From positions 1 to 64,000 of the forward strand of contig JADNRY010000115.1 of the NCBI GenBank assembly GCA_015501585.1: DNA of 64,000 nt, given 5' to 3'. The notes under the pieces are model-generated. The model made no database searches, was not told where the DNA came from, and saw only the letters and a list, made by a program, of their open reading frames with translations. Both the position numbers and the translations under genes were made by a program. This document shows, one piece after another, positions 1 to 64,000 of this stretch (within the stretch, counting starts at the first letter, position 1; each line of letters begins with the position of its first letter). This DNA is from Rhodocollybia butyracea (lineage: Eukaryota > Basidiomycota > Agaricomycetes > Agaricales > Omphalotaceae).

Positions 1-267
1 GGCATAATTGACTACATCTATACGAACCTGCGTAGAGGCTGCGTCTAGTGTTTGAGGGTGAGTTTCAACATAGCATATATCGACAGTTTATCGATCGTAT
101 AGCAAGTGCGTCTAGTCGACTCACATTACTGATTAGATACGACTCATAAGCGGTAATCTAGTTTCAACATGCGGAAAAGACCGCCAGAGATGTCACACAA
201 CATGAAGGCCTTTTGCAGAGTGGTGCACGTGTGCCATATAAAGACTGGAGCTTACACAGTGGATAAC

Positions 268-373
268 GTCCCCGTCGAATTAGTGGTTAGATCATCACGT
301 TGTGGTAACGCGATGGAAAAGGCATCACCAATTTAGCAACTGTGACGACGCAGGCTCTACTCCTGCCAGGGAT
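268..373 (+). pseudogene. tRNA-His-like sequence (GTG), copy 1, decayed
   Basis: The acceptor (GTCCCCG / CCAGGGAT side), the D-arm AGTGGTTAGA and an anticodon loop TTGTGG (GTG, His) are present, followed by an enlarged intron-like insert of about 34 nt. The 3' anticodon stem has one change (TGTGA) and the T-loop is altered (CTCTACT). The mismatches suggest a pseudogene. Confidence 0.5.
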
Positions 374-580
374 GGTCTGGTTTTTTGAGGGCAAAATGTG
401 TTTGTTGCTTCTTCTTTTTGTTTTGTACTTATCATTGGTATACTTACAATAGTTTCAGACTTTGTGGGAACCTAGACAGTCTACAGTAAGTACTACTCCA
501 GAGATGACGCACAACTTGAAGAAAGCCATTTGTAGAGTTGTGCATGCTATAACAGACTGGATGCTACACAGTGGATAACA

Positions 581-680
581 TCCCCTGTCGATCAGTGGTT
601 AGATCATCACGTTATGGTAGCCTGCCCAGATTGTGTATTTTAGCAACCGTGAAGACGCATGCTCGACTCCTGCCAGGGAC
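581..680 (+). pseudogene. tRNA-His-like sequence, copy 2, anticodon mutated to ATG
   Basis: It has the same architecture as the other copies, ending in CTGCCAGGGAC, but the anticodon loop reads TTATGG instead of TTGTGG. The His anticodon GTG has become ATG, so this copy should not decode His. Confidence 0.5.
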
Positions 681-2964
681 AATGTCATTTAGTGATTGTA
701 GTAGTATGCATTTTTCTTTCTTCTTCTTTGCACTTATCCTTGGTTATACGATAGTTTTGGACCTTTGGCTTCGCGGGAAAGACCGTCTATAGTACTAGTA
801 CTACTCCAGAGATGCTGCACAACAAAATGGTCTGAAGTGCACTGGGGAATCAGGAACTTGAACAAAAGAAATGACAATGTACATACATCGTGTACTTGGA
901 CGAATCGGATGAGTCGGATATTCATTCAATAAGTATAGAACCATAACTGTAGATTCAAGATGGGAATATAAGGAAATATGAGGCCGGCTGTACACTGTGC
1001 CCCTGGTATACAGACACGAATTGAGCGGAATGGCACTTGAAGTGACAGAGTCATATGTGTAGGTAGTAAGTCAATGTATGAAGCACCGAAGATGTGGAAG
1101 CACTCTACACCAATATTAGCAGAACTGCTCCAAGAATGAACTGAAAATATTGTTACTGGAAGTTCCTCTGCAGAGTTGCGCTTACTATGAAAGACACCGT
1201 GGATGATACATCATACATATTTATACGAATCAAGTGGAATGGCACTTGAAGTGACTTGCGAGTGTGGGCCATCGCGCAAAGCGCGTGGCAGGTACGAGTC
1301 CTGTACTCAAAAGAGATTATAAAAAAGATAAAGTAATTTGAGCTTACATTGGAGAATGTGCTGGATAAGCTTCTCGGAAGTTTAACATCCTTCAGGCCAA
1401 AAAAGAAAACCATGTATTCCATGGATATTGACAAATACCACAAGTCATTTGAGTAAGATAACAATCAAATTATTGAATCAGAAGCCGCGTGTGAAGGAAA
1501 CAGTTCTGATATACTATCTGTTCATTTTTAAGATGGCACATGTGAGGAGGGGACATTGCGAAGGTGGATAGATATTGGATGCTTGACAAGTGTTGAGAGA
1601 AGGCATGGATGCAGATGTTAGAATGGTGTCTGTTGGTACTGGATTGTGTCAGACAGTTGTCAAGAGAAAAAGGATGGAATATCTACTCACAGACAAGATG
1701 TGAGTGTAAATGTTGAGTCAAACCCAAAAGCCAAGAGGTTGCCAAAGGTACAGACAAAACGAGACTGTAACGCTGCAATTTTGAAGTACTGTTGGCCAGC
1801 ACTATCAGACCTTCTCAGACACCATCCTAACATGCCCACTAAATGCGTGTAGAAAGAACGTAGCAAGCTATGTCAATGAGACTAGTGGAGCCAGATGATA
1901 CAACAGCCTTTGTGAAAGGCCAGCCAACGAGTTGAGAATTTCAATTCTGACGGCAGATACATCCCATCGTGAAATCATCGAGAGCCTGGTTCAGCTACTC
2001 GGCAACCTCCAGAGGCATGAAAGCCCATCCATATTCCATCTGCTAATCCTCCTGCCCTTTCAACACCATCCCAGAGTGTCCTAAATCTCCAAATCAACCT
2101 GTGACCTATGCAGTCGTGAAGAATGTGATCCAAAAGATGAGACATGACTTGCTAAGCAGGTACTACGTTGTAAATGAACATGGCAGTTAAGGTCCTGACC
2201 AGTGATTGGAAGGAAAGGGCAGAGAAGAAACATAGAGGGAAAGGAAGGCAATGAAAGTCAAGAGATGGTTGAGCTTCAGGCGTGTCCATAAATGATGCCA
2301 AATCAACATAAACTGGTACAGTTTGGGAAGGTAGTAAGAGGATGTTCTCCTGTTTTTTCAAGCGCCAAGAAAGGCCAAGAAGGGCGTAGGGGTAAAATCC
2401 AGTTGTGACATACAATCTGGATGCTTCAATAATGCCGTGTGCTGGAAAAGCACTGCAGCCTGTCCATGGTTGATCTCCGGATTTGATTGGGTCCCGTGTT
2501 GGCTGAGGGTTGGAGCAATCCCACACTTGAAGCTTGAACAATGAATGACAGAAGAAGATGTTAAGAAATAAGTGCTCTGCGCGCGCACGCTGTAAACAGA
2601 GTTATTGATCTGAACATCTATCAGGAACACGCATATTCTTATTGTTGTGATCAGCCAGAAAGATGGTTGAGTAACCTAGTCACGTGAAACAAACGAGAAA
2701 AGAGAAGGGAGGACAATGAGCAACCAACGTCACATGGCCAACACTTTGACATCCTAAATATATTGAAACTAAATCTCCTTATTAGGTCAACCCAATTTGG
2801 ACGAGATCAGGCTCAATTCGGACAAATTCTCACGCCGAAACCCGCCATAAGGATGAGCCTTCATTACATTCAGGACTCGTAACAGAGTCATGTGTGTAGG
2901 TATTCAGTATATTGTATGAAGCATCAAAGATGTGGAAGCCCTCTATGCCGATATTAGGCCTAAA

Positions 2965-4785
2965 ATTGGCCTAAGGCATGTAACTGTACATTTTGACACT
3001 TTGTACGTGTTATACAATGCAATAAGAGAGTTATACGGAGTCCGAGCGTGATAGCTGTTGCCGAGGCAAAGAACTTAACAATAATACTCAGTGAGCTGTG
3101 AAGGTACACCCACAAGCGTAGCCTAGAGCCAAGCTAGCGAGGATACCTGGGCTGCCCGGAGATGTAACGCTAGATCGTCAATCTAGTTATACCCAAGAGT
3201 GTAGACTCTCTAAACTACAGGACATCTCGAAGCGGGATAAGTACTAAGCCAACGTGTTACTCGAGGGAAGGCATCCCTCGCACTAAGACCCCCAACGAGC
3301 TATGTTAAGATGTGGACTTTACAGTCCGTAACAATGGACCAGAACAATCCCGAGGAAACCGTAGAGATCTATTCACAGCACCGGTCGCAACCGTGAGGAC
3401 GGTAGAAACATGCTTAGTGGTCCTACGGAAAGCTACGCACCGGGATAGCCTTGGCAAATTGAAACATTTGATCTTAGAAATCATACACGGAAGGTCTTAT
3501 CCGTTAAAGCCGACTATCGGGAATCACTTGTACATACTCAGCGCAGTTGCTCGAGATTATCATAAGTGGTGTTGTTGGAAAGCTAGACAACAGGCCTTCT
3601 CGAGAGAATGTTAATCACACTCAGGATGGACAGAACTATCCGAGGAATAGAATGAGACTCACCCAAGGGAAACCAGGTGGCGAGGGATCATGAAGCGTAA
3701 AGGTACTCCTGACCCCGGAGAATTGTGGAGTAATTGGAGAAACCTCGCTTGGATCAAAACACTCTAAAACTATGTTAATCCTCACGAAATCATATTTTAC
3801 CTCTGATATATACCCAAGAATGGACTATTTCTTTATCGTGTGTACCATATATAGGCTGGAGTTTCCTTTCCGAGCCAGATTCCTCTGTTCCACTCTCTTT
3901 CCGTCTCTCTCCGTATCTGTTTCATCTATTTTTCGTATTAACTCTCTCTACTCAGTATATAAGCCAGATATATTTATTCAATAAGACAAGTTTCTTGCCC
4001 TCGACTTGACTGCTAAGACCAGTGCTCCGTAGAACGTCCCCATGGGATCAGTAGCGTGACACCTCCTGACTTGGTTATCTTAAGAAAGTAATAAACTTCA
4101 TGCGCTTCGCAAAGCCCATTTATATCTTGATCAAATTTAAGTGTGTAGAGTTCTCTCGAACTCCAGATCAACTCAAATCTAGTTGCTTCCTTAGAGGGGA
4201 CGGCTTCTAGTAAGGGATTATTCGGCTCCAGAGTGAGGGTTCCTTAGTTGACTTCTTCACAAAGTTAGACGAGCCACTAAGATTGTGGTACAAGTTCCTA
4301 GTGGTTAAGTTCACTCACAATATTGTAGCTTGGCCCAGAGTTTGGTCAAGGACTTTACGGCGTCACAGCAGCTAGTGCCAGAGTTTTGCCTAGGGTTGTT
4401 GACAAACCTCGAGATTACTATTCTAGCTAGAGCCAGAGTTTGCCTAGGAGAATCTTAGTTTTGTTGTATTGGTTTTGGTTTTGGTTAATTGATTTGGACA
4501 TACACACCTGGTTCCCTCGTACACTCATACACCCCAACTAGGCTTCTCTCGACTTAGTTCTAAGAGTTGTCTAAGCTTAGTTACCCACGTTAGCACTACA
4601 GTCTTGAACCTGGAGCAGTCGCGCACGTACATCCGATATTACAAGACTTTCCCTCGGGGAATCTCTGACAACCCGCCCTCGCTCCCTTACATATCGATAG
4701 TCTGATTAGGTGCGGTAGTGTTTTTGTTAGGTTGTTTTATAGCACCTTTCGCATACCTACACGTAAATACCCAAATACCGATATT
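2965..4785. mobile_element. Long LTR-like element, copy 1 (no coding capacity)
   Basis: About 1.7 kb aligns along its length with 15943-17760: the start (around ACGGAGTCCGAGCGTGATA), a middle block (CTTCCTTAGAGGGGACGG) and the end (GTTAGGTTGTTTTATAGC) all recur in order. It holds a TATATAAGC-type motif near 3957 and a nearby AATAAG, as LTR promoters do. It splits one copy of the tRNA-His repeat, and CCGATATTAG occurs at both junctions (2949-2958 and 4782-4791). It has no pol or gag. I read it as a solo long LTR or a non-autonomous LTR element. The ORF at 3312-3614 is not shared with the other copy. Confidence 0.6.
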
Positions 4786-4877
4786 AGCAGAACAGCTCCA
4801 AGAATGAACTGAAAGTATTGTTACCGTAAGTTCTTGTGCATAGTTGTGCTTACTATGAAAGACACTGTGGATGGCAC

Positions 4878-4981
4878 ATCCCGTCGATTAGTGGTTAGAT
4901 CATCACAAAGTTGTGGTATGTTTGGATCATGGAACAAATTTGAGCAACCGTGAAAATGCAGGCTCGACTCCTGCCAGGGAC
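4878..4981 (+). pseudogene. tRNA-His-like sequence (GTG), copy 3
   Basis: It contains the D-arm AGTGGTTAGATCATCAC, the loop TTGTGG and the 3' half GCAGGCTCGACTCCTGC ending in CAGGGAC. A short insertion (AAG) sits in the 5' anticodon stem and CGTGA is followed by AAA in place of AGA. It is likely non-functional. Confidence 0.45.
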
Positions 4982-5421
4982 AATTCGCCTAAAACGATTT
5001 CACGCATTTTTCTTTCTTCTTCTTTTGTGCCTATAATGGGCTATATGTTAGTTTCAGGCCTTTGTGGGAAAGACCATCCACAGTACTTCAGCTAGATGCG
5101 CATGACGAGAGGGGCATGGGGAAGCAACTTGAAATCTAACAGGAAAAATTGTGGTGCATCATGTCAATATGCATGCCATATGTAGGTTTAAGATGGGAAT
5201 ATGTGGGAATATGAGGCCAGGTGTACGCCCTGGTAAACAGACATGAATGCAAGCAGAATGGCACTTGAAGCAATGGGTAGGTTGTATATTGTATGAAGCT
5301 CCAAAGATGCGGAAGCCCTCTACGCTGATATTAGCAGAACAGCTCCAAGAATGAACCAAAAATATTGTTACTGGAAGTTCTTCTGCAGAGTTATGCTTAC
5401 TGTGAAAGACAGAACCTGGAC

Positions 5422-5606
5422 ACAACTCATGAAAAATGTATTGAATTCAAGCAACCGTGAAGACGCAGGCTCAACTCCTGCCAGGGACATTACATCGAAA
5501 CACTGTGGTTTTTTCTTTCAACCAGTGTTTCAATGTAATGTCCCTGGCAGGAGTCGAGCCTGCGTCTTCATAGTCGCTTAAATTCAATACATTTTTCATG
5601 AGTTGT
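5422..5606. repeat. Palindrome with 84-bp arms around a tRNA-His 3' half
   Basis: The left arm (5422-5505) and right arm (5523-5606) are inverted copies with a few mismatches and a 17-nt spacer. Each arm contains the 3' half of the tRNA-His-like sequence (GCAGGCTCAACTCCTGC on the left, its complement on the right). RNA copied from it would form a long hairpin. It resembles a local inverted duplication of the repeat unit. Confidence 0.85.
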
Positions 5607-5853
5607 TTCTTCCTCTTTTTCTTCTTCTTTTGTACTTGCCATTTGTTATACGGGACAGTTTCAGACAAGTTTGGGACCCTAGACTGTCTATAGTAGTGGT
5701 ACTTCCGAAATGTGCACAAGAACTTTGCAAGAACTTGAAGGACTGAATGGAAAAAAGGTAATACATTGTGTACTAGATTCAGGATGGGAATATGCTGAGG
5801 GAATATGAGGCCGGGTCACGGGAGTACACTGTATCCCTGGTAAACAGACACAA

Positions 5854-6005
5854 TGTAACGCCTATGGCACATTCATTGCCGTTAGCGCCGATATTACATA
5901 ATTAGTCTACTCTTATCCTCATACCACCTACTCGTTTCGGTCTATATCTCTAATAGAACAAGATCTTGCTCATGGTCTGAGGCATTAAGAGTCAGGGCTC
6001 TTACA
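5854..6005. mobile_element. Solo LTR of about 152 bp
   Basis: A 152-bp segment beginning TGTAAC and ending TTACA (inverted terminal TG...CA) interrupts an otherwise continuous copy of the repeat unit: CAGACAC continues into ATGAATGGAGCGG after it, as in the undisturbed copies near 1010 and 5230. The size and ends fit a short solo LTR. It has no coding content. Confidence 0.5.
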
Positions 6006-6200
6006 CATGAATGGAGCGGAATCAAGAGCGGAATGGCACTTGAAGTGATGGAGTTGTGTGTGTAGGTTGTAGTATATCGTAGCAAGCTCCCAAAATGTGG
6101 AAGTCCTCTACGGCCAATATTGGCAGAACAGCTTCAAGAATAAATTGCAAATTACCGGGAGCTTACTGTATAGGACTCAGGATGCCACATAAATGAGAAT

Positions 6201-6293
6201 GTCCCTGTTGATTAGTGGTTAGATCATCACGTTGTGGTCGGTTTAGATGGACTTAGCGACCGTGAAGACACAGGCTCGACTCCTGCCAGGGAC
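6201..6293 (+). tRNA. tRNA-His (GTG) with intron, best preserved copy
   Basis: The acceptor arms GTCCCTG and CAGGGAC pair over all 7 bp. The D-arm GAT...ATC frames TAGTGGTTAG. The anticodon stem TCACG/CGTGA pairs fully around the loop TTGTGG, giving anticodon GTG. An intron of about 22 nt follows position 37, and the T-arm is ACAGG-CTCGACT-CCTGC with one mismatch and a non-standard C at position 54. Intron placement is canonical for nuclear tRNAs. It could be functional, but it sits in a family of decayed copies and the T-loop is atypical, so a pseudogene is possible. Confidence 0.5.
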
Positions 6294-6781
6294 AACCCGT
6301 TAGTGTTTCAATATGGTTTATTTTTCTTCCTTACTCTTGTACTTAATTGAGTTACGGGCGGTTTACCACAGCTGTAGTACTTCGGAAATATGCACAAGAA
6401 TGGGCTTGGGGAATCAAGAAATCAAACAAAAAAAAGTAAGCATGTATAGTAGGTATGCCCTTGGGGTACCCATAAATGTAGATTTGAGTCAGGTGTAAAG
6501 CTAGAGGGGAAGGCCGCGGAAGAGTAGTATCAAAAGTATAGCTCTCCTGGCTGCTCTCGCTCGCTGTTTGAGTTCCTCCAATTGATTGTGGTAGGCTAGT
6601 AGCTAGGGGCACAGGTTTGATACATCTTATCTTATTAAGTGTTGTTTAATGCCACTGGCGAGCCGCGAACAACCGATGTATCAATTATTGATGCTCCATG
6701 ATGGCTACCTGCAGAAAAAAAACCCTTAGTAGCTTAGGAAGGTTGTCATTCCACAAAAGTTTGACGAAAGTACAACATAGT

Positions 6782-6840
6782 CACTATGCCAGCGTCAAAA
6801 AATATCGGGCAAAATTATCGCCGAAAGTATTGTTGTAAAT
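6782..6840. mobile_element. CACTA-type DNA transposon terminus, copy 1
   Basis: The sequence starts CACTATGCCAGCGTC and its inverse occurs at 19985-20053 ending ...GACGCTGGCGTAGTG. Termini that begin CACTA and end TAGTG are the signature of the CACTA/EnSpm superfamily. No matching opposite end is visible nearby and no transposase is present. Confidence 0.5.
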
Positions 6841-7419
6841 TACTTACCTTTTTCAATAAGAATTACGGTTGAAAAATCTTATGAAAAATACATTGTAATT
6901 GATTGTCTTTTTCTTTTGAAATTTCGCCAGTAATCTATTGTATATTTTGCTCAAAAAAGGCAATGAGATTACTTATCTATTTTGCTCGTGATTAATTAAA
7001 AATTTCGAGCGAAATTTTTACAAGGTAATAACTGGAAGTTCAGTCATGTGATCTGTATTGGACAACACTTCCTGTCTTTGAACGCGACTTACGGGATACT
7101 GTATATGTATGGCCGTGCCAGTCACCAGAACAAAACTCCAGACATAAAATAACTACACCTCCATCCAGTTCTGCCCTCATATCCACCTAAAGTATTGTCA
7201 GATGTAAATCACATGACTGAACTTCCAGTTATTACCTTGTAAAAATTTCGCTCGAAATTTTTAATTAATCACGAGCGAAATAGATAAGTAATCTCATTGC
7301 CTTTTTTGAGCAAAATATACAATAGATTACTGGCGAAATTTCAAAAGAAAAAGACAATCAATTACAATGTATTTTTCATAAGATTTTTCAACCGTAATTC
7401 TTATTGAAAAAGGTAAGTA
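6841..7419. mobile_element. Near-perfect inverted repeat with 212-bp arms (MITE or fold-back element)
   Basis: The left arm (6841-7052) and right arm (7208-7419) are inverse complements over 212 bp with a single mismatch that I can see (ATTTTGCTC against ATTTCGCTC). The spacer is 155 bp. The A/T-rich arms start and end at TACTTACC/GGTAAGTA. It abuts a CACTA-type end on the left. The near identity of the arms implies a recent origin or gene conversion. It has no coding frame. Confidence 0.85.
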
Positions 7420-9271
7420 CCCTTTTCTACCTCAATTTACCTCTCTACCAGTAAATCGTTGTGAATCAAGGGACTTTGAGAATCAGGATTTGTTTGTGGA
7501 GCACTGCTTATCGAGGATCTTACGCCACATTGCCGAATATACGTTACCATATGCCCTTTTGGGCTACCCTGGCAACCTCTCCGTGAACATACACTCATAG
7601 TACAGACTTCATGTTCTAGATTACTAGTACTCTAGCAAAGCTAGAACAAGAAATTCCACCTGCTCTTGTGGCTTGATAAAAGACTCAACGTATGATTGCG
7701 GATATTTCCGTGCGTTTTCACCGAAACTGAAGGCAATTGCCGTAAGTGCATGTGACTTGTGCATGTGACTCTTTTTGGTGTCGATTCTTCTTGGTTCTTC
7801 CAAATCGTTCAGCTACATAACGATTGTGTTATCTCTTCTTTGACTCCCAACTGCCCTCATTCTATCATTCAAGCTCCAAGTTTTACTCTGCACCTGCGTA
7901 TCCTCTTCCCAACCCAAAGGACAATCCCAAAGCTTGATACTTGAACCGGAAACGGCGTAATATTGAATTGACAACTACACATCGCAGAACTGCTATCATG
8001 AGGGCGCTCGCAGTGTCAGTTGTTTTGTTTTCATCTTTGTCTTTGTCTTTTCTGATGTTCTTGCAGTGCTCTTCCCGAACCTTTACATACCATCAAGGAC
8101 AACTTTACCAAATTTGCTCAGCCAGCTCCTAGATCACAGCAAGCCACTACACAGCTTACTGTTCCTCCATACAGCCACAATGAATGGTCTGGGGACACGG
8201 GGAACTATGGTGCGCTACAAGTTCTGGAAAGATCACTCAATGTACTAATTTTTTACAGGCAATGGAAGTGCTTATTGTTGGAACTAAGAGACATGTTAGT
8301 ACGATGTACAACTAAGCTCAGCCAGAAGTGATGAAGGCTTAATCATATTACCATACCTAAGAGACACGTTAGTACAATGTACAACTAAGCTATAGGTACA
8401 GTATGAGCATAATGGACATAGAGCATAAGTATAATAGACATACCTCAGCCAGAAGTGATGAAGGCTGAGGAAAAGAAGGGAACGTCGATACGTACAGTAT
8501 AAGTAGAAATCCGTATCAGTGAAATAAAAGTTAAAACAAATGATAAGAACTCAGGTCTGATATCTACTCGGTATTGGAGCTGTACATACCGGCGGCCATA
8601 TACCGCGGACCAAATATCCAACACTTATCTGGAATGTCATGTAGCTCAATATCCTCTTGATATGGGTTGGGGAAAGGTGGTGAGGGCTCTCTGAATGTGT
8701 TGCGAATGGCTCACAAACTGTAACAGGTTTCTTCTGTAGACACGCTCGCCCACCAAGGACAATGACATGCTGGAATATTATGGTCTTGATTCCTTACTCT
8801 CATGCACATCAACGGCAATCTTACTTGCCGCGCTAGCAAGAAGTTCAGCTGAATTGTCTCAATGCCCACAGCACCCTCTCACGCTGCCCTAAAATTGTCA
8901 TTAGCTGCATACGGGTGTCGGGAGCAATAGCAACACTGGTAGTGGCTCAGAGTTGGAGGATAGTGTTGAAGTGAGAAGGTTTCCGCGACGATATGAGAAA
9001 GGAAAAGAAGAGGGAACGTGGATGAAGGAGCGGCATGCTTGCGTGGCAGAAGAATCATTTCTGAAAAGGTTGCTCTTGATTTGGCTCAACTTATGATTGT
9101 CTGTGCTCGTTTCTCGTCTATTTAAACACATTGTTCTGTAGACTTCGATACCAACAAATTGTACAACCTATCTGATTAGCCCTCGCTGGGATCTACAAAA
9201 CTTGTGTAAACACTGAACAGGGTAACGAGGAGGACTTTATGTACTATGCCGCTACAATACTGTATTATCTG
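7420..9271. other. No gene recognised
   Basis: I see only short, poorly supported ORFs. A small frame starting at 7998 begins with a hydrophobic stretch, but it has no convincing partner exon. The strand of any transcript is undetermined. Confidence 0.4.
8285..8475. repeat. Interleaved short direct repeats
   Basis: A block around GTTAGTACGATGTACAACTA occurs at about 8297 and again at about 8369. A block CTCAGCCAGAAGTGATGAAG occurs at about 8318 and about 8444. The pattern looks like a local duplication with partial rearrangement. Confidence 0.6.
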
Positions 9272-9327
9272 GCGCTAAATTATCTACAGTCAAGACCAAA
9301 AAGTCTTGACCGTAGATAATTTAGCGC
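9272..9327. repeat. Short inverted repeat, 25-bp arms
   Basis: GCGCTAAATTATCTAC begins the left arm (9272-9296) and its complement ends the right arm (9303-9327), with a 6-nt A-rich loop and one mismatch. It could form a stable hairpin; no function is assigned. Confidence 0.7.
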
Positions 9328-9987
9328 TAGCACCTCGCCGCCTCACTTGTACTAAACTTTAAATACAGCTGTTGAAATGTATTGACAATTGACCTCTCCG
9401 TTAACCCTGCACAACAATTCCCCAAGCAATCGACATTTTAGCACATTGCTTAATGAGAGATTCAAGAACCTCCAGAGTCTCCTCGGCTGTTCCAAGTAGT
9501 AAAAGTAATCCAGCATTTCCTTGATAATTACTGTATCCCTATGTATTATGATATGAAGTACAATGATGATGTAAATTGAAAGCAAACTTCATGAAATTTA
9601 CGTGCACTATAATTACTACAACACGCTGCCCCATTAGCTTGTAAATCTTGTAAATTGAGCTGTAAATTCTGTAAATTGATGGCTGGTAAGTGCTTACCAT
9701 ATTTAACAGTGAGGAATCAATCACCGATAAGCCTTAATTGAAGCACTGGAATGCACGAGCTGTGATCACATGCTCGCGTAATTTTGTTTACCGTCGTCTG
9801 GCACTATACCTTCATCTCAGACTTAAGCTGGTCACTCTTTGATAGGATTCTGGACTTTCGGGTGGCAAGAACACAAAAATAGGCTCTCATGCTATGTGTG
9901 CTCTACATTATGGAAATCTGTTGAACTCCGTTTGGAATAGTGATCGAGGTGAATGTTAGGAGTAATTTTTCCTCTCTTGCTGCCACC

Positions 9988-11759
9988 ATGAGTGAAGATG
10001 ATATTTGGAAGGTAAGCAAGTCCTGGTCCTGTGAGCTAGTATATGCCCTAACACTTGATCATTAGGTGTTGGAGCCGCCACAGAGATATATCTCACTGAT
10101 GGAAATTTCAACTCGTATGCTGAAAGAAACACAGGAGCCAATGGTGATTAGTATCGATGCACGGTGACTCTACAATTATTCCATACCTCAGTTTTTAGAG
10201 CTTATATTATTAGATATTGGATGCTCAGGGCGCGAGAGCAAGCAGAGCACTATCTTGGATCAGAGAAAAATCAAGAATTAAGATACCTTCTTATCCTATG
10301 GATGTGTAAGCTTCGGGCTAAGCCTGTAACTGCAGTCTTTGTCTTCGATGGGCCGGAGGTTCCTTATCGTGCACATGGACCATTTGCGGTTCCATTTGCA
10401 GATGATCTCGTACAATTTTTTCAACAGCTTATCAGAAGTCAAGGATTCTATGTTCATGAGGTATCGTCTACTGTCTATCCTTCTGTCACTATACAGATCA
10501 TTGCTTAGGCTACTGGAGATGCAAGTGTGGCACTTTGGCAGCTCAATAAACAAGTTAACGCTGTCATGACCGAGGATGTCAGAGTCTTGGTTTTTGGCGT
10601 GATATCTCTTTTCCATATGTACGTATATCCACTACTGGCTGGCTCCTTGAAAAATTCATTGTTTAATATCTTTCTAGTGCAAAATTCTTCGAAGATTTTG
10701 ACACAGTTGCTTTTTTCTCTACCGAAGACCTCTCCCAACGCAACAAAAGGCCTGTGACACCTCACAGCATTTTTCTTTTGATGATCCTCATGGGAAGCGA
10801 TTATGCTAGTGTGAGGATTGCTATTTTCTTTCTGGTTTCATCGACGTTCATGTTTTGTTCCAGGGTATTCAAGTACTTACTGCCGAATTGGCATATGCTC
10901 TCGCAAACACGGCATTGAAAACTCTCCTGATTTTTGCAGCGGAGGACTTTGCACCGCTTAGGCTTCAAGAATATCTTTGCACCTGGAAAGATGCTCTCGA
11001 AGATGAAATCAGGCATAATACACATGAATTTTTACCTTCCGCGCTGCCTGATCTTGCAGACATTATTCAGACGTTACAGGATTTTCCCAATCTCCATGCA
11101 GTAACACATCTGGCTCAGCCTACTCACACGCAGCCTATGCCCTTCCCAGTATGGCTTGTACAACCTCCCAATCTAGCAAATGTTGCCAATGTCTGCCAAG
11201 AAGTTTTTGACGGTGCTCCTGCGCAGTACATACCAGAGATGCTGCATCATATCTGGAGTGCGTTTATTGTGGGGTCTCTTCTCAATGTATGTAACAATAT
11301 CATTATATTTTGGCTGATTGTTGATGGTTATCCAGGCGGAATGTAATCGTCAGGCTTGTTATGATATTCGCACATCAATACGTGTTACAGATGTTCGGAT
11401 TCACACCACAACTACCATTTATCGTCTCAATGTTCACATCGGCGATACCTTTTGCAATAGGCATGTTCCGGAGCGCAGGATTCAATTCTGGGTACCAGCC
11501 GCAATAGTGGACTTGATACTTTGTTCTGCCATACAAGACTACCAGATTGACCTAGTTGTAAACACCAGGAGGCCTATTGAGTATTTGAAGGCAAAGCTTC
11601 TTCTAGTATGTCAATTATGGATACCTTTTCGCAAACTGACATTATTATTAGTTACCTCCACTGTCCACAGTGGGGATTATACGTCTTCGTCACACTCTGG
11701 AGAATGAAACTGATCTAATGAATACAGAGGACAACGATATATTGAAAGTGGAGAAATAA
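9988..11759 (+). CDS. XPG/FEN1-family (PIN-like) protein with a degenerate active site
   Basis: I read eight phase-consistent exons (9988-10011, 10066-10163, 10214-10460, 10509-10618, 10678-10810, 10864-11286, 11336-11605, 11652-11759), giving 470 aa. The ATG sits in GCCACCATGA. An XPG-N-like region holds VISIDAR (Asp39) and VFVFDGPE (Asp86); an XPG-I-like region holds ATGDASVAL (about 124) and TEDVRVLVFG (about 144); the helical region has MGSDYAS (Asp201). Family members are structure-specific nucleases whose metal site needs about seven acids. Here the second Glu of the E-A-E motif is Ser129 and the second Asp of the D-x-D motif is Arg148, so cleavage is doubtful although the frame is intact. 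It resembles the expanded PIN-like families of Agaricomycetes. It ends 215 bp before a Crypton on the same strand. Confidence 0.75.
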
Positions 11760-11974
11760 TTGTTATAGTCTTGTAGAATGTCTTAATATCAACCTCGCAA
11801 CAAACTTGAGAGTATGTACACATGATAAATTTATTTTTGACGATTTATTACAATATTTATTACTGTATCGGCTTGAGAGAGAACGAAGGCCGCTCTGGCA
11901 ACAATGAAACAGGGGCTGCCGACTTTTTCAACATCTACTTCCAACACGCTTCAGGCCTTCTGAATTACTATACT

Positions 11975-14295
11975 ATGCCAAAAGTAAAGACACAAAACCC
12001 AAAGACCAAAAAAACACGAAAATCACTAGCAAAAAAGAATGTACCATCAATTGACGAGCTGAACCAGGCTGGCGCACAAACGCGTGAGGATCATGGCCAG
12101 GCAGGGAAAACCAAGAAGAACTACAATGGTTACCTTGAACGAGGAGATAAAATCCTTGCTGGGATTATACAGGCTCGTAAAGCAGCAGAGACAGAAGGGA
12201 AGGTGTTTTCTGATGGCATCGTGTCTTCCGAATTGGCTGAAGCATTCGACAATCCACCAAATAAGTGGTCATCCAAGGCCCTCGAGTTGATCTTGATCCA
12301 GAAATGCATTCACGAAGGCTGTGGCAAGAGCACAATGGATGGAATGCACGCAGCATATGCTAAACGTTGGGATGAAATGTATGTCAATGAATCTGAAGTT
12401 CAAATGAGTTATCGCCTCACTGATATTGGAACCAGGGATGGTGAAAAGTATGCAGGCGAGAGTTACCATTGTGATGAGAAGACAGGTGTAGTTACTGGAA
12501 ATCCGGCGCGTTCTCATCTCATAAATACCTTTTGACAAGTCATTAAGACAAGAGAAGCGGCAAAAGGAGTCGAAGCAACTAGAAACCATGCGGAAGCGAT
12601 GACGGTTGAAGATATCAAAGCAATGATTGCTTGGTCAGAGAATGTATGCCCAAAATCTGCTGTCGACTTGGTTCTATCTGGCTCTGACCAGAATGCCGAA
12701 CATGCAATGCTGGTGATCAAGCATACCTTTCTTCGAGGGTTCTTAAGTTCAGGTTTTACACTGTGGACAAGGTACGCTTATTGTTCTGATCAAAGGAATA
12801 TATCTGAAATTCGAAGATATGTAGAAACAATGAGCTTTGCAAGTTGCAGCATGGAGATCTTACCTGGAACTGCCGCGGTGTTGTGCCAGACTTTATAGAA
12901 CATTTCAAGGTTCATCTTGAGAATAGAAAAGGATGGCAGAAGAAGGCGGGTTACGATCCACATCCAACCGGTAAGAAGTTGTTTGACTGCAACCATTGGT
13001 CGACTTACTCTGTGCGCGCGTGTTTTTAATAGACAATATCTACGATATTTACCCTCAACCAGTCCATGCAATGGACATGCACTACCATCTACCTGTCTGG
13101 ATGAATGTTTACCATCATGTTCTTGGGCGAGACTTTGAGCGGAACAATTTTGTTTTTCCATATTTTTCTGTAAATGGGACCATCCAGCCAAAACGAGAGA
13201 TCCAGAGTCACAATACAATCCAGTCACTCATCCAAGAGGCGGCAGCAGCAGCAGGATTGACCAAGATCTTTACTACCCATTCCTTGCGCCGAGGTGGAGC
13301 CCAGTACCATTTCATGTGGGCAGAAGGGAAACAGCGATGGTCACTCACTATTGTCCGCTGGTGGGGAGGGTGGGCTGAAGATGAACGAGTCAGTGATTCC
13401 TAGACCAAATCAACTTTTATTTGATCAGTACCTGGCATCTGTAGGTTGATACGTTAATGAAATACTTGATGGATTCTTTGCAAAGTTACGAGACTGGGCA
13501 TGGAAATGCTCTCTGTCCATCGAGACTTGAGCCTGCTAAGAGTTTCATGAGTGATCACTCACTGGAACAGCCTGTAACGGCAAATGATTTCCGTCATTTC
13601 ACAGAGGCGATGATGGGTGCGAATCAACAAGTTATCAATATACTGCATGCGGCACCAGAGCTCTCACTAGCACATATGCGCCAGATGTCCTTGGCGGGCA
13701 CAGAAGCACAAGGAAATGCACTGCAGCCCTCTCATGCCTTCAGCGCTGATCAGCCAAGGGAACATATCCCAGTGGAGAAGGCTGCCCCCAAAAATCAGCC
13801 AAGGAAAGGAATGCACCTATTCCTGGCGTCGTTGTTCCTGATATCCCAAAGCATGGCGAGGATTTGTTTCTAGCCGCAGTAAAGCAGTGGGAGGAAGGGG
13901 ATTCTTCCCATGGGTTGGTTACACCACTGAAAGACTGGCCCGTCGAATGGTATACAGGGACTATGCGTTTAGTCACTGGAACAAAGCGTTCTAACCGTAA
14001 GTTGGTTGCAGAAGAGTATGAGCGGTGAGTAACTGAAGCCGCATGACCACAAAAAAAAAAATCTCACTCTGGTCTCTTGAATAGGTTAGGACGGTCCAAA
14101 GACGCATTCAAGGCGGCGTACCCTGGTATCCACAACAACCTGACCAAGCTCTATGCCGCAATCCGAGCAAGAAACCCAGGACGTGCACGCAAGAGCAAGA
14201 ACGGGTCACGAGAAGAGCGCCAAAGACAAAAGACAAATACTGGTGAAGGTGGGAGTGGATCTGAAGACGGAGGAATGACTGACTGTGAACATTGA
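11975..14295 (+). pseudogene. Crypton-type tyrosine recombinase, broken
   Basis: Exons are 11975-12771, 12825-12970, 13033-13388, 13445-14024 and 14085-14295. The N-terminal part is basic (MPKVKTQNPKTKKTRKSL). The catalytic part has the tyrosine-recombinase box THSLRRGGAQYHFM (H-x-x-R), then VRWWGGWAEDE and LMKYLMDSLQSYE with the candidate nucleophile Tyr. The tail, from LKDWPVEWYTGTM to LTKLYAAIRARN, resembles the GCR1_C DNA-binding domain found in Cryptons. Two lesions are visible: an in-frame TGA at 12533-12535 (codon 187; CGA to TGA is a plausible CpG transition) and a frameshift between about 13800 and 13825, after which the reading continues in another frame into the GCR1_C part. Splice sites are still good, so decay is recent. 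Cryptons move by recombination and lack terminal repeats, so the element limits are unknown. Confidence 0.85.
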
Positions 14296-15940
14296 ATAAA
14301 TAGAATTGAGCTTTATAATGATAATTCTGACCTAAGTAACTTACCGTACTTTATGTACATTACTTCACCGCATCGTTATAAGTACCAAATCCTAATCTAG
14401 ACATCCGTTTGTACTTACCAGCGGGACGCGTTAAATGGGCATTGAATATACACGCTGCCGGCAACTGACATCAAACACTCAACAAATCCGGCTCACCCGG
14501 CTAGGTTCAATAGCGATCCCAATCCGATCAATCTTTATTCAAAACGGTGACGCCAAGCTGACACCACTACGCCAGAGTAAGCCTCCGTGGCCGCGTAGTA
14601 CTGTCCCCGACTCTGACCGAAGGGAAGGGAGGGTCCTGTAGGTGTCAAATGAGTGTTGGATTCTTCCAAAACCGCCAGATCGGGTATTTCTTTCCCACCT
14701 GATGTTGAACCGACATGCCGGCTAATCTTGTGATCCCTATTTGATACGGTCATCGGCTCCTATTGAATCCTATAGCACCAACTGCCGTGCCTGTGGTGTT
14801 CATGACCACAAGGCCCGCCCCGAGCGGCACATGCACTTTGGATTTTGCAGCACTTGAGGACCCTTGCCCTCCGCTGGGACTTCTTTTGAGACAATAGCAA
14901 ACAATAATCATGGTGAAGATATGCTTTTTGATTCTTCAAATGATGGTTCAACTATTCCAAGGCCTTTGATCACCTCAAGAATATTGTGGTGCACCTTCCA
15001 CAGAGTAGAGTTGTAGACTCCATTATTATACCCAATCAGGCTGGCATAGCATGAGCTATGCCTGACTGAGATTGCATTCGCTGGTGAAAACACCTCCTGA
15101 GTCCTCACTTACCCTCCATGGTGTTGGGGAGCCATACAGTAACCAGTTCGGCTTGGATAATAGAAGTCCCGCCACCGTGTTTGACTTCAGGATAAGTATC
15201 ATGTATGCGGGTAATGCTTGATCCCATCATTTGTTTTATTCCTCAATCTTCTTTGGTCCATTATTTTCACATCTTATCTCTCATCCGAGCTTGCATATTT
15301 AACTTGTTACGAAGAAGCACCCCAGTTGTTGCACTCGACGTGTTCCTGGGTGCATATTTATTCTTTTTACTTTACCTACTATATCCAGTTGTGTCATGGC
15401 TTTGGCAAGTGCGCCGTTTGTCTGGAATTATCTCGCTGTGAGAGGAGATGTTAGTGTGGTTAGGGCGTTTCCGGATCTGGCGGTTGGTTCAAGTTGGTTT
15501 TTTCAGGTATTTGTTCACATGAAGTGCCCATTACTTATTTATATTCAACCCGGATTTTTTTTGTTGATTGATATTTGGTTCTAGTGACTTGTCGGTCAGC
15601 GCAGTACATCATCGGGACCAAATACTAGACCTTGCGACTGGCTGGTTTTAGATTTTATCTAGGGATTATTGACTATGCAATTCTCCAGACCACCATTGTC
15701 CCCTTTGTTCTCCGGGTATCTTTCTGATGCCTGTGAAGTGCCAGGACGTGGCGCTCCTAAAGGGCTTCATGAAATGAGCGAAGATCAAGAAGGGGAGAGT
15801 AGAGAAGAAAGGAGGGAAAGAGAGGGCAGGAAATAAAGAATGGAAATAGATGAAAAAGCAAAAGAAACCATTGTATCCGCTAATATGCAGATTTTGCGCT
15901 TAGGCTTGTAGCCATATATATTGACAATGTATATGTGCTA
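14296..15940. other. No gene recognised
   Basis: No ORF here has a recognisable domain or a convincing chain of exons. A T-rich plus-strand stretch at 15205-15584 gives hydrophobic ORFs in two overlapping frames, which argues for composition and against coding. Confidence 0.4.
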
Positions 15941-15942
15941 CG

Positions 15943-17760
15943 GAGCCCGAACGTGATAACTGTAGCTAACGCTTAGTATCTCAGCGATAATACTCAGTTA
16001 GTTGTGACGATACACCCACAAGCGTAGTCTGATACTAAACTAGCGAGGATACTTGAGGTGCCCAGAGACATCAACACTAGATTGTCAGTCTAGTTCTACC
16101 CACCCCAATGCATACACAAATCCGCATACTTGGATGTCTTGAAGTGGGATGAGTACTGGCGGCGGCGTTACCCAGGGAAGGCATCAAAAGGGGAATGCAA
16201 TCCTTGTACTGCGCTAGCGGAAAGATGGACGCTGGAGGATAAGATCTACGATTGCCTTACGGACCGGAAGGAAGATCTTAACATGTTACGATGACTAGTC
16301 GGGTTGCGATGCGGCACAGCTGCTAGATGATTAAGCTAGGCGAATTTGATATTTGATTATTGGCTGACTATTGACTAGGAAAGTCCTACTGCAATAAACC
16401 TGATGATCTTACGGTGGATAGGCTATCGCCAAGCCACAGCTCTGACAATCCACAAGCTCTGAGCATTGTGCTAGCACACATATCTCTGGGGTTCTTGGTA
16501 TCTACTCAAAGCTAGCAAAGTGAACTATCGCTGGGAAATGTTATTATCTTAAAGGGATTGAGCTGGACTTGCTCAAACCTACCAGACAACCTCGAGGATA
16601 AACATGTGGACACGTACCTGTGTGGAGCCATGAACCATCCGATGGAAGGAACAGTTATTTGCGGTACAAGATTCCGCGAGGACCAGAATATGTTAACACA
16701 TTTTAATTTCTTTTACTTTGATACCCAAATCGGGACCGTACCTAAATTGGGACGACTTTCTATATAAATGTACAATATGTCCAGGCTAGAGTTTCCTTTC
16801 TTAGCTAAATTCCTCTCTTTCTCGAATTTCCATCTTACTCCATTTCTCTCCGACTCTGTTTCATCTCTTTTTGTATTAAACTAGTAAAGACCCAGTATAT
16901 AAGCATGATGTATTTATCTCATAAATCAAGTTATCTTGCCACCTCTCATAACCACCCGTTGTGACGAAGTCGAAGGTCTCTTCACCGCCGGAGTCTGCTA
17001 GTCCTCTTAATTCCCCCTGGTTTAAAAGTACTGAGTCAATCAAACACCGTAACTGGGTGTTTGTTTAGGGCGTGTACAGAGTCTAGCTTTCTCTTCGAAG
17101 TTAATATTATGTTCTATCTTATAAAGTTTGGATTGGTGTAATAGAGGCTTTGTAACAGCTTTTGCACCCGCTTGAGATTGAGTTAGATCTTTTGTGTGAA
17201 TCTAGTTGCTTCCTTAGAGGGGACGGCTTCTAGTAAGGAATTATTCGGCTCCAGAGTGAGGGTTCCTTAGCTAGCTCTTAACAAGTATTAGCGAGCCACT
17301 AAGATTGTGGTACGAGTTCCTAGTGATTAAGTTCACTCACAGTTTCGTAGCTTGACCCAGAGTTTGGTCAGGGACGTCACGGCGTTACACTAGCTGGAGC
17401 CAGAGTTTGCCCAGGAGTGTCCTAGTTGCGTTGTATTGGTTTTGGTTTTGGTTATCGTTGGACACACACATACACACACACACGGTTATTTGGTTATTTG
17501 GGTTTTCGGTCAGACATACGCGCACAACTTAGACAATAGTCTACGCTAGTTTAGTTCATAGAACTTACTAGACCTTGTCGCACTACGCGTAGTTCAGTTG
17601 TTTCACTACACTGGCTGGTGTAACATCTTACATATCAATATCTTAACTTTCTTTGGGGAATTCTTGACAACCCAGCCTCGCTCCCTTTAAACAAATTGAT
17701 AGTCTGGTTAGGCACGGTCTTGTATTTGTTAGGTTGTTTTCTAGCGCCTTTCACATACCA
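15943..17760. mobile_element. Long LTR-like element, copy 2
   Basis: It is collinear with the element at 2965-4785, from ACGGAGCCCGAACGTGATAA at the left to GTTAGGTTGTTTTCTAGCGC at the right. Shared internal blocks include CTTCCTTAGAGGGGACGG and CTAAGATTGTGGTACGAG. It is somewhat longer through insertions. A short (AC)n run lies near 17465-17482. No coding sequence is present. It is probably a solo LTR or a non-autonomous element. Confidence 0.6.
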
Positions 17761-19069
17761 GTATGAACCAAACCAATTACCGCATTGGCCGTATCCCTTG
17801 TCCCTACTGACTACTGTACCAATCTAGATATACCGAGTAGTTCTACAGGTACAGTCTTTATCAATATACAAGTTGTTGCACTCTATGTGTTCCTGGGATA
17901 TTATACTGAGTAGGTCTACACATGGGATGAACATCATTTCTCATACTTGGAGGCTTACTTTTATCTGCAGCACAGGTTGTTCCAACACCTGAGTTGATTT
18001 GTAATGTGACAGTGTGACGCCGGTGCAGGTTCACTGAGAGCAGCTCTAAAGTCAGTGGCAAGACAGCAGTGGTAGTTGCCAACTTGCTCTTCTCTGTTCA
18101 GTGTTATTACCCTTGAAATCAACTTGAAAATTCTTGATTTTTTCCCACTTTGTCTCACTTATTAAGTGATGTGAGAGCTAGGGCCAGAGCCGTTGGGCAG
18201 CCTAGGCTATTTGAGCTAGGTCTGGCCAGACTACTTATGTACTTAGAAGTTAGTGAAGCAACATTTTCATGAAAAATTTGAGGGTCAGTATTAAGTAAGC
18301 TGCAGTAGGACTATAGGATACAATCAAATGTATGTGCTGATGCTGCTGAGCAGTGCTAGGACATAGGATGATTTATATGTATACTCAGAGAGACATGTCA
18401 TCAAATTAGTGGAGCCTGGAAAGTTGTAGACAGGTGAAAAAGATACAAGTCCCTGAAGTCAACTGTCAAACTCAGTACATTGCCAGAAACTGCCCACAAC
18501 CCGCTGCAGGTGTAGCGTTTTAGTAGAACAATAAAGTCACCTATTAAAGTGTATACCTGTGGGTGCAGGAAGAGACCCTGAAGTTACGAGAGGCTATGAG
18601 GACTATCCAAGTTGGCAGTTTACAATTTTCTGAGATGGTATTTGGCTGGGCTTGCTAGAGCTTACTTACTAGGTGAACTGAGGCATTAGGCTGCACTGTC
18701 TTGTAGGTGGGCAGCGCTAAAAGCGAGTTCCAGGTGTGCTGAACAATGAAACGATGAAATCAGTAATCAATTTCTATTGTTTTGTTGCAGGAAGACCTGA
18801 GAAAGTGAGCGGCTTACATCCTCAGATCAGCAAAGCGTGGGTGAACTGGAGCCGCTGTCAAGGCACCATACAGCCAGTTCCAGCGGCCCCCAGCACTGTA
18901 CAGTGTCAGAATATGGCTTTCCGTTCATACATTTTGCTGATCAGCGGCAGCCTCTGGATATAAAGAAAGCGGCTGGTCCATAGCCAGTAGATTGTTGACA
19001 CTTGCAAGTTCAACATCAACTCCCAAAGCAAAGCTATGGTACAACTTGGTTGAAGCCTTTGACCAAGTT
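17761..19069. other. No gene recognised
   Basis: Short frames occur on both strands, but none has a domain or a plausible intron chain. Nothing further is supported. Confidence 0.4.
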
Positions 19070-20266
19070 GTAATTGGGTGAGCGAAGCGAAACCCATTGA
19101 TGGAGGTGCCGCTGTGAACAAGCACAGCCTCAATCTGCAGAGGCTGGAGGAGAGGAGAATTTTATTACACGGCATGGTCCAAGTGCTGAACGCCGGAACC
19201 ATTGGGAGAGGAGTGGACGAGCTCGCAACTAAGGTGCTGTAGATCCACCCGCCTCATCAATGGCTAGATATACCACAAACTACCTATATATTTTACTACA
19301 TACATCTTTCTCGCAATACGTAATCTGGTTGTCGTGGGAATTGTGCACGTGAGCATTAGGTAGACTGTACAGGTGTTACATGTGACCTGTCACAGTACGA
19401 GAATTTTTTTGAAGAGGTGCTTTGCTTTTCAATGGTAGGAAAAAAAGACATGATAGGCATGTATTTATTTGTGATTTATTGGTTCAATGATTTCGAGTTA
19501 AAGGATTATGTATGTGGCTGGTAGGTTATGTGGTGAAAGAGCGCATGTGAACGCCAGATGATGTACGATCTGTTGTGTTAATCTGCTGTGCAGCAGGGTA
19601 GAGGTTTTTATTTTCATTCTTTTTAATGTGTATGTATATGTCTGGTTCAAGACGCATGTGCGTTTTGCTGGTTTTTGACCAGAAACGACGTTTAGCGCCC
19701 GTGAGATGATGCAGGGAATGCAGCTATGGTCATGGAGTTTCAAAATGGAAGTCGTGTATGAGCTGGAATGCTTTGACCGGCCAAAGCTAGTATGCGCAGC
19801 GCCTGAGCCGCCTGTTGACATGGATGTACTTCGCTCACCCACTCTGCATTACCTGGAGCCATAGGCTCGTAATGCAAAATTCATATTCTAACTTGACTCA
19901 GACCGCTTAACAGAAGGAAGTGACAATGACTCATTTGTCCTGTAGTCGGGGATTGCTGCGCAGCAGCGTTAAGGATAAATTATCAGACATAAGTAATTAC
20001 AACAATACTTTCGGCGATAATTTCGCCCGATATTTTTTGACGCTGGCGTAGTGAGTAGCAAATATGAATTTTGCATTACGAGTCTATGGCTGCATGTAAT
20101 GCAGAGAGCGAACTAAATCCTGAGGTATGCCACCAGGTGGCTCGGGAGTCGGGAGCCCCGCACACTCGCTTTGGCTGGTCAAAGCAGTTCGACTCCGAAC
20201 ATTGTGGCTGTGCTCGTTCACAGCGGCACGCTCCATCAATGGGTTTTGCTTCGCTCACCTAATTAC
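19070..20266. mobile_element. Fold-back element with decayed inverted arms
   Basis: The left end GGGTGAGCGAAGCGAAACCC (about 19076) is the inverse of the right end around GGGTTTTGCTTCGCTCACC (about 20240-20260). Further inverse pairs lie inward: GCTTTGACCGGCCAAAGC (19770) against GCTTTGGCTGGTCAAAGC (20169), and 19846-19890 against 20062-20107. The arms are unequal because of deletions. The innermost pair brackets a segment that ends in a CACTA-type terminus. Confidence 0.55.
19985..20053. mobile_element. CACTA-type transposon terminus, copy 2 (inverted)
   Basis: It runs from AAGTAATTACAACAATAC through a stretch about TTTTTTGACGCTGGCGTAGTG, the inverse of 6782-6840 with a few changes. It ends in TAGTG as expected for this superfamily. 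Only one end is visible. Confidence 0.5.
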
Positions 20267-20452
20267 TATGGATGAGGACGCTCCGAATACTTATGCGGAA
20301 GCCCTCTAGCCTGGAACAGGTCCCTTGCACCGATTCTGAACTGATATCAAAGCGGCTCCATGAACAAATTGGAGGTATCGTTACTGCGGGAAAGTCCCTG
20401 AAAGTCCCTGACGATAGTCCCCACCTAACGCTGTCGGTCGTTCCTATTTGTA

Positions 20453-20570
20453 GGTTGTATGTAGATCATCACATTGTGGTAATTGAGTTGAGCCCAGTTT
20501 TAGCAACCATAACTACTAGTTACGGTTGCTAAAACTGGGCGATGCAGGCTTGACTACAGCTAAGGACGAT
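20453..20570 (+). pseudogene. tRNA-His-like remnant with internal hairpin
   Basis: GTAGATCATCACATTGTGGT matches the 5' half of the tRNA-His-like family, and GATGCAGGCTTGACTAC matches its T-arm. Between them, 20492-20508 (GCCCAGTTTTAGCAACC) is exactly inverted at 20524-20540, so the intron region has undergone a small inverted duplication. Confidence 0.5.
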
Positions 20571-21881
20571 ATAAGAGTAACCTAAGGCTAGAACAACGTC
20601 TATTTTTCTTCTTCTTCTTTTGTACTTGTAATTAGTATGATATATAGTCCCAGATGATTCAACCAATTGTGGAGATACTGCTTGGAGGACATTGTATAAC
20701 TCTTGAGAGATGCACATGAGAAGGGCGTGAGTCGGAATCAAGAAATCGAGAAACCAGGTAGAATAATTGAAGTAATAGGGTAGGTGAATACAAGGTAAAT
20801 ACGTATGTGTAAGTGTGCATTTAGATGAGAGTATGGGGCCGAGTGTAGACGTGAATCATTATGGAGTGGGACATTGTGGCGTGAGTACTTAAAGTATATG
20901 TGGTGGGATGCAGTTCTATTGGATGGATCATGAGAAACAAAGAGAATGAAAGTAGGGAGCACCTCAGCACAATGACGCGCATTCTGATATGTGTTGGAGT
21001 TGATAGGGGTTGATGTGTTGGGGCTGCACTGCATGTATATGTATTGCCCTTCTGCCAAACCTGGGGCTAGACGGAAGTTGCAACTTGCGTTTCTGATGGG
21101 ACAAAGAGGCGGTGATCGAGGAATGTTTGAATGTAAGAGCTTTAGAATTACCACAGTTATCCATGTAATAAGGAGTGTCTGAGTAGAGACAGAGATTCTT
21201 TGTGACACTTTGTGTCTGCCTGGGCCAGCTCATCTGAGCACAGTTTGGAATTTAGGTCACATAGCTCAAGATCCTTGGAAGACTCTCCTCAGTTCCTTTC
21301 CAAACAACTGAGGTGATACATAGTATTTAGATTCCATTTACCGATGTAGTTACAGAAAGTTGGTCTAGCCTAACAGGCATAGAATACAGCTGGTTTCCGA
21401 ACAACTGATATTGATTTAACCTAACATCACTCCTGCATGTTTTAGAATGCCGTGTACATCATTATAGGATGGATACAGCTTCTAGTATAAGTACTACAGT
21501 GTACTTGGCCTCAACTGAAGATACGGAACATTCTACAACTTCAATACAACTTCCCCAGCCTCTCTACCCATTTGTCAATCTACTGGTAATCGCTGGTTCA
21601 ATCGCTCGCCGCTGGGTAAATCCTGTTTTAACAAGGAGTGCCTGACAAAGTGTGCATTATCTTCATGGCAGCTAACAACCCTAGTTCCCCAGAAACTTTT
21701 TGAAGACTTTTGACGGTCTCCACATCTCTGAAACCGACGTTCTTTTTCAGTCAGAGATTGTTGTCACTTAGTGTACTACAGTGGAAGCAAGTATGAGTAA
21801 ATTAAGCTGGATTCGTGTCGGACTATATGGAGCTTTGGTACGTTGATCGGATTGGGCTTTTAATGTCATATCTATTGAACA
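20571..21881. other. No gene recognised
   Basis: The first part (to about 20760) is a diverged tail of the tRNA-His repeat unit. Minus-strand frames at 20738-21233 overlap each other in two phases and show no domain. Confidence 0.35.
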
Positions 21882-22574
21882 ATGCCTTCATGGCAGCTTG
21901 TGTTCTCTTTGGGTCTCCTTGTGCTAGCTTGCGCTCGCATAAACTATACTCTGCATCTTGCCAGCACTGATCCTTTAAATAATGGCAAAGCTTTTTACGG
22001 TATATCTCTACCACTTGGTCTCAGCGCATACTAATCCTCCCCCACTTTCATTATTCATAGACCCGGTAGTTCCTGAGCTCATTTTCACAACATTGATAAC
22101 AATGGGCTGGTCTGGTCTGATGTAAGTACTTCGACAACTCTTATTAAAACAAGACTCAGCTTTACTGCGCAGGCTTTTTCTATTCTTCAACAACACATCG
22201 AAAATTCAGTTTCTAAGGCTCTATGGTGATGAGCTTATAGGCTTGGTCCTTCTTTGGCTCCTGTGGATTGGCGGAGCTGCTTCTGCAACGGTGAGTCACT
22301 TTCAGGCTATTTTTTTCTTTGGCGTGTGCTCACTGTACACCTGCAGACTCTTTGGGGAAACCTGTCATTTTGCCAGCAATTTTCGCCGTGTCAGATTATT
22401 TCCGCCCTCGAGACATTTGCTTGGTTCGGGTGGATCACTTTGACGGCGATGATCATAATTTCGGTGGTAGTTGTCATACGATCACAAAACAATCACGGGA
22501 AAGGTTTTGCGGAGCGCATTCCAACTCGTTATGATATGGAGGAAAACAAAGAACAAGTCACTGAAGTGGCTTGA
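21882..22574 (+). CDS. MARVEL-like four-helix membrane protein
   Basis: Four exons (21882-21999, 22061-22121, 22173-22290, 22347-22574) give 174 aa. The first intron has a textbook branch site TACTAAT and ends in CATAG. Four hydrophobic segments are visible: about residues 4-20 (LVFSLGLLVLACA), about 46-66 around LIFTTLITMGWSGLML, about 85-100 (IGLVLLWLLWIGG) and about 120-145 (WITLTAMIIISVVVVI). The N-terminal run ARINYTLHLASTDP and the short loops match basidiomycete MARVEL-domain proteins, which lie in the plasma membrane or vesicles; individual functions are poorly known. The tail is acidic (YDMEENKEQVTEV). An earlier start in a further upstream exon cannot be excluded. No neighbour is functionally linked. 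Confidence 0.7.
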
Positions 22575-23781
22575 GATGCTATGTTTGGATCCTAGTAGTT
22601 TTGTACATATATATATACCCAATCTGTCCTATTGTTAGACCCCAGTGTATTCTAGTTAATTATCTATTTAGCCAGAACTGAAACGGAATAAAGATGAAAC
22701 CTGCTTGTCATCCAATTGTCATCTTTTGTTTGTTGTGGTTGGTGGAGTGGTTGGTGGGTGTATAACTATGTTCTAGTGATGCCAGAACTATGCTTACTTT
22801 AACTCCGAAGCTTACTTTAACTCCGAAGTTAGAGTTCATGCGTTGGATGCAAACCTCCTGCTCACTCGACGTTACTATAGGTTCATATCAGTGTTTATCG
22901 CATGCAGTGTATTACTACTTTCAAGGCTGGATGACTGATGGCAAATTCCTAAACAATCTTCGTCGTAGGTAATCGGCGCAGTCGGGAATCGGGGCCGTGA
23001 GGCTCGTACAACAAGGGATAGTGGATACTGGTTCTAACCGTTCTATACTACTTGGCCTTTGTGTCAGGCCTTATATACTACAGTAAGTATTGGTACTCTA
23101 CGGCGTATCCACCGGGTCTGTAACTACTTAGTAAGTAGATGAGTAAGTACTAGGTAAATAATCAGGAAGGAAATACGGAGTGTAGTAATTACCGATACTA
23201 GATCCGGAGTTGCATATTCCGGTCAAAGCGTCGCATCACATCAATCTTGTGGCGTGTCTCAAAGAGAAAGGGTCAAAATTCTCTGTCATCAGCGCAGTAT
23301 AAGTAGATGATGATTAGCTGTAAGTGTGTATTTTGTGCAACGCAGTGGGACATAGATCCTTAGTACCATACTGCCACCCAACAGCTTAATCCATTGGTTG
23401 ACGGGTCAAGGGCTGCCTTACTCGACGTTACAACCAACAATTCCTTTCCCCATCGCTGGATCGCTGGTATAAACCCGAATTGAAAACAAGTACCTTTCGC
23501 CAGGTATGCGGTGCAGGTCGCCCTTCGATACAAAATTTATGTGCAACGGATATCTCCCGATCTCTGTACAGACTATGTCCCACAAAAGCTGTCCTTAATC
23601 AATATTCAACTGGTATGTAAAGAGCAGAGATTTTCGAGCTAAAGATGGCGTTGAAGGCAGTCCCAGCTTCACCGTTCGCATCCAAAACAACTTCGAAATC
23701 ACTTCAGCAGTTTGTTTACCATTACATAATACATTCAGTCCACTACACAAGGCTTACTAGGTAGGTATATGGCTCTGTCAA
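22575..23781. other. No gene recognised
   Basis: The segment includes a microrepeat at 22788-22825 in which CTTTAACTCCGAAG is repeated in tandem. Otherwise it is the 3' flank of the GH43 gene, with nothing supported. Confidence 0.4.
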
Positions 23782-25491
23782 TTAAACAACAACGGGCCAA
23801 CCGGTGCTGAAGTCGAGCAAGTTGATGCCGAGCTAATATCAATAAGGCGCAGAGAGAATTTAGCAACAGAAAGTTTATATCGCCTAGATGACTTACGAAA
23901 GTACCAGCAGAGGTATAGTAGTCTGGATTGGGCTCATTGAGTACGCAGGTATGAAGAATACCAAGGGTATATACATACGATAAACAATGACTACTCCGTC
24001 GACGTCGTTCATGAGATCTTGTCCCCCAGGACCGATGATCTAAAGGGTAAAAGCAATGTTAGTGGGCATCGTGGTTTGCCTATTGAAAGTGGTTCGGAGC
24101 ACATACATTGCCATGAGATTCAAGGACAAGAGTTCCTCCACCATTAGTCAAGGCCACGCCGTTGGCATCGACGTAGTTGCCATTATAGCTGTATCCCACA
24201 GTTGAAGAAGCAAAGATCAAAACTGCACCACAATCATAACTTGAAGCGCGTACGTTGTAGACCTCCCAACATGGATGCTATAAGTACTTGAAGTACCTTT
24301 GCAACACAAATCCCAGGATGTAAACAAATAAAAAAAGCTGCCGTGCTGGAAGATAACGCTAGCTTCCATGGCGTCGCTGTTCACGAAGCGTTGCGCGAGA
24401 TGGTTTTGAGTTGTTCCTGAAGGCTTTCCGGTACTTGAGCTCAGGCTTTACACAAAGAGAATCAGAGCTAAGAAAATCTGCCACGTGAGGCAAAGCTGGT
24501 GTGGAGCTTACGGTTCACCATAGATACCATCCCAGAAGCTCCCGAAAGAAAGGTACCAAACACTTCCCACTGTAATCAACCCTCAACACTATCACGATGT
24601 CAAGACACAAAATCCGACTTACTAACGATCAAGTTGGGGTCAATAGCCTTGAATAATTGGTCAGAAATCTCATTCGAAATTTACTACACACAACTAGACT
24701 CACATTAAAGGCAGCTCCAGTCGAGGTGGAAGTCACCAGACCTTGGTTTGTGAAACTACCTAAAATCATTGTCATTTTCCAACAAAACACCAAAGTATAA
24801 AGTTTTGGGCACCAGATAATCCGGTAGTTGACGTAGCAAAGAAAATGGCGGACTACAACTCGTGATAAGTGAGTAACGACTGCTTAGAAAATTCTTGATA
24901 CATTTTGAGACCCAAACGATGAGGCGGCGTAGTATAACTGGTTGATTCCATATCAGTCAGCTTAACCCAAGTAGAACCTGAAACTCACATAGAATTGCCC
25001 ATTGAGGTAGGTACAGTCGGGGGCCCACAAATTTCTTAGCGAGTATGACAATCAGTGAAACAAGCTCCATTGATATGTAACAATTTGTACCCGTTCTTAG
25101 TTCCGGTGTAGACATCGGTCCAACTTGCACCATTGGGCCATACAGTACCGGCATGAGTGAAGGCGGTCCGATCAGGCGAAGTGAGAATCTGAAGCCCAGG
25201 TGCAGTCGCTAAGTTAAGAGAAAACGAGAATATCTCCTTCAACATAAAAAGCAGAGCGCAAAGAGAGATTCTTACAATAGACAAAATAAGTCCCCGCAGA
25301 ATTTTTGACCATTGTAGGGTCCGCAACCGTTGTAGCACCTATATTTTGTGTCAACACAAGTTAAGAGTTTCAAGAAAAACCCTGCGAGTTAGCAAGTTAC
25401 CTGTTACCAATCCCGGATTCGGAAAGGTTTGAGCATTAACGACCTCGCCGAGGGCCGAGACTGCAAAAAGTACAAAAGAGAAGAACAACAT
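23782..25491 (-). CDS. Secreted GH43-family glycoside hydrolase (arabinanase-like), paralogue A
   Basis: The gene has fourteen short exons read from ATG 25489-25491 to TAA 23782-23784; every junction I followed is GT-AG and in phase. The N-terminus [18 protein letters not shown] is a signal peptide cut near NAQ-TF. The five-bladed-propeller family signature is complete: VADPTMV (general base Asp, about residue 37), AIDPNLIV (second Asp) and MEASVIF (general acid Glu). [15 protein letters not shown] and FTSWDLCC are further family blocks, and the C-terminus ends [13 protein letters not shown]. Family members hydrolyse alpha-1,5-arabinan or related arabino- or xylo-oligomers outside the cell; the exact substrate is an inference. 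Paralogue B at 32795-34446 has the same exon structure. A TATA-like motif and a conserved upstream element lie near 25545 and 25695. Confidence 0.85.
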
Positions 25492-25544
25492 GGTGAAAAC
25501 AAATACTCGTCAAAAACGACAAGTGTCCTTTTGCGAGGACCCTA

Positions 25545-25713
25545 CTTATATCCAAGTTCTATATACCATCCACGATCAGGCACAGGCCCACAGGTCGTCT
25601 GCCCAAACACCCAGTCTTCCAAGTCCATCCTAATCACCGGCTCTGAAAATGAGGAAATAAAGCTCAACTGACCGGGGTTAATATTCATTAGTACTTTCCG
25701 AAGATTAAGCATG
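25545..25713 (-). promoter_or_regulatory. Promoter region of GH43 gene A
   Basis: A TATA-like ATATAAG (minus strand, 25545-25551) lies about 55 nt above the start codon. At 25695-25713 the plus strand reads TTTCCGAAGATTAAGCATG, exactly as it does upstream of paralogue B. A CGGCGGACCGGA block with CGG/CCG triplets, of the kind bound by Zn2Cys6 regulators, follows near 25744. Confidence 0.5.
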
Positions 25714-26993
25714 GTCTTGGATGACATGTAAATGTGATTCTCGGCGGACCGGACTTCCTGGCAGAATAGGTTGCTCGTCACTTTTGTTGTTACTTTTGGG
25801 GAAAAAGATTACAAGGGCCCGAATACAACTTCTCTCGGTTAATCAATGCGGATTGAGAACACTAGTAGTAGTTGAGTAGTAGCACTCACGAATGGACCCT
25901 TTCTGCCAGCTAAACAAAAGGCAACGCAACTTCACAGTCAGTTCGACCGAGTTACTCGAACTCACTAGATATCCCAAACTTCAGAGGAGTTACCGGGTCT
26001 GCCTAAGTCCGAATACCAAACGAATTGCAACCGATTACACTGCTGAAATTTCATCTGCAAAACCTGGGACGAGCTCTGGGTGCTCTGGAGTGCTCTGGAG
26101 CGCTCTAAAGCAGCCAAAGCAACCAAAGCAACCCAGAGCAGCTCACAGCGAGTACCCTTGCTCTGAGATGCTCTGGACTGAATACGGAGGGGAGAGAGAA
26201 AGTGTTCAGTTTACGTGATCAAGGTGCAACCGAGAGACCACATAAGAAGAGGATGACGATACTGTCAAAGCGAAGAACGCGATGAAAGGAAGAGTAGCAA
26301 TAGCCCCGGGCCGGCACTTCATCCGCTTAGTCGGATCATCTGCCGTCGGGGAGCGCACGGGAAACCAGGAGTACGAGTCAGAAAATTAAAAAATGAAGAG
26401 CTTTACATACCATTTCCAGTGTCTCGAGCAACTCGTACATGTCTGAAGTAGTGTACCGAGGCGCCCATGGTCATGACTCCTACAAAGGGCGCTGTTTATC
26501 AGGTCCTTGGCATCGTGAAGGTTGAAATGGTCAATGCACCCGGTCACTTCTCTCTCTCTCGCTTATACTACAGCTCATTGCAAGGAAATTGGAAGGATGG
26601 ATAACGTTTGAAGATCTTATACTTAAGTTTCGTTAATAATACTTCGTAGAGATGATATAAGCTTGGCGAACTCAGCAGATGCGCTGTTGGCCTGTTGGGT
26701 GATACATTGAGCAAAAACTAGCGCCCAAAAATCTGAGCCGAAGTCCGGCTCAGAATTTCGGGCCAAAACATGTGACTACTCCCGGTTTCCGGGGCTCTTT
26801 GCTGCCGTCCGTTGCTTGCCGTTCCGCAACGGAACAACGTTCCCGCCTTTCCCTTCTTTCCCTCTTGCCACCACCAGCATCGATTTACGAAACTGTAAGT
26901 TACATGCTCTCTTATGTCGGCGAGTGAGCTCAAGTATCCGATTCAACTGACAACCACTAAGATACCTTCGAGTTCCTTTTGAAATAGGTTGTC
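25714..26993. other. Intergenic, no gene recognised
   Basis: Visible structure consists of short tandem TGCTCTGGAG and CAAAGCAAC repeats (26070-26140) and an 8-bp-stem hairpin CTGAGCCG/CGGCTCAG at 26733-26753. It separates the start of GH43 gene A from that of the NACHT-CAX gene, so both promoters should lie here. Confidence 0.45.
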
Positions 26994-29900
26994 ATGAATA
27001 CTCCAACAGTGGAAGAATTGGTTCTTACGGGTGAATTAATTAATGAATTTCGCCATTGCCAGGTCACTCAAGTACAATCATAGTGATACGAGCACATCAT
27101 GTCAAATGGAAGAAGACACATCTTCACTCGGATGTTCCAAATCTTTATGTTGCTGTCGAGGTTGGAGACAACAACGAGGAGAAAAAAACACATACCTTAC
27201 AAGAACAACTCAATCCAGAGTGGAACCAAAAGCTGAAATTGTACTTTTGTTCCAAAGCTACTTGACAAGGACTAACAAATATAATCAAGGCTTCATCCAA
27301 TTCACAAATTATCCTTATCTGGGCTCCAACTTCACATCAAGTTGCGGCATAAAAGTCGCTGGACACGTTCTTTAGAAGTTGGAAGGCTCAGCATCGGAAT
27401 TGAGGACCTTTTGAATAAATGTGATGGGAGAGGTGGGGCTTCTGTTATATTTTCTTCATTGAGAGGTACTAATGTTATGTACTCAGTGGTGAATCTGGAA
27501 CTTGAACACGACTCACAAGTTACTGCAATTTTGGATGTTCTTCTGGCCATTGAAGAAATCAACATCATGGAAGAAGCAAATGAACATGTGAAGAACGCTG
27601 CCGTGGATACACTTAAACTGCACCATGATCACAGTAGTGTATTCCACATTGATCAAGCAGCAACCAGTGCTCAAGTTCTGAGGGAAACCGGATATCCCAT
27701 TGAATATGTCTTTGACAAATGCATATACTTTGTAGAAATATTTGATGAGGCTAGCAAGGTGTGTATCTGATATCACAGCTTGTATTTTTATTTTTATTTT
27801 TAAAATCCAGATCCACCCTTGGGCCCAGAGTGCATGGAATATCATATCTTCTTTGTACAAGGTATCCACTTTTTATCAGTCATAAGATTATCTGAGATAC
27901 ATAGTATTACAGGTTGTGCAGAAACAACGCACCATTGACAATCAGGTGATCAATCTTTCTATGGAACTTAGTGATGTGATAAACTATGCAGAGGCTGCCT
28001 GGGCTAAAGAAGAAAAGATAAAACGCTTAGAGGATACATTGATTCTTCTCTTCCAGAGCATAGTTGATTGCTGCATGTTCATACGAGAGTATTCACACCC
28101 TGGCTTTATAAGTAAGTTCTCTATTTATTCCACACTTACACTCTTGAATCAGCAATCTCAGGCCGGTTGATTGGTCTTGACAAGAATGCAAGAGTGGCAT
28201 CTTTAACAGAGTCAATTGCAAAACTGCGAACAGTGTTAAAAGGGGATATCACTTTGGATATTTCTTTCTCTATATCACATGTGACTCAGCTGGTCAAAAA
28301 TCAGGGTGTGTTCATTGTTAGGTTTTTCTGATTTTCACTAAGACTGGCTTCATTGGATTGTCTCTATAGCTCATGAAAGCTTAGTTGCTATCACACAAGT
28401 GTCCGAAATGATTGAAGAACAGGGTATGGCTTTTTATATGACAATGGCTGAATCAATGATTAACTTCTTTACTTCTATCTACAGCTCTCAGTAACCTATC
28501 TGAATTTATAAAAGGTGCTGGTGCAGCGCATGATTCAGATCTGAGATTTCCCCCTCCTAGATGTGATCCTGAAACCCGACAAGAAATACAGACAGAACTC
28601 CTTGAATGGATTAGTTGCAAGGATCTCGAAAAACCTGTATGCTGGGTTCACGGTCCTGCTGGTGTAGGCAAGTCCGCAATTGCACAAACCATTGCCGAAC
28701 TCAGCGAGAGCCATGAAGTTCTCGGAGCGTCCTTCTTTTTTTCACGCAATCACGGAGAACGAAGTCGCCCAGCATATCTTGTTCCCACAATTGCATACCA
28801 ACTTGCGAGCAGTATACCCGAACTGAATGACACAATCGGTCGGGTTGTACGGAAGAAACCAGCTGTTCTGCACTCCTCAGTGGACATACAGTTCAAAGAG
28901 TTATTTGTTAACACCTGCCGATTAGCAATTTTGCTGCATGGGGAAGGATGGATGCGCCAACCAAGGGTTATCATCATCGACGGCCTTGATGAATGCATGG
29001 GGACCAGTCTCCAACAGGGTATCATCTCCCTCATTGCATCTACACTGAAGGAAAACTTTCCATTTCGGTTCCTTATATTCAGTCGACCGGAGCCCCATAT
29101 ACGTGAGGCGTTTGAAATCGATTCCTTAGAACCACACCTGAAACAACTTGGTTTGGATGACTCCTGGGAGACACGTCGAGATATCAAGAAGGTTTTGGAA
29201 ACTGGATTCATCAGCATTCGAAACCATTCTCGGAATGCTGCCCTTAATTTCCCGGACATATGGCCCTCCCGTGGGGTTGTAGACAAGCTTGTTGAAAAAG
29301 CTTGTGGACAGTTTGTCTACGCTCACACTGTTCTCAAGTTTGTTGATGAGGAACATTCACATCCAGTTAAACAGCTTGCAATCATCCTTGGACTGAGGGC
29401 GGCTGCTACAGATAAATCACCTTTCAAAGATCTCGATGTACTGTATGACCAGATTCTTTCTTCATACCCTGACCACTATAAAGTGGTAGCAATACTAGGT
29501 GCGCTCATCCGCCTGAATGGGTTGAGGTGCTGGAAGAGTGGGTATGGCCCATGCATTGAAGTCATTGAACTTCTGCTTGGACTTGATACGGGTGAGGTGT
29601 CGATTGTGTTCCGAGGGATGCATTCTGTCCTCGATATCCACAAGACACATATCCAGATTCTTCATGCATCTTTTAGGGATTACCTTCTTCAAAAATCACG
29701 GTCCGGCCCATTCTATATTGGTGACTCAACTTATATCACTCGTCTGTTTTTGAGCTTCCACACCGCTAGAGTGACAATCATCCACCCTGGCCAGCTTTTT
29801 GTGCTAGTCAAGGATTTTGATGTATCACAATTTCGAGACTACATACCTTGGAGATTGATACTTGTCTCTGACTTCTCAAATATTCTATTCTTATATTTTT

Positions 29901-31921
29901 TTGCATTTGCCCCATTTTTGACTATTCTACTGTTTGGTTTCGCACTTTTAAGTACAATTCTGAACTGGGATGTAGCTTTGCGATTCTCACTCTGCTTTTT
30001 TGCGACTGCAAATCTGGCAAAGGTAAGTAACTTTTTCTTACGGCTCTTTTTTCCTGGAAAACGGAAGGTCGGTGTCATATTTCCATCTCCGTTATATATA
30101 TGGCTAAGTAGTTATGACTTTCTGTGTCCAGGATCCATACTAAAGCATGACTGGTTCATAGTTACTTGGTGAAGCTACGGAGCGTGTATCTGTCAAATTT
30201 GGCGAAACACATGCTGGAATTTTCAAGATGTCTTTCAGAAACATGTCCGAAGTCATCTTGGGTGTATCCGCCCTTCTTCAAGGTAAATATTATACTCACT
30301 CTGATCACAATCGATTTCTGACCCGGTATGTTGCTCCGTGTAACAGGTCAAAATGAGATTGCCCAGCAATTAGTTTAGCCTAATATTTTTATTCCTCAAA
30401 TGCAAAAAGCTGAGATTATCCGCTTAGATGCTTGGATTCATTTTATGCAATGTTCTTTTGGTTTTGGGCGGATCCTTCCTTGCGGGTTTGTTTCCCTTTG
30501 GACTGATTGTTGTTCATAACTGGTAACCTCCTTTCTAGCCGGATTGAAATTTCCTCAAAGCAACTTCGGGGTCACGTCTACTCAAGTGTGAGCGTCTTGA
30601 TTTCTGAGGCATGCTTCTTAGCCTAATTTATTTTACTAGGTCAAGTTCAGTATGTCTAATCTACGTTGCACAGTACAGCTCAAATCTCATGTCTGACTCG
30701 GATAAGCTAATCATAATGACTTGTATCAGTATGTGACATTGATGATGCTCCACACCTTGTTTTTGTCTAATCTCCGATATTGCAGCCTCAAGTATTCCCG
30801 TTTTTCGTTTCAGTGTCAAGACCCCCTCTTCCATCAACGGTATGCCTTTCAAGTGCTATACTAGCATCAAACCTTTGTCATTATATGCAACGCAGACTTG
30901 GAAAAGTGGCAAAATCTATTGATTGTTTCAAGGGTGACTGCAATAATGTTATTGGGTGTATACCTTTGCTATTTGTACTTTCAGGTGAGTAGTCCTCGGT
31001 GTACCTAATATATGCATGTACTGACTCTACCAGCTTAAATCCCATGCCTACCTTTTCGAAACCGAGCTAGAAGAACAAGAGGAAGCACAGACTTCAGTCG
31101 CTACAACAAACCTTATTGTGATAGGCTTGTCGTGAGTCTCTATTTGTCCCATTTGTCTGGTTGTGTGCTTACCCTTCAATACTAAGCTTCGCTATCATCG
31201 CATTCTGCTGTGGGTCTCCTTCCGTTATAAATGCATGATCAAATAAAGAAATTAGCAGTGATTGCATCTATTGAGGGACTTGTTGAACTATATAACATCC
31301 CAAAACATTTCATTGGATTGTTTCTGATACCATTGGTATGTCCATCATATATTTAACCGTAGCGTACTTCCTCAGTGATCACGTTAAATCCCGGCGCCAG
31401 GCAAATGCGTCGAAATACGGTACGCCAGTATGGATGGCCGTGCTGGGTCAGATGGACACAACGATAAGTTTCTGTATTGGCAACTCGATTGTGCGTTATA
31501 AGCACCCACGATCCTCATCCAGCGCTAATGATAGCTTCCAGCAACTGGCTGCATTTGTTGTTCCCCTGCTAGTCATTCTCGGGTGGATGTATGGTTGGCT
31601 GATCTTATTATGGACAGACGCTGACAATCTAGCAGCTTGGGCCAGGAGCTCACCCTTTTCTTCAACAAGTTCGAGACTATCATCTTCTTTGTGTCTATAT
31701 ACCTCGCCCATACATTAATCATGTGCGGTATATACCACTTGCCATTCCGACCATTAACTTAACCTTGCTTGTAGGGATGGGCAGTCAAATTGCCTCGAAG
31801 GTTTGATACTTATCACGCTGTATCTGATCATCGGACTGGCATGTGAGTCTTCTTTCCACCACCCAAAAACTCGTTATATTTGCTAATATAATGTCTCGTG
31901 GTGCTAGTGTGGGTTTTATGA
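26994..31921 (+). CDS. C2-NACHT-Ca2+/H+ antiporter (CAX) fusion protein
   Basis: I read 22 exons, all in phase and open, giving 1221 aa: 26994-27030, 27063-27240, 27290-27758, 27811-27861, 27913-28111, 28162-28305, 28370-28423, 28485-30022, 30162-30282, 30347-30372, 30428-30485, 30539-30587, 30640-30728, 30786-30839, 30896-30984, 31034-31131, 31187-31209, 31256-31335, 31401-31490, 31542-31588, 31633-31722, 31775-31842, 31908-31921. The N-terminal C2 domain (about 13-115) has TIIVIRAHHVKWKK and LNPEWNQKLKL. The NACHT domain has Walker A GPAGVGKSA (about 434), Walker B VIIIDGLDEC (about 539) and FLIFSRPEPH, then the usual C-terminal LHASFRDYL. From about 845 the protein is a CAX/VCX1 exchanger: ALRFSLCFFATANLAK, LLGEATERVSVKFGET, MLGFILCNVLLVLGGSF, an acidic loop ELEEQEEAQ, HFIGLFLIPL, QLAAFVVPLLVILGW, DGQSNCLEGLILITLYLI. 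The first signature motif is RNMSE (916-920); the second is ANASKY with Lys1124 where Glu is normal. NACHT proteins act as regulated NTPase switches; CAX proteins load Ca2+ into vacuoles. The NACHT end and the first CAX helices share exon 28485-30022. Confidence 0.85.
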
Positions 31922-32794
31922 AATTTACCCAGAAAGTCGAATATATCTGAGCCAAAGTATTTCCAACTGCCAGCTGCGGCTATTACTTTCAATGCTTTCG
32001 CGGTTGCCTGAGCCATGATACTTAACTTACTGAAATATATTCCGAGTCTGCAGCGATTATTTTAACCACTCCAAATTAGTACGGATCGGTACAAGTTGAG
32101 GTATAGTTTCGGATCACATCCGCCCTCAGGCTTTGCAGTCTTTTTTGGATTCCTAAACCACTCAGTCTCAAATGCAGGAATCTGCATATGATACAAATAG
32201 CACAATGGCACGGCATATACGGCCGAAATCGCAAATCACCACGACACCAGGCGCTCACTCGAATAGCAAAGGGGAAAGCGTCCGCAGTAGCGCGAGCGGA
32301 AGACGGTCGCAATCACGCGCGCTCGTGAATTCCGGAATATGACCGGAGAACTCACACAAGCATCCTCGTACAACTCCGAACCAACCAAAACTTCCTCTAC
32401 CATCACCAACATGTCCTTGTTGCAAACGCGAAACTGAAAACGCGTTCCTATCTGATACAATGTCCAGCTCACCGTGGAGCGTGGTCCAACCAGCAGCAAT
32501 GGGAAGAAAGGGCATGACCATGGAAGGTCTGCTCAACGACAGCCAAAATTCGAATAGTGCAAGTTTTTCTCCAGTACTTCTATGGTCATCATGACCATGG
32601 TTAAAATTGCCCATATACGAATGGAAAGAAGACATCTACACCCTACCACTTCGTACAAGTTCGTCAAAAGCCTAAGGAGTCCGTTCTGCATATGAAAACT
32701 TGAAGCTTAGGATCCACATCTTATTTACTATCGTCTACTCAGAAGACATTACGAGTATGTGAAGCTTAAGTTTATCTGTACTCCTGGTTTTCAA
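31922..32794. other. Intergenic, no gene recognised
   Basis: Overlapping minus-strand ORFs (32076-32635) occur in three phases without domains. The segment contains the 3' ends of the NACHT-CAX gene (plus) and of GH43 gene B (minus), which converge here. Confidence 0.4.
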
Positions 32795-34446
32795 TCAAAC
32801 AACAACGGGCCAACCGGTGCTGAAATCGAGCAAGTTAATACCGAGCTAAAATCCAAGGGTTCAGCAAAAGAAATTTATATCATGTAGATGACTTACGAAA
32901 GTGCCAGCTGAGGTATAGTAATCTGGAGCAGCATTGAATACACGAGAAAGGAGAATACGGAGGGTATACATACGGTAAACCATGACTACCCCGTCGACGT
33001 CGTTCAGGAGATCTTGTCCTCCAGGACCAATGATCTAAAGGGGAAAGAAACCTTAAACCTCTTCGAGAATAAGAGTAGCCAAGAGACCATACATCACCGT
33101 GAGATTCGAGCACAATAGTTCCTCCACCATCTGTCAAGGCCACGCCGTCGGCATCGACGTAGTTACCATTGTAGCTGTATTCCAGAGTGGAGATCAAATT
33201 TGCATCTATAGTTCAAACACGTACGTTGTAGACCTCCCAACGTGAATGCTATAAGTACTCGAGGTTCCCATGCAGCACAGATCCCAGGACGTAAACAAGT
33301 AGAAGAAATCACCGTTCTGGAAGATGACGCTAGCTTCCATGGCGTCACTGTTCACGAAGCGTTGCGCGAGATGGTCGAGGGTTGTTCCTGAAGGCTTTCC
33401 GGTATTTGAAGCGAGACTTTCCACAAAGAAATGAAAAAAGCTTTGCGCGGTAATATTCGTGAGACTCACAGTTCACCATAGATTCCATCCCAGAAGCTCC
33501 CGAAGGAAAGGAACCAAACACTTCCCACTGGTCAACCGAGGAGCTCTCAATACACTCGACAAGTCAACAAGCAAAATCCGACTTACTGACGATCAAGTTG
33601 GGGTCAATCGCCTGAATAACTGATCAGGACATTGCTCCAAATTCATTCAATGCCTAGATCTATACTCACATTGAAGGCGTCTCCAGTGGCGGTGGAAGTC
33701 ACTAAACCTTGGTTCGTGAAGCTACCTAGAATAATGATTATTTCCAACAATTTCCAAAGTGCAAATTTCCGGTACCAGATAGTCCGGTAGTTGACGTGGC
33801 AAAGAAGATGGCAGACTACAAGAGCTTAAGATCAGTCAAAGAGTATGCACTGAAGACTCTTACATTTTGAGAACCAAACGATGAAGCGGCGTAGTATAAC
33901 TAACAGATTCAATGTCAGTAAAATTGATAAAATACAAGCCAGAACTCACATAAAATTGACCATTCAGGTAGGTACAGTCGGGAGCCCACAAATTTCTTAA
34001 CGAGTATGACAATCAGTGAAACGAGCTCCATTGATATATAACAATTACCCGTTCGTAGTTCCAGTGTAGACATCGGTCCAACTCGCACCATTAGGCCACA
34101 CGGTGCCAGCAAAAGTGAAGGCAGTCCGATCAGTCGAAGTAAGAATCTGAAGGCCAGGTGCGGTTGCTAAGTTCAGAAGAATATTTCTTCAACGTGAATT
34201 CCTGAGCACGTAGGCTCAAACAAGATCCTTACAGTAGACAAAATAGGTCCCCGCAGAATCTTTAACCATTGTAGGGTCTGCAACCGTTGTATCACCTGCA
34301 TTTTGTGTGATATAAGTGAGTGATATAGGTGAGATTTGAGAAAAACGTTGCGAGTTACCGGTTACCAATCCCGGATTCGGAAACGTCTGGGCATCAGCTA
34401 CTCCACAAAGAGCCGCGACTGCCAAAAGTGCAAAAGAGAACAACAT
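32795..34446 (-). CDS. Secreted GH43-family glycoside hydrolase (arabinanase-like), paralogue B
   Basis: Fourteen exons are read from ATG 34444-34446 to TGA 32795-32797, with intron positions matching paralogue A. The signal peptide [19 protein letters not shown] ends before QTFPNPG. The catalytic triad signature is complete: VADPTMV (Asp36), AIDPNLIV and MEASVIF. Other landmarks are [59 protein letters not shown] and a final [13 protein letters not shown]. The protein should fold as a five-bladed propeller acting on arabinan-type polymers outside the cell. A TATAAA on the minus strand at 34501-34506 lies about 55 nt above the ATG. A Zn2Cys6 regulator gene lies 1.2 kb further up on the same strand and is a candidate controller by proximity only. 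Confidence 0.88.
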
Positions 34447-34500
34447 ACTGAAAATTTCGTCGCAGAGACAAGCGTCCGTCCGTTCGCTACAGATGCAGAT

Positions 34501-34649
34501 TTTATACTTTTTGAAGGTCAAATTTCTCTATGACATCGAAATTCAGGAACACGTCTGCCCCACTCTCCCAAGGCCGTCTATCCATTAACCAATCTCAAGA
34601 AGCGGTTCGAGTCTAAAATAGATTAGTTGGTTTCCGAAGATTAAGCATG
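34501..34649 (-). promoter_or_regulatory. Promoter region of GH43 gene B
   Basis: A minus-strand TATAAA occupies 34501-34506. The plus strand reads TTTCCGAAGATTAAGCATG at 34631-34649, identical to the element above paralogue A and at a similar distance (about 190-200 bp) from the start codon. ACGGTCCGGA near 34691 is a CGG/CCG-type site. Confidence 0.5.
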
Positions 34650-34975
34650 CAGTTGGACGGACCAGCATTGGACCAGCAATGTGATTCTTGACGGTCCGGA
34701 TGAAATTGCTTGCTACTGAAAAGGCTGTAGATGTTTTCCAAGAAGGCGGCCCGAAGACACATATTTCAATTAACCCAAAACCTCTGTAGATGAACGAACG
34801 CTGTAATGGTGAATGGTACCAGTACCGACCTCGCTGGGGCTACTCGGACTTGTCGGCGATGGACTGTCTACTGTCAATATTCGCCAATCTAATGGTTAAT
34901 AAAAGTGCTCACGTTACTCATAAGAAAACACCAAATGGATCACCGCAGCTCACCTCTTCCAATTTTTCTGTTAGT

Positions 34976-35140
34976 TTTCCGAAGTTTAAGCATGAGGCCA
35001 TGTGGCCATTGAGTTGCGCCATTAGATTCGGGTCGTCTGAGGTAGTTATTTTTATCGACCTTTGGCTTCCGTTTGGCTTCAAAGGATAAGTACTTGGGTA
35101 AAAGTTGGCACGGTAACGAAAAGAGATATAAATCCGGGTC
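34976..35140. promoter_or_regulatory. Third copy of the GH43 upstream element
   Basis: TTTCCGAAGTTTAAGCATG at 34976-34994 differs by one base from the elements above both GH43 genes. A plus-strand GATATAAATCC lies near 35128. No third GH43 gene follows on either strand inside this interval, so this may be a duplicated promoter fragment. Confidence 0.35.
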
Positions 35141-35668
35141 CGGGACCTCTTCCTGATGATGCAAGTCAAATGTGAGTGAGCGCTAAATTTCCAAGTTACG
35201 AAGCTTGTTAGGCGGCACTAAGTACTGTAGATACTGAATAGTAATTATCCATATCAAGCACTAGATTCTACTGCAGTTGAATGCATACATATTTCCAGAG
35301 TGGATTTTAAGTCCAAGTGCACCGGTCTGTATTCAGCTTAGTGCTCTAGCAAAACATTGAATCATTGTAAGTTAGTGTGTACCCTGGCCGCAGCAAGGCC
35401 GCAGACACTATAGTAATATAGCGAGTTATGCTCAGAAGCGAGTAGCTTACTACACCTAAGTATGCAGTGAATCAAATTGCAAACAAAGAAAATGCTGGGA
35501 CGATAATTTATATAAATCAAAATAAGTAAAGATAAGGTTAACAAGGTTAACTGAAGTTCAGCCGTTATTCCAATCTAATGACCACCCTCACTCCGCTCTC
35601 CTAGAGTCTGGCCGCCTCGTGGGACTCCACTGTGTATAAATATACTTACTGGTTTTAAAAAAGCAAGG

Positions 35669-37671
35669 CTAGCACTTAACGTTAATGCACGCCATGTAAG
35701 TCTGGCGAACACGAGCTAGCTGAGATTCTTCTGAAAGTCAGAACCAAGAAATTCAAGGTCGATTGAAGGATCTTACCTATAAACGATGACCTGGAAGCGA
35801 ATATTTGCATCGTTGACATGATGATTTCGGTAGAGTTCATGAGCTCCTTTAGTGATACTCTTTTTGGCATCCTGGAAGTATTTTGACTGCCGATCTCTCT
35901 TATAAAGACGTTGGCAGTTATCGTCCACAGGCACTATCACAATCATACATCAGTACCTAGAGTTGTAAAACAGATAACCACTCACTCCCGTGATGGGGTC
36001 GATGAAAGGGAAGTCAGATAGATTAACGCTTTTCAGCAGAGTGACAACGCTTTCCGCGGATCCCAGAACTTGCGCATGAGATGCAGGATCCGACTGCTCG
36101 AACGTGCCGTGTAGGATAATAGCTGCAACACGACACAGTGTGTGTACAACAAGTAGGATTCGAATGGTGCTTCGAGAGTTATTGGGACCCGATAAGGGAG
36201 GAATGGATGTGGCCATTCTATTGATTACACTGTTGAGATTATTGAACGTCTGTTGGAAGCGGGTCGCCTCCTGAAGCGCCATATCTTCGCATTATGAGCT
36301 AGGAAACAGACCGAATATTCGCAAAGGCAGCTCACGAGGATTGTATTGACTGCGTAGCAGCGACGCTTTTTCAAATAAGATTGCAGATTTAGCATGAAGG
36401 GCGAGAAGAGATTGTCCATTATCAGGAACATTGGCTAAGAAGTTTTGGACGGTATACCTCCCTTGAAGATTGTCTGGGAGTAGAGTCTGATAAAGAAATA
36501 TAAGCAGGGCATGATACAATTGTTTCAAAGACTTACACGCGAATAAGTCCCAGCATCCAGAGGCCAAGGAGCGTCGATTCGAGATTCAGGAACGTCGTAT
36601 GCTATGTTTGATACGGAACCATCGGCGGCAGTCCAGCAAGAGTTCAAGATGACCACCTGCCAAAGAGCATTCAGCCTTTCCCCTTCATCGACTGGGTCTA
36701 CAGGTGGCGGTAGGCTGTGCACCCCCGCCCGTCCTTGAAATGCATATATATCGGCTGAGCGAATTTTGTGGAGTCCAGCCCCTAGAACCATAGATACGGC
36801 ATTGGATAGCCGATATTTTCCTTCGACAGTACGGCCGTTAATGAAGAGGTACTGTGCTAGCAAAATTTCTGCTTGCACGCAGTGAATAAGACTTTGGGCT
36901 AATTTGATGGGGTTCCGGGACAATCCATGAGAGACGTCGTGCAAAGCCTGTGATAAAAACGCGGATTGTAGAGCAGACAACTCGTTCACTGGAGAAAGGT
37001 ATGCCCCAAGGAGCTGGCAAGCGCTGAGGATTGAAGGAAATGGCTGCTGCTGAGACGATGAAAGCGAAGCAGTAAACCGTGAATAGTCGAGGCAGAATCC
37101 AAACTCAGACGAGTATGGTAGGAAAGAGCGAAACCTTGAACATGAGGATCATTAATACAGCGATGGTAGTAGCTTTGGTGTCAGAACTCACAACGCTTGT
37201 CGCATGTTCAACGAGATCTTGTAAAAGAAGGGTCAGCACTACGAATAAGTTGAGCAGCACAAAATCTTACATTCAATGGCGTATGTCGTGGGGCAGATGT
37301 TGAACTACTAGTTTTATGGAGAGACAATTTTGAAGGCTCGTTCGGATGTTCAAGTTGTTCGAGCCGATTTTCGAGAACCGCGATCTCTTCTCGCAAACGT
37401 TGGTCTGGAGATAGACTACCGTCGGAATACCTGCAAGCACTGGGAAGTCCCGAACTACATGGCGAGCATACAGGGCGTTTGCCATCGCATCTCTAGGAAA
37501 GGTTGGAATAAAATTAAGATCTGAGAACGAGTCCAAAGTGCTTACAATTTTCCGCTGCCTAAGGAGCCATAAGTATCTCAGTTCTTTAAACAAAAATCAA
37601 AACATAGCACTGTACCTGCAATTTATACAAGCGGTCCCTTTTGGAGATCTTCCCAGTGGTGTTTTAGACAT
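35669..37671 (-). CDS. Zn(II)2Cys6 transcription factor
   Basis: Nine exons are read from ATG 37669-37671 to TAG 35669-35671. The binuclear zinc cluster starts near residue 15: CINCRQRKIRCDGKRPVC continues to SPC and a sixth Cys (C-x2-C-x6-C-x6-C-x2-C-x7-C), split by two introns after the second Cys and before RCDG. A short coiled-coil linker follows (EEIAVLENRLEQLE). The middle region matches the fungal-specific regulatory domain: QSLIHCVQAEILLAQYLF, VSMVLGAGLHKI, NALWQVVILNSCW and SLLALHAKSAILFEKASLL. It should act in the nucleus on CGG-type sites. Its target is unknown. The GH43 gene next to it, which carries CGG/CCG triplets upstream, is a reasonable guess. Confidence 0.85.
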
Positions 37672-40600
37672 TGACAGTTATTGTGGAGGTTAATATCTCG
37701 AGGTTATATACGCCCGCTACTTGCCTAGGAGATTCTACGCCGTGTTCGCACATCCTATGCGACTAAAGAGCTTCCTAATGTGTTTCGGAGGATCATTGAT
37801 GATGAAGGGGTCGCGGGCAAAGCTGCCCTACATAGCACGGGTGCGGTCGACGCCTACAACGTCGCTGTCTCACATTCATTAAACTTCTTTTTTTCCGTTT
37901 GAGGCAGCTGGCCAGAAATAACGACGATATGAGTCCTCAAACCAAAGCCCAGGATCTAAAAACGACTCCAGAAAAAAGGCCAATTTCGACAAGATTTCTC
38001 TCGAGTGCCTAGTGTCAACGAAATTCAAGAACTTTATTTACGACATCAACTGTCTTCTCCACGTTCAATGAGCTATGATGATTCGATGAAATGTTACCTC
38101 GTAGGCAAGGAGAGTGATGTAGATTGTCAAAAGTTCCCTGCCAGAAGTGGCAAAAAATGACCGTCCAGGATGAAGGCGGAGATCAGTGACTCATGAGCGA
38201 AGGAGAGTAAATACGATCACGTGGGGGCTAATTCAGAATACGAGTTTAAAATTATCAGGAGTTATCACAGTTCTATTCTGTCAAATAAACCTTCCTTCCT
38301 CTCTTCGTCATCGTAGTCATTTGTGAAAATAGACCTCCAAAGCATTAGTATTCGACCACGGCGACGGTGCAAATGCCCCGGCCAATTGAGGTGGTACTGC
38401 ATGGGTCGTGTGCTTAGTGAGCGCTGCTCAATTCCTTGGTCATACCATCAGCCCCTTTGGATTCCTGTTACATGTACGAACAAGACATACTGTCACGTCC
38501 GCGTCCGCAAGTATCCCCGCACCTGCATCTGCAGAGATCAGGTGGAGCGGAGGCTCATCAGCGGTGGCCAGGACGGCGAGGATGGAGCAGGGTATCCGAT
38601 GCAATATCTCCTTCAGATATCATACATACGGCCTCTCACCTCCTTCGTAGAGATGTATGCTGAACGGTGTTTCGATGAGCTCAATCAGGACTCATCGACA
38701 GTCATCCGCAGTGTCGACGCGTGTGTTCCAACGCTTGTAGAGATTCCCCAAATGCATATGCATTCGACCCATACCTCCTACGAAACGACTGGCTATGGCC
38801 GAAACCTAAACTTAATACTGTGGATAATCCTGTGAGTAATACGGAACGAGGAGGCAATATTCTAACATACCGGTGCACGCCTTCCCTCGCCGACCGCGGA
38901 GCTTTTGCACTGGATGCAATATTACAGCCCATGATAATTTAACCAAACCAGCCCGACCTTCTCCTATGTATACACATCCGCACATGCACAAGTCCTAGAG
39001 ATAATTATACGACCACGGGCAATGACATGGTAAGACTCACAGAAATTGATGAGACCCGGAGAACACCGATATTTGAGACCAAAGGTGAGTAGCAGGTAGC
39101 ATGAAACCCGTGAAATGCTTTTCATGTATCATTATCATATGATGCACGCCGATATTGGCCTCTCCTTCCTGTTGCGGTGAGCGCTCCTGGGCCATCGGTG
39201 ATACGGAGTTCCCCACTAGTGCTGTCGACCGTGATTGAGGTGTATTTTTTGTGGAGCTGGTCAGATACGTTGTGCCAGCGGGAACCTGTGGCGAGCGAGA
39301 TGACCGCTAGAGTACCAAAGATTGAGGGACAGGGAGATGATTTGAGTCGACGCAAAGGAAAAACCCCTACCTCGATCCGAGTCGGACTTGTCCCAGTGGC
39401 TGGGAAAAGGTGTGTAATGGGCTCTTCTTGCGGTGAGCGCTCCCGGGTCATCGGTGATACCGAAAGTTCCCACTGACGCTGTCGGCCGCGATTGAGGCGT
39501 TTTGGAACTTGGTCAGATAGGTGTGCCAGCGGGAATCTTCGCGGCAGTGGGACGTGACCGCTGGAGAATACGGGGAGTGGGGGGCAGGAACGGATATAAC
39601 ATCACCTCCTCAATCCAACTGGGACTTGTTCCAGCGTCCTTGACTTTGTTATATATACCTGGTTACGAGTCCACACTCGTCCTGAAGGTATGGAATGAGT
39701 CAACCGTTAGAAATGCTCATAGAGCTATGATACATGGCCAGGAATTTGAGCACTACGAGTGGACTACCAGGGTTGGAAGAGGAAGGCTAGCGCTCGCCCC
39801 ATTGGGACTGACCAAGACTATGGATTGCGAGTCTCATGATGTACAGATTTAGTTTATCTGATTATTGTACCGGCAAACTCTCTAAGTATCATTCATTCGG
39901 CAAGTAGTTGTTCTTTCTCGACTTTTATGGTATCTTGGACCTTCTGGGACTCGGAGCCAACTCGGAGCTAGAGTGGCAGTCTAGTGTATGCGGCGATCAA
40001 ATCAAAACCCATCGTTGAGTAGGGAGCCTTTCGGTGTTTTGTTCGAACTCTACAAAAGTGAACCTGCCTCGTGTATATAGTGGAATTCCACGACCAAGTC
40101 GAAGTACTTGCTGATCGGAATTTGCGAGAGCGTCTGTGTGAGTCTGAGCGCCGGAAAGTCTGGGCATTCGATAGAGAAAAGTGTAGAATACTAGAAACCT
40201 CTTGAAGGATCCCTCAGTATTCCGAAATCAGATAAGAAAGCTGTATATGATATGATATGATTGTCCATGACATTGAGAAAAAGTGCTTGGCTGTTAATTG
40301 GTGCTGTCTATCAATATGTTCATTCGAGTAGAGGAGAGAACGAGTCTACAGAGGCGATTAGCCAGTGCTTTGACTGTTTTTTTGACTTTCTTCCAACAGT
40401 TTGGGACGCGGGGTGACTGAGACGGTGAAGGTTTTGACGATGTCCGGATACCAAGGTGGAACAGCTAAAGTTCCAGTATCCGGAGTACTGAAATACTACG
40501 AGACCCAGCGAGTCAGCTGTCTTCCAAATAGATGGTGTTACGTATCGGCCGTAAATAATCTTGGAAGTTCCAAAGCGATGGGTACTTAAAGAGACAGAGC

Positions 40601-40861
40601 GAGACCTTGGTTCAAGAGCCCATCATGTCCCTTTTTCGCCGAAATTCCGATGCTCCTAGCTTTACAAGCTTATCATCTACACTGCCAGTCGAGATTTCAG
40701 TGGAAACATTAGTAGAAGTTGAAGTCACACGGGCTGACGAGCCGTTTCCCCGAACAGAAATATATTCGGGCCGCCGCCGCAGCGTTGACCACTCACCACC
40801 ACCACTGTTACCACCGTTGCCAAAGAACGGTTTATTACCCACTCACATCGAAACTCACAAT
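37672..40861. other. No gene recognised; includes a direct duplication
   Basis: An ORF at 38323-38835 (170 codons) has no recognisable domain and overlaps two other frames of similar length, so I do not call it. A direct duplication lies at 39173-39640. Upstream of the Vps68 gene, 40625-40861 is open in frame with it (see that entry). Confidence 0.4.
39173..39640. repeat. Direct tandem duplication, period about 256 bp
   Basis: GGTGAGCGCTCCTGGGCCAT (39175) recurs as GGTGAGCGCTCCCGGGTCAT (39432). GATTGAGGTGTATTTT/GATTGAGGCGTTTTGG and GTGCCAGCGGGAA then follow in both. The copies have diverged by substitutions and small indels. They are not conserved as protein in any single frame. Confidence 0.7.
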
Positions 40862-41517
40862 ATGTCTTTACCTCGCTCAAATTATGACCCTCGTCGTGTC
40901 TGTCTAAATCCTTTTCCTGACGTTCATTTTGGCAAACACCGTCGGACGGTTGGAGTCTACCTAGCTGGCGCTCTTGTGCGTTCAACTTGTTAACTTGCTC
41001 AGTGATTTTCCTTGATGGTTTTCTCTCAGTTTGCTATTGCAAACTGGACATTCCTAGACGCTGCCGTGAAATCTGCACACGCCAAAGTATCATGGGGTGA
41101 CGAGCCACCAGTGCACGTCACTTTCGTTGACTGGGTGCCAGGAATCTGTTCATTACTAGGCTATCTCGTCGTAAACCTCATCGACAAAGACCGCATCAAG
41201 GGAGACGAGGGCTTTGGCGACTCTAGCGCTGTCTGGAGAGCCAGGCTGTTTTTATTCATCGGATTTGCTTTGATGGCTGGCGGCTTGGCTGGCAGCGTAG
41301 TGCGTTACCTCTTTTGCTTTATTTATTTTTCAAAACTTATTTTATTTACCTCCAGACCGTTTTGGTACTGAAATATGTCCTCAGCGACTATGCGGAAATG
41401 TTCAAGTATTACGGCTATGCCAACGTCTCACAGAACATTCTCCTTATGCTGTCCGCGATTGTGCTATGGATGGCCCAGAGTACGAGCGGGGAATACGAAT
41501 ACAACCTGACACTATAG
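40862..41517 (+). CDS. VPS68: Vps68 / TMEM50 (UPF0220) family membrane protein
   Basis: Three exons (40862-40975, 41030-41299, 41356-41517) give 181 aa. Four hydrophobic segments are visible: VGVYLAGALFAIANWTF, FVDWVPGICSLLGYLVV, LFLFIGFALMAGGLAGSV and QNILLMLSAIVLWMAQ. The family hallmarks VDWVPGIC, NLIDKDRI and ARLFLFIGFALMAGG are all present. In yeast Vps68 works with Vps55 in endosome-to-vacuole sorting; the same role is inferred. The start MSLPRSNYDPRR matches the family's usual short N-terminus. However, the frame is open upstream to an ATG at 40625, which would add 79 Ser/Pro-rich residues; I regard that as 5' leader. Confidence 0.88.
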
Positions 41518-42408
41518 CCTTTGGCTACACACGTTATCTAGCACAGAGTTTGCATCGACAGCTTCTATCATTATCATTGTTGCTGTGAACGGAATGTACT
41601 ATCTTTGCTGTATACAGTACCTACCTATGGAACCTTGTTTCATTTTCTCCCAACTTGCAGTGTTGCTCAGTCCACAGCGCAGAGATCGTCTTTCACTACA
41701 GCGCTAGTTGCTTACACCGTTGTACTAATCTCTTTCAGCTCAGCATATCCGCGGCTGTACGACTTCAGGTACGTCGTGGACTCGGTCAGTGTTCCGTTAC
41801 GCTCGTTAACATGCTCTACAGATTGTTGTCCGTTCTGCGAGGAAGACAAGTGAGGTCACTGGCATGCGGTTGCCTGCCTTCGCCAAATAAAAAAACACGA
41901 CTTGCCTTGCTCCTTTGCTTCTATTAATAGTCTATTCCAGCATTATCGGTTCAAGCTCAATGCCTTATATTCCGCACAATTCTCAGCGTTTTGTCACTGA
42001 GATGGAGGATGATGGATATGATGTTACTGTGCGTGTGGTAGAAGTATTGGCCGTAAGATGGTGAGTCATAATTTATGAAATCAAGCATAACTCGGCTAAT
42101 TTTAGTACTACACTGATAGTCAGATCTGGAGTCGGATAATCAGAATGGCTAGTTGCGACATGCACCATCAGGTTGTCTTCAGGCGTCATCCTCCTTGTGG
42201 CAGAGATAAACATTAATGGCCGTCAAACAGTGAGTCATAATTGTGATATCGAGAATAAATCGGCTAATTTTGGTTTACTCTAATGGTCAGATTTGGGGTC
42301 GGCGTTGGAACATGCAGGTTCTAGTTGCATCATGTAGTAGTTCTCGAACGTCCGTAATTGCCATAGGGCGAACTGCGAAGACAGTTCTAGTTCATCCTAC
42401 TCATTAAT
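41518..42408. other. No gene recognised; contains a tandem repeat
   Basis: Two diverged copies of a block that begins GTGAGTCATAATT and continues TCGGCTAATTTT lie at about 42061 and 42230, period about 169 bp. No domain is found in the small frames at 41605-41927. Confidence 0.4.
42061..42330. repeat. Tandem repeat, two units of about 169 bp
   Basis: GTGAGTCATAATT, CGGCTAATTTT, then TCAGATCTGGAGTCGG or TCAGATTTGGGGTCGG, then ACATGCA recur in the same order. The second unit is shortened. The meaning is unknown. Confidence 0.6.
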
Positions 42409-43083
42409 CTACTGGCTCCCAGATTCATCCCAAGCAACCGCTCGTACCGGTGCGCCATCACTCCTAACGATATTGATAGGCGCAAGATGCACCATAGGCG
42501 GCTTCATCCCACCCAGCTTATCAAGATTCGTCATATTCTCCACGAGACACCCCCCAGCTCCCAGAAAAATCTGATGAAACGGATGTCCCGGCTGCCCCGT
42601 CTCGTCAGGGCTCGGGATATCCATTCCCAGCACCAACACCCCCCGGTTCAGTATCTCCGTCGCTGCGGGTGGATCCACAAACGGATGATCGAAATACACG
42701 GGGCTCTTCGCCCAGTACCGCGGCCATCCGGTGTGCAGGAGGACAATCACGCCGGGATGCATCTGTGATGCATAGGGACTGAGGTCCTCTTTCCATGTGA
42801 TAAGTTCCTTTGCGCGTTTATGTGTGAGATCGACGACGAGCGCGGGGCCGTGGAGGACGTCGAGGGGGATCTGGTCGATGCTTTGGCCGCCTGGAGTGAA
42901 GTGACATGGAGCGTCGATGTGGGTGCCGGTGTGGGTGCCCATAGATATGGTGTGCATGCTGAATGTGTCGTTTGCGATAGTGGCTATTGGGCAGCATGTG
43001 AATTGAGGCATTGTTTTCCAGAGGGAGATGTGGTTCGGGTCGAGAGGTTGCGAGAGGTCGATGAGTTCTCGCTTTCTCGCCAT
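42409..43083 (-). CDS. Cyclase-family (kynurenine-formamidase-like) metal hydrolase 1
   Basis: An intron-free ORF of 224 aa starts at ATG 43081-43083. The metal-binding signature HTGTHIDAPCHF lies near residue 51, the family block GVIVLLHTGW follows near 112, and the second half has ATEILNRGVLVLGMDIPSPD. The C-terminus contains PINIVRSDGAPVRAVAW. Members of this family (putative cyclases, PF04199) are Zn/Mn hydrolases such as N-formylkynurenine formamidase and isatin hydrolase; the substrate here is unknown. No targeting signal is visible, so it is probably cytosolic. Its tandem partner of the same length lies 362 bp upstream on the same strand, so the pair arose by duplication. Confidence 0.85.
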   Translation of the reverse strand: MARKRELIDLSQPLDPNHISLWKTMPQFTCCPIATIANDTFSMHTISMGTHTGTHIDAPCHFTPGGQSIDQIPLDVLHGPALVVDLTHKRAKELITWKEDLSPYASQMHPGVIVLLHTGWPRYWAKSPVYFDHPFVDPPAATEILNRGVLVLGMDIPSPDETGQPGHPFHQIFLGAGGCLVENMTNLDKLGGMKPPMVHLAPINIVRSDGAPVRAVAWDESGSQ

Positions 43084-43445
43084 AGCTAGTATGTTTTGAT
43101 GGGGGCTTTTGAAACGAGAGTCCTTGACGATGCTCCCTTATAATGCGTCGATCGGTTGACATTGTGAGCGTGCCGAAAGGAAAGTGCGGAAAGTAATAAA
43201 CTTTGCAATAACTACCTCTGATCCGCGGGTCGAGTCCCTGTGATCATGGACCAGTCGGAGACACGTTAAAACACCAACCAATCGATCGTGTACATAGATG
43301 CTCTTTACACAGGCCTAAACTCGATACTTGTGGTGAAGCGCTGTGATGACGCATACCGTGTAATAAATCTTCCTTTCCCTTCCATCCACCTTTCATCCAC
43401 CCGCTCTCGCAGCCCAGGCAGCCCACTAAAGTTTAGACCCAAACC

Positions 43446-44120
43446 CTACTTCCATGCGATCGCCCGCACGGGAGCACCATCCATCCTAACCAGATTTATA
43501 GGAAGCAGATTAACCAATACTTCCGGCCCCTCCAACTTGTCCAAGTTCGTCAGATTCTCGACGATAAACCCCCCTCCGCCAAGATACGCAAGATGGAATG
43601 GAAACTTCCAAGGCGGATCGAAAATCGATTCGTCTGGGCTAGCAAAATCGATTCCAAGGACACCCACTCCGCAAGCAAGAAGCTCCTTTGCGACACTGCT
43701 ATCCAGATACGGATGCTCCCAAAAGATCTTTCCCGTGCCCCAATGTTTCGACCACCCGGTACGTAGCAAGAGGATAATCCCTGGTTCTATCTTCCCAGCT
43801 TGTGAGTTCTGCGCTATATCTTCCCATACAATAACCTCTTTCGGGCCTTTATGTGTCAAGTCGAGGACGAGCGCACGTCCGACGAGGGCAGAGAGCGGGA
43901 TCTGGTCGATCGTTTTACCGTCAGCGTAGAAATGCGACGGCGCATCGACGTGGGTCCCGGTGTGGGAGCCTAAGCTGATGGTGTGCATGCTGAAGCCATC
44001 TTTTGGAACCTGTGCGATTGGGCAACAGCTGAGCTGGGGCAGGCCTGGAGGTATCGACATATGCTCTGGATCGAGCGGATGGGACAGGTCGACGAGGTTG
44101 GTGATGGTGGGTAAAGACAT
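43446..44120 (-). CDS. Cyclase-family (kynurenine-formamidase-like) metal hydrolase 2
   Basis: An intron-free ORF of 224 aa with ATG at 44118-44120 (MSLPTITNLVDLSHPL). The frame is open upstream to 44273, but the added residues do not look like family sequence, so the shorter start is preferred. The signature HTGTHVDAPSHF, the block GIILLLRTGWSKHW and the C-terminal PINLVRMDGAPVRAIAW are all present. It is alignable to the neighbour along the whole length with many substitutions, so the duplication is old. All metal ligands in the HxGTHxDxPxHF motif are retained, and both copies should be active. The reaction is probably hydrolysis of an amide or lactam; the substrate is not deducible. Confidence 0.85.
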   Translation of the reverse strand: MSLPTITNLVDLSHPLDPEHMSIPPGLPQLSCCPIAQVPKDGFSMHTISLGSHTGTHVDAPSHFYADGKTIDQIPLSALVGRALVLDLTHKGPKEVIVWEDIAQNSQAGKIEPGIILLLRTGWSKHWGTGKIFWEHPYLDSSVAKELLACGVGVLGIDFASPDESIFDPPWKFPFHLAYLGGGGFIVENLTNLDKLEGPEVLVNLLPINLVRMDGAPVRAIAWK

Positions 44121-44273
44121 TGGAACGAGGGGTGAGAATCGTGGATATTGGACATTCAATAGAGAATATATGTTACTTATTATGAAGCATCTATCACGAA
44201 GATGAATATGTGGCGTAAGTCGTACTTTTATTCTGTGTTGGGCTAGCCAACAGCTAACGGCCTCGCTTCCCAC

Positions 44274-44682
44274 TTACTCAGCTTCATTTGCGATCTCACT
44301 AGCACTATCCACTTCTTCTGCCAGCGCCTTGACATGTACTGCAAAATGCATACATTACAGATGAATTAATGCACGTCAACTGTGAGTTCTTGAGTATGGA
44401 CGTGTGATTTATCTCGAGCTGACTCACACCGAAGAGGCTATAGGCATCATCAGTGTCTGGATAAATGATACTGAGTCTTTTATTAACAGCGGAAATCATA
44501 AAACCGTTTACTTCAACGCGAATAAGTATCGAAGGATGCTAAAGGAATACCTGTTGGTCGAATTCTTTGGCACAAGCGAGATTATCCAAGAGATTATCCG
44601 AACAAGTTCCCGTCATAGAATATTGGACATCATATCGCGCATACGGAATAGGGGCATCCAAGCGATGTTCATTGGATGTCAT
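44274..44682 (-). CDS. Small hypothetical protein, gene model uncertain
   Basis: From ATG 44680-44682 the frame reads MTSNEHRLDAPIPYARYDVQ, then DNLLDNLACAKEFDQQVFL and a TAG. Beyond the TAG the same frame continues (NGFMISAVNKRLSIIYPDTD), and after a GT-AG intron it ends VHVKALAEEVDSASEIANEAE-stop at 44274-44276. The text looks protein-like throughout, so either a poor intron (GTGCCA donor) removes the TAG or the gene is interrupted. No family is recognised. It sits between the cyclase pair and the deaminase gene, all on the minus strand. Confidence 0.4.
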
Positions 44683-44914
44683 GGCGAGAAAAGGCAATCT
44701 TAATGTCCTTGGTTTGAGCCGCACTAGCTCTGTGAATTAAGATAAGTAGCTGTAATAAGGATCTATTCAGCGCACATATTATACCTACTAACATATGAAA
44801 TATAGTATTTTTCTGGGTAACTGAGGCGAGACACGCAGACATCCGCCCAATGATATGATATGAACCTTCTGTCCCCGAGGGACCCATAGATCTAAATAAA
44901 AATCAAACGCCTTT

Positions 44915-46525
44915 TCAGAAACAACAATCGAGTGCAACTTCTTGCATTACGTTCTCCAGTTCCCTCTGGACTTCCTCGACTACCATCTCCATGACCTCCT
45001 CCTTTGCCATTGAGGGTACCATCCAATCACACCGAATCTTGCCGGCGTTTTGATTCAGGAACCATTCAGGTCTAGGAGCTGTCTCTCCGTGCGCCTCTCC
45101 CTCAGAATCCTGAGCATCCACATTCAAGCATTCAACATACTTGGAGCACATCCAGCATGTAGGTTTGCTCGTCCCAATGGCCTGACAAGCCACGTCGATA
45201 CCGCAGTATTCGAGGTAATGTATGAGCTGAAGCTCAGGATGGGATTTCACTGTCATCGTTAGGTCTGGAATCCATGCCTCGGAAACTGCTTGAGAATGAA
45301 GAAGCTCGGAGCGAAGTTGGCTGTCTAAAAGTGAGAGTTCGGAACGCACACCACTGCTAGAATCGGTGGAAGTAGAACCAAAGGAGTAACGGCTATTGTC
45401 ACTCGTAACACGAGAATGACACGGTGAGGAGGGAGAAGATTCTTCGTCTAACGGGAGGTTGAACATTGAACGAAGATATTCGTCCGGATTTTGTGAAGGC
45501 CATCTGTACAATCGTGTTGAAGAAGCAGGTGTAGACTGCTTCACAAGTTCGACCTGAACACCACCTCTACCGTTTACAAAATCTGCGATGCCAGATTCAC
45601 CGAGAAGCTGTCGAAGGAAAGGGATGCCGAGGAAAGCAAGCTTTGCAGCACCGGTCTTGTACGAAGCGATGTAGGTAAGCCGACGGTGAATTTTGTGAAG
45701 GAATACGCCTATAGAATCGTCAGAAAAGGAGGTAATGGAATAAGATATTTACGCACGATCCCGACTATTGAGAGCCATTTGAAAAGGTTCGTAATTATGA
45801 AGATCGTGGAAGAAAGTTGAATTGATGAGCAAGTTGCAAGCAGTAACGATAGACGAAAGGTAGGTGAACCGGCTGTCCTCGTCCATTTTCTCACATTGGA
45901 CATCAGCATCGCCCTGTTTTGCGATAGTGAAGAACGACTGGACCATAATTTCACTCGCGCGTCTGATATCCCCATAATTGAAGGCTATTCTCTGGTATCC
46001 TCGAGATTGCTCTCCCTCGGGTCTGTAATACATCCAAGTCGCTACGAGGGAAGCAAAGCGATTTGTAGTTTCCTCTGGGGTCCCATCTGTGAGTCCAACT
46101 CGAAACAACTTGTGCTGAATCCGAAGATGGGCCGTGTTCACGACCATTCTAAAAAATGGCCCGATAGCAGAAGAAGGTCCTATTGTATCTTCCGGATCGG
46201 AAAGGAAGACTGCACGCAAAGTGGAAAGCAATAATTTTGAAGTGCGAGTGGCGGATTCTTCATCGTGATAAAGGTGCAGAGTTAACAGCCCGGGTTTGAT
46301 AGAGACTGCTAGGGCAGTGGCTTCCGATGGCTTGAGCGCATAACACTGCGCAATCCAAGAGAGTGTGTCGAGAACAAGTTGCTCGGATGACGAAGAGGAG
46401 AGCTGTGGGGTGGAATTTGTGTAACCAGGTATATTTTGCAGTTGCTGGATAACGCGCAAGCGAACGAGCAAATTGACCTGAATTTCCGATGGAATGGTAG
46501 TACTACGAGGGCTAGTACCTGCCAT
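44915..46525 (-). CDS. OTT_1508-type deaminase-like protein
   Basis: Two exons (46525-45757, 45708-44915) joined at S-R-D-R give 520 aa. The N-terminal 420 residues are helical and unrecognised, ending in a Ser-rich linker. Near the C-terminus HPELQLIHYLEYCG supplies a His-x-Glu pair, and about 25 residues later SKPTCWMCSKYVECLN supplies a Cys-x2-Cys pair. This is the zinc-site arrangement of cytidine-deaminase-fold proteins, and the H-x-E plus CxxC spacing fits the OTT_1508 deaminase family common in basidiomycetes. Substrates of that family are unproven; nucleic-acid or nucleotide deamination is inferred. No signal peptide is visible. Neighbouring genes do not suggest a pathway. Confidence 0.7.
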
Positions 46526-46778
46526 AGGAGTGGAAGAAGAGTGAAAAGTTAGGAGGCTTAGCCTGGCTCAGCACGTGGAAGACATTTTACTTCCGTTTGT
46601 TTCGTGCCCTGGGCAACCAACATTAGACTAAAGGATGTTTGTTCTGAGCTTCTGAGCTTTAAAAGTTGCACGTGAATCTCCGGATCGACAACCGAACAAG
46701 GCGCGCTCAGATCTACGAATGGGATTGGCGAAACGAGCACTAAGAAAACAAAGCTAATAATGTAGTCCCGCTCATCGA

Positions 46779-49700
46779 TTAACAATCTTCCGCACCCCAT
46801 CCACCACCACCAGGGGTTTCAATCCTCACGCTATCGCCTCGTCCTAATGTGACCATACCGTTATTTCCCATATTGATCTCTGTTACACTACCGTCTTCTG
46901 GATCGTGACGAACCCAGACATTGCAGCCCCTCACTCCGTCGCTACCGCCCTCAAGTCCAAAAGGAGAAAAGACCCGCCGCTGAGAGACAATAGAGCAGTT
47001 TACCGGTATACGAGCCTGAATGTGTCGGATGCACCCGTGACCTAGACAAAAGGTTCATGTTGAGCGGCCAAACATACAGCGTGGAAACGCTTGACATACC
47101 TCCTTTCCACTTTCCACGCCCGCCACTCCCTCGTCTGATGGAAAATTCCTGCACTAGCAAAGGGCATCGAGCCTCTATTACTTCGACGTCGGTCAAGCGA
47201 GTATTTGTGGAATGTACGGAAATTGCATGCGTTCCATGCCATCCTGGACCAGCGCCACTTCCCTACTGAATTTCAATACCCAGCTCGGAATCAATGAAGA
47301 CTGAGTGACTTCACCCCTCCAATAGCTTCTCCATAAGCGAAACCAGGTATCGCGTTTCCAAACGCGTCCTTCCCTCCAGTTCCGAAGCCCAACGAATTGC
47401 CACATCCTTGGCTGGCAGCTGCGGCGTTAAAGGCGCGTAGGATCACATCCACAAGACGCTGAGACGCGATGGTTGAACCAGAGATAGCAACGACTCCGCT
47501 GGGATTGAGGAAGCTGCCCTTCGGAACGATGTTCTCCACGGGATCCAAAACGCCTGAAATCGAAAGAGTTGATTGGTAGGCGAAGCTAGCATTGATAAAG
47601 AATATTGCATACCTTGGTTTAAGGGCATAGGAATATCGGCTATAACAAAACATCAGCCTGAATTCCGAGAGGGCTTGGAGAAGCATACCTTTGATCATTG
47701 ACCTCAGGCAATATATGATAGCAGCATAAGACAACGAGATTGGACAGTTGAAGTTTCCATGCGTCTGTGGGCCAGTCCCAGTCCAGTCAAACACTGCGCT
47801 TCCATCCTCGGGGTTGATTCGAACCGCGAGACGAATCAGAGTACCGTCGTCCATGAAATCCTGAGCTATTAAGGGTCTCCCGCCAAAGCGCTTATAGACA
47901 TCCTGGAAGAAACTCCGCACAGTTTCAGCGGCTAGAGTCTGAATTTGAGACATATAGAACTGAACATATGAGAAGATTAGCAAGTGGTGATTGGTCGAGT
48001 AACAAAAACACACCAGTACGGTCTTCGTTCCGAACTCTTTAAAAAGCGTGTTCATTAGCGTTATACCTCGGACGTTAGCAGAAATCGCCGCTGGATGGAA
48101 TAAGGATCAGATCGTTTCGTGTCACTATTGTAGGGTAAAAAACAGACCTTGAATATCGGTAATGTTGTGGTCAATCCGTCGGGTGGCACTACTACCAGGA
48201 TATTTTGCTGGCTCCGCAAAAAGATCACGGAAGCCCTCTTCGTTGAACTTGCCCTGAGAACACAAGAGATACGATTTGACACTGGTGAAGAGTAGTTGAT
48301 ATCGTCACCGCTACATGAAAAGAAGATGAACGTACTTGACACCTTCCTGCCACAATTCTTTCGAAATTGGGTTCATACTTGTCACGGACGTTCCTACATT
48401 TAAAGATTAATGAACCGTATGACAAGATACCCAAGTGACGAACCTCCGATATCAGTCTAGTCAATCAGCTTTAGCGTTAAGTCAAAGAGAAATTATAAAG
48501 AATCGTACATGATGTCCTCTGGAAGCAACGTAGAACAGAACTTGCGAGTCATCCTCTGGATGGAAAACCGGCGTAACGACCTGGAAACTTCTAAGTATAC
48601 AAACCGACCAGCAAACGGAAAAGAAAATTCGTACAGTCAGATCCGGTAAGTGGGTACCTCCCCATTCCGGATGGTTCGTCAAGAGAACGTCTCCAGGACG
48701 AAGCTTCCCAAGCCAATGTTGATGTTGCGATTGAACGGCGTACTGCATAGAACCCAAGTGAACTGGAATCTACAGTGAAACTCATTCAGCCCAGATTAAA
48801 CGCAGAAAATTGTCTCAACTCACATGCGGCGCGTTGGCCACCAACGAGCCATCCGTAGAATGAATGGAGCAGCTGAAATCCAGACGTTCCTGAGAAAAGA
48901 AAATTTGTAAGATGAAACGCTGAGCATTGATTACACTTGCCTTAATGGAAACGGAAATCGAAGTACGCTGTAATGTATGGCCCATCTGCTCTGCGATGCT
49001 GCGTTACATGTAAGCCTTGATTTGGAACAAGCACAAGCACTGATGCACGAACCTCATGAAGCGGTTCCCAAACACCGCGAGCATAATGGGGTCAGCAACG
49101 TCCTCTTTCTCCGATATCGGTTGCACAGCAGGATCCTCTTCCTCGCCTTGAAACGGGGTCGCCGCATTGCCAACTCGAATGATAACATGCTGACTCAAAA
49201 CAAAGGCAACACATCCAGGTTCAACTATGATGGTCTGGGTCGTGTCTGCGATAATCGCAGGTCCATCAATGATGGTCCCTTTTGTTATTCCGCCATCCCC
49301 TAGGGCATAAACTGGCGTTTGGACTCGTTTCCCGCCAGATGCAAATTCAAAGTACGCTGATAGGTGCTCGGAAGGCACAGGAGAGGGAGAATTGGAAGTT
49401 CCGTTCGTTAGCTCAGCGAGCTCAGAAGAGAATCCTTTTGGTGTGAAGTTTGTCGTTTTACCAGTTCCGCGCACACGGATACTGGCAGCGAGAACGTCTC
49501 GAGGCATGGAGAAGGAGGTTTCGCGGAGATGAGTGGCGATAAAATCTGGAACCACGTCGGAAGGAGACTCGGTTTTGTAGAGAACTTGTAAAACGGTGTC
49601 ACTTCCATCGTAAAGACAACCGAGTTCGACCTGAAATGGAATAAGTGAATACGGATATCAGGTAATCCAGGTAGAAGGAACCATACCTCGTATTCCGTCT

Positions 49701-52095
49701 GTTCAGGCCTGACATCCTGTTCTGTCATCTTCTGTCCCACAGATCTCTTGAGTTTGGATATCCTATCGGCCAGCTTGTCCCATGTTGCTGTCGAAGCATG
49801 CGAAAGGTTATCAGACATAGGCTCTGAGGCTTCCGCAGTCATATCAGCGCATGCGATCCCGTAGGCGCTAAGAACGCTCGACAATCTTGGGACGATAACA
49901 AGGCCGATCCCAAGTCCTTGAGCGATTGAACAAGCATGCTGGAAAATGTAAGTGACGGTTGTTATGTATCGAGAAATGAAAACGTACCTGTCCTCCTGCA
50001 CCTCCGAAACAGCATAAATTATGGGCGCTCGTTGGATAGCCTTTCTGCTCTGTTAACGACCTCATTGGCCGAGACATATTCTCGTTGGCCACCCGTAAGA
50101 ATCCTGCCGCGACTTCGTCGATCGTATAGGGTTTGGAGCTACTTGGTCGTTGGTAATTGATCATAGTGGTGATTTCCTTGAACTTGCTCAAAGATACTTC
50201 GAGGTCGAGCGGTGCATCGGCATTGGGACCAAAGATACATGGGAAAGTGCTAGGAACTAGACGACCAAGGACGAGATTCGCATCCTTGAGAAGATATATG
50301 AGTCGCGATAAGATAAACGAAACGGTCAGCATACTGTGATTGCAAGTTCGCCACCTTTGCGATAGCATGCTGGCCCAGGATGTGCGCCGACGGATTCAGG
50401 ACCGACACAGAAGGTGTTGTTCTTGAACGTAAGACGGGACCCTCCGCCTCTATGATAAAGTCAGTCTCAAAAAGTATACACACTAGTAATCGCACTTACG
50501 CAGCAACGGTTTCAATTCCGAGTTGTGGGCATGCTATCTTGATACCAGCGGTGACATTATCAAACTCATGCTCGAACTTGCCAGCAAAACGGGAGACGCT
50601 GTAGAACGAGGAAATAGATTCTTTGTATTATGCATGAAAAAAGCGTAAACGAACTCGGTAGAAGTTCCACCTAGAGATAAAATCAAAACCTCGCAGCAAA
50701 AGTGCTGCGTGAAAACTCACCCATGTCGAATCCAATGACCGGTATTCCCGTCTGCTCTTCATACGCCGTCTTTGCGAAACCGACTACTCCTCCAGCTGGA
50801 CCAGACAGAACCGCACGCAAACCCGAGAATCTTATAGAAGCGATCAGGAAATCATCTGGGAAAATAAGTAATCGGGGCACACTTTTCAGCACTGACCAGT
50901 CCGCCATCACTTTGCATCAGGTCGCATCGTTTTCCAGCTTGTTGATTGTGAAAGTTGCTTAAGAAGTTTTCGACGTATCGGCGAACAACAGGGCTAAGAT
51001 AAGCGTCAACAGCGGCAGCATTGCCTCGTGGAACAGCCTGATGACCATGTCAAAACAAATCGCAGGAAAAGGGCGTTTTGTCTACCTTGATAGCCGGAGA
51101 AAGCTGAGAAGAGAGCGAGATTTGGGTAAACCCGATGGAAGAAGCGATTTCAGCGACTTTGTTCTCGTGTTCAGGATAAGTCCATGAATGAAGCAGACAA
51201 ACGGCAAGACCTCTAAGGCCTTTATCGTAGAGTTTTTGCAAAGAAACACGCAGAGAGTTTTCATCTGTTCACTGTGTAAGTTTTTCTTTCGCTAAAATAC
51301 ACACCGAGACTCACCTAGCTTCCTGAAAATGCGTACAACTTCGCCGCTCACACCAACTGCAACGGTTCCTTCTTCATTATTGTCCGTTGAATTTTCTAGT
51401 AGAAACTCGACAGTCTGGTTCTGACTGTGGGGATCCAAGGTCCATCCCTCCAGAGATACACGTTCGTCTGCTTCTACGACATTGTCAAGTTCATAGAGTA
51501 GTGATGGTTTTGTGGAGATGGATAAATCGAACAAGTCTGGTCGAGTCTGATCACCTGTAAAGTCAAATAAACGCTGGATTAGCGCCGGGCTAGCTCGCTC
51601 TGCTCACCGATTTGCAGCAAGTCCTTGAACCCTTTTGTCATGACCAGTCCAAAATTTTCTCCTTTCCGTTCCAATAACCTGAAAAACTTTGTTTATTCTA
51701 TGATTTCGCAAAATGAAAATCCGGTACACACGCATTCGTCGCCACTGTTGTTCCCATCCGGATACTGTCTATAGAACTCGTATCCAGCTTTTCGTCTTTA
51801 GGAATCTCCCTGCTTTCGGCAATCTGCAGAATTCTCCTTATCGCTTCAGTTGGTGCATCCTGGTAATTTTGCGGATCCTCGGACAACAATTTGAGCTGGA
51901 CTTGGACCCCTTCCTCGTCGTTGACTACGACCGCATTACCCAACAAAGCTGCAGGAGGATTGTTGTACAAATCCGGAGGAATCAGCGCCACAACATCTCT
52001 GTGTACAAACGTTAGCTCGTTCGCATATGTCAATATCGAAAGACTCGCAAGAAGGTCCCTCCTCTATCTAATGCAATCGTGAAACCTCCAGACAT
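46779..52095 (-). CDS. 5-oxoprolinase (ATP-hydrolysing), HyuA-HyuB fusion
   Basis: The gene has many exons, from ATG 52093-52095 ([15 protein letters not shown]) to TAA 46779-46781; all intervals I checked join in frame. Order: hydantoinase/oxoprolinase N-domain ([36 protein letters not shown]); HyuA core ([34 protein letters not shown] near 50.7 kb); HyuB part from about 49 kb down ([81 protein letters not shown]). This is the standard eukaryotic arrangement of about 1280 aa. It opens 5-oxo-L-proline to L-glutamate with ATP in the cytosol (glutathione salvage). The first intron needs a GC-AG splice: TT|GCGAGT ... ACAG|AGATG restores [12 protein letters not shown]. It shares a 296-bp intergenic region with a divergent permease. 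Confidence 0.87.
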
Positions 52096-52391
52096 AACTG
52101 GCTACCAATGATAGGACTTGCGCTGTGGAAAAGTCGTGATCCCGAGTGCTCGAGGCGAAAGGTTGAAATTGTCCGTATAAAAACGGATCCGCCGGAAAAA
52201 TATTTCTTATCAAACCCGCCAGATCTACTTTGCCGGGACCCTTCGGGTGCGCCCTATCGCGCCGTGGACCTGAGCACGCAAGAGTAATGCAAGAGTTGCG
52301 ACGCTGATGGTCAGCGACGAAAATAAAATAAAATCGAAAGCGAAAAGATGCAAGTTGCGAAACATCGTTCCACTTCCAGTACAAGTCTTCG
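52096..52391. promoter_or_regulatory. Bidirectional promoter between 5-oxoprolinase and MFS genes
   Basis: The 296 bp between the two divergent start codons must hold both promoters. A plus-strand AATAAAATAAAATCG stretch is the only A/T-rich block; no clear TATA box is seen for either gene. Divergent sharing suggests co-regulation. Confidence 0.45.
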
Positions 52392-54354
52392 ATGGCCTCT
52401 TACACGAAGAACCCCAGCCGTAGTGTTCAGCAGATTTCCTGGGGCTCAAGAATCAGTCGCGTGATATGGGACCGGTATGCCTCAAGCTTTTTTGCGTTGA
52501 ACAGTTTTAACTCTCACCTAGTGATGACAAGTCTGAGGAAGAACGCAAGTTCGTTCGGAGACTTGACTGGGGACTTATGACGATCGCTTGTTTGCAATGT
52601 CGGTGAATTTTATCTGTCTGTTGGATAGACGTATCTTACATTCAGGCAGATTTCGTCAAGTATCTTGATCAGTCCAACGTATCGAATGCCTATGTTTCCG
52701 GTATGAAAGAAGCTTTAGATTTCCAAGGTTAGCCGTATTTCAAGCTCCGTTTGAACATAAATTGACTATCTTCGTAAGGTAACGAATACAACACTCTCAT
52801 CACTATGTGGATGGTTGGGTATGTCATCGGACAGTATCCTGCTACCCTCCTCATGGTCAAAGTTTCACCCTCAATATGGCGTACGTTCGCTCCTTGAAAC
52901 TTCATCTCTTCTCTAACTTTCTCCTCAGTCCCTTCCTGCGAAATCTTCTGGACAGTCCTCGTAATGTGCTGCGCCGTGGCCAAAAACGTCAAAACACTCT
53001 ATGCTCTGCGGTTTCTGATCGGTATGGCCGAAGCCTCCGCCTATCCGGGAATGTTATGGGTACTTGGATCATGGTACGGTCCAGCGGAACTAGCCAAGCG
53101 CACCATACTGTTCATCTGTTGCTCCTCCGCGGGAACGATGTTCAGCGGGTATCTGCAAGCTGCAGTGTACAACAATCTCAACGGTATTCATGGAAGAGCG
53201 GGTTGGCAGTGGCTGTTCCTAATCGACGGTGTGATCTCGTTGTAAGTCCTCTTCTCTTCTACAATGTAAGCGCACCACTGAGCTCCCGAACTTGAAGACC
53301 TATTGCTCTCGCAGGATACTTTATGATCCCAGATACTCCAGACAGGGTCAACCCTCGTACTCGATTCTGGTTTCGAGAGAAAGATATCAGGATTGGCCAA
53401 GAACGCGCTGTTCGATTCAAGCGTGCTCCGACAAAAGGTTTTACCGTAAAGGATATGCTTGCCGCTTTCAAGAACTGGGTCCCGATTGCGTTCATGGTCC
53501 CTTATACATGCTATGTTCTGGGGTAAGCATCAGCTAGTCTCCTCCTTCCGTCTTCTTTTCTGACCGCTTATGTAGGTTGAACTCTTTCGCGTATATGAAC
53601 CTCTGGCTCAAGGCAGAGAACTACACTGTAGATAAAATCAACTTGATTCCTACCGGAGGATATGCATTACAAATCGCCACGGCTCTCATTGTAAGCCTTT
53701 CGTTCTCTGTGCTTGCTTCTTCAGCTGAATTCCTTTGACAGTACTCGTGGGTTTCGGACGCCATCCAGATGCGCTGGCCAGTTATTGCATTCGCGGCACT
53801 CTTGCCATTCATAGGCAACGTCATTTTAGCGATATGGCCAGATGACAAGGCAGCCATATTCGCTGGTTTCTACCTCAATTTCACAGTTACTGGGAGCGGG
53901 GCTATCACTTTGGTAAGTCCTTTTCGTCATATGTTGACGTCGAAAGTCTGATTGAACCCTCGCTTCTTGTAAATAGGCCTGGGCAAACGAACTCACCTCG
54001 TACAGCGCCGAACATCGAGCTATAACTATCGGGTTCTTGAACACATTCTCGTATATCTTCAATGCTTGGGTGCCAAACGTTATATTTCCTGCAAGCCAAG
54101 CACCACATTATAAGACGGGTTATAAAGTAACCACTGCGTTTTTGTGCGTCTTTATGTGTCTGGATCATGAATCAGCTCTGATGTCTCTTTCTTCTAGTGC
54201 GGTGTACCTTCTTGCAACGCTTCTGAATGCGTACCTCGCTCACCGCTTTGGCTCTCTTTCGGGCTCGAAGTCGGACGAAGAATCTATCAGGGCTGACTCT
54301 GATGAGAAAATTGACTCGAGGAGTGAAACTCCAACAATGCCACATGATTTATGA
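52392..54354 (+). CDS. MFS transporter, Dal5-like (anion:cation symporter family)
   Basis: The gene is multi-exon with ATG at 52392 and stop at 54354. Spliced reading gives [11 protein letters not shown] then [20 protein letters not shown] (the hallmark of this family's first helix), [69 protein letters not shown] and two further six-helix-half segments ending [18 protein letters not shown]. About twelve membrane segments are recognisable. The cytosolic tail is acidic. Dal5-type carriers move allantoate, ureidosuccinate, dipeptides or vitamins by proton symport at the plasma membrane. Because it is divergent from a 5-oxoprolinase, uptake of 5-oxoproline or small peptides is a reasonable inference. 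One donor reads GTCGGT. Confidence 0.85.
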
Positions 54355-54591
54355 CCATATATGTACATACCTGTCGTACTCTTTATTTTCTATAGCTGCT
54401 TAAGTACAATAATCTGGGTTCAAGAGAAATCGCTTTGACTATTCCTATCTTAGCGTGCGAACAACTGTCGATCAGAAGATCAGCTTTACAATTTACCTCT
54501 TTATCTGAGTCTCCATCGTACTACAACTCGTCCTCTGAAAGTGGGCATTACGTGTGGCTTTGCAGCAAGTTTTTTTTAATATGCTCGAGTA

Positions 54592-56045
54592 GTGCCTCCC
54601 ACGGTTGTAGTTATTGGTTCTGGCGTTACTGGACTCTCCATCGCACTCGCTTTATCGAGAATATACACTGTTACTATCGTTGCGCGAGACCTTGTAGGCG
54701 ATAACGAATCGCATGGCTGGGCTTCACCTTGGTAAGTAACCTCATAACGTGATGACAAAATTGAATCTTTATGTGCTTTTAGGGCAGGAGCTGGCTGGCG
54801 TGTTTGTCATTTTTCTCAAGGAATACTTCGATTCTGACCTGCTTCATGGCATAGCCTCATAACACTTCATCCGAAGAAGAGATCGTGATGCAGAAAACGT
54901 CATTCAGGTAAGTACTTAGGTGCTGAAGGTTGCTGATTAGCCTCGATCAACGAATCCGGCTTGCGTATGTCGTGATGAACGGCTGAGCCCATCTAAGCTC
55001 ATTTACTCGTAATTCTGATATTTGATTGCATATACTTACTAATTTAGGTATATGTGGAAGCTTGCTGACACGGATCCGGATTGCGGGTTAAAGGTACATC
55101 GTGATGAACGGCTCATCTATCGTATAACTCGTATAACCATGATATGATTTCTTCCTACTATAGCGCACCAAGAGCGTCGATTACTTCGACAAAGAGTGGG
55201 ATGAAAGTGAGGTCTGGTACAAGGATCTTATGCCTGGTGTACGTTCCAATACTTTCGAACTACTCTGTTAGTCTTAACCGATAGTTGAATGGTTGCTAGT
55301 ATAGACGAATGCTCCCCTCTGAGCTCCCAGAAGGCGTTGCTCTTGGATCCGAGTACAATACAGTCGTCATCACCCCTCAGGTCTATCTCGAATGGCTCCA
55401 CGACCGTCTCACAGCTTCACACGTTAAATTTGTGCGGAAAGAGCTTGGTCACATATCAGAAGTACGAGATATTGTTCCAGAAGTCGACGTTGTGGTGAAC
55501 GCGAGTGGAGTTGGAGCGAAATATCTTGGAGGAGTTGAAGACCACCTTGTGCAGGAGTCACGAGGTCAGACAATGCTAGTTAGGACGAAAGAAACGACAG
55601 TAGTAGTTCGAAGGTTAATTTGGCTACTCCGTCAAGCACTCAGGCTTGCTGACCTGTTTGCAGTGGAGATCTCTACGCATACTCCATTCCCCGACTCGAT
55701 GGTACTGCTGTACTTGGTGGAATTAGCCAACCAGGAAACACTTCGACAGAGCTGGATCCGACGTTAAGAGAAGATATTCTTCGTCGAGTTCGACTTATCA
55801 CCCCTCCTGGAGCATATCCTGAGAAAGTCGAAGACCTTGATATCGTCGAGGAATTTGTCGGGATACGGCCTGGAAGAATAGGTGGGGTACGAGTGGAGAA
55901 GGAAGTGCTAACGATAGCTCCAGTGGTGGGGATGAAGGTTGTACACGCATATGGAGTGGGAGGAACGGGGTACAAGTATTCTGCAGGAGTTGCTAAGAAA
56001 GTTGCTGCTTTGGTGGATGAGTTCACCTATGAAACTATTCTATAG
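54592..56045 (+). CDS. D-amino-acid oxidase (FAD), start unresolved
   Basis: The FAD-binding Rossmann start [18 protein letters not shown] and the second-strand region VTIVARDL are followed by [81 protein letters not shown] and [19 protein letters not shown]. The Tyr in DLYAYSIPR and the Arg in GGVRVE match DAAO active-site residues. An apparent frameshift near 54810 disappears with a 53-nt GTTTGT...CATAG intron. The 5' end is unclear: the frame enters at GTGCCTCCC after a possible acceptor CGAGTAG, and the only nearby ATG (54581) is out of frame, so a short first exon is missed or the start is damaged. The C-terminus (ETIL) lacks a peroxisomal SKL signal. DAAO oxidises D-amino acids to keto acids, ammonia and H2O2. 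Confidence 0.8.
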
Positions 56046-57609
56046 CCTTCTACTATGGGAAATTATCGAAGTCTGGAGTGAGATAATTTGTACCCTCGAT
56101 GATGTTTGCGTAATTCTAACTTACAAACACTGAAAACGGCCAATGTTACAGCCTTACAGGGCTCACCAAATCGTATGGGGACATGCATGGAGTGTGATAG
56201 TAGGCTGGTAGGATGGCTATGATTCGTCGGATCGTCTAAATGTTTGTTTTCAAATTAGTCAGTAGCCTTAACGCACGCACTGAAAAAAAGAACAACGTGT
56301 ATACAACGTGCGGTAGACGAGGGTAGGGGAAATGGGGAAAGTAAATAGTACTACAAAGGTTACGAAAAAGTCCAAGCGGCCGAGGAAGGTCGTCGGATGT
56401 GGCGGCATCCCAGAAAATACCAATTGAGGAAGTCATGGGTGGGGATGTGGAGGGATGGCTAGGGATGGGGACAGCCTGTGAGGGGGCAACTGGGGACGCC
56501 CAGGGACGCTCCAAAAATGCGGCAGGTCAAAAGCCTGAAACAGGTCCCCTCAGGTTCCTCGCAACTGATTTTCAGAAACTCAAGTCTCAGAGCAAACCGG
56601 CAATGCTGTTACCGGAAAATGTTGGAAAATCCGGTGTTTATTGGATTATACTTGCTGTGGAATCGTGGATGATGCCCAGCATTGCCCCGCCTACCGTACA
56701 TGGATATGTTATTCAATGTGTTTCACTCCAGCGATCCGGAACTTACATAGCAAAGTCGTAGAGACTTTTTTTTGAGCTTTGTTTGAGCTGGTGTACTGGG
56801 ACAGTAGGGTACAGTCTGGTACAGCGGGCTACTGCTAACACTATCTAAGAAATGGTTATTTCATATGTTGGGAACACGTCTATCCATTTCTACAGTAACA
56901 AAATTCACCACTGATTCAGGTTTCCTGACGCCAAGGCCCAAAAGCAGCGGTCGGTCCGATGCTATGCTATGCTACGTTCGCGGACCTTGTATACCTACCC
57001 TGTTACCTTCCCCCTTTGGTCATTGTGATAGTGTCCAATTCAAGGTTGTGCTAGAGAACGTGCGAAAGAAGAGGAAGGTAGGGGGGGCTGAGGAAAAGGT
57101 GGCAATAACTACTTGCTCGGAGAAGGAGGAACCAGAATAAGTATGCTAATAATCGTTGCTTGTACGAAGTTTCAAGCTGTTCTGCCGATCCTAAGTAGAG
57201 GCGGCTGCCGACAGGTGATACTCTGGAGGGATGGAACTGAATTCTCTGGATACCTTCCCGAGTCCCGAATCCCGATGTTATTAGAGAGGCGATGTGGAAC
57301 ATTGATGGATCCGCATTTTCGTTTATCAGCTGGACTTAGATCCCCGATATTCTATCATTTAATTATGTTTTATTTTACTTATTCTTTTTAAATATTCGCT
57401 GGGGTCAGAATCTCGATTACCAAATAGGCTGAATAACTCGAGTGTATAAAAGGTGGGACGAGGTTGCGAATACCCTCCAACTGCTGGACAGGTCCATTAC
57501 CCTCTTTGCTGGTCAAAGTCATCACTGGAAAAAATCGCGTTACAATCACCCCTCCCCGCCAGCACCTTCCCCTCTAAATCATCACTTCGTCTGAACTTTA
57601 CTCGCCGAA
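56046..57609. other. No gene recognised
   Basis: A G-rich stretch lies at 56395-56520 and ORFs overlap in two frames (56399-56761), without a domain. The end of the interval is the 5' region of the secreted-protein gene. Confidence 0.4.
57443..57450 (+). promoter_or_regulatory. TATA box of the secreted-protein gene
   Basis: GTATAAAA lies about 165 bp above the ATG at 57610, with C/T-r runs downstream, as is common in basidiomycete promoters. Confidence 0.5.
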
Positions 57610-58262
57610 ATGCGCGTTACCGTTGCTTCTTGCATTCCAGTACTCCTCGGGCTCGTCTCGCTCACATGGGCATCCCCTATTGCTGTGAGTAGCAGCTGAC
57701 CCATAGCATCCAAAGCCTGCTGAAGCTTGCTTATATCCAGGTTAATACACAAGCCCCTCCCCCCTCCGAATTGAGGTTGAGGTCGATGGAAACTGCTTCC
57801 TACACTCTGCATTCACGAACGGAGCCCAAGGTGCACGAGGTACCCGAAGAGCACAAGGTGCATGGGGTGCCCGAAGAGCCCAAGAAGAAGAAGGAGGTAA
57901 TAAGAACCGTGGAATTTATCGGCGGGGTACCGAGTTTCCCGCTCGAAACTGAGCCTATCATCATCAAACACATCAAGCATCTTATACAGAAGGCATTACC
58001 CGAGGCTCATATTGACCTGACCCCCCAAAGAAAAGGCCAGCGGCCACTCCAGCCCCTCCGTTCATATTCAGGCAGCGGTTTACCTTCGACTGTTGCCTTT
58101 ACCTTCGAGTATGATGCAGAGACGTATAAGGGGAAGAAGCATAAGGGCATATTGCGAGGAATAGACACGACTCCCGCCGAGCTTAGAAAAAAGAAGATGG
58201 ATGATATAGAGGGAGAAGTAGTGGATCCAAACGGCAAAGTGATTTACCCCTTGACAAAGTGA
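57610..58262 (+). CDS. Small secreted protein, unknown family
   Basis: Two exons (57610-57684, 57741-58262) give 198 aa. The N-terminus MRVTVASCIPVLLGLVSLTW is a signal peptide with likely cleavage near ASPIA-V. The mature part is basic and begins with an imperfect repeat (EPKVHEVPEEHKVHGVPEEP) and a lysine run. A C-terminal region then has a predicted beta-rich patch VAFTFEYD and the motif DTTPAEL. Only one Cys, inside the signal peptide, is present, so the mature protein has no disulfides. I do not recognise the family; a small secreted or effector-like protein is possible but unproven. It has its own TATA box and no linked neighbours. Confidence 0.7.
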
Positions 58263-60267
58263 AGGCTTTCACGTTGTTACTACATGTACTACATGTATAT
58301 ACAAAGGAATGTAACCTCTGATTCTGCGCTTATGACATTGCTACTCAAGTACTCACGCGCACGTACCGCTGGAAAAAGCTTCGTTACATCCTGCTCGAGG
58401 AAGGGAAGTAAACCGGTAGCTCGCGATCATTAGACGGAGGCCGTAGTACCTGGTATCTGATGCTACGGTTGAGCTGATTCCCAAAAAAGGCAAAGACAAA
58501 GAAGTCATGCCATCCCACCTCCGACCACACCAGGCCGGAGAAGGTCGAATGTGTTGGAGATACGGATGTCAGCTGAGCAATCGGTATTGCTCGCCGATGG
58601 TTTATCCAGTGGTGCGGATGTTAGTTCTCCCCCGGAGTGCACGCCGGTGCAGAGCTTCTTAGTTTTACTTTGGGTTTTATCTTTTATTTTACTGTATATT
58701 TCTCCGTGTTTAGGTTAGTAATTCAACTTACTGGTAGCCTATTTAAAGTAGCTTTCAATATGATTTTCCCCTGCGCGTTTGCTAGGGCTTACTTGCTATA
58801 GACCGGAGCGAACGTTAAGCTTATTCGACGCCTTCCTTAATTCACTCCAACAGAATGTCCATTTCACCTTCGAGTGGGAGGGGAAGGGTATGACGCAGAC
58901 GCGTATGTAAGCCATGAAGCTTGAAGGAAGGGCGAAGGATTGGATTGCAACGGACTGAAATCTGAAATGGGCATCAGTAACCAGTACTCAGTACTCAGTT
59001 CTTTCTTCGGGCTTGTTCTCTTTATATAACATAATTCTCCAAGACAAGCTCAGGTTTCTTTGTGATGCCTAGTCACCATACCTTTTGATACGTCACGTCG
59101 TCACGTCAACAATCATTCCTGCCTCTTCTACCACCACCATCTCCATCATCTATAGCCTCTCGATGTACCTCCTTCAGTACTACTTAGGCGCTCTACAAAC
59201 GCGGCTGACGACTTTCAACTCTCACTGGGCTGTTCAATATATAGTGTTAGCAAATGCTTTTTTTGATATGGGAATGAGATACAAAAAGGAGGCGCGTAAA
59301 TCGCGTATATGATCTATTATCTGAACTTACTATACCTTTTCTAGGTTTGTAGATGGTCATCTTTCTGTTGACGCCAAGTCAGGATCCAAACTCGCAACTC
59401 GGTCGCCTTTTTTCTTGAGGCTCTTGGGCGATGGGCATGGGAATTAGGCTGGAAGCTGGAAGATGTATCCTTGGTCATTTTCGGTGGTTTAACTGACTTT
59501 GAAGTTCGGAGACTTTCTAGCCTTTGTATCCATTTCTAATTGAGCTTCGACCTCATCGATATTGTACCCTTTCCTCGAAATCTTCCTATCGACTCCGCGA
59601 ATGCAAAACGGTTAATGATGGACCATGTTATATGGGATGTCACTCGACTCCTTTACCTGTCAGATTCACCGTTGATTGACTTTCACGCAGAGTTGACGGT
59701 ACGCTGTACGACCGGAAGGACGGTTCTGCGACACTCACAGCTCGTTATTTTGTGCGCAGATTCGCTTGTGGTAGTCCCTTATATGCTATCATATGACTTC
59801 CTTTTGTTGTATCAGAACTGTTTACAAGGCGTTGTAGCGCCACTGCACACAGAGGTGAGTCTTGTAACTTTATTCGCTCCTTCTCAGTGACCAGTACTTC
59901 CGTGGCAATATCATCACGATAGAAATCTTACTCAAATCCTGCTCGTTCTTTGGGTAAAGCGGATAGAATGAGTGCTTGGGCGATATTGGGTGAATTGAAT
60001 TTCAGTGGCGCCCCATCCTGCCCATTCGAAGCCGTTTTGTCCTTGTTCGAGTCCAGTTCCGCCTGGTCGATCTTCACTGTGAATATCAATAAAGGTTAAA
60101 GGCGACGAACAGAGTGACCGGGGTTTTCACATTGTCGCTACGTATACTAGACTCTGAGTCTATGTATAGGAATGGTGATTCCGTGCTTAGGACATTTTCC
60201 TCACGTACCGCTGGCGTGGATACCGATCACTGCTGGAGTTAGCCCCAATATACTTAGTATGGTGTAT
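58263..60267. other. No gene recognised
   Basis: A plus-strand frame at about 59540-59890 reads for about 115 codons, starting from a non-ATG codon, without a known domain and with no convincing partner exon. Nothing else is supported. Confidence 0.4.
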
Positions 60268-60380
60268 GGGCATGATCTGGTGTAGGGGTTATCACGTTAA
60301 CCGCTTTGCACTCTCTGTTGAGAGAGCGTCGTGCGATTCGTCGTATCGAAAGGTCTCTGGTTCAATTCCAGATTTGTCCA
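60268..60380 (+). tRNA. tRNA-Ala-like (TGC) with intron, copy 1
   Basis: It starts GGGCATG and ends TTTGTCCA, so the G3-T70 wobble pair that identifies tRNA-Ala and the discriminator A73 are present. The T-arm TCTGG-TTCAATT-CCAGA pairs perfectly. The presumed loop TTTGCAC contains TGC. The anticodon 3' stem lies beyond a long insert of about 40 nt, and I could not pair it cleanly; the D-stem is also weak. It is a pseudogene or a gene with an unusual intron. Confidence 0.4.
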
Positions 60381-60905
60381 TAATGGAATGTACGTAAATG
60401 AGGCAACATTGTTTTTTTTTTCCGTTTCGGTGACAGACATTCAACAAGTTCTTTGCTAGCCAACAAGCTAATCCCAAGTATTACTTCCTAGCGCTATAGT
60501 AAACCCTAGAAGAGAAGCGGAGCTTTCTTTGGGAGACGTTCTCCATCGAGGGCGCCGCACTCCGTGCGAGTCTTCCATTCCACTTTTCGAGAGCTCTCGT
60601 GGAGGGTTGGGACACAGAACGAAAACCTTAGCACAGATATGAGCGAATCCCGTACTATGCCAGTGACATACTGGTGGGAGGAACGGATAAGTATTCTGCC
60701 GGAGTTGTAAATTGAAGAGCTACTAGTTGATTATGGGAATGGCCCCGAGAGAGCTTCGTGCCCTTCTTGTATACCTCAACATTGACTCTTATTCCTACGA
60801 CGTTGTCATCGCTTCAATTTCTTGCAGAGGCATTTGGTACACTCCTCTGGATAGTCTGTATAGTCAGCTCTTGTTCAAGTCGTGCCTACGCTCACCCTGG
60901 AGTAT

Positions 60906-60987
60906 GGGCATATGGGGTACGGGTTGCGTTTACTTTGCATGTCATGCATTCTGCGAATGGTCTCCAGTTCGAATCCGGGGTTGTCCA
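60906..60987 (+). pseudogene. tRNA-Ala-like (TGC), copy 2
   Basis: GGGCATA at the 5' end and GTTGTCCA at the 3' end keep the G3-T70 identity pair. The loop is TTTGCAT and the T-loop region is AGTTCGAATCC. The anticodon stem pairs poorly, so it is probably inactive. Confidence 0.4.
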
Positions 60988-61262
60988 TTACAGCTTAGTC
61001 TCGAGAATCCAGACCATCTTTGTAGATGAGTATAGCTGCCATTTCGTATTTTTATTTTATGTTGTGTCAGCTTTAAAGCACTCGGGAACGGCACTAGTTG
61101 ATTTATGGGAATGGGGAGCTTCGTGACCTTCTTGTACACCTCAACATTGATTATTTCTACTACGACGTTGTTATCGCTTCAATTTCTCGCCAAGGCGTTT
61201 TGGTACATTCCTCTGTATAGTTAGTCCTTGTTCAACTCGTACCTACGCTTTCCCTTGAGTAT

Positions 61263-61356
61263 GGGCATGTGGGATAGCGGTTAATGCATTTAATGCGTTT
61301 ACTTTGCATGTCATCCATTCTGCGAATGGTCTCCAGTTCAAATCCGGGGTTGTCCA
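61263..61356 (+). pseudogene. tRNA-Ala-like (TGC), copy 3
   Basis: The 5' half GGGCATGTGGGATAGCGG is close to fungal tRNA-Ala. The loop is TTTGCAT, the T-loop is AGTTCAAATCC and the 3' end is GTTGTCCA. It contains an extra duplicated segment (AATGCATTTAATGC) in the D-arm region, which should prevent correct folding. Confidence 0.45.
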
Positions 61357-61702
61357 GTGAATCTCTACATCTTGAATTCAGCTTTGTTTTTATTTTATTT
61401 CGTGTCAGCTCTGTTTAGTACTTACCTCTTAAGTGTGGTCTACGTCAACTAACTAACAAATCCTACGTACTTGCTAAGCGTTGGACTGGTCGGGCCATCG
61501 CTACCTCGCTGGAGGAACTGGGCGCCGGCGTCCCATACTTAAGGAAACGAATGGCGCTTTGCAATGGTGCTTTACATGCACGCCGACTATCCAACACAAA
61601 AAGCAGTGATCCAACTCCCAACTTGAGCCTGAGAATCTAATTTAATTCACCATCTTTCTGAACAATGCTCAACTTTGCTTGGGAGCTGGTTGTTTGTATC
61701 GT

Positions 61703-64000
61703 TTATATACCAACATGAATAAACGTTGCCCAATTTCGAGGAGCACTACCCCCTTCTCTTATCGTCCGCATCATCTCATCTACAGCATAAGCTACGCAAT
61801 CAGGATTCATGTTGATGCGCCCTTCTTGAAAGAGCGATCGGTATAATATATCTGCAACAAGAGGCCCATCTCCGTCAGCCATGGACCTATAGTGAAAAGG
61901 GTTTAGCGTAATCTGTAGCACTTAACATTCTTAACATACCAAAGTGTCCCAACCACCGATGGGAATCCAGCATAAAAGAAGGCTGTTGTAAGATTCACCG
62001 ATTGGTCTATTTGATCCACGTCCAAGGAGTGTGTCTCGCAAGCACATAGAACGGCGACATATGCTTCTGGAAGCTCGAGCGCAAGGAGCTCAGCAAGTGT
62101 TAAATCTTTATCTCTTAGGAAAAAGCGACTCTTGAGAGCATCACTGACCCCTTGTTCTGCGTGGCAACATATATGGAGTACGGATGCATGAGGTAAACCG
62201 GCAACAACATCGTCTGGAGTAGAATGAATGCAGGGCATTATACCATCGGACGCAGGAACGCTGCCTCCTTCTGTGAACTGAGGGGTCATCAGAAGTTCAT
62301 TCGGAATTACCGATTGAATGCAACTAATTTCTGCATCGACATCCGGTAGGTAGGAGAGGCCATGTCGATTGGGATTTGCCTCTGCTGCAACCAGGACCCG
62401 ACCTTTGATTCTGCCTGGTCTTTTTTCCCGAGACATCCAGCGATTCTGATTGTGGGCTAGCGCAGACAGACTTGGGGTGTAAGAGGATACACAGTAGTCG
62501 GAGGTACAATCAATCGGCTTGCCCTGTGGTGTGTATATACCTGATGCATGAAGAGGCAATCCACAAAAGAGGTCTGTTGGGCACCACCATAGACGCGGAC
62601 GGTCACTCCTATCGCGTTTCTGAGAGACCAATAAATAAATAAGAGTCATCGTAATGTTATCATATACATCACGTACCGCACTGAGAGCGAGTGCACAGAT
62701 AACTGGCTTCACAACATACTTGAACAGGTCACTGAACGCCTTCAGAACTTCTGATTCTTTACCCCTTGCATCCATACGGACCTTGAGCCGCTTGATATCT
62801 GTTGTAGCTCTACCGTTTAGCTGATCACCGCGGTGCATGGACCTCAATAATTTTCGAAGACCAGGATAGTCAAGGTCAGGAAGGGACAAATGCTCGATTT
62901 TTGACAGATTGTGTATGATGATAGCGAAGCATGTTTTTCCTGGAACCAATATTACTATAGGGCTTTTCATTGAGGGTGGTAATATTTTAACCAATGCTGG
63001 CCGTCGCATGAAATCAACAAAATCTGGGTTTTGACGAATCTCACCAACCAGGCCGTTGAGTTCGTATATTGTCTCCAGGCGATGTGGGGTGGAAATAGAG
63101 TTCCCCGACACATCTGCGGATTCCTTGGCAAGTAATGACGTCGAGAGCGCACGCAAGCGGTCCGCATATCTTTTCGGAATATGACGGAATGAATCTCGTA
63201 GAAACAGGTGTTGGTTCCAAAACAAGGAACGTCCAGTTTCAAGCGCCAGAATAGCCGTTTTAGGTGCACCACCTGTTAGCGCTAGAGAGGCTGTCATCCA
63301 TGATAATTGTGGACCAAACCGGAGAATTCGAATGCGTGAATCATGGCCTAGACCAAGAATCACAACATTGGGCAATAAGTCGAGTGTTTTTGAGCAAAGT
63401 GCCAGCAATTTTTTCTGAAGAGGAAAACCCAGGATGTCCACGATAGCGCCTCCTTGTTCTTCCCAGTCATTCCATTTACCTCGACTGAGAACGAGTTCGA
63501 GGAAACGCCCAGGAGGGCCATAAATTGCCAACCCGGGTAACTGGTTCTGTGGGACTGACAATCTCACATCTGGTATCAGAGCGATTGCTCTGAGCAGAAG
63601 TTGATCAAGCTCATGCTTGTCATTTGCATGTTGGAGATGCAACTCTTCGGTATCTCCAGAAGATAGAAGCTGACTGTGTACAACCCATATGCGATAGCAT
63701 ATTAGTTCCATGAAATCACAGAGCGAATCGAGGCCGGTGTCTTTCCAAGGGTGGAGTTTAATGAAAGTTCGACGAGAGTATTCAATTGAAGCATCGAGGT
63801 CACCCAGCGTAACATGAGGGCTGCGACACAGGCATTGTGAGTGCGTGATGAGGGTCCGTAGGCCTATATTGGAGTCCTTTCCTTGGTTTGGTCCGTAGAA
63901 GATACAGCCCCAGAAGTCAAGAAAAGGTCGACGAGCAAGTTTGATGCGCCCGGAAGCTTTTAGACTGTCTGCTTGCTGGACGAACTGATGTGCCGCCTCA
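61703..64000 (-). CDS. CHAT-domain (caspase-like protease) protein, N-terminus beyond the window
   Basis: Exons are 64000 (open edge)-62677, 62619-61940 and 61886-61703; the last 729 aa are visible. The visible N-terminal part is helical, as in the TPR-type repeats these proteins carry, up to about 63.4 kb. A linker follows, then the CHAT domain: LWWCPTDLFCGLPLHASGIY, SYTPSLSAL, GRVLVAAEANPN and ASVLHICCHAEQ (catalytic His), then YVAVLCACETHSLD (catalytic Cys) and FPSVVGTLW-SMADGDGPLV. Both dyad residues are retained, so protease activity is plausible. CHAT proteases are separase/caspase relatives; in mushrooms TPR-CHAT proteins are a large family of unknown role, by analogy cell-death or conflict related. 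Removal of intron 61887-61939 restores the family's GTLWSMAD motif. Confidence 0.85.

What the first reader, a model, noticed from the sequence alone, without database searches (positions are those of the whole stretch)
26994..31921. In-frame fusion of an NLR-like C2-NACHT module to a vacuolar Ca2+/H+ antiporter
Twenty-two exons join with consistent phase and no stop from a C2 domain, through NACHT Walker A/B motifs, into a full-length CAX/VCX1 exchanger. Exon 28485-30022 encodes both the NACHT end (LHASFRDYL) and the first CAX helices (ALRFSLCFFATANLAK), so the join is not created by a splice choice. I know of no described NACHT-CAX protein. It could couple NTP-dependent sensing to Ca2+ release or sequestration, similar in logic to plant resistosomes acting as Ca2+ channels, or carry the exchanger as an integrated decoy. 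Seen: the motifs and frame. Known: what NACHT and CAX domains do alone. Inferred: the coupled function.
Basis: partly seen in the sequence, partly recalled or inferred. Interest (0 to 1): 0.95.

Follow-up and report, generated by a model that had tools for sequence, protein, structure and literature searches.

The report
Mushroom NLR fused to dead exchanger
In the mushroom Rhodocollybia butyracea one gene reads in frame from an immune-receptor-like C2-NACHT module into a copy of the vacuolar calcium/proton exchanger whose calcium site is damaged, so it may be a membrane anchor or bait rather than a working transporter.

Summary
From 26994 to 31921 (+) 23 exons (not 22) splice with GT-AG into 1221 aa without a stop: C2, helical region, NACHT with intact Walker motifs, then two Na_Ca_ex stretches. 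The join lies inside exon 28485-30022. The contig is Rhodocollybia butyracea AH 40177; its deposited protein (451 aa) starts at our M756, in the NACHT tail, and runs through the join. No listed homologue is labelled with both NACHT and Na_Ca_ex. The exchanger part is a genomic duplicate of the normal CAX: 12 of its 15 introns sit at identical positions and phases. It is probably not a working exchanger: one of two calcium glutamates (VCX1 E302) is lysine and 7 of 11 named site residues differ, yet the frame is open and looks constrained. A Lentinula relative shares derived residues and also has a damaged site. I read it as an NLR-like protein with an integrated, probably transport-dead membrane domain (bait or anchor). 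NACHT-driven Ca2+ transport is disfavoured. No transcript data were seen; two gene products or slow decay remain possible.

The parts
26994..31921 (+). C2-helical-NACHT-CAX fusion gene, 23 exons, 1221 aa
   Evidence: splice model; Pfam; one place in the genome by DNA search
27063..27758 (+). exons 2-3 with the C2 domain (aa 17-115)
   Evidence: PF00168 39.4 bits
27811..28423 (+). exons 4-7, most of the helical region between C2 and NACHT; aa about 191-328 resemble other loci of the genome at 33-44%, several of them beside NACHT matches
28485..30022 (+). exon 8: NACHT (Walker A GPAGVGKS aa 434-441, Walker B IIIDGLDE), NACHT tail (HASFRDYL), linker, first CAX helix; holds the join
29618..31883 (+). 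extent of the deposited R. butyracea protein P0011 (BDP27DRAFT_1229918, 451 aa), which starts in the NACHT tail and splices the CAX part differently
30162..30282 (+). exon 9, first alpha repeat: reads FRNMSEVI for FGNAVELI; Glu (E920) kept, Gly to Arg
31401..31490 (+). exon 19, second alpha repeat: reads ANASKYGT for GNAAEHVT; the essential Glu is Lys (K1124, codon 31413-31415)
30162..31921 (+). exons 9-23, CAX-derived membrane domain; most intron positions shared with the canonical CAX of the same genome

Best explanation
It is a fungal NACHT NLR-like gene (C2 effector, helical region, NACHT switch) whose C-terminal sensor position has been taken over by a duplicated, diverged copy of the vacuolar Ca2+/H+ exchanger. 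The CAX part keeps nearly its full length, both repeats and an open, constrained frame but has lost the ion site, so it most likely serves as a vacuolar-membrane anchor and bait (integrated decoy) rather than as a transporter: something that binds or attacks the vacuolar exchanger, or damage to that membrane, would release the NACHT switch, and oligomerisation would bring the C2 domains onto membrane lipid and trigger a death or incompatibility response. Shown: the join, the motifs, the origin from a CAX gene with its introns, the loss of the second Ca2+ glutamate. Inferred: one transcript, membrane location, sensing, output.
For: Join inside one open exon and no Met codon between M756 and M913, so a CAX product with its first helix must carry a piece of NACHT unless an unseen first exon is spliced in; the deposited model also carries it. 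NACHT motifs intact. CAX part is a genomic duplicate: 12 of 15 introns identical in column and phase to the canonical CAX on C602, two more have matching phases in a gap-rich stretch, one is unmatched. Constraint: synonymous sites saturated (pS 0.79) while pN is 0.32; 79 of 108 near-invariant columns kept against 127 of 272 others; in 300 neutral runs at each of four distances none stayed free of stops. Loss of ion site: K for E302, 7 of 11 named site residues changed, while 117 of 121 aligned rows keep both Glu. C2 as N-terminal domain of basidiomycete NLRs is published (PMC4986451 passages), and C-terminal kinase domains as putative integrated decoys in fungal NLRs too (PMC12258605, section 14 read).
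Against: No transcript or protein data. The deposited protein, from a pipeline that used RNA-seq (PMC8480192 passages), begins at M756 and does not include C2 and the NACHT core. The only other diverged CAX of this lineage that I saw (P0076, Lentinula aciculospora) is deposited as a separate 397-aa protein, so the site may have decayed before the fusion and not because of a bait role. No second species with the fusion was found. The CAX part lacks about two residues at the 1084-1092 stretch in my model. The C2 and helical part (aa 1-400) has no match at E 1e-3 among the 250 fetched proteins.
Confidence: 0.4

Rival explanations
1. Two gene products, not one: a C2-NACHT product that ends by retention of the 139-nt intron 30023-30161 (frame open to a stop at 30170-30172) or by alternative splicing, and a separate CAX-like product starting at M756 or from an unseen first exon.
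For: Deposited protein starts at M756; frame is open through the intron to 30172; Lentinula P0076 is deposited with its own Met near the matching place. Proteins that look like merged neighbouring genes occur in the same search results, e.g. CAX plus RdRP in Mycena floridula.
Against: A product from M756 would still carry about 50 residues of NACHT tail with the HASFRDYL motif, which is odd for an independent transporter; no Met between M756 and M913, so the first helix has no other start in that exon.
Confidence: 0.22
2. Chimeric gene in slow decay: the CAX copy lost function after duplication and fusion and nothing depends on it now.
For: 29 of 108 near-invariant CAX columns lost; ion-site residues replaced by unlike ones; branch length 4.15. 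The Lentinula relative has also lost site residues.
Against: No stop or frameshift in the 398 codons used; near-invariant columns are kept more often than others; substitutions alone to 65% and 44% identity left on average 6.8 and 11.0 stops. The frame test is weakened by homology-guided splicing.
Confidence: 0.2
3. NACHT-controlled Ca2+/H+ exchange or Ca2+ release: the CAX part still moves ions and NTP state gates it.
For: Two Na_Ca_ex stretches and the first Glu are present; the model of the deposited protein resembles VCX1 4k1c, at low confidence (mean pLDDT 62; TM-score 0.40-0.49).
Against: E302 is Lys and H303, S129, S132, S325, G102 are changed; 117 of 121 rows keep both Glu.
Confidence: 0.08
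4. Assembly chimera of two unrelated loci.
For: Only one assembly was available; the locus was found once.
Against: The join lies in frame within one exon; no N in the window. The deposited protein spans it, but it comes from the same assembly and is not independent.
Confidence: 0.03

Closest known systems
Basidiomycete NACHT NLRs with N-terminal C2 (Dyrka et al. 2014, PMC4986451, passages seen)
   Same: C2 - NACHT order, Walker motifs; the genome has many NACHT relatives (122 matching stretches reported)
   Different: C-terminal part is a membrane exchanger; no WD40, ANK or TPR family in the Pfam list
VCX1/CAX Ca2+/H+ exchangers (PDB 4k1c)
   Same: Two Na_Ca_ex stretches; 166.7 bits to 4k1c over 40-396 of the 398-aa piece; introns shared with the canonical gene
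   Different: Fused behind NACHT; E302 to Lys, 7 of 11 named site residues changed
Putative integrated decoys of fungal NLRs (Sordariales, PMC12258605, section 14 read) and plant NLR-IDs (listings only)
   Same: Domain derived from a host gene joined to the C-terminal side of an NLR
   Different: The cases detailed in that section are zinc fingers, SPRY and kinases; here a polytopic membrane protein stands where repeats would be. The supplementary list of 185 domains was not seen.
Diverged CAX P0076 of Lentinula aciculospora
   Same: Same residue at 32 of 113 columns where both leave the consensus (shuffle mean 7.9, 0 of 2000 reach it); N-terminal stretch like the linker (score 44, 0 of 1000 shuffles); damaged ion site
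   Different: Deposited as a separate protein of 397 aa; its genome context was not available

Membership tests
Fungal NACHT NLR | NACHT NTPase with Walker A and B | tested here: met
   NPHP3_N 86.8 bits, NACHT 43.5 bits, GPAGVGKS and IIIDGLDE (motif names recalled)
Fungal NACHT NLR | N-terminal effector domain | tested here: met
   C2 39.4 bits at aa 17-115; C2 named for basidiomycete NLRs in PMC4986451
Fungal NACHT NLR | C-terminal repeat sensor (WD40, ANK, TPR) | tested here: not met
   none among 14 Pfam families at E up to 1; CAX sits there. The claim is therefore NLR-like, not a canonical tripartite NLR.
CAX/VCX1 exchanger | two Na_Ca_ex repeats over the full length | tested here: met
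   two stretches, 51.3 bits; 4k1c 54-401 aligned
CAX/VCX1 exchanger | GNxxE Glu of both alpha repeats (E106, E302) | tested here: not met
   first Glu kept (E920), second is Lys (K1124)
CAX/VCX1 exchanger | Ca2+/H+ exchange activity | not testable with these tools
   needs transport assay
NLR with integrated decoy | extra domain derived from a host gene that also exists alone | tested here: met
   canonical CAX on C602 and 99% identical copies on C636 and C393, introns shared
NLR with integrated decoy | fusion kept across species by selection | tested here: inconclusive
   no second fused protein among the 10 and 120 listed hits or by BLAST of the 250 fetched proteins; relative P0076 deposited alone, context not available
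NLR with integrated decoy | domain binds a foreign effector or ligand | not testable with these tools
   needs experiment

The most novel reading that the evidence does not exclude
A polytopic vacuolar transporter, stripped of its ion site, serves as the built-in bait and membrane anchor of an NLR: a membrane-embedded integrated decoy in a fungus, implying that the vacuolar Ca2+/H+ exchanger is a target in fungal conflicts.
Probability: 0.25. Interest if true: 0.85.

Novelty: new variant of a known kind. Interest (0 to 1): 0.6.

Why it matters
If it is one protein, it extends NLR integrated domains from soluble modules to a whole membrane transporter, and points to the vacuolar exchanger as something fungal NLRs watch. 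It gives a concrete test of whether fungal NLRs guard organelle membranes. It also shows that a CAX family hit need not mean transport.

Tried and rejected
Second fused species: protein searches over both halves gave no protein labelled with both NACHT and Na_Ca_ex among 10 of 10 hits and the 120 shown of 121 (a few long label lists there are cut off). BLAST of the full protein against all 250 fetched proteins: 128 match the CAX part, 95 the NACHT part by the script's limits, none both; the limits left out NACHT rows that end past aa 829 and P0011 itself. In one search only 120 of 666 hits were shown, so further diverged CAX proteins may exist unseen.

Other copies in the genome: none by DNA. 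Other Na_Ca_ex loci include the canonical CAX in three copies (99.1% and 99.7% identical to the C602 copy over 3.25 kb) and more distant exchangers. C561:5547, a 619-aa frame with a NACHT match about 4 kb away, looked like a lead; by eye it is a different exchanger type, and I tested it no further.

Allelic copy: the flanks 20000-26900 and 32000-40000 have no second full-length place in the assembly, so no allele without the fusion could be compared.

Tree (23 rows): the fused CAX and P0076 are both very long branches outside the canonical set; the program warns that long branches meet, so I rest their kinship on shared rare residues and the N-terminal stretch.

Linker: it also scored 46 against a NACHT protein (P0131) inside its NACHT part, and in 11 NACHT proteins BLAST carries the NACHT similarity past aa 815, weakly, up to 874 at most. 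So the exact join point (between about aa 790 and 842) and the linker's kinship with P0076 are unsure. None of the 120 NACHT proteins P0131-P0250 has two or more strongly hydrophobic segments in its last 200 aa.

BLAST of aa 1-400 against the 250 fetched proteins gave no hit (repeated with error checks); those proteins were picked mainly by their NACHT or CAX part.

Structure: only the deposited model P0011 was folded (mean pLDDT 62); it lacks three exons of my model and says little beyond a CAX-like fold.
Full report
What is there. I rebuilt the gene from the raw sequence. Twenty-three exons between 26994 and 31921 on the + strand, all introns bounded by GT and AG, give 3666 nt and 1221 aa without a stop. 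Pfam finds C2 (aa 17-115), NPHP3_N/NACHT (aa 415-580) and two Na_Ca_ex stretches, all above their curated cut-offs. The Walker A (GPAGVGKS) and Walker B (IIIDGLDE) motifs are intact (motif names recalled).

The organism. The best protein match of the CAX part is Rhodocollybia butyracea BDP27DRAFT_1229918 (P0011, 451 aa); it is identical to the window wherever the exons agree, and its contig length, 187853, equals that of the window's contig C169. The published genome is that of strain AH 40177, JADNRY000000000, annotated by the JGI pipeline with RNA-seq used to improve it (PMC8480192, passages only). The deposited protein starts at our M756, inside the NACHT tail, and runs on through the join; compared with my model it reads some intron sequence and leaves out three exons that correspond to canonical CAX. 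So the deposited protein already crosses the join but does not include C2 and the NACHT core. I did not see how that upstream part is annotated.

The join. Exon 28485-30022 is open throughout. Similarity to NACHT paralogues of the same genome is clear to about aa 790 (HASFRDYLL...RSGPFYIGDS; tails of several of the 19 loci were not read in the right frame there). In 11 deposited NACHT proteins it goes on weakly past aa 815. CAX similarity begins at about aa 842. The only in-frame Met codons around it are M756 and M913, and M913 lies after the first helix. A product containing the full CAX region therefore has to begin in or before the NACHT tail, unless an unseen first exon is spliced in.

Origin of the CAX part. 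The genome has an ordinary CAX on contig C602, with copies 99.1% and 99.7% identical on C636 and C393. I spliced the C602 copy by a small alignment program guided by the Lentinula edodes protein (its last residues were not checked to a stop). Of 15 introns of the fused CAX part, 12 lie at the same alignment column and phase as in the canonical gene, two more (aa 1084 and 1092) have matching phases in a gap-rich stretch, and one is unmatched; the canonical gene has 16. The fused part is thus a genomic duplicate, not a retrocopy.

Is it a working exchanger? I aligned the fused part, the canonical copy and 119 of the 120 listed homologues (P0011 left out because it is the same gene; 546 further hits were not listed). 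117 of 121 rows carry both alpha-repeat glutamates. The four exceptions are the fused part (Glu, Lys), P0076 of Lentinula aciculospora (Lys, Asp, beside a two-residue gap), P0127 (Glu, Asp) and P0123 (Glu, gap). Against VCX1 (4k1c), and with the residue list given in PMC10531375 (passages), the fused part keeps N103, E106, N299 and Q328 and changes G102 (Arg), S129 (Phe), S132 (Cys), G298 (Ala, which many canonical fungal rows also have), E302 (Lys), H303 (Tyr) and S325 (Asn). I conclude that Ca2+/H+ exchange is unlikely. This is inference from sequence; no activity was measured.

Is it decaying? Against the canonical gene, synonymous differences are saturated (pS 0.79) and pN is 0.32. The fused part keeps 79 of 108 near-invariant CAX columns and 127 of 272 others. 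Substituting the canonical CDS at random gave on average 6.8 stops at distance 0.2 (65% identity) and 11.0 at 0.4 (44% identity), and none of 300 runs at any of four distances was free of stops. The fused part, 191 of 383 positions identical, has none. Indels were not simulated, and my choice of splice sites helps the frame, so this is support and not proof. Long constraint followed by recent decay is not excluded.

A relative. P0076 of Lentinula aciculospora, a species that also has a canonical CAX (P0018), has the same residue as the fused part at 32 of 113 columns where both leave the CAX consensus (shuffle mean 7.9; 0 of 2000 reach it); at 36 columns where both carry residues unseen in the 117 canonical rows, 11 agree (shuffle mean 2.4; 0 of 2000). 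Its N-terminus resembles the linker (score 44; 0 of 1000 shuffles), although a NACHT protein scored 46. A diverged CAX lineage thus seems older than the split of the two species. Whether NACHT sits in front of it in Lentinula could not be examined. If it does not, the loss of the ion site may have begun before the fusion, which weakens the bait reading and favours the anchor or decay readings.

What is known. C2 as an N-terminal domain of basidiomycete NLRs is described (PMC4986451, passages). Wojciechowski et al. (PMC9815663, word search of the main text) has no occurrence of 'exchanger' or 'transmembrane'. Non-canonical domains, among them C-terminal kinases proposed as integrated decoys, are described for Sordariales (PMC12258605, section 14 read; its supplementary list of 185 domains not seen). 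Searches for NACHT with calcium exchanger or antiporter, and for integrated domains in Agaricomycetes, listed nothing of this architecture; I saw titles and abstract starts. That is absence from these searches of an open-licence library, not from print.

Mechanism. In NLRs the C-terminal part is the ligand-binding or autoinhibitory side and the N-terminal part the effector (as put in PMC4986451). Here the sensor place holds a damaged copy of a vacuolar transporter. The most economical reading is a membrane-anchored receptor with the exchanger as bait; the C2 domain would act on lipid after NACHT oligomerisation. Every functional step is inferred. The main rivals are two separate products, and a chimera in slow decay.

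Noticed in passing
window 23778-25499 and 32791-34454: Two stretches, 77% identical and in the same orientation, lie on either side of the fusion gene; a minus-strand frame in the second has a weak Glyco_hydro_43 match (21.3 bits, below the cut-off of 32.2). The fusion gene sits between tandem duplicates.
   Followed up: partly
G000 contigs C602, C636, C393 (L037-L039): The canonical CAX gene is present in three copies about 99% identical; other exchanger matches come in pairs with near-equal scores (C14 and C292; C938 and C215), which suggests redundant or haplotype contigs.
   Followed up: partly
P0109, P0130: Rhizoctonia solani and Ceratobasidium theobromae each have a CAX protein that also bears PF01557 (FAA-hydrolase type, name recalled), 693 and 656 aa: a shared fusion or a shared merged model.
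   Followed up: no
P0173, P0175, P0207, P0243; P0001: Deposited NACHT proteins also bear domains or names of actin, ribosomal L39, a mitochondrial distribution protein or an aminopeptidase, and a Mycena CAX bears PF05183 (RdRP, name recalled): probably merged neighbouring genes, a caution for any annotated fusion.
   Followed up: no
window 42409-48106, minus strand: Two reading frames with putative cyclase domains (PF04199), one with an OTT_1508-like deaminase domain and one with Hydantoinase B.
   Followed up: no
window 30023-30172: The intron after the join is 139 nt, longer than the other 21 introns (32-65 nt), and the frame stays open through it to a stop at 30170-30172; retention would end a C2-NACHT protein there.
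   Followed up: partly
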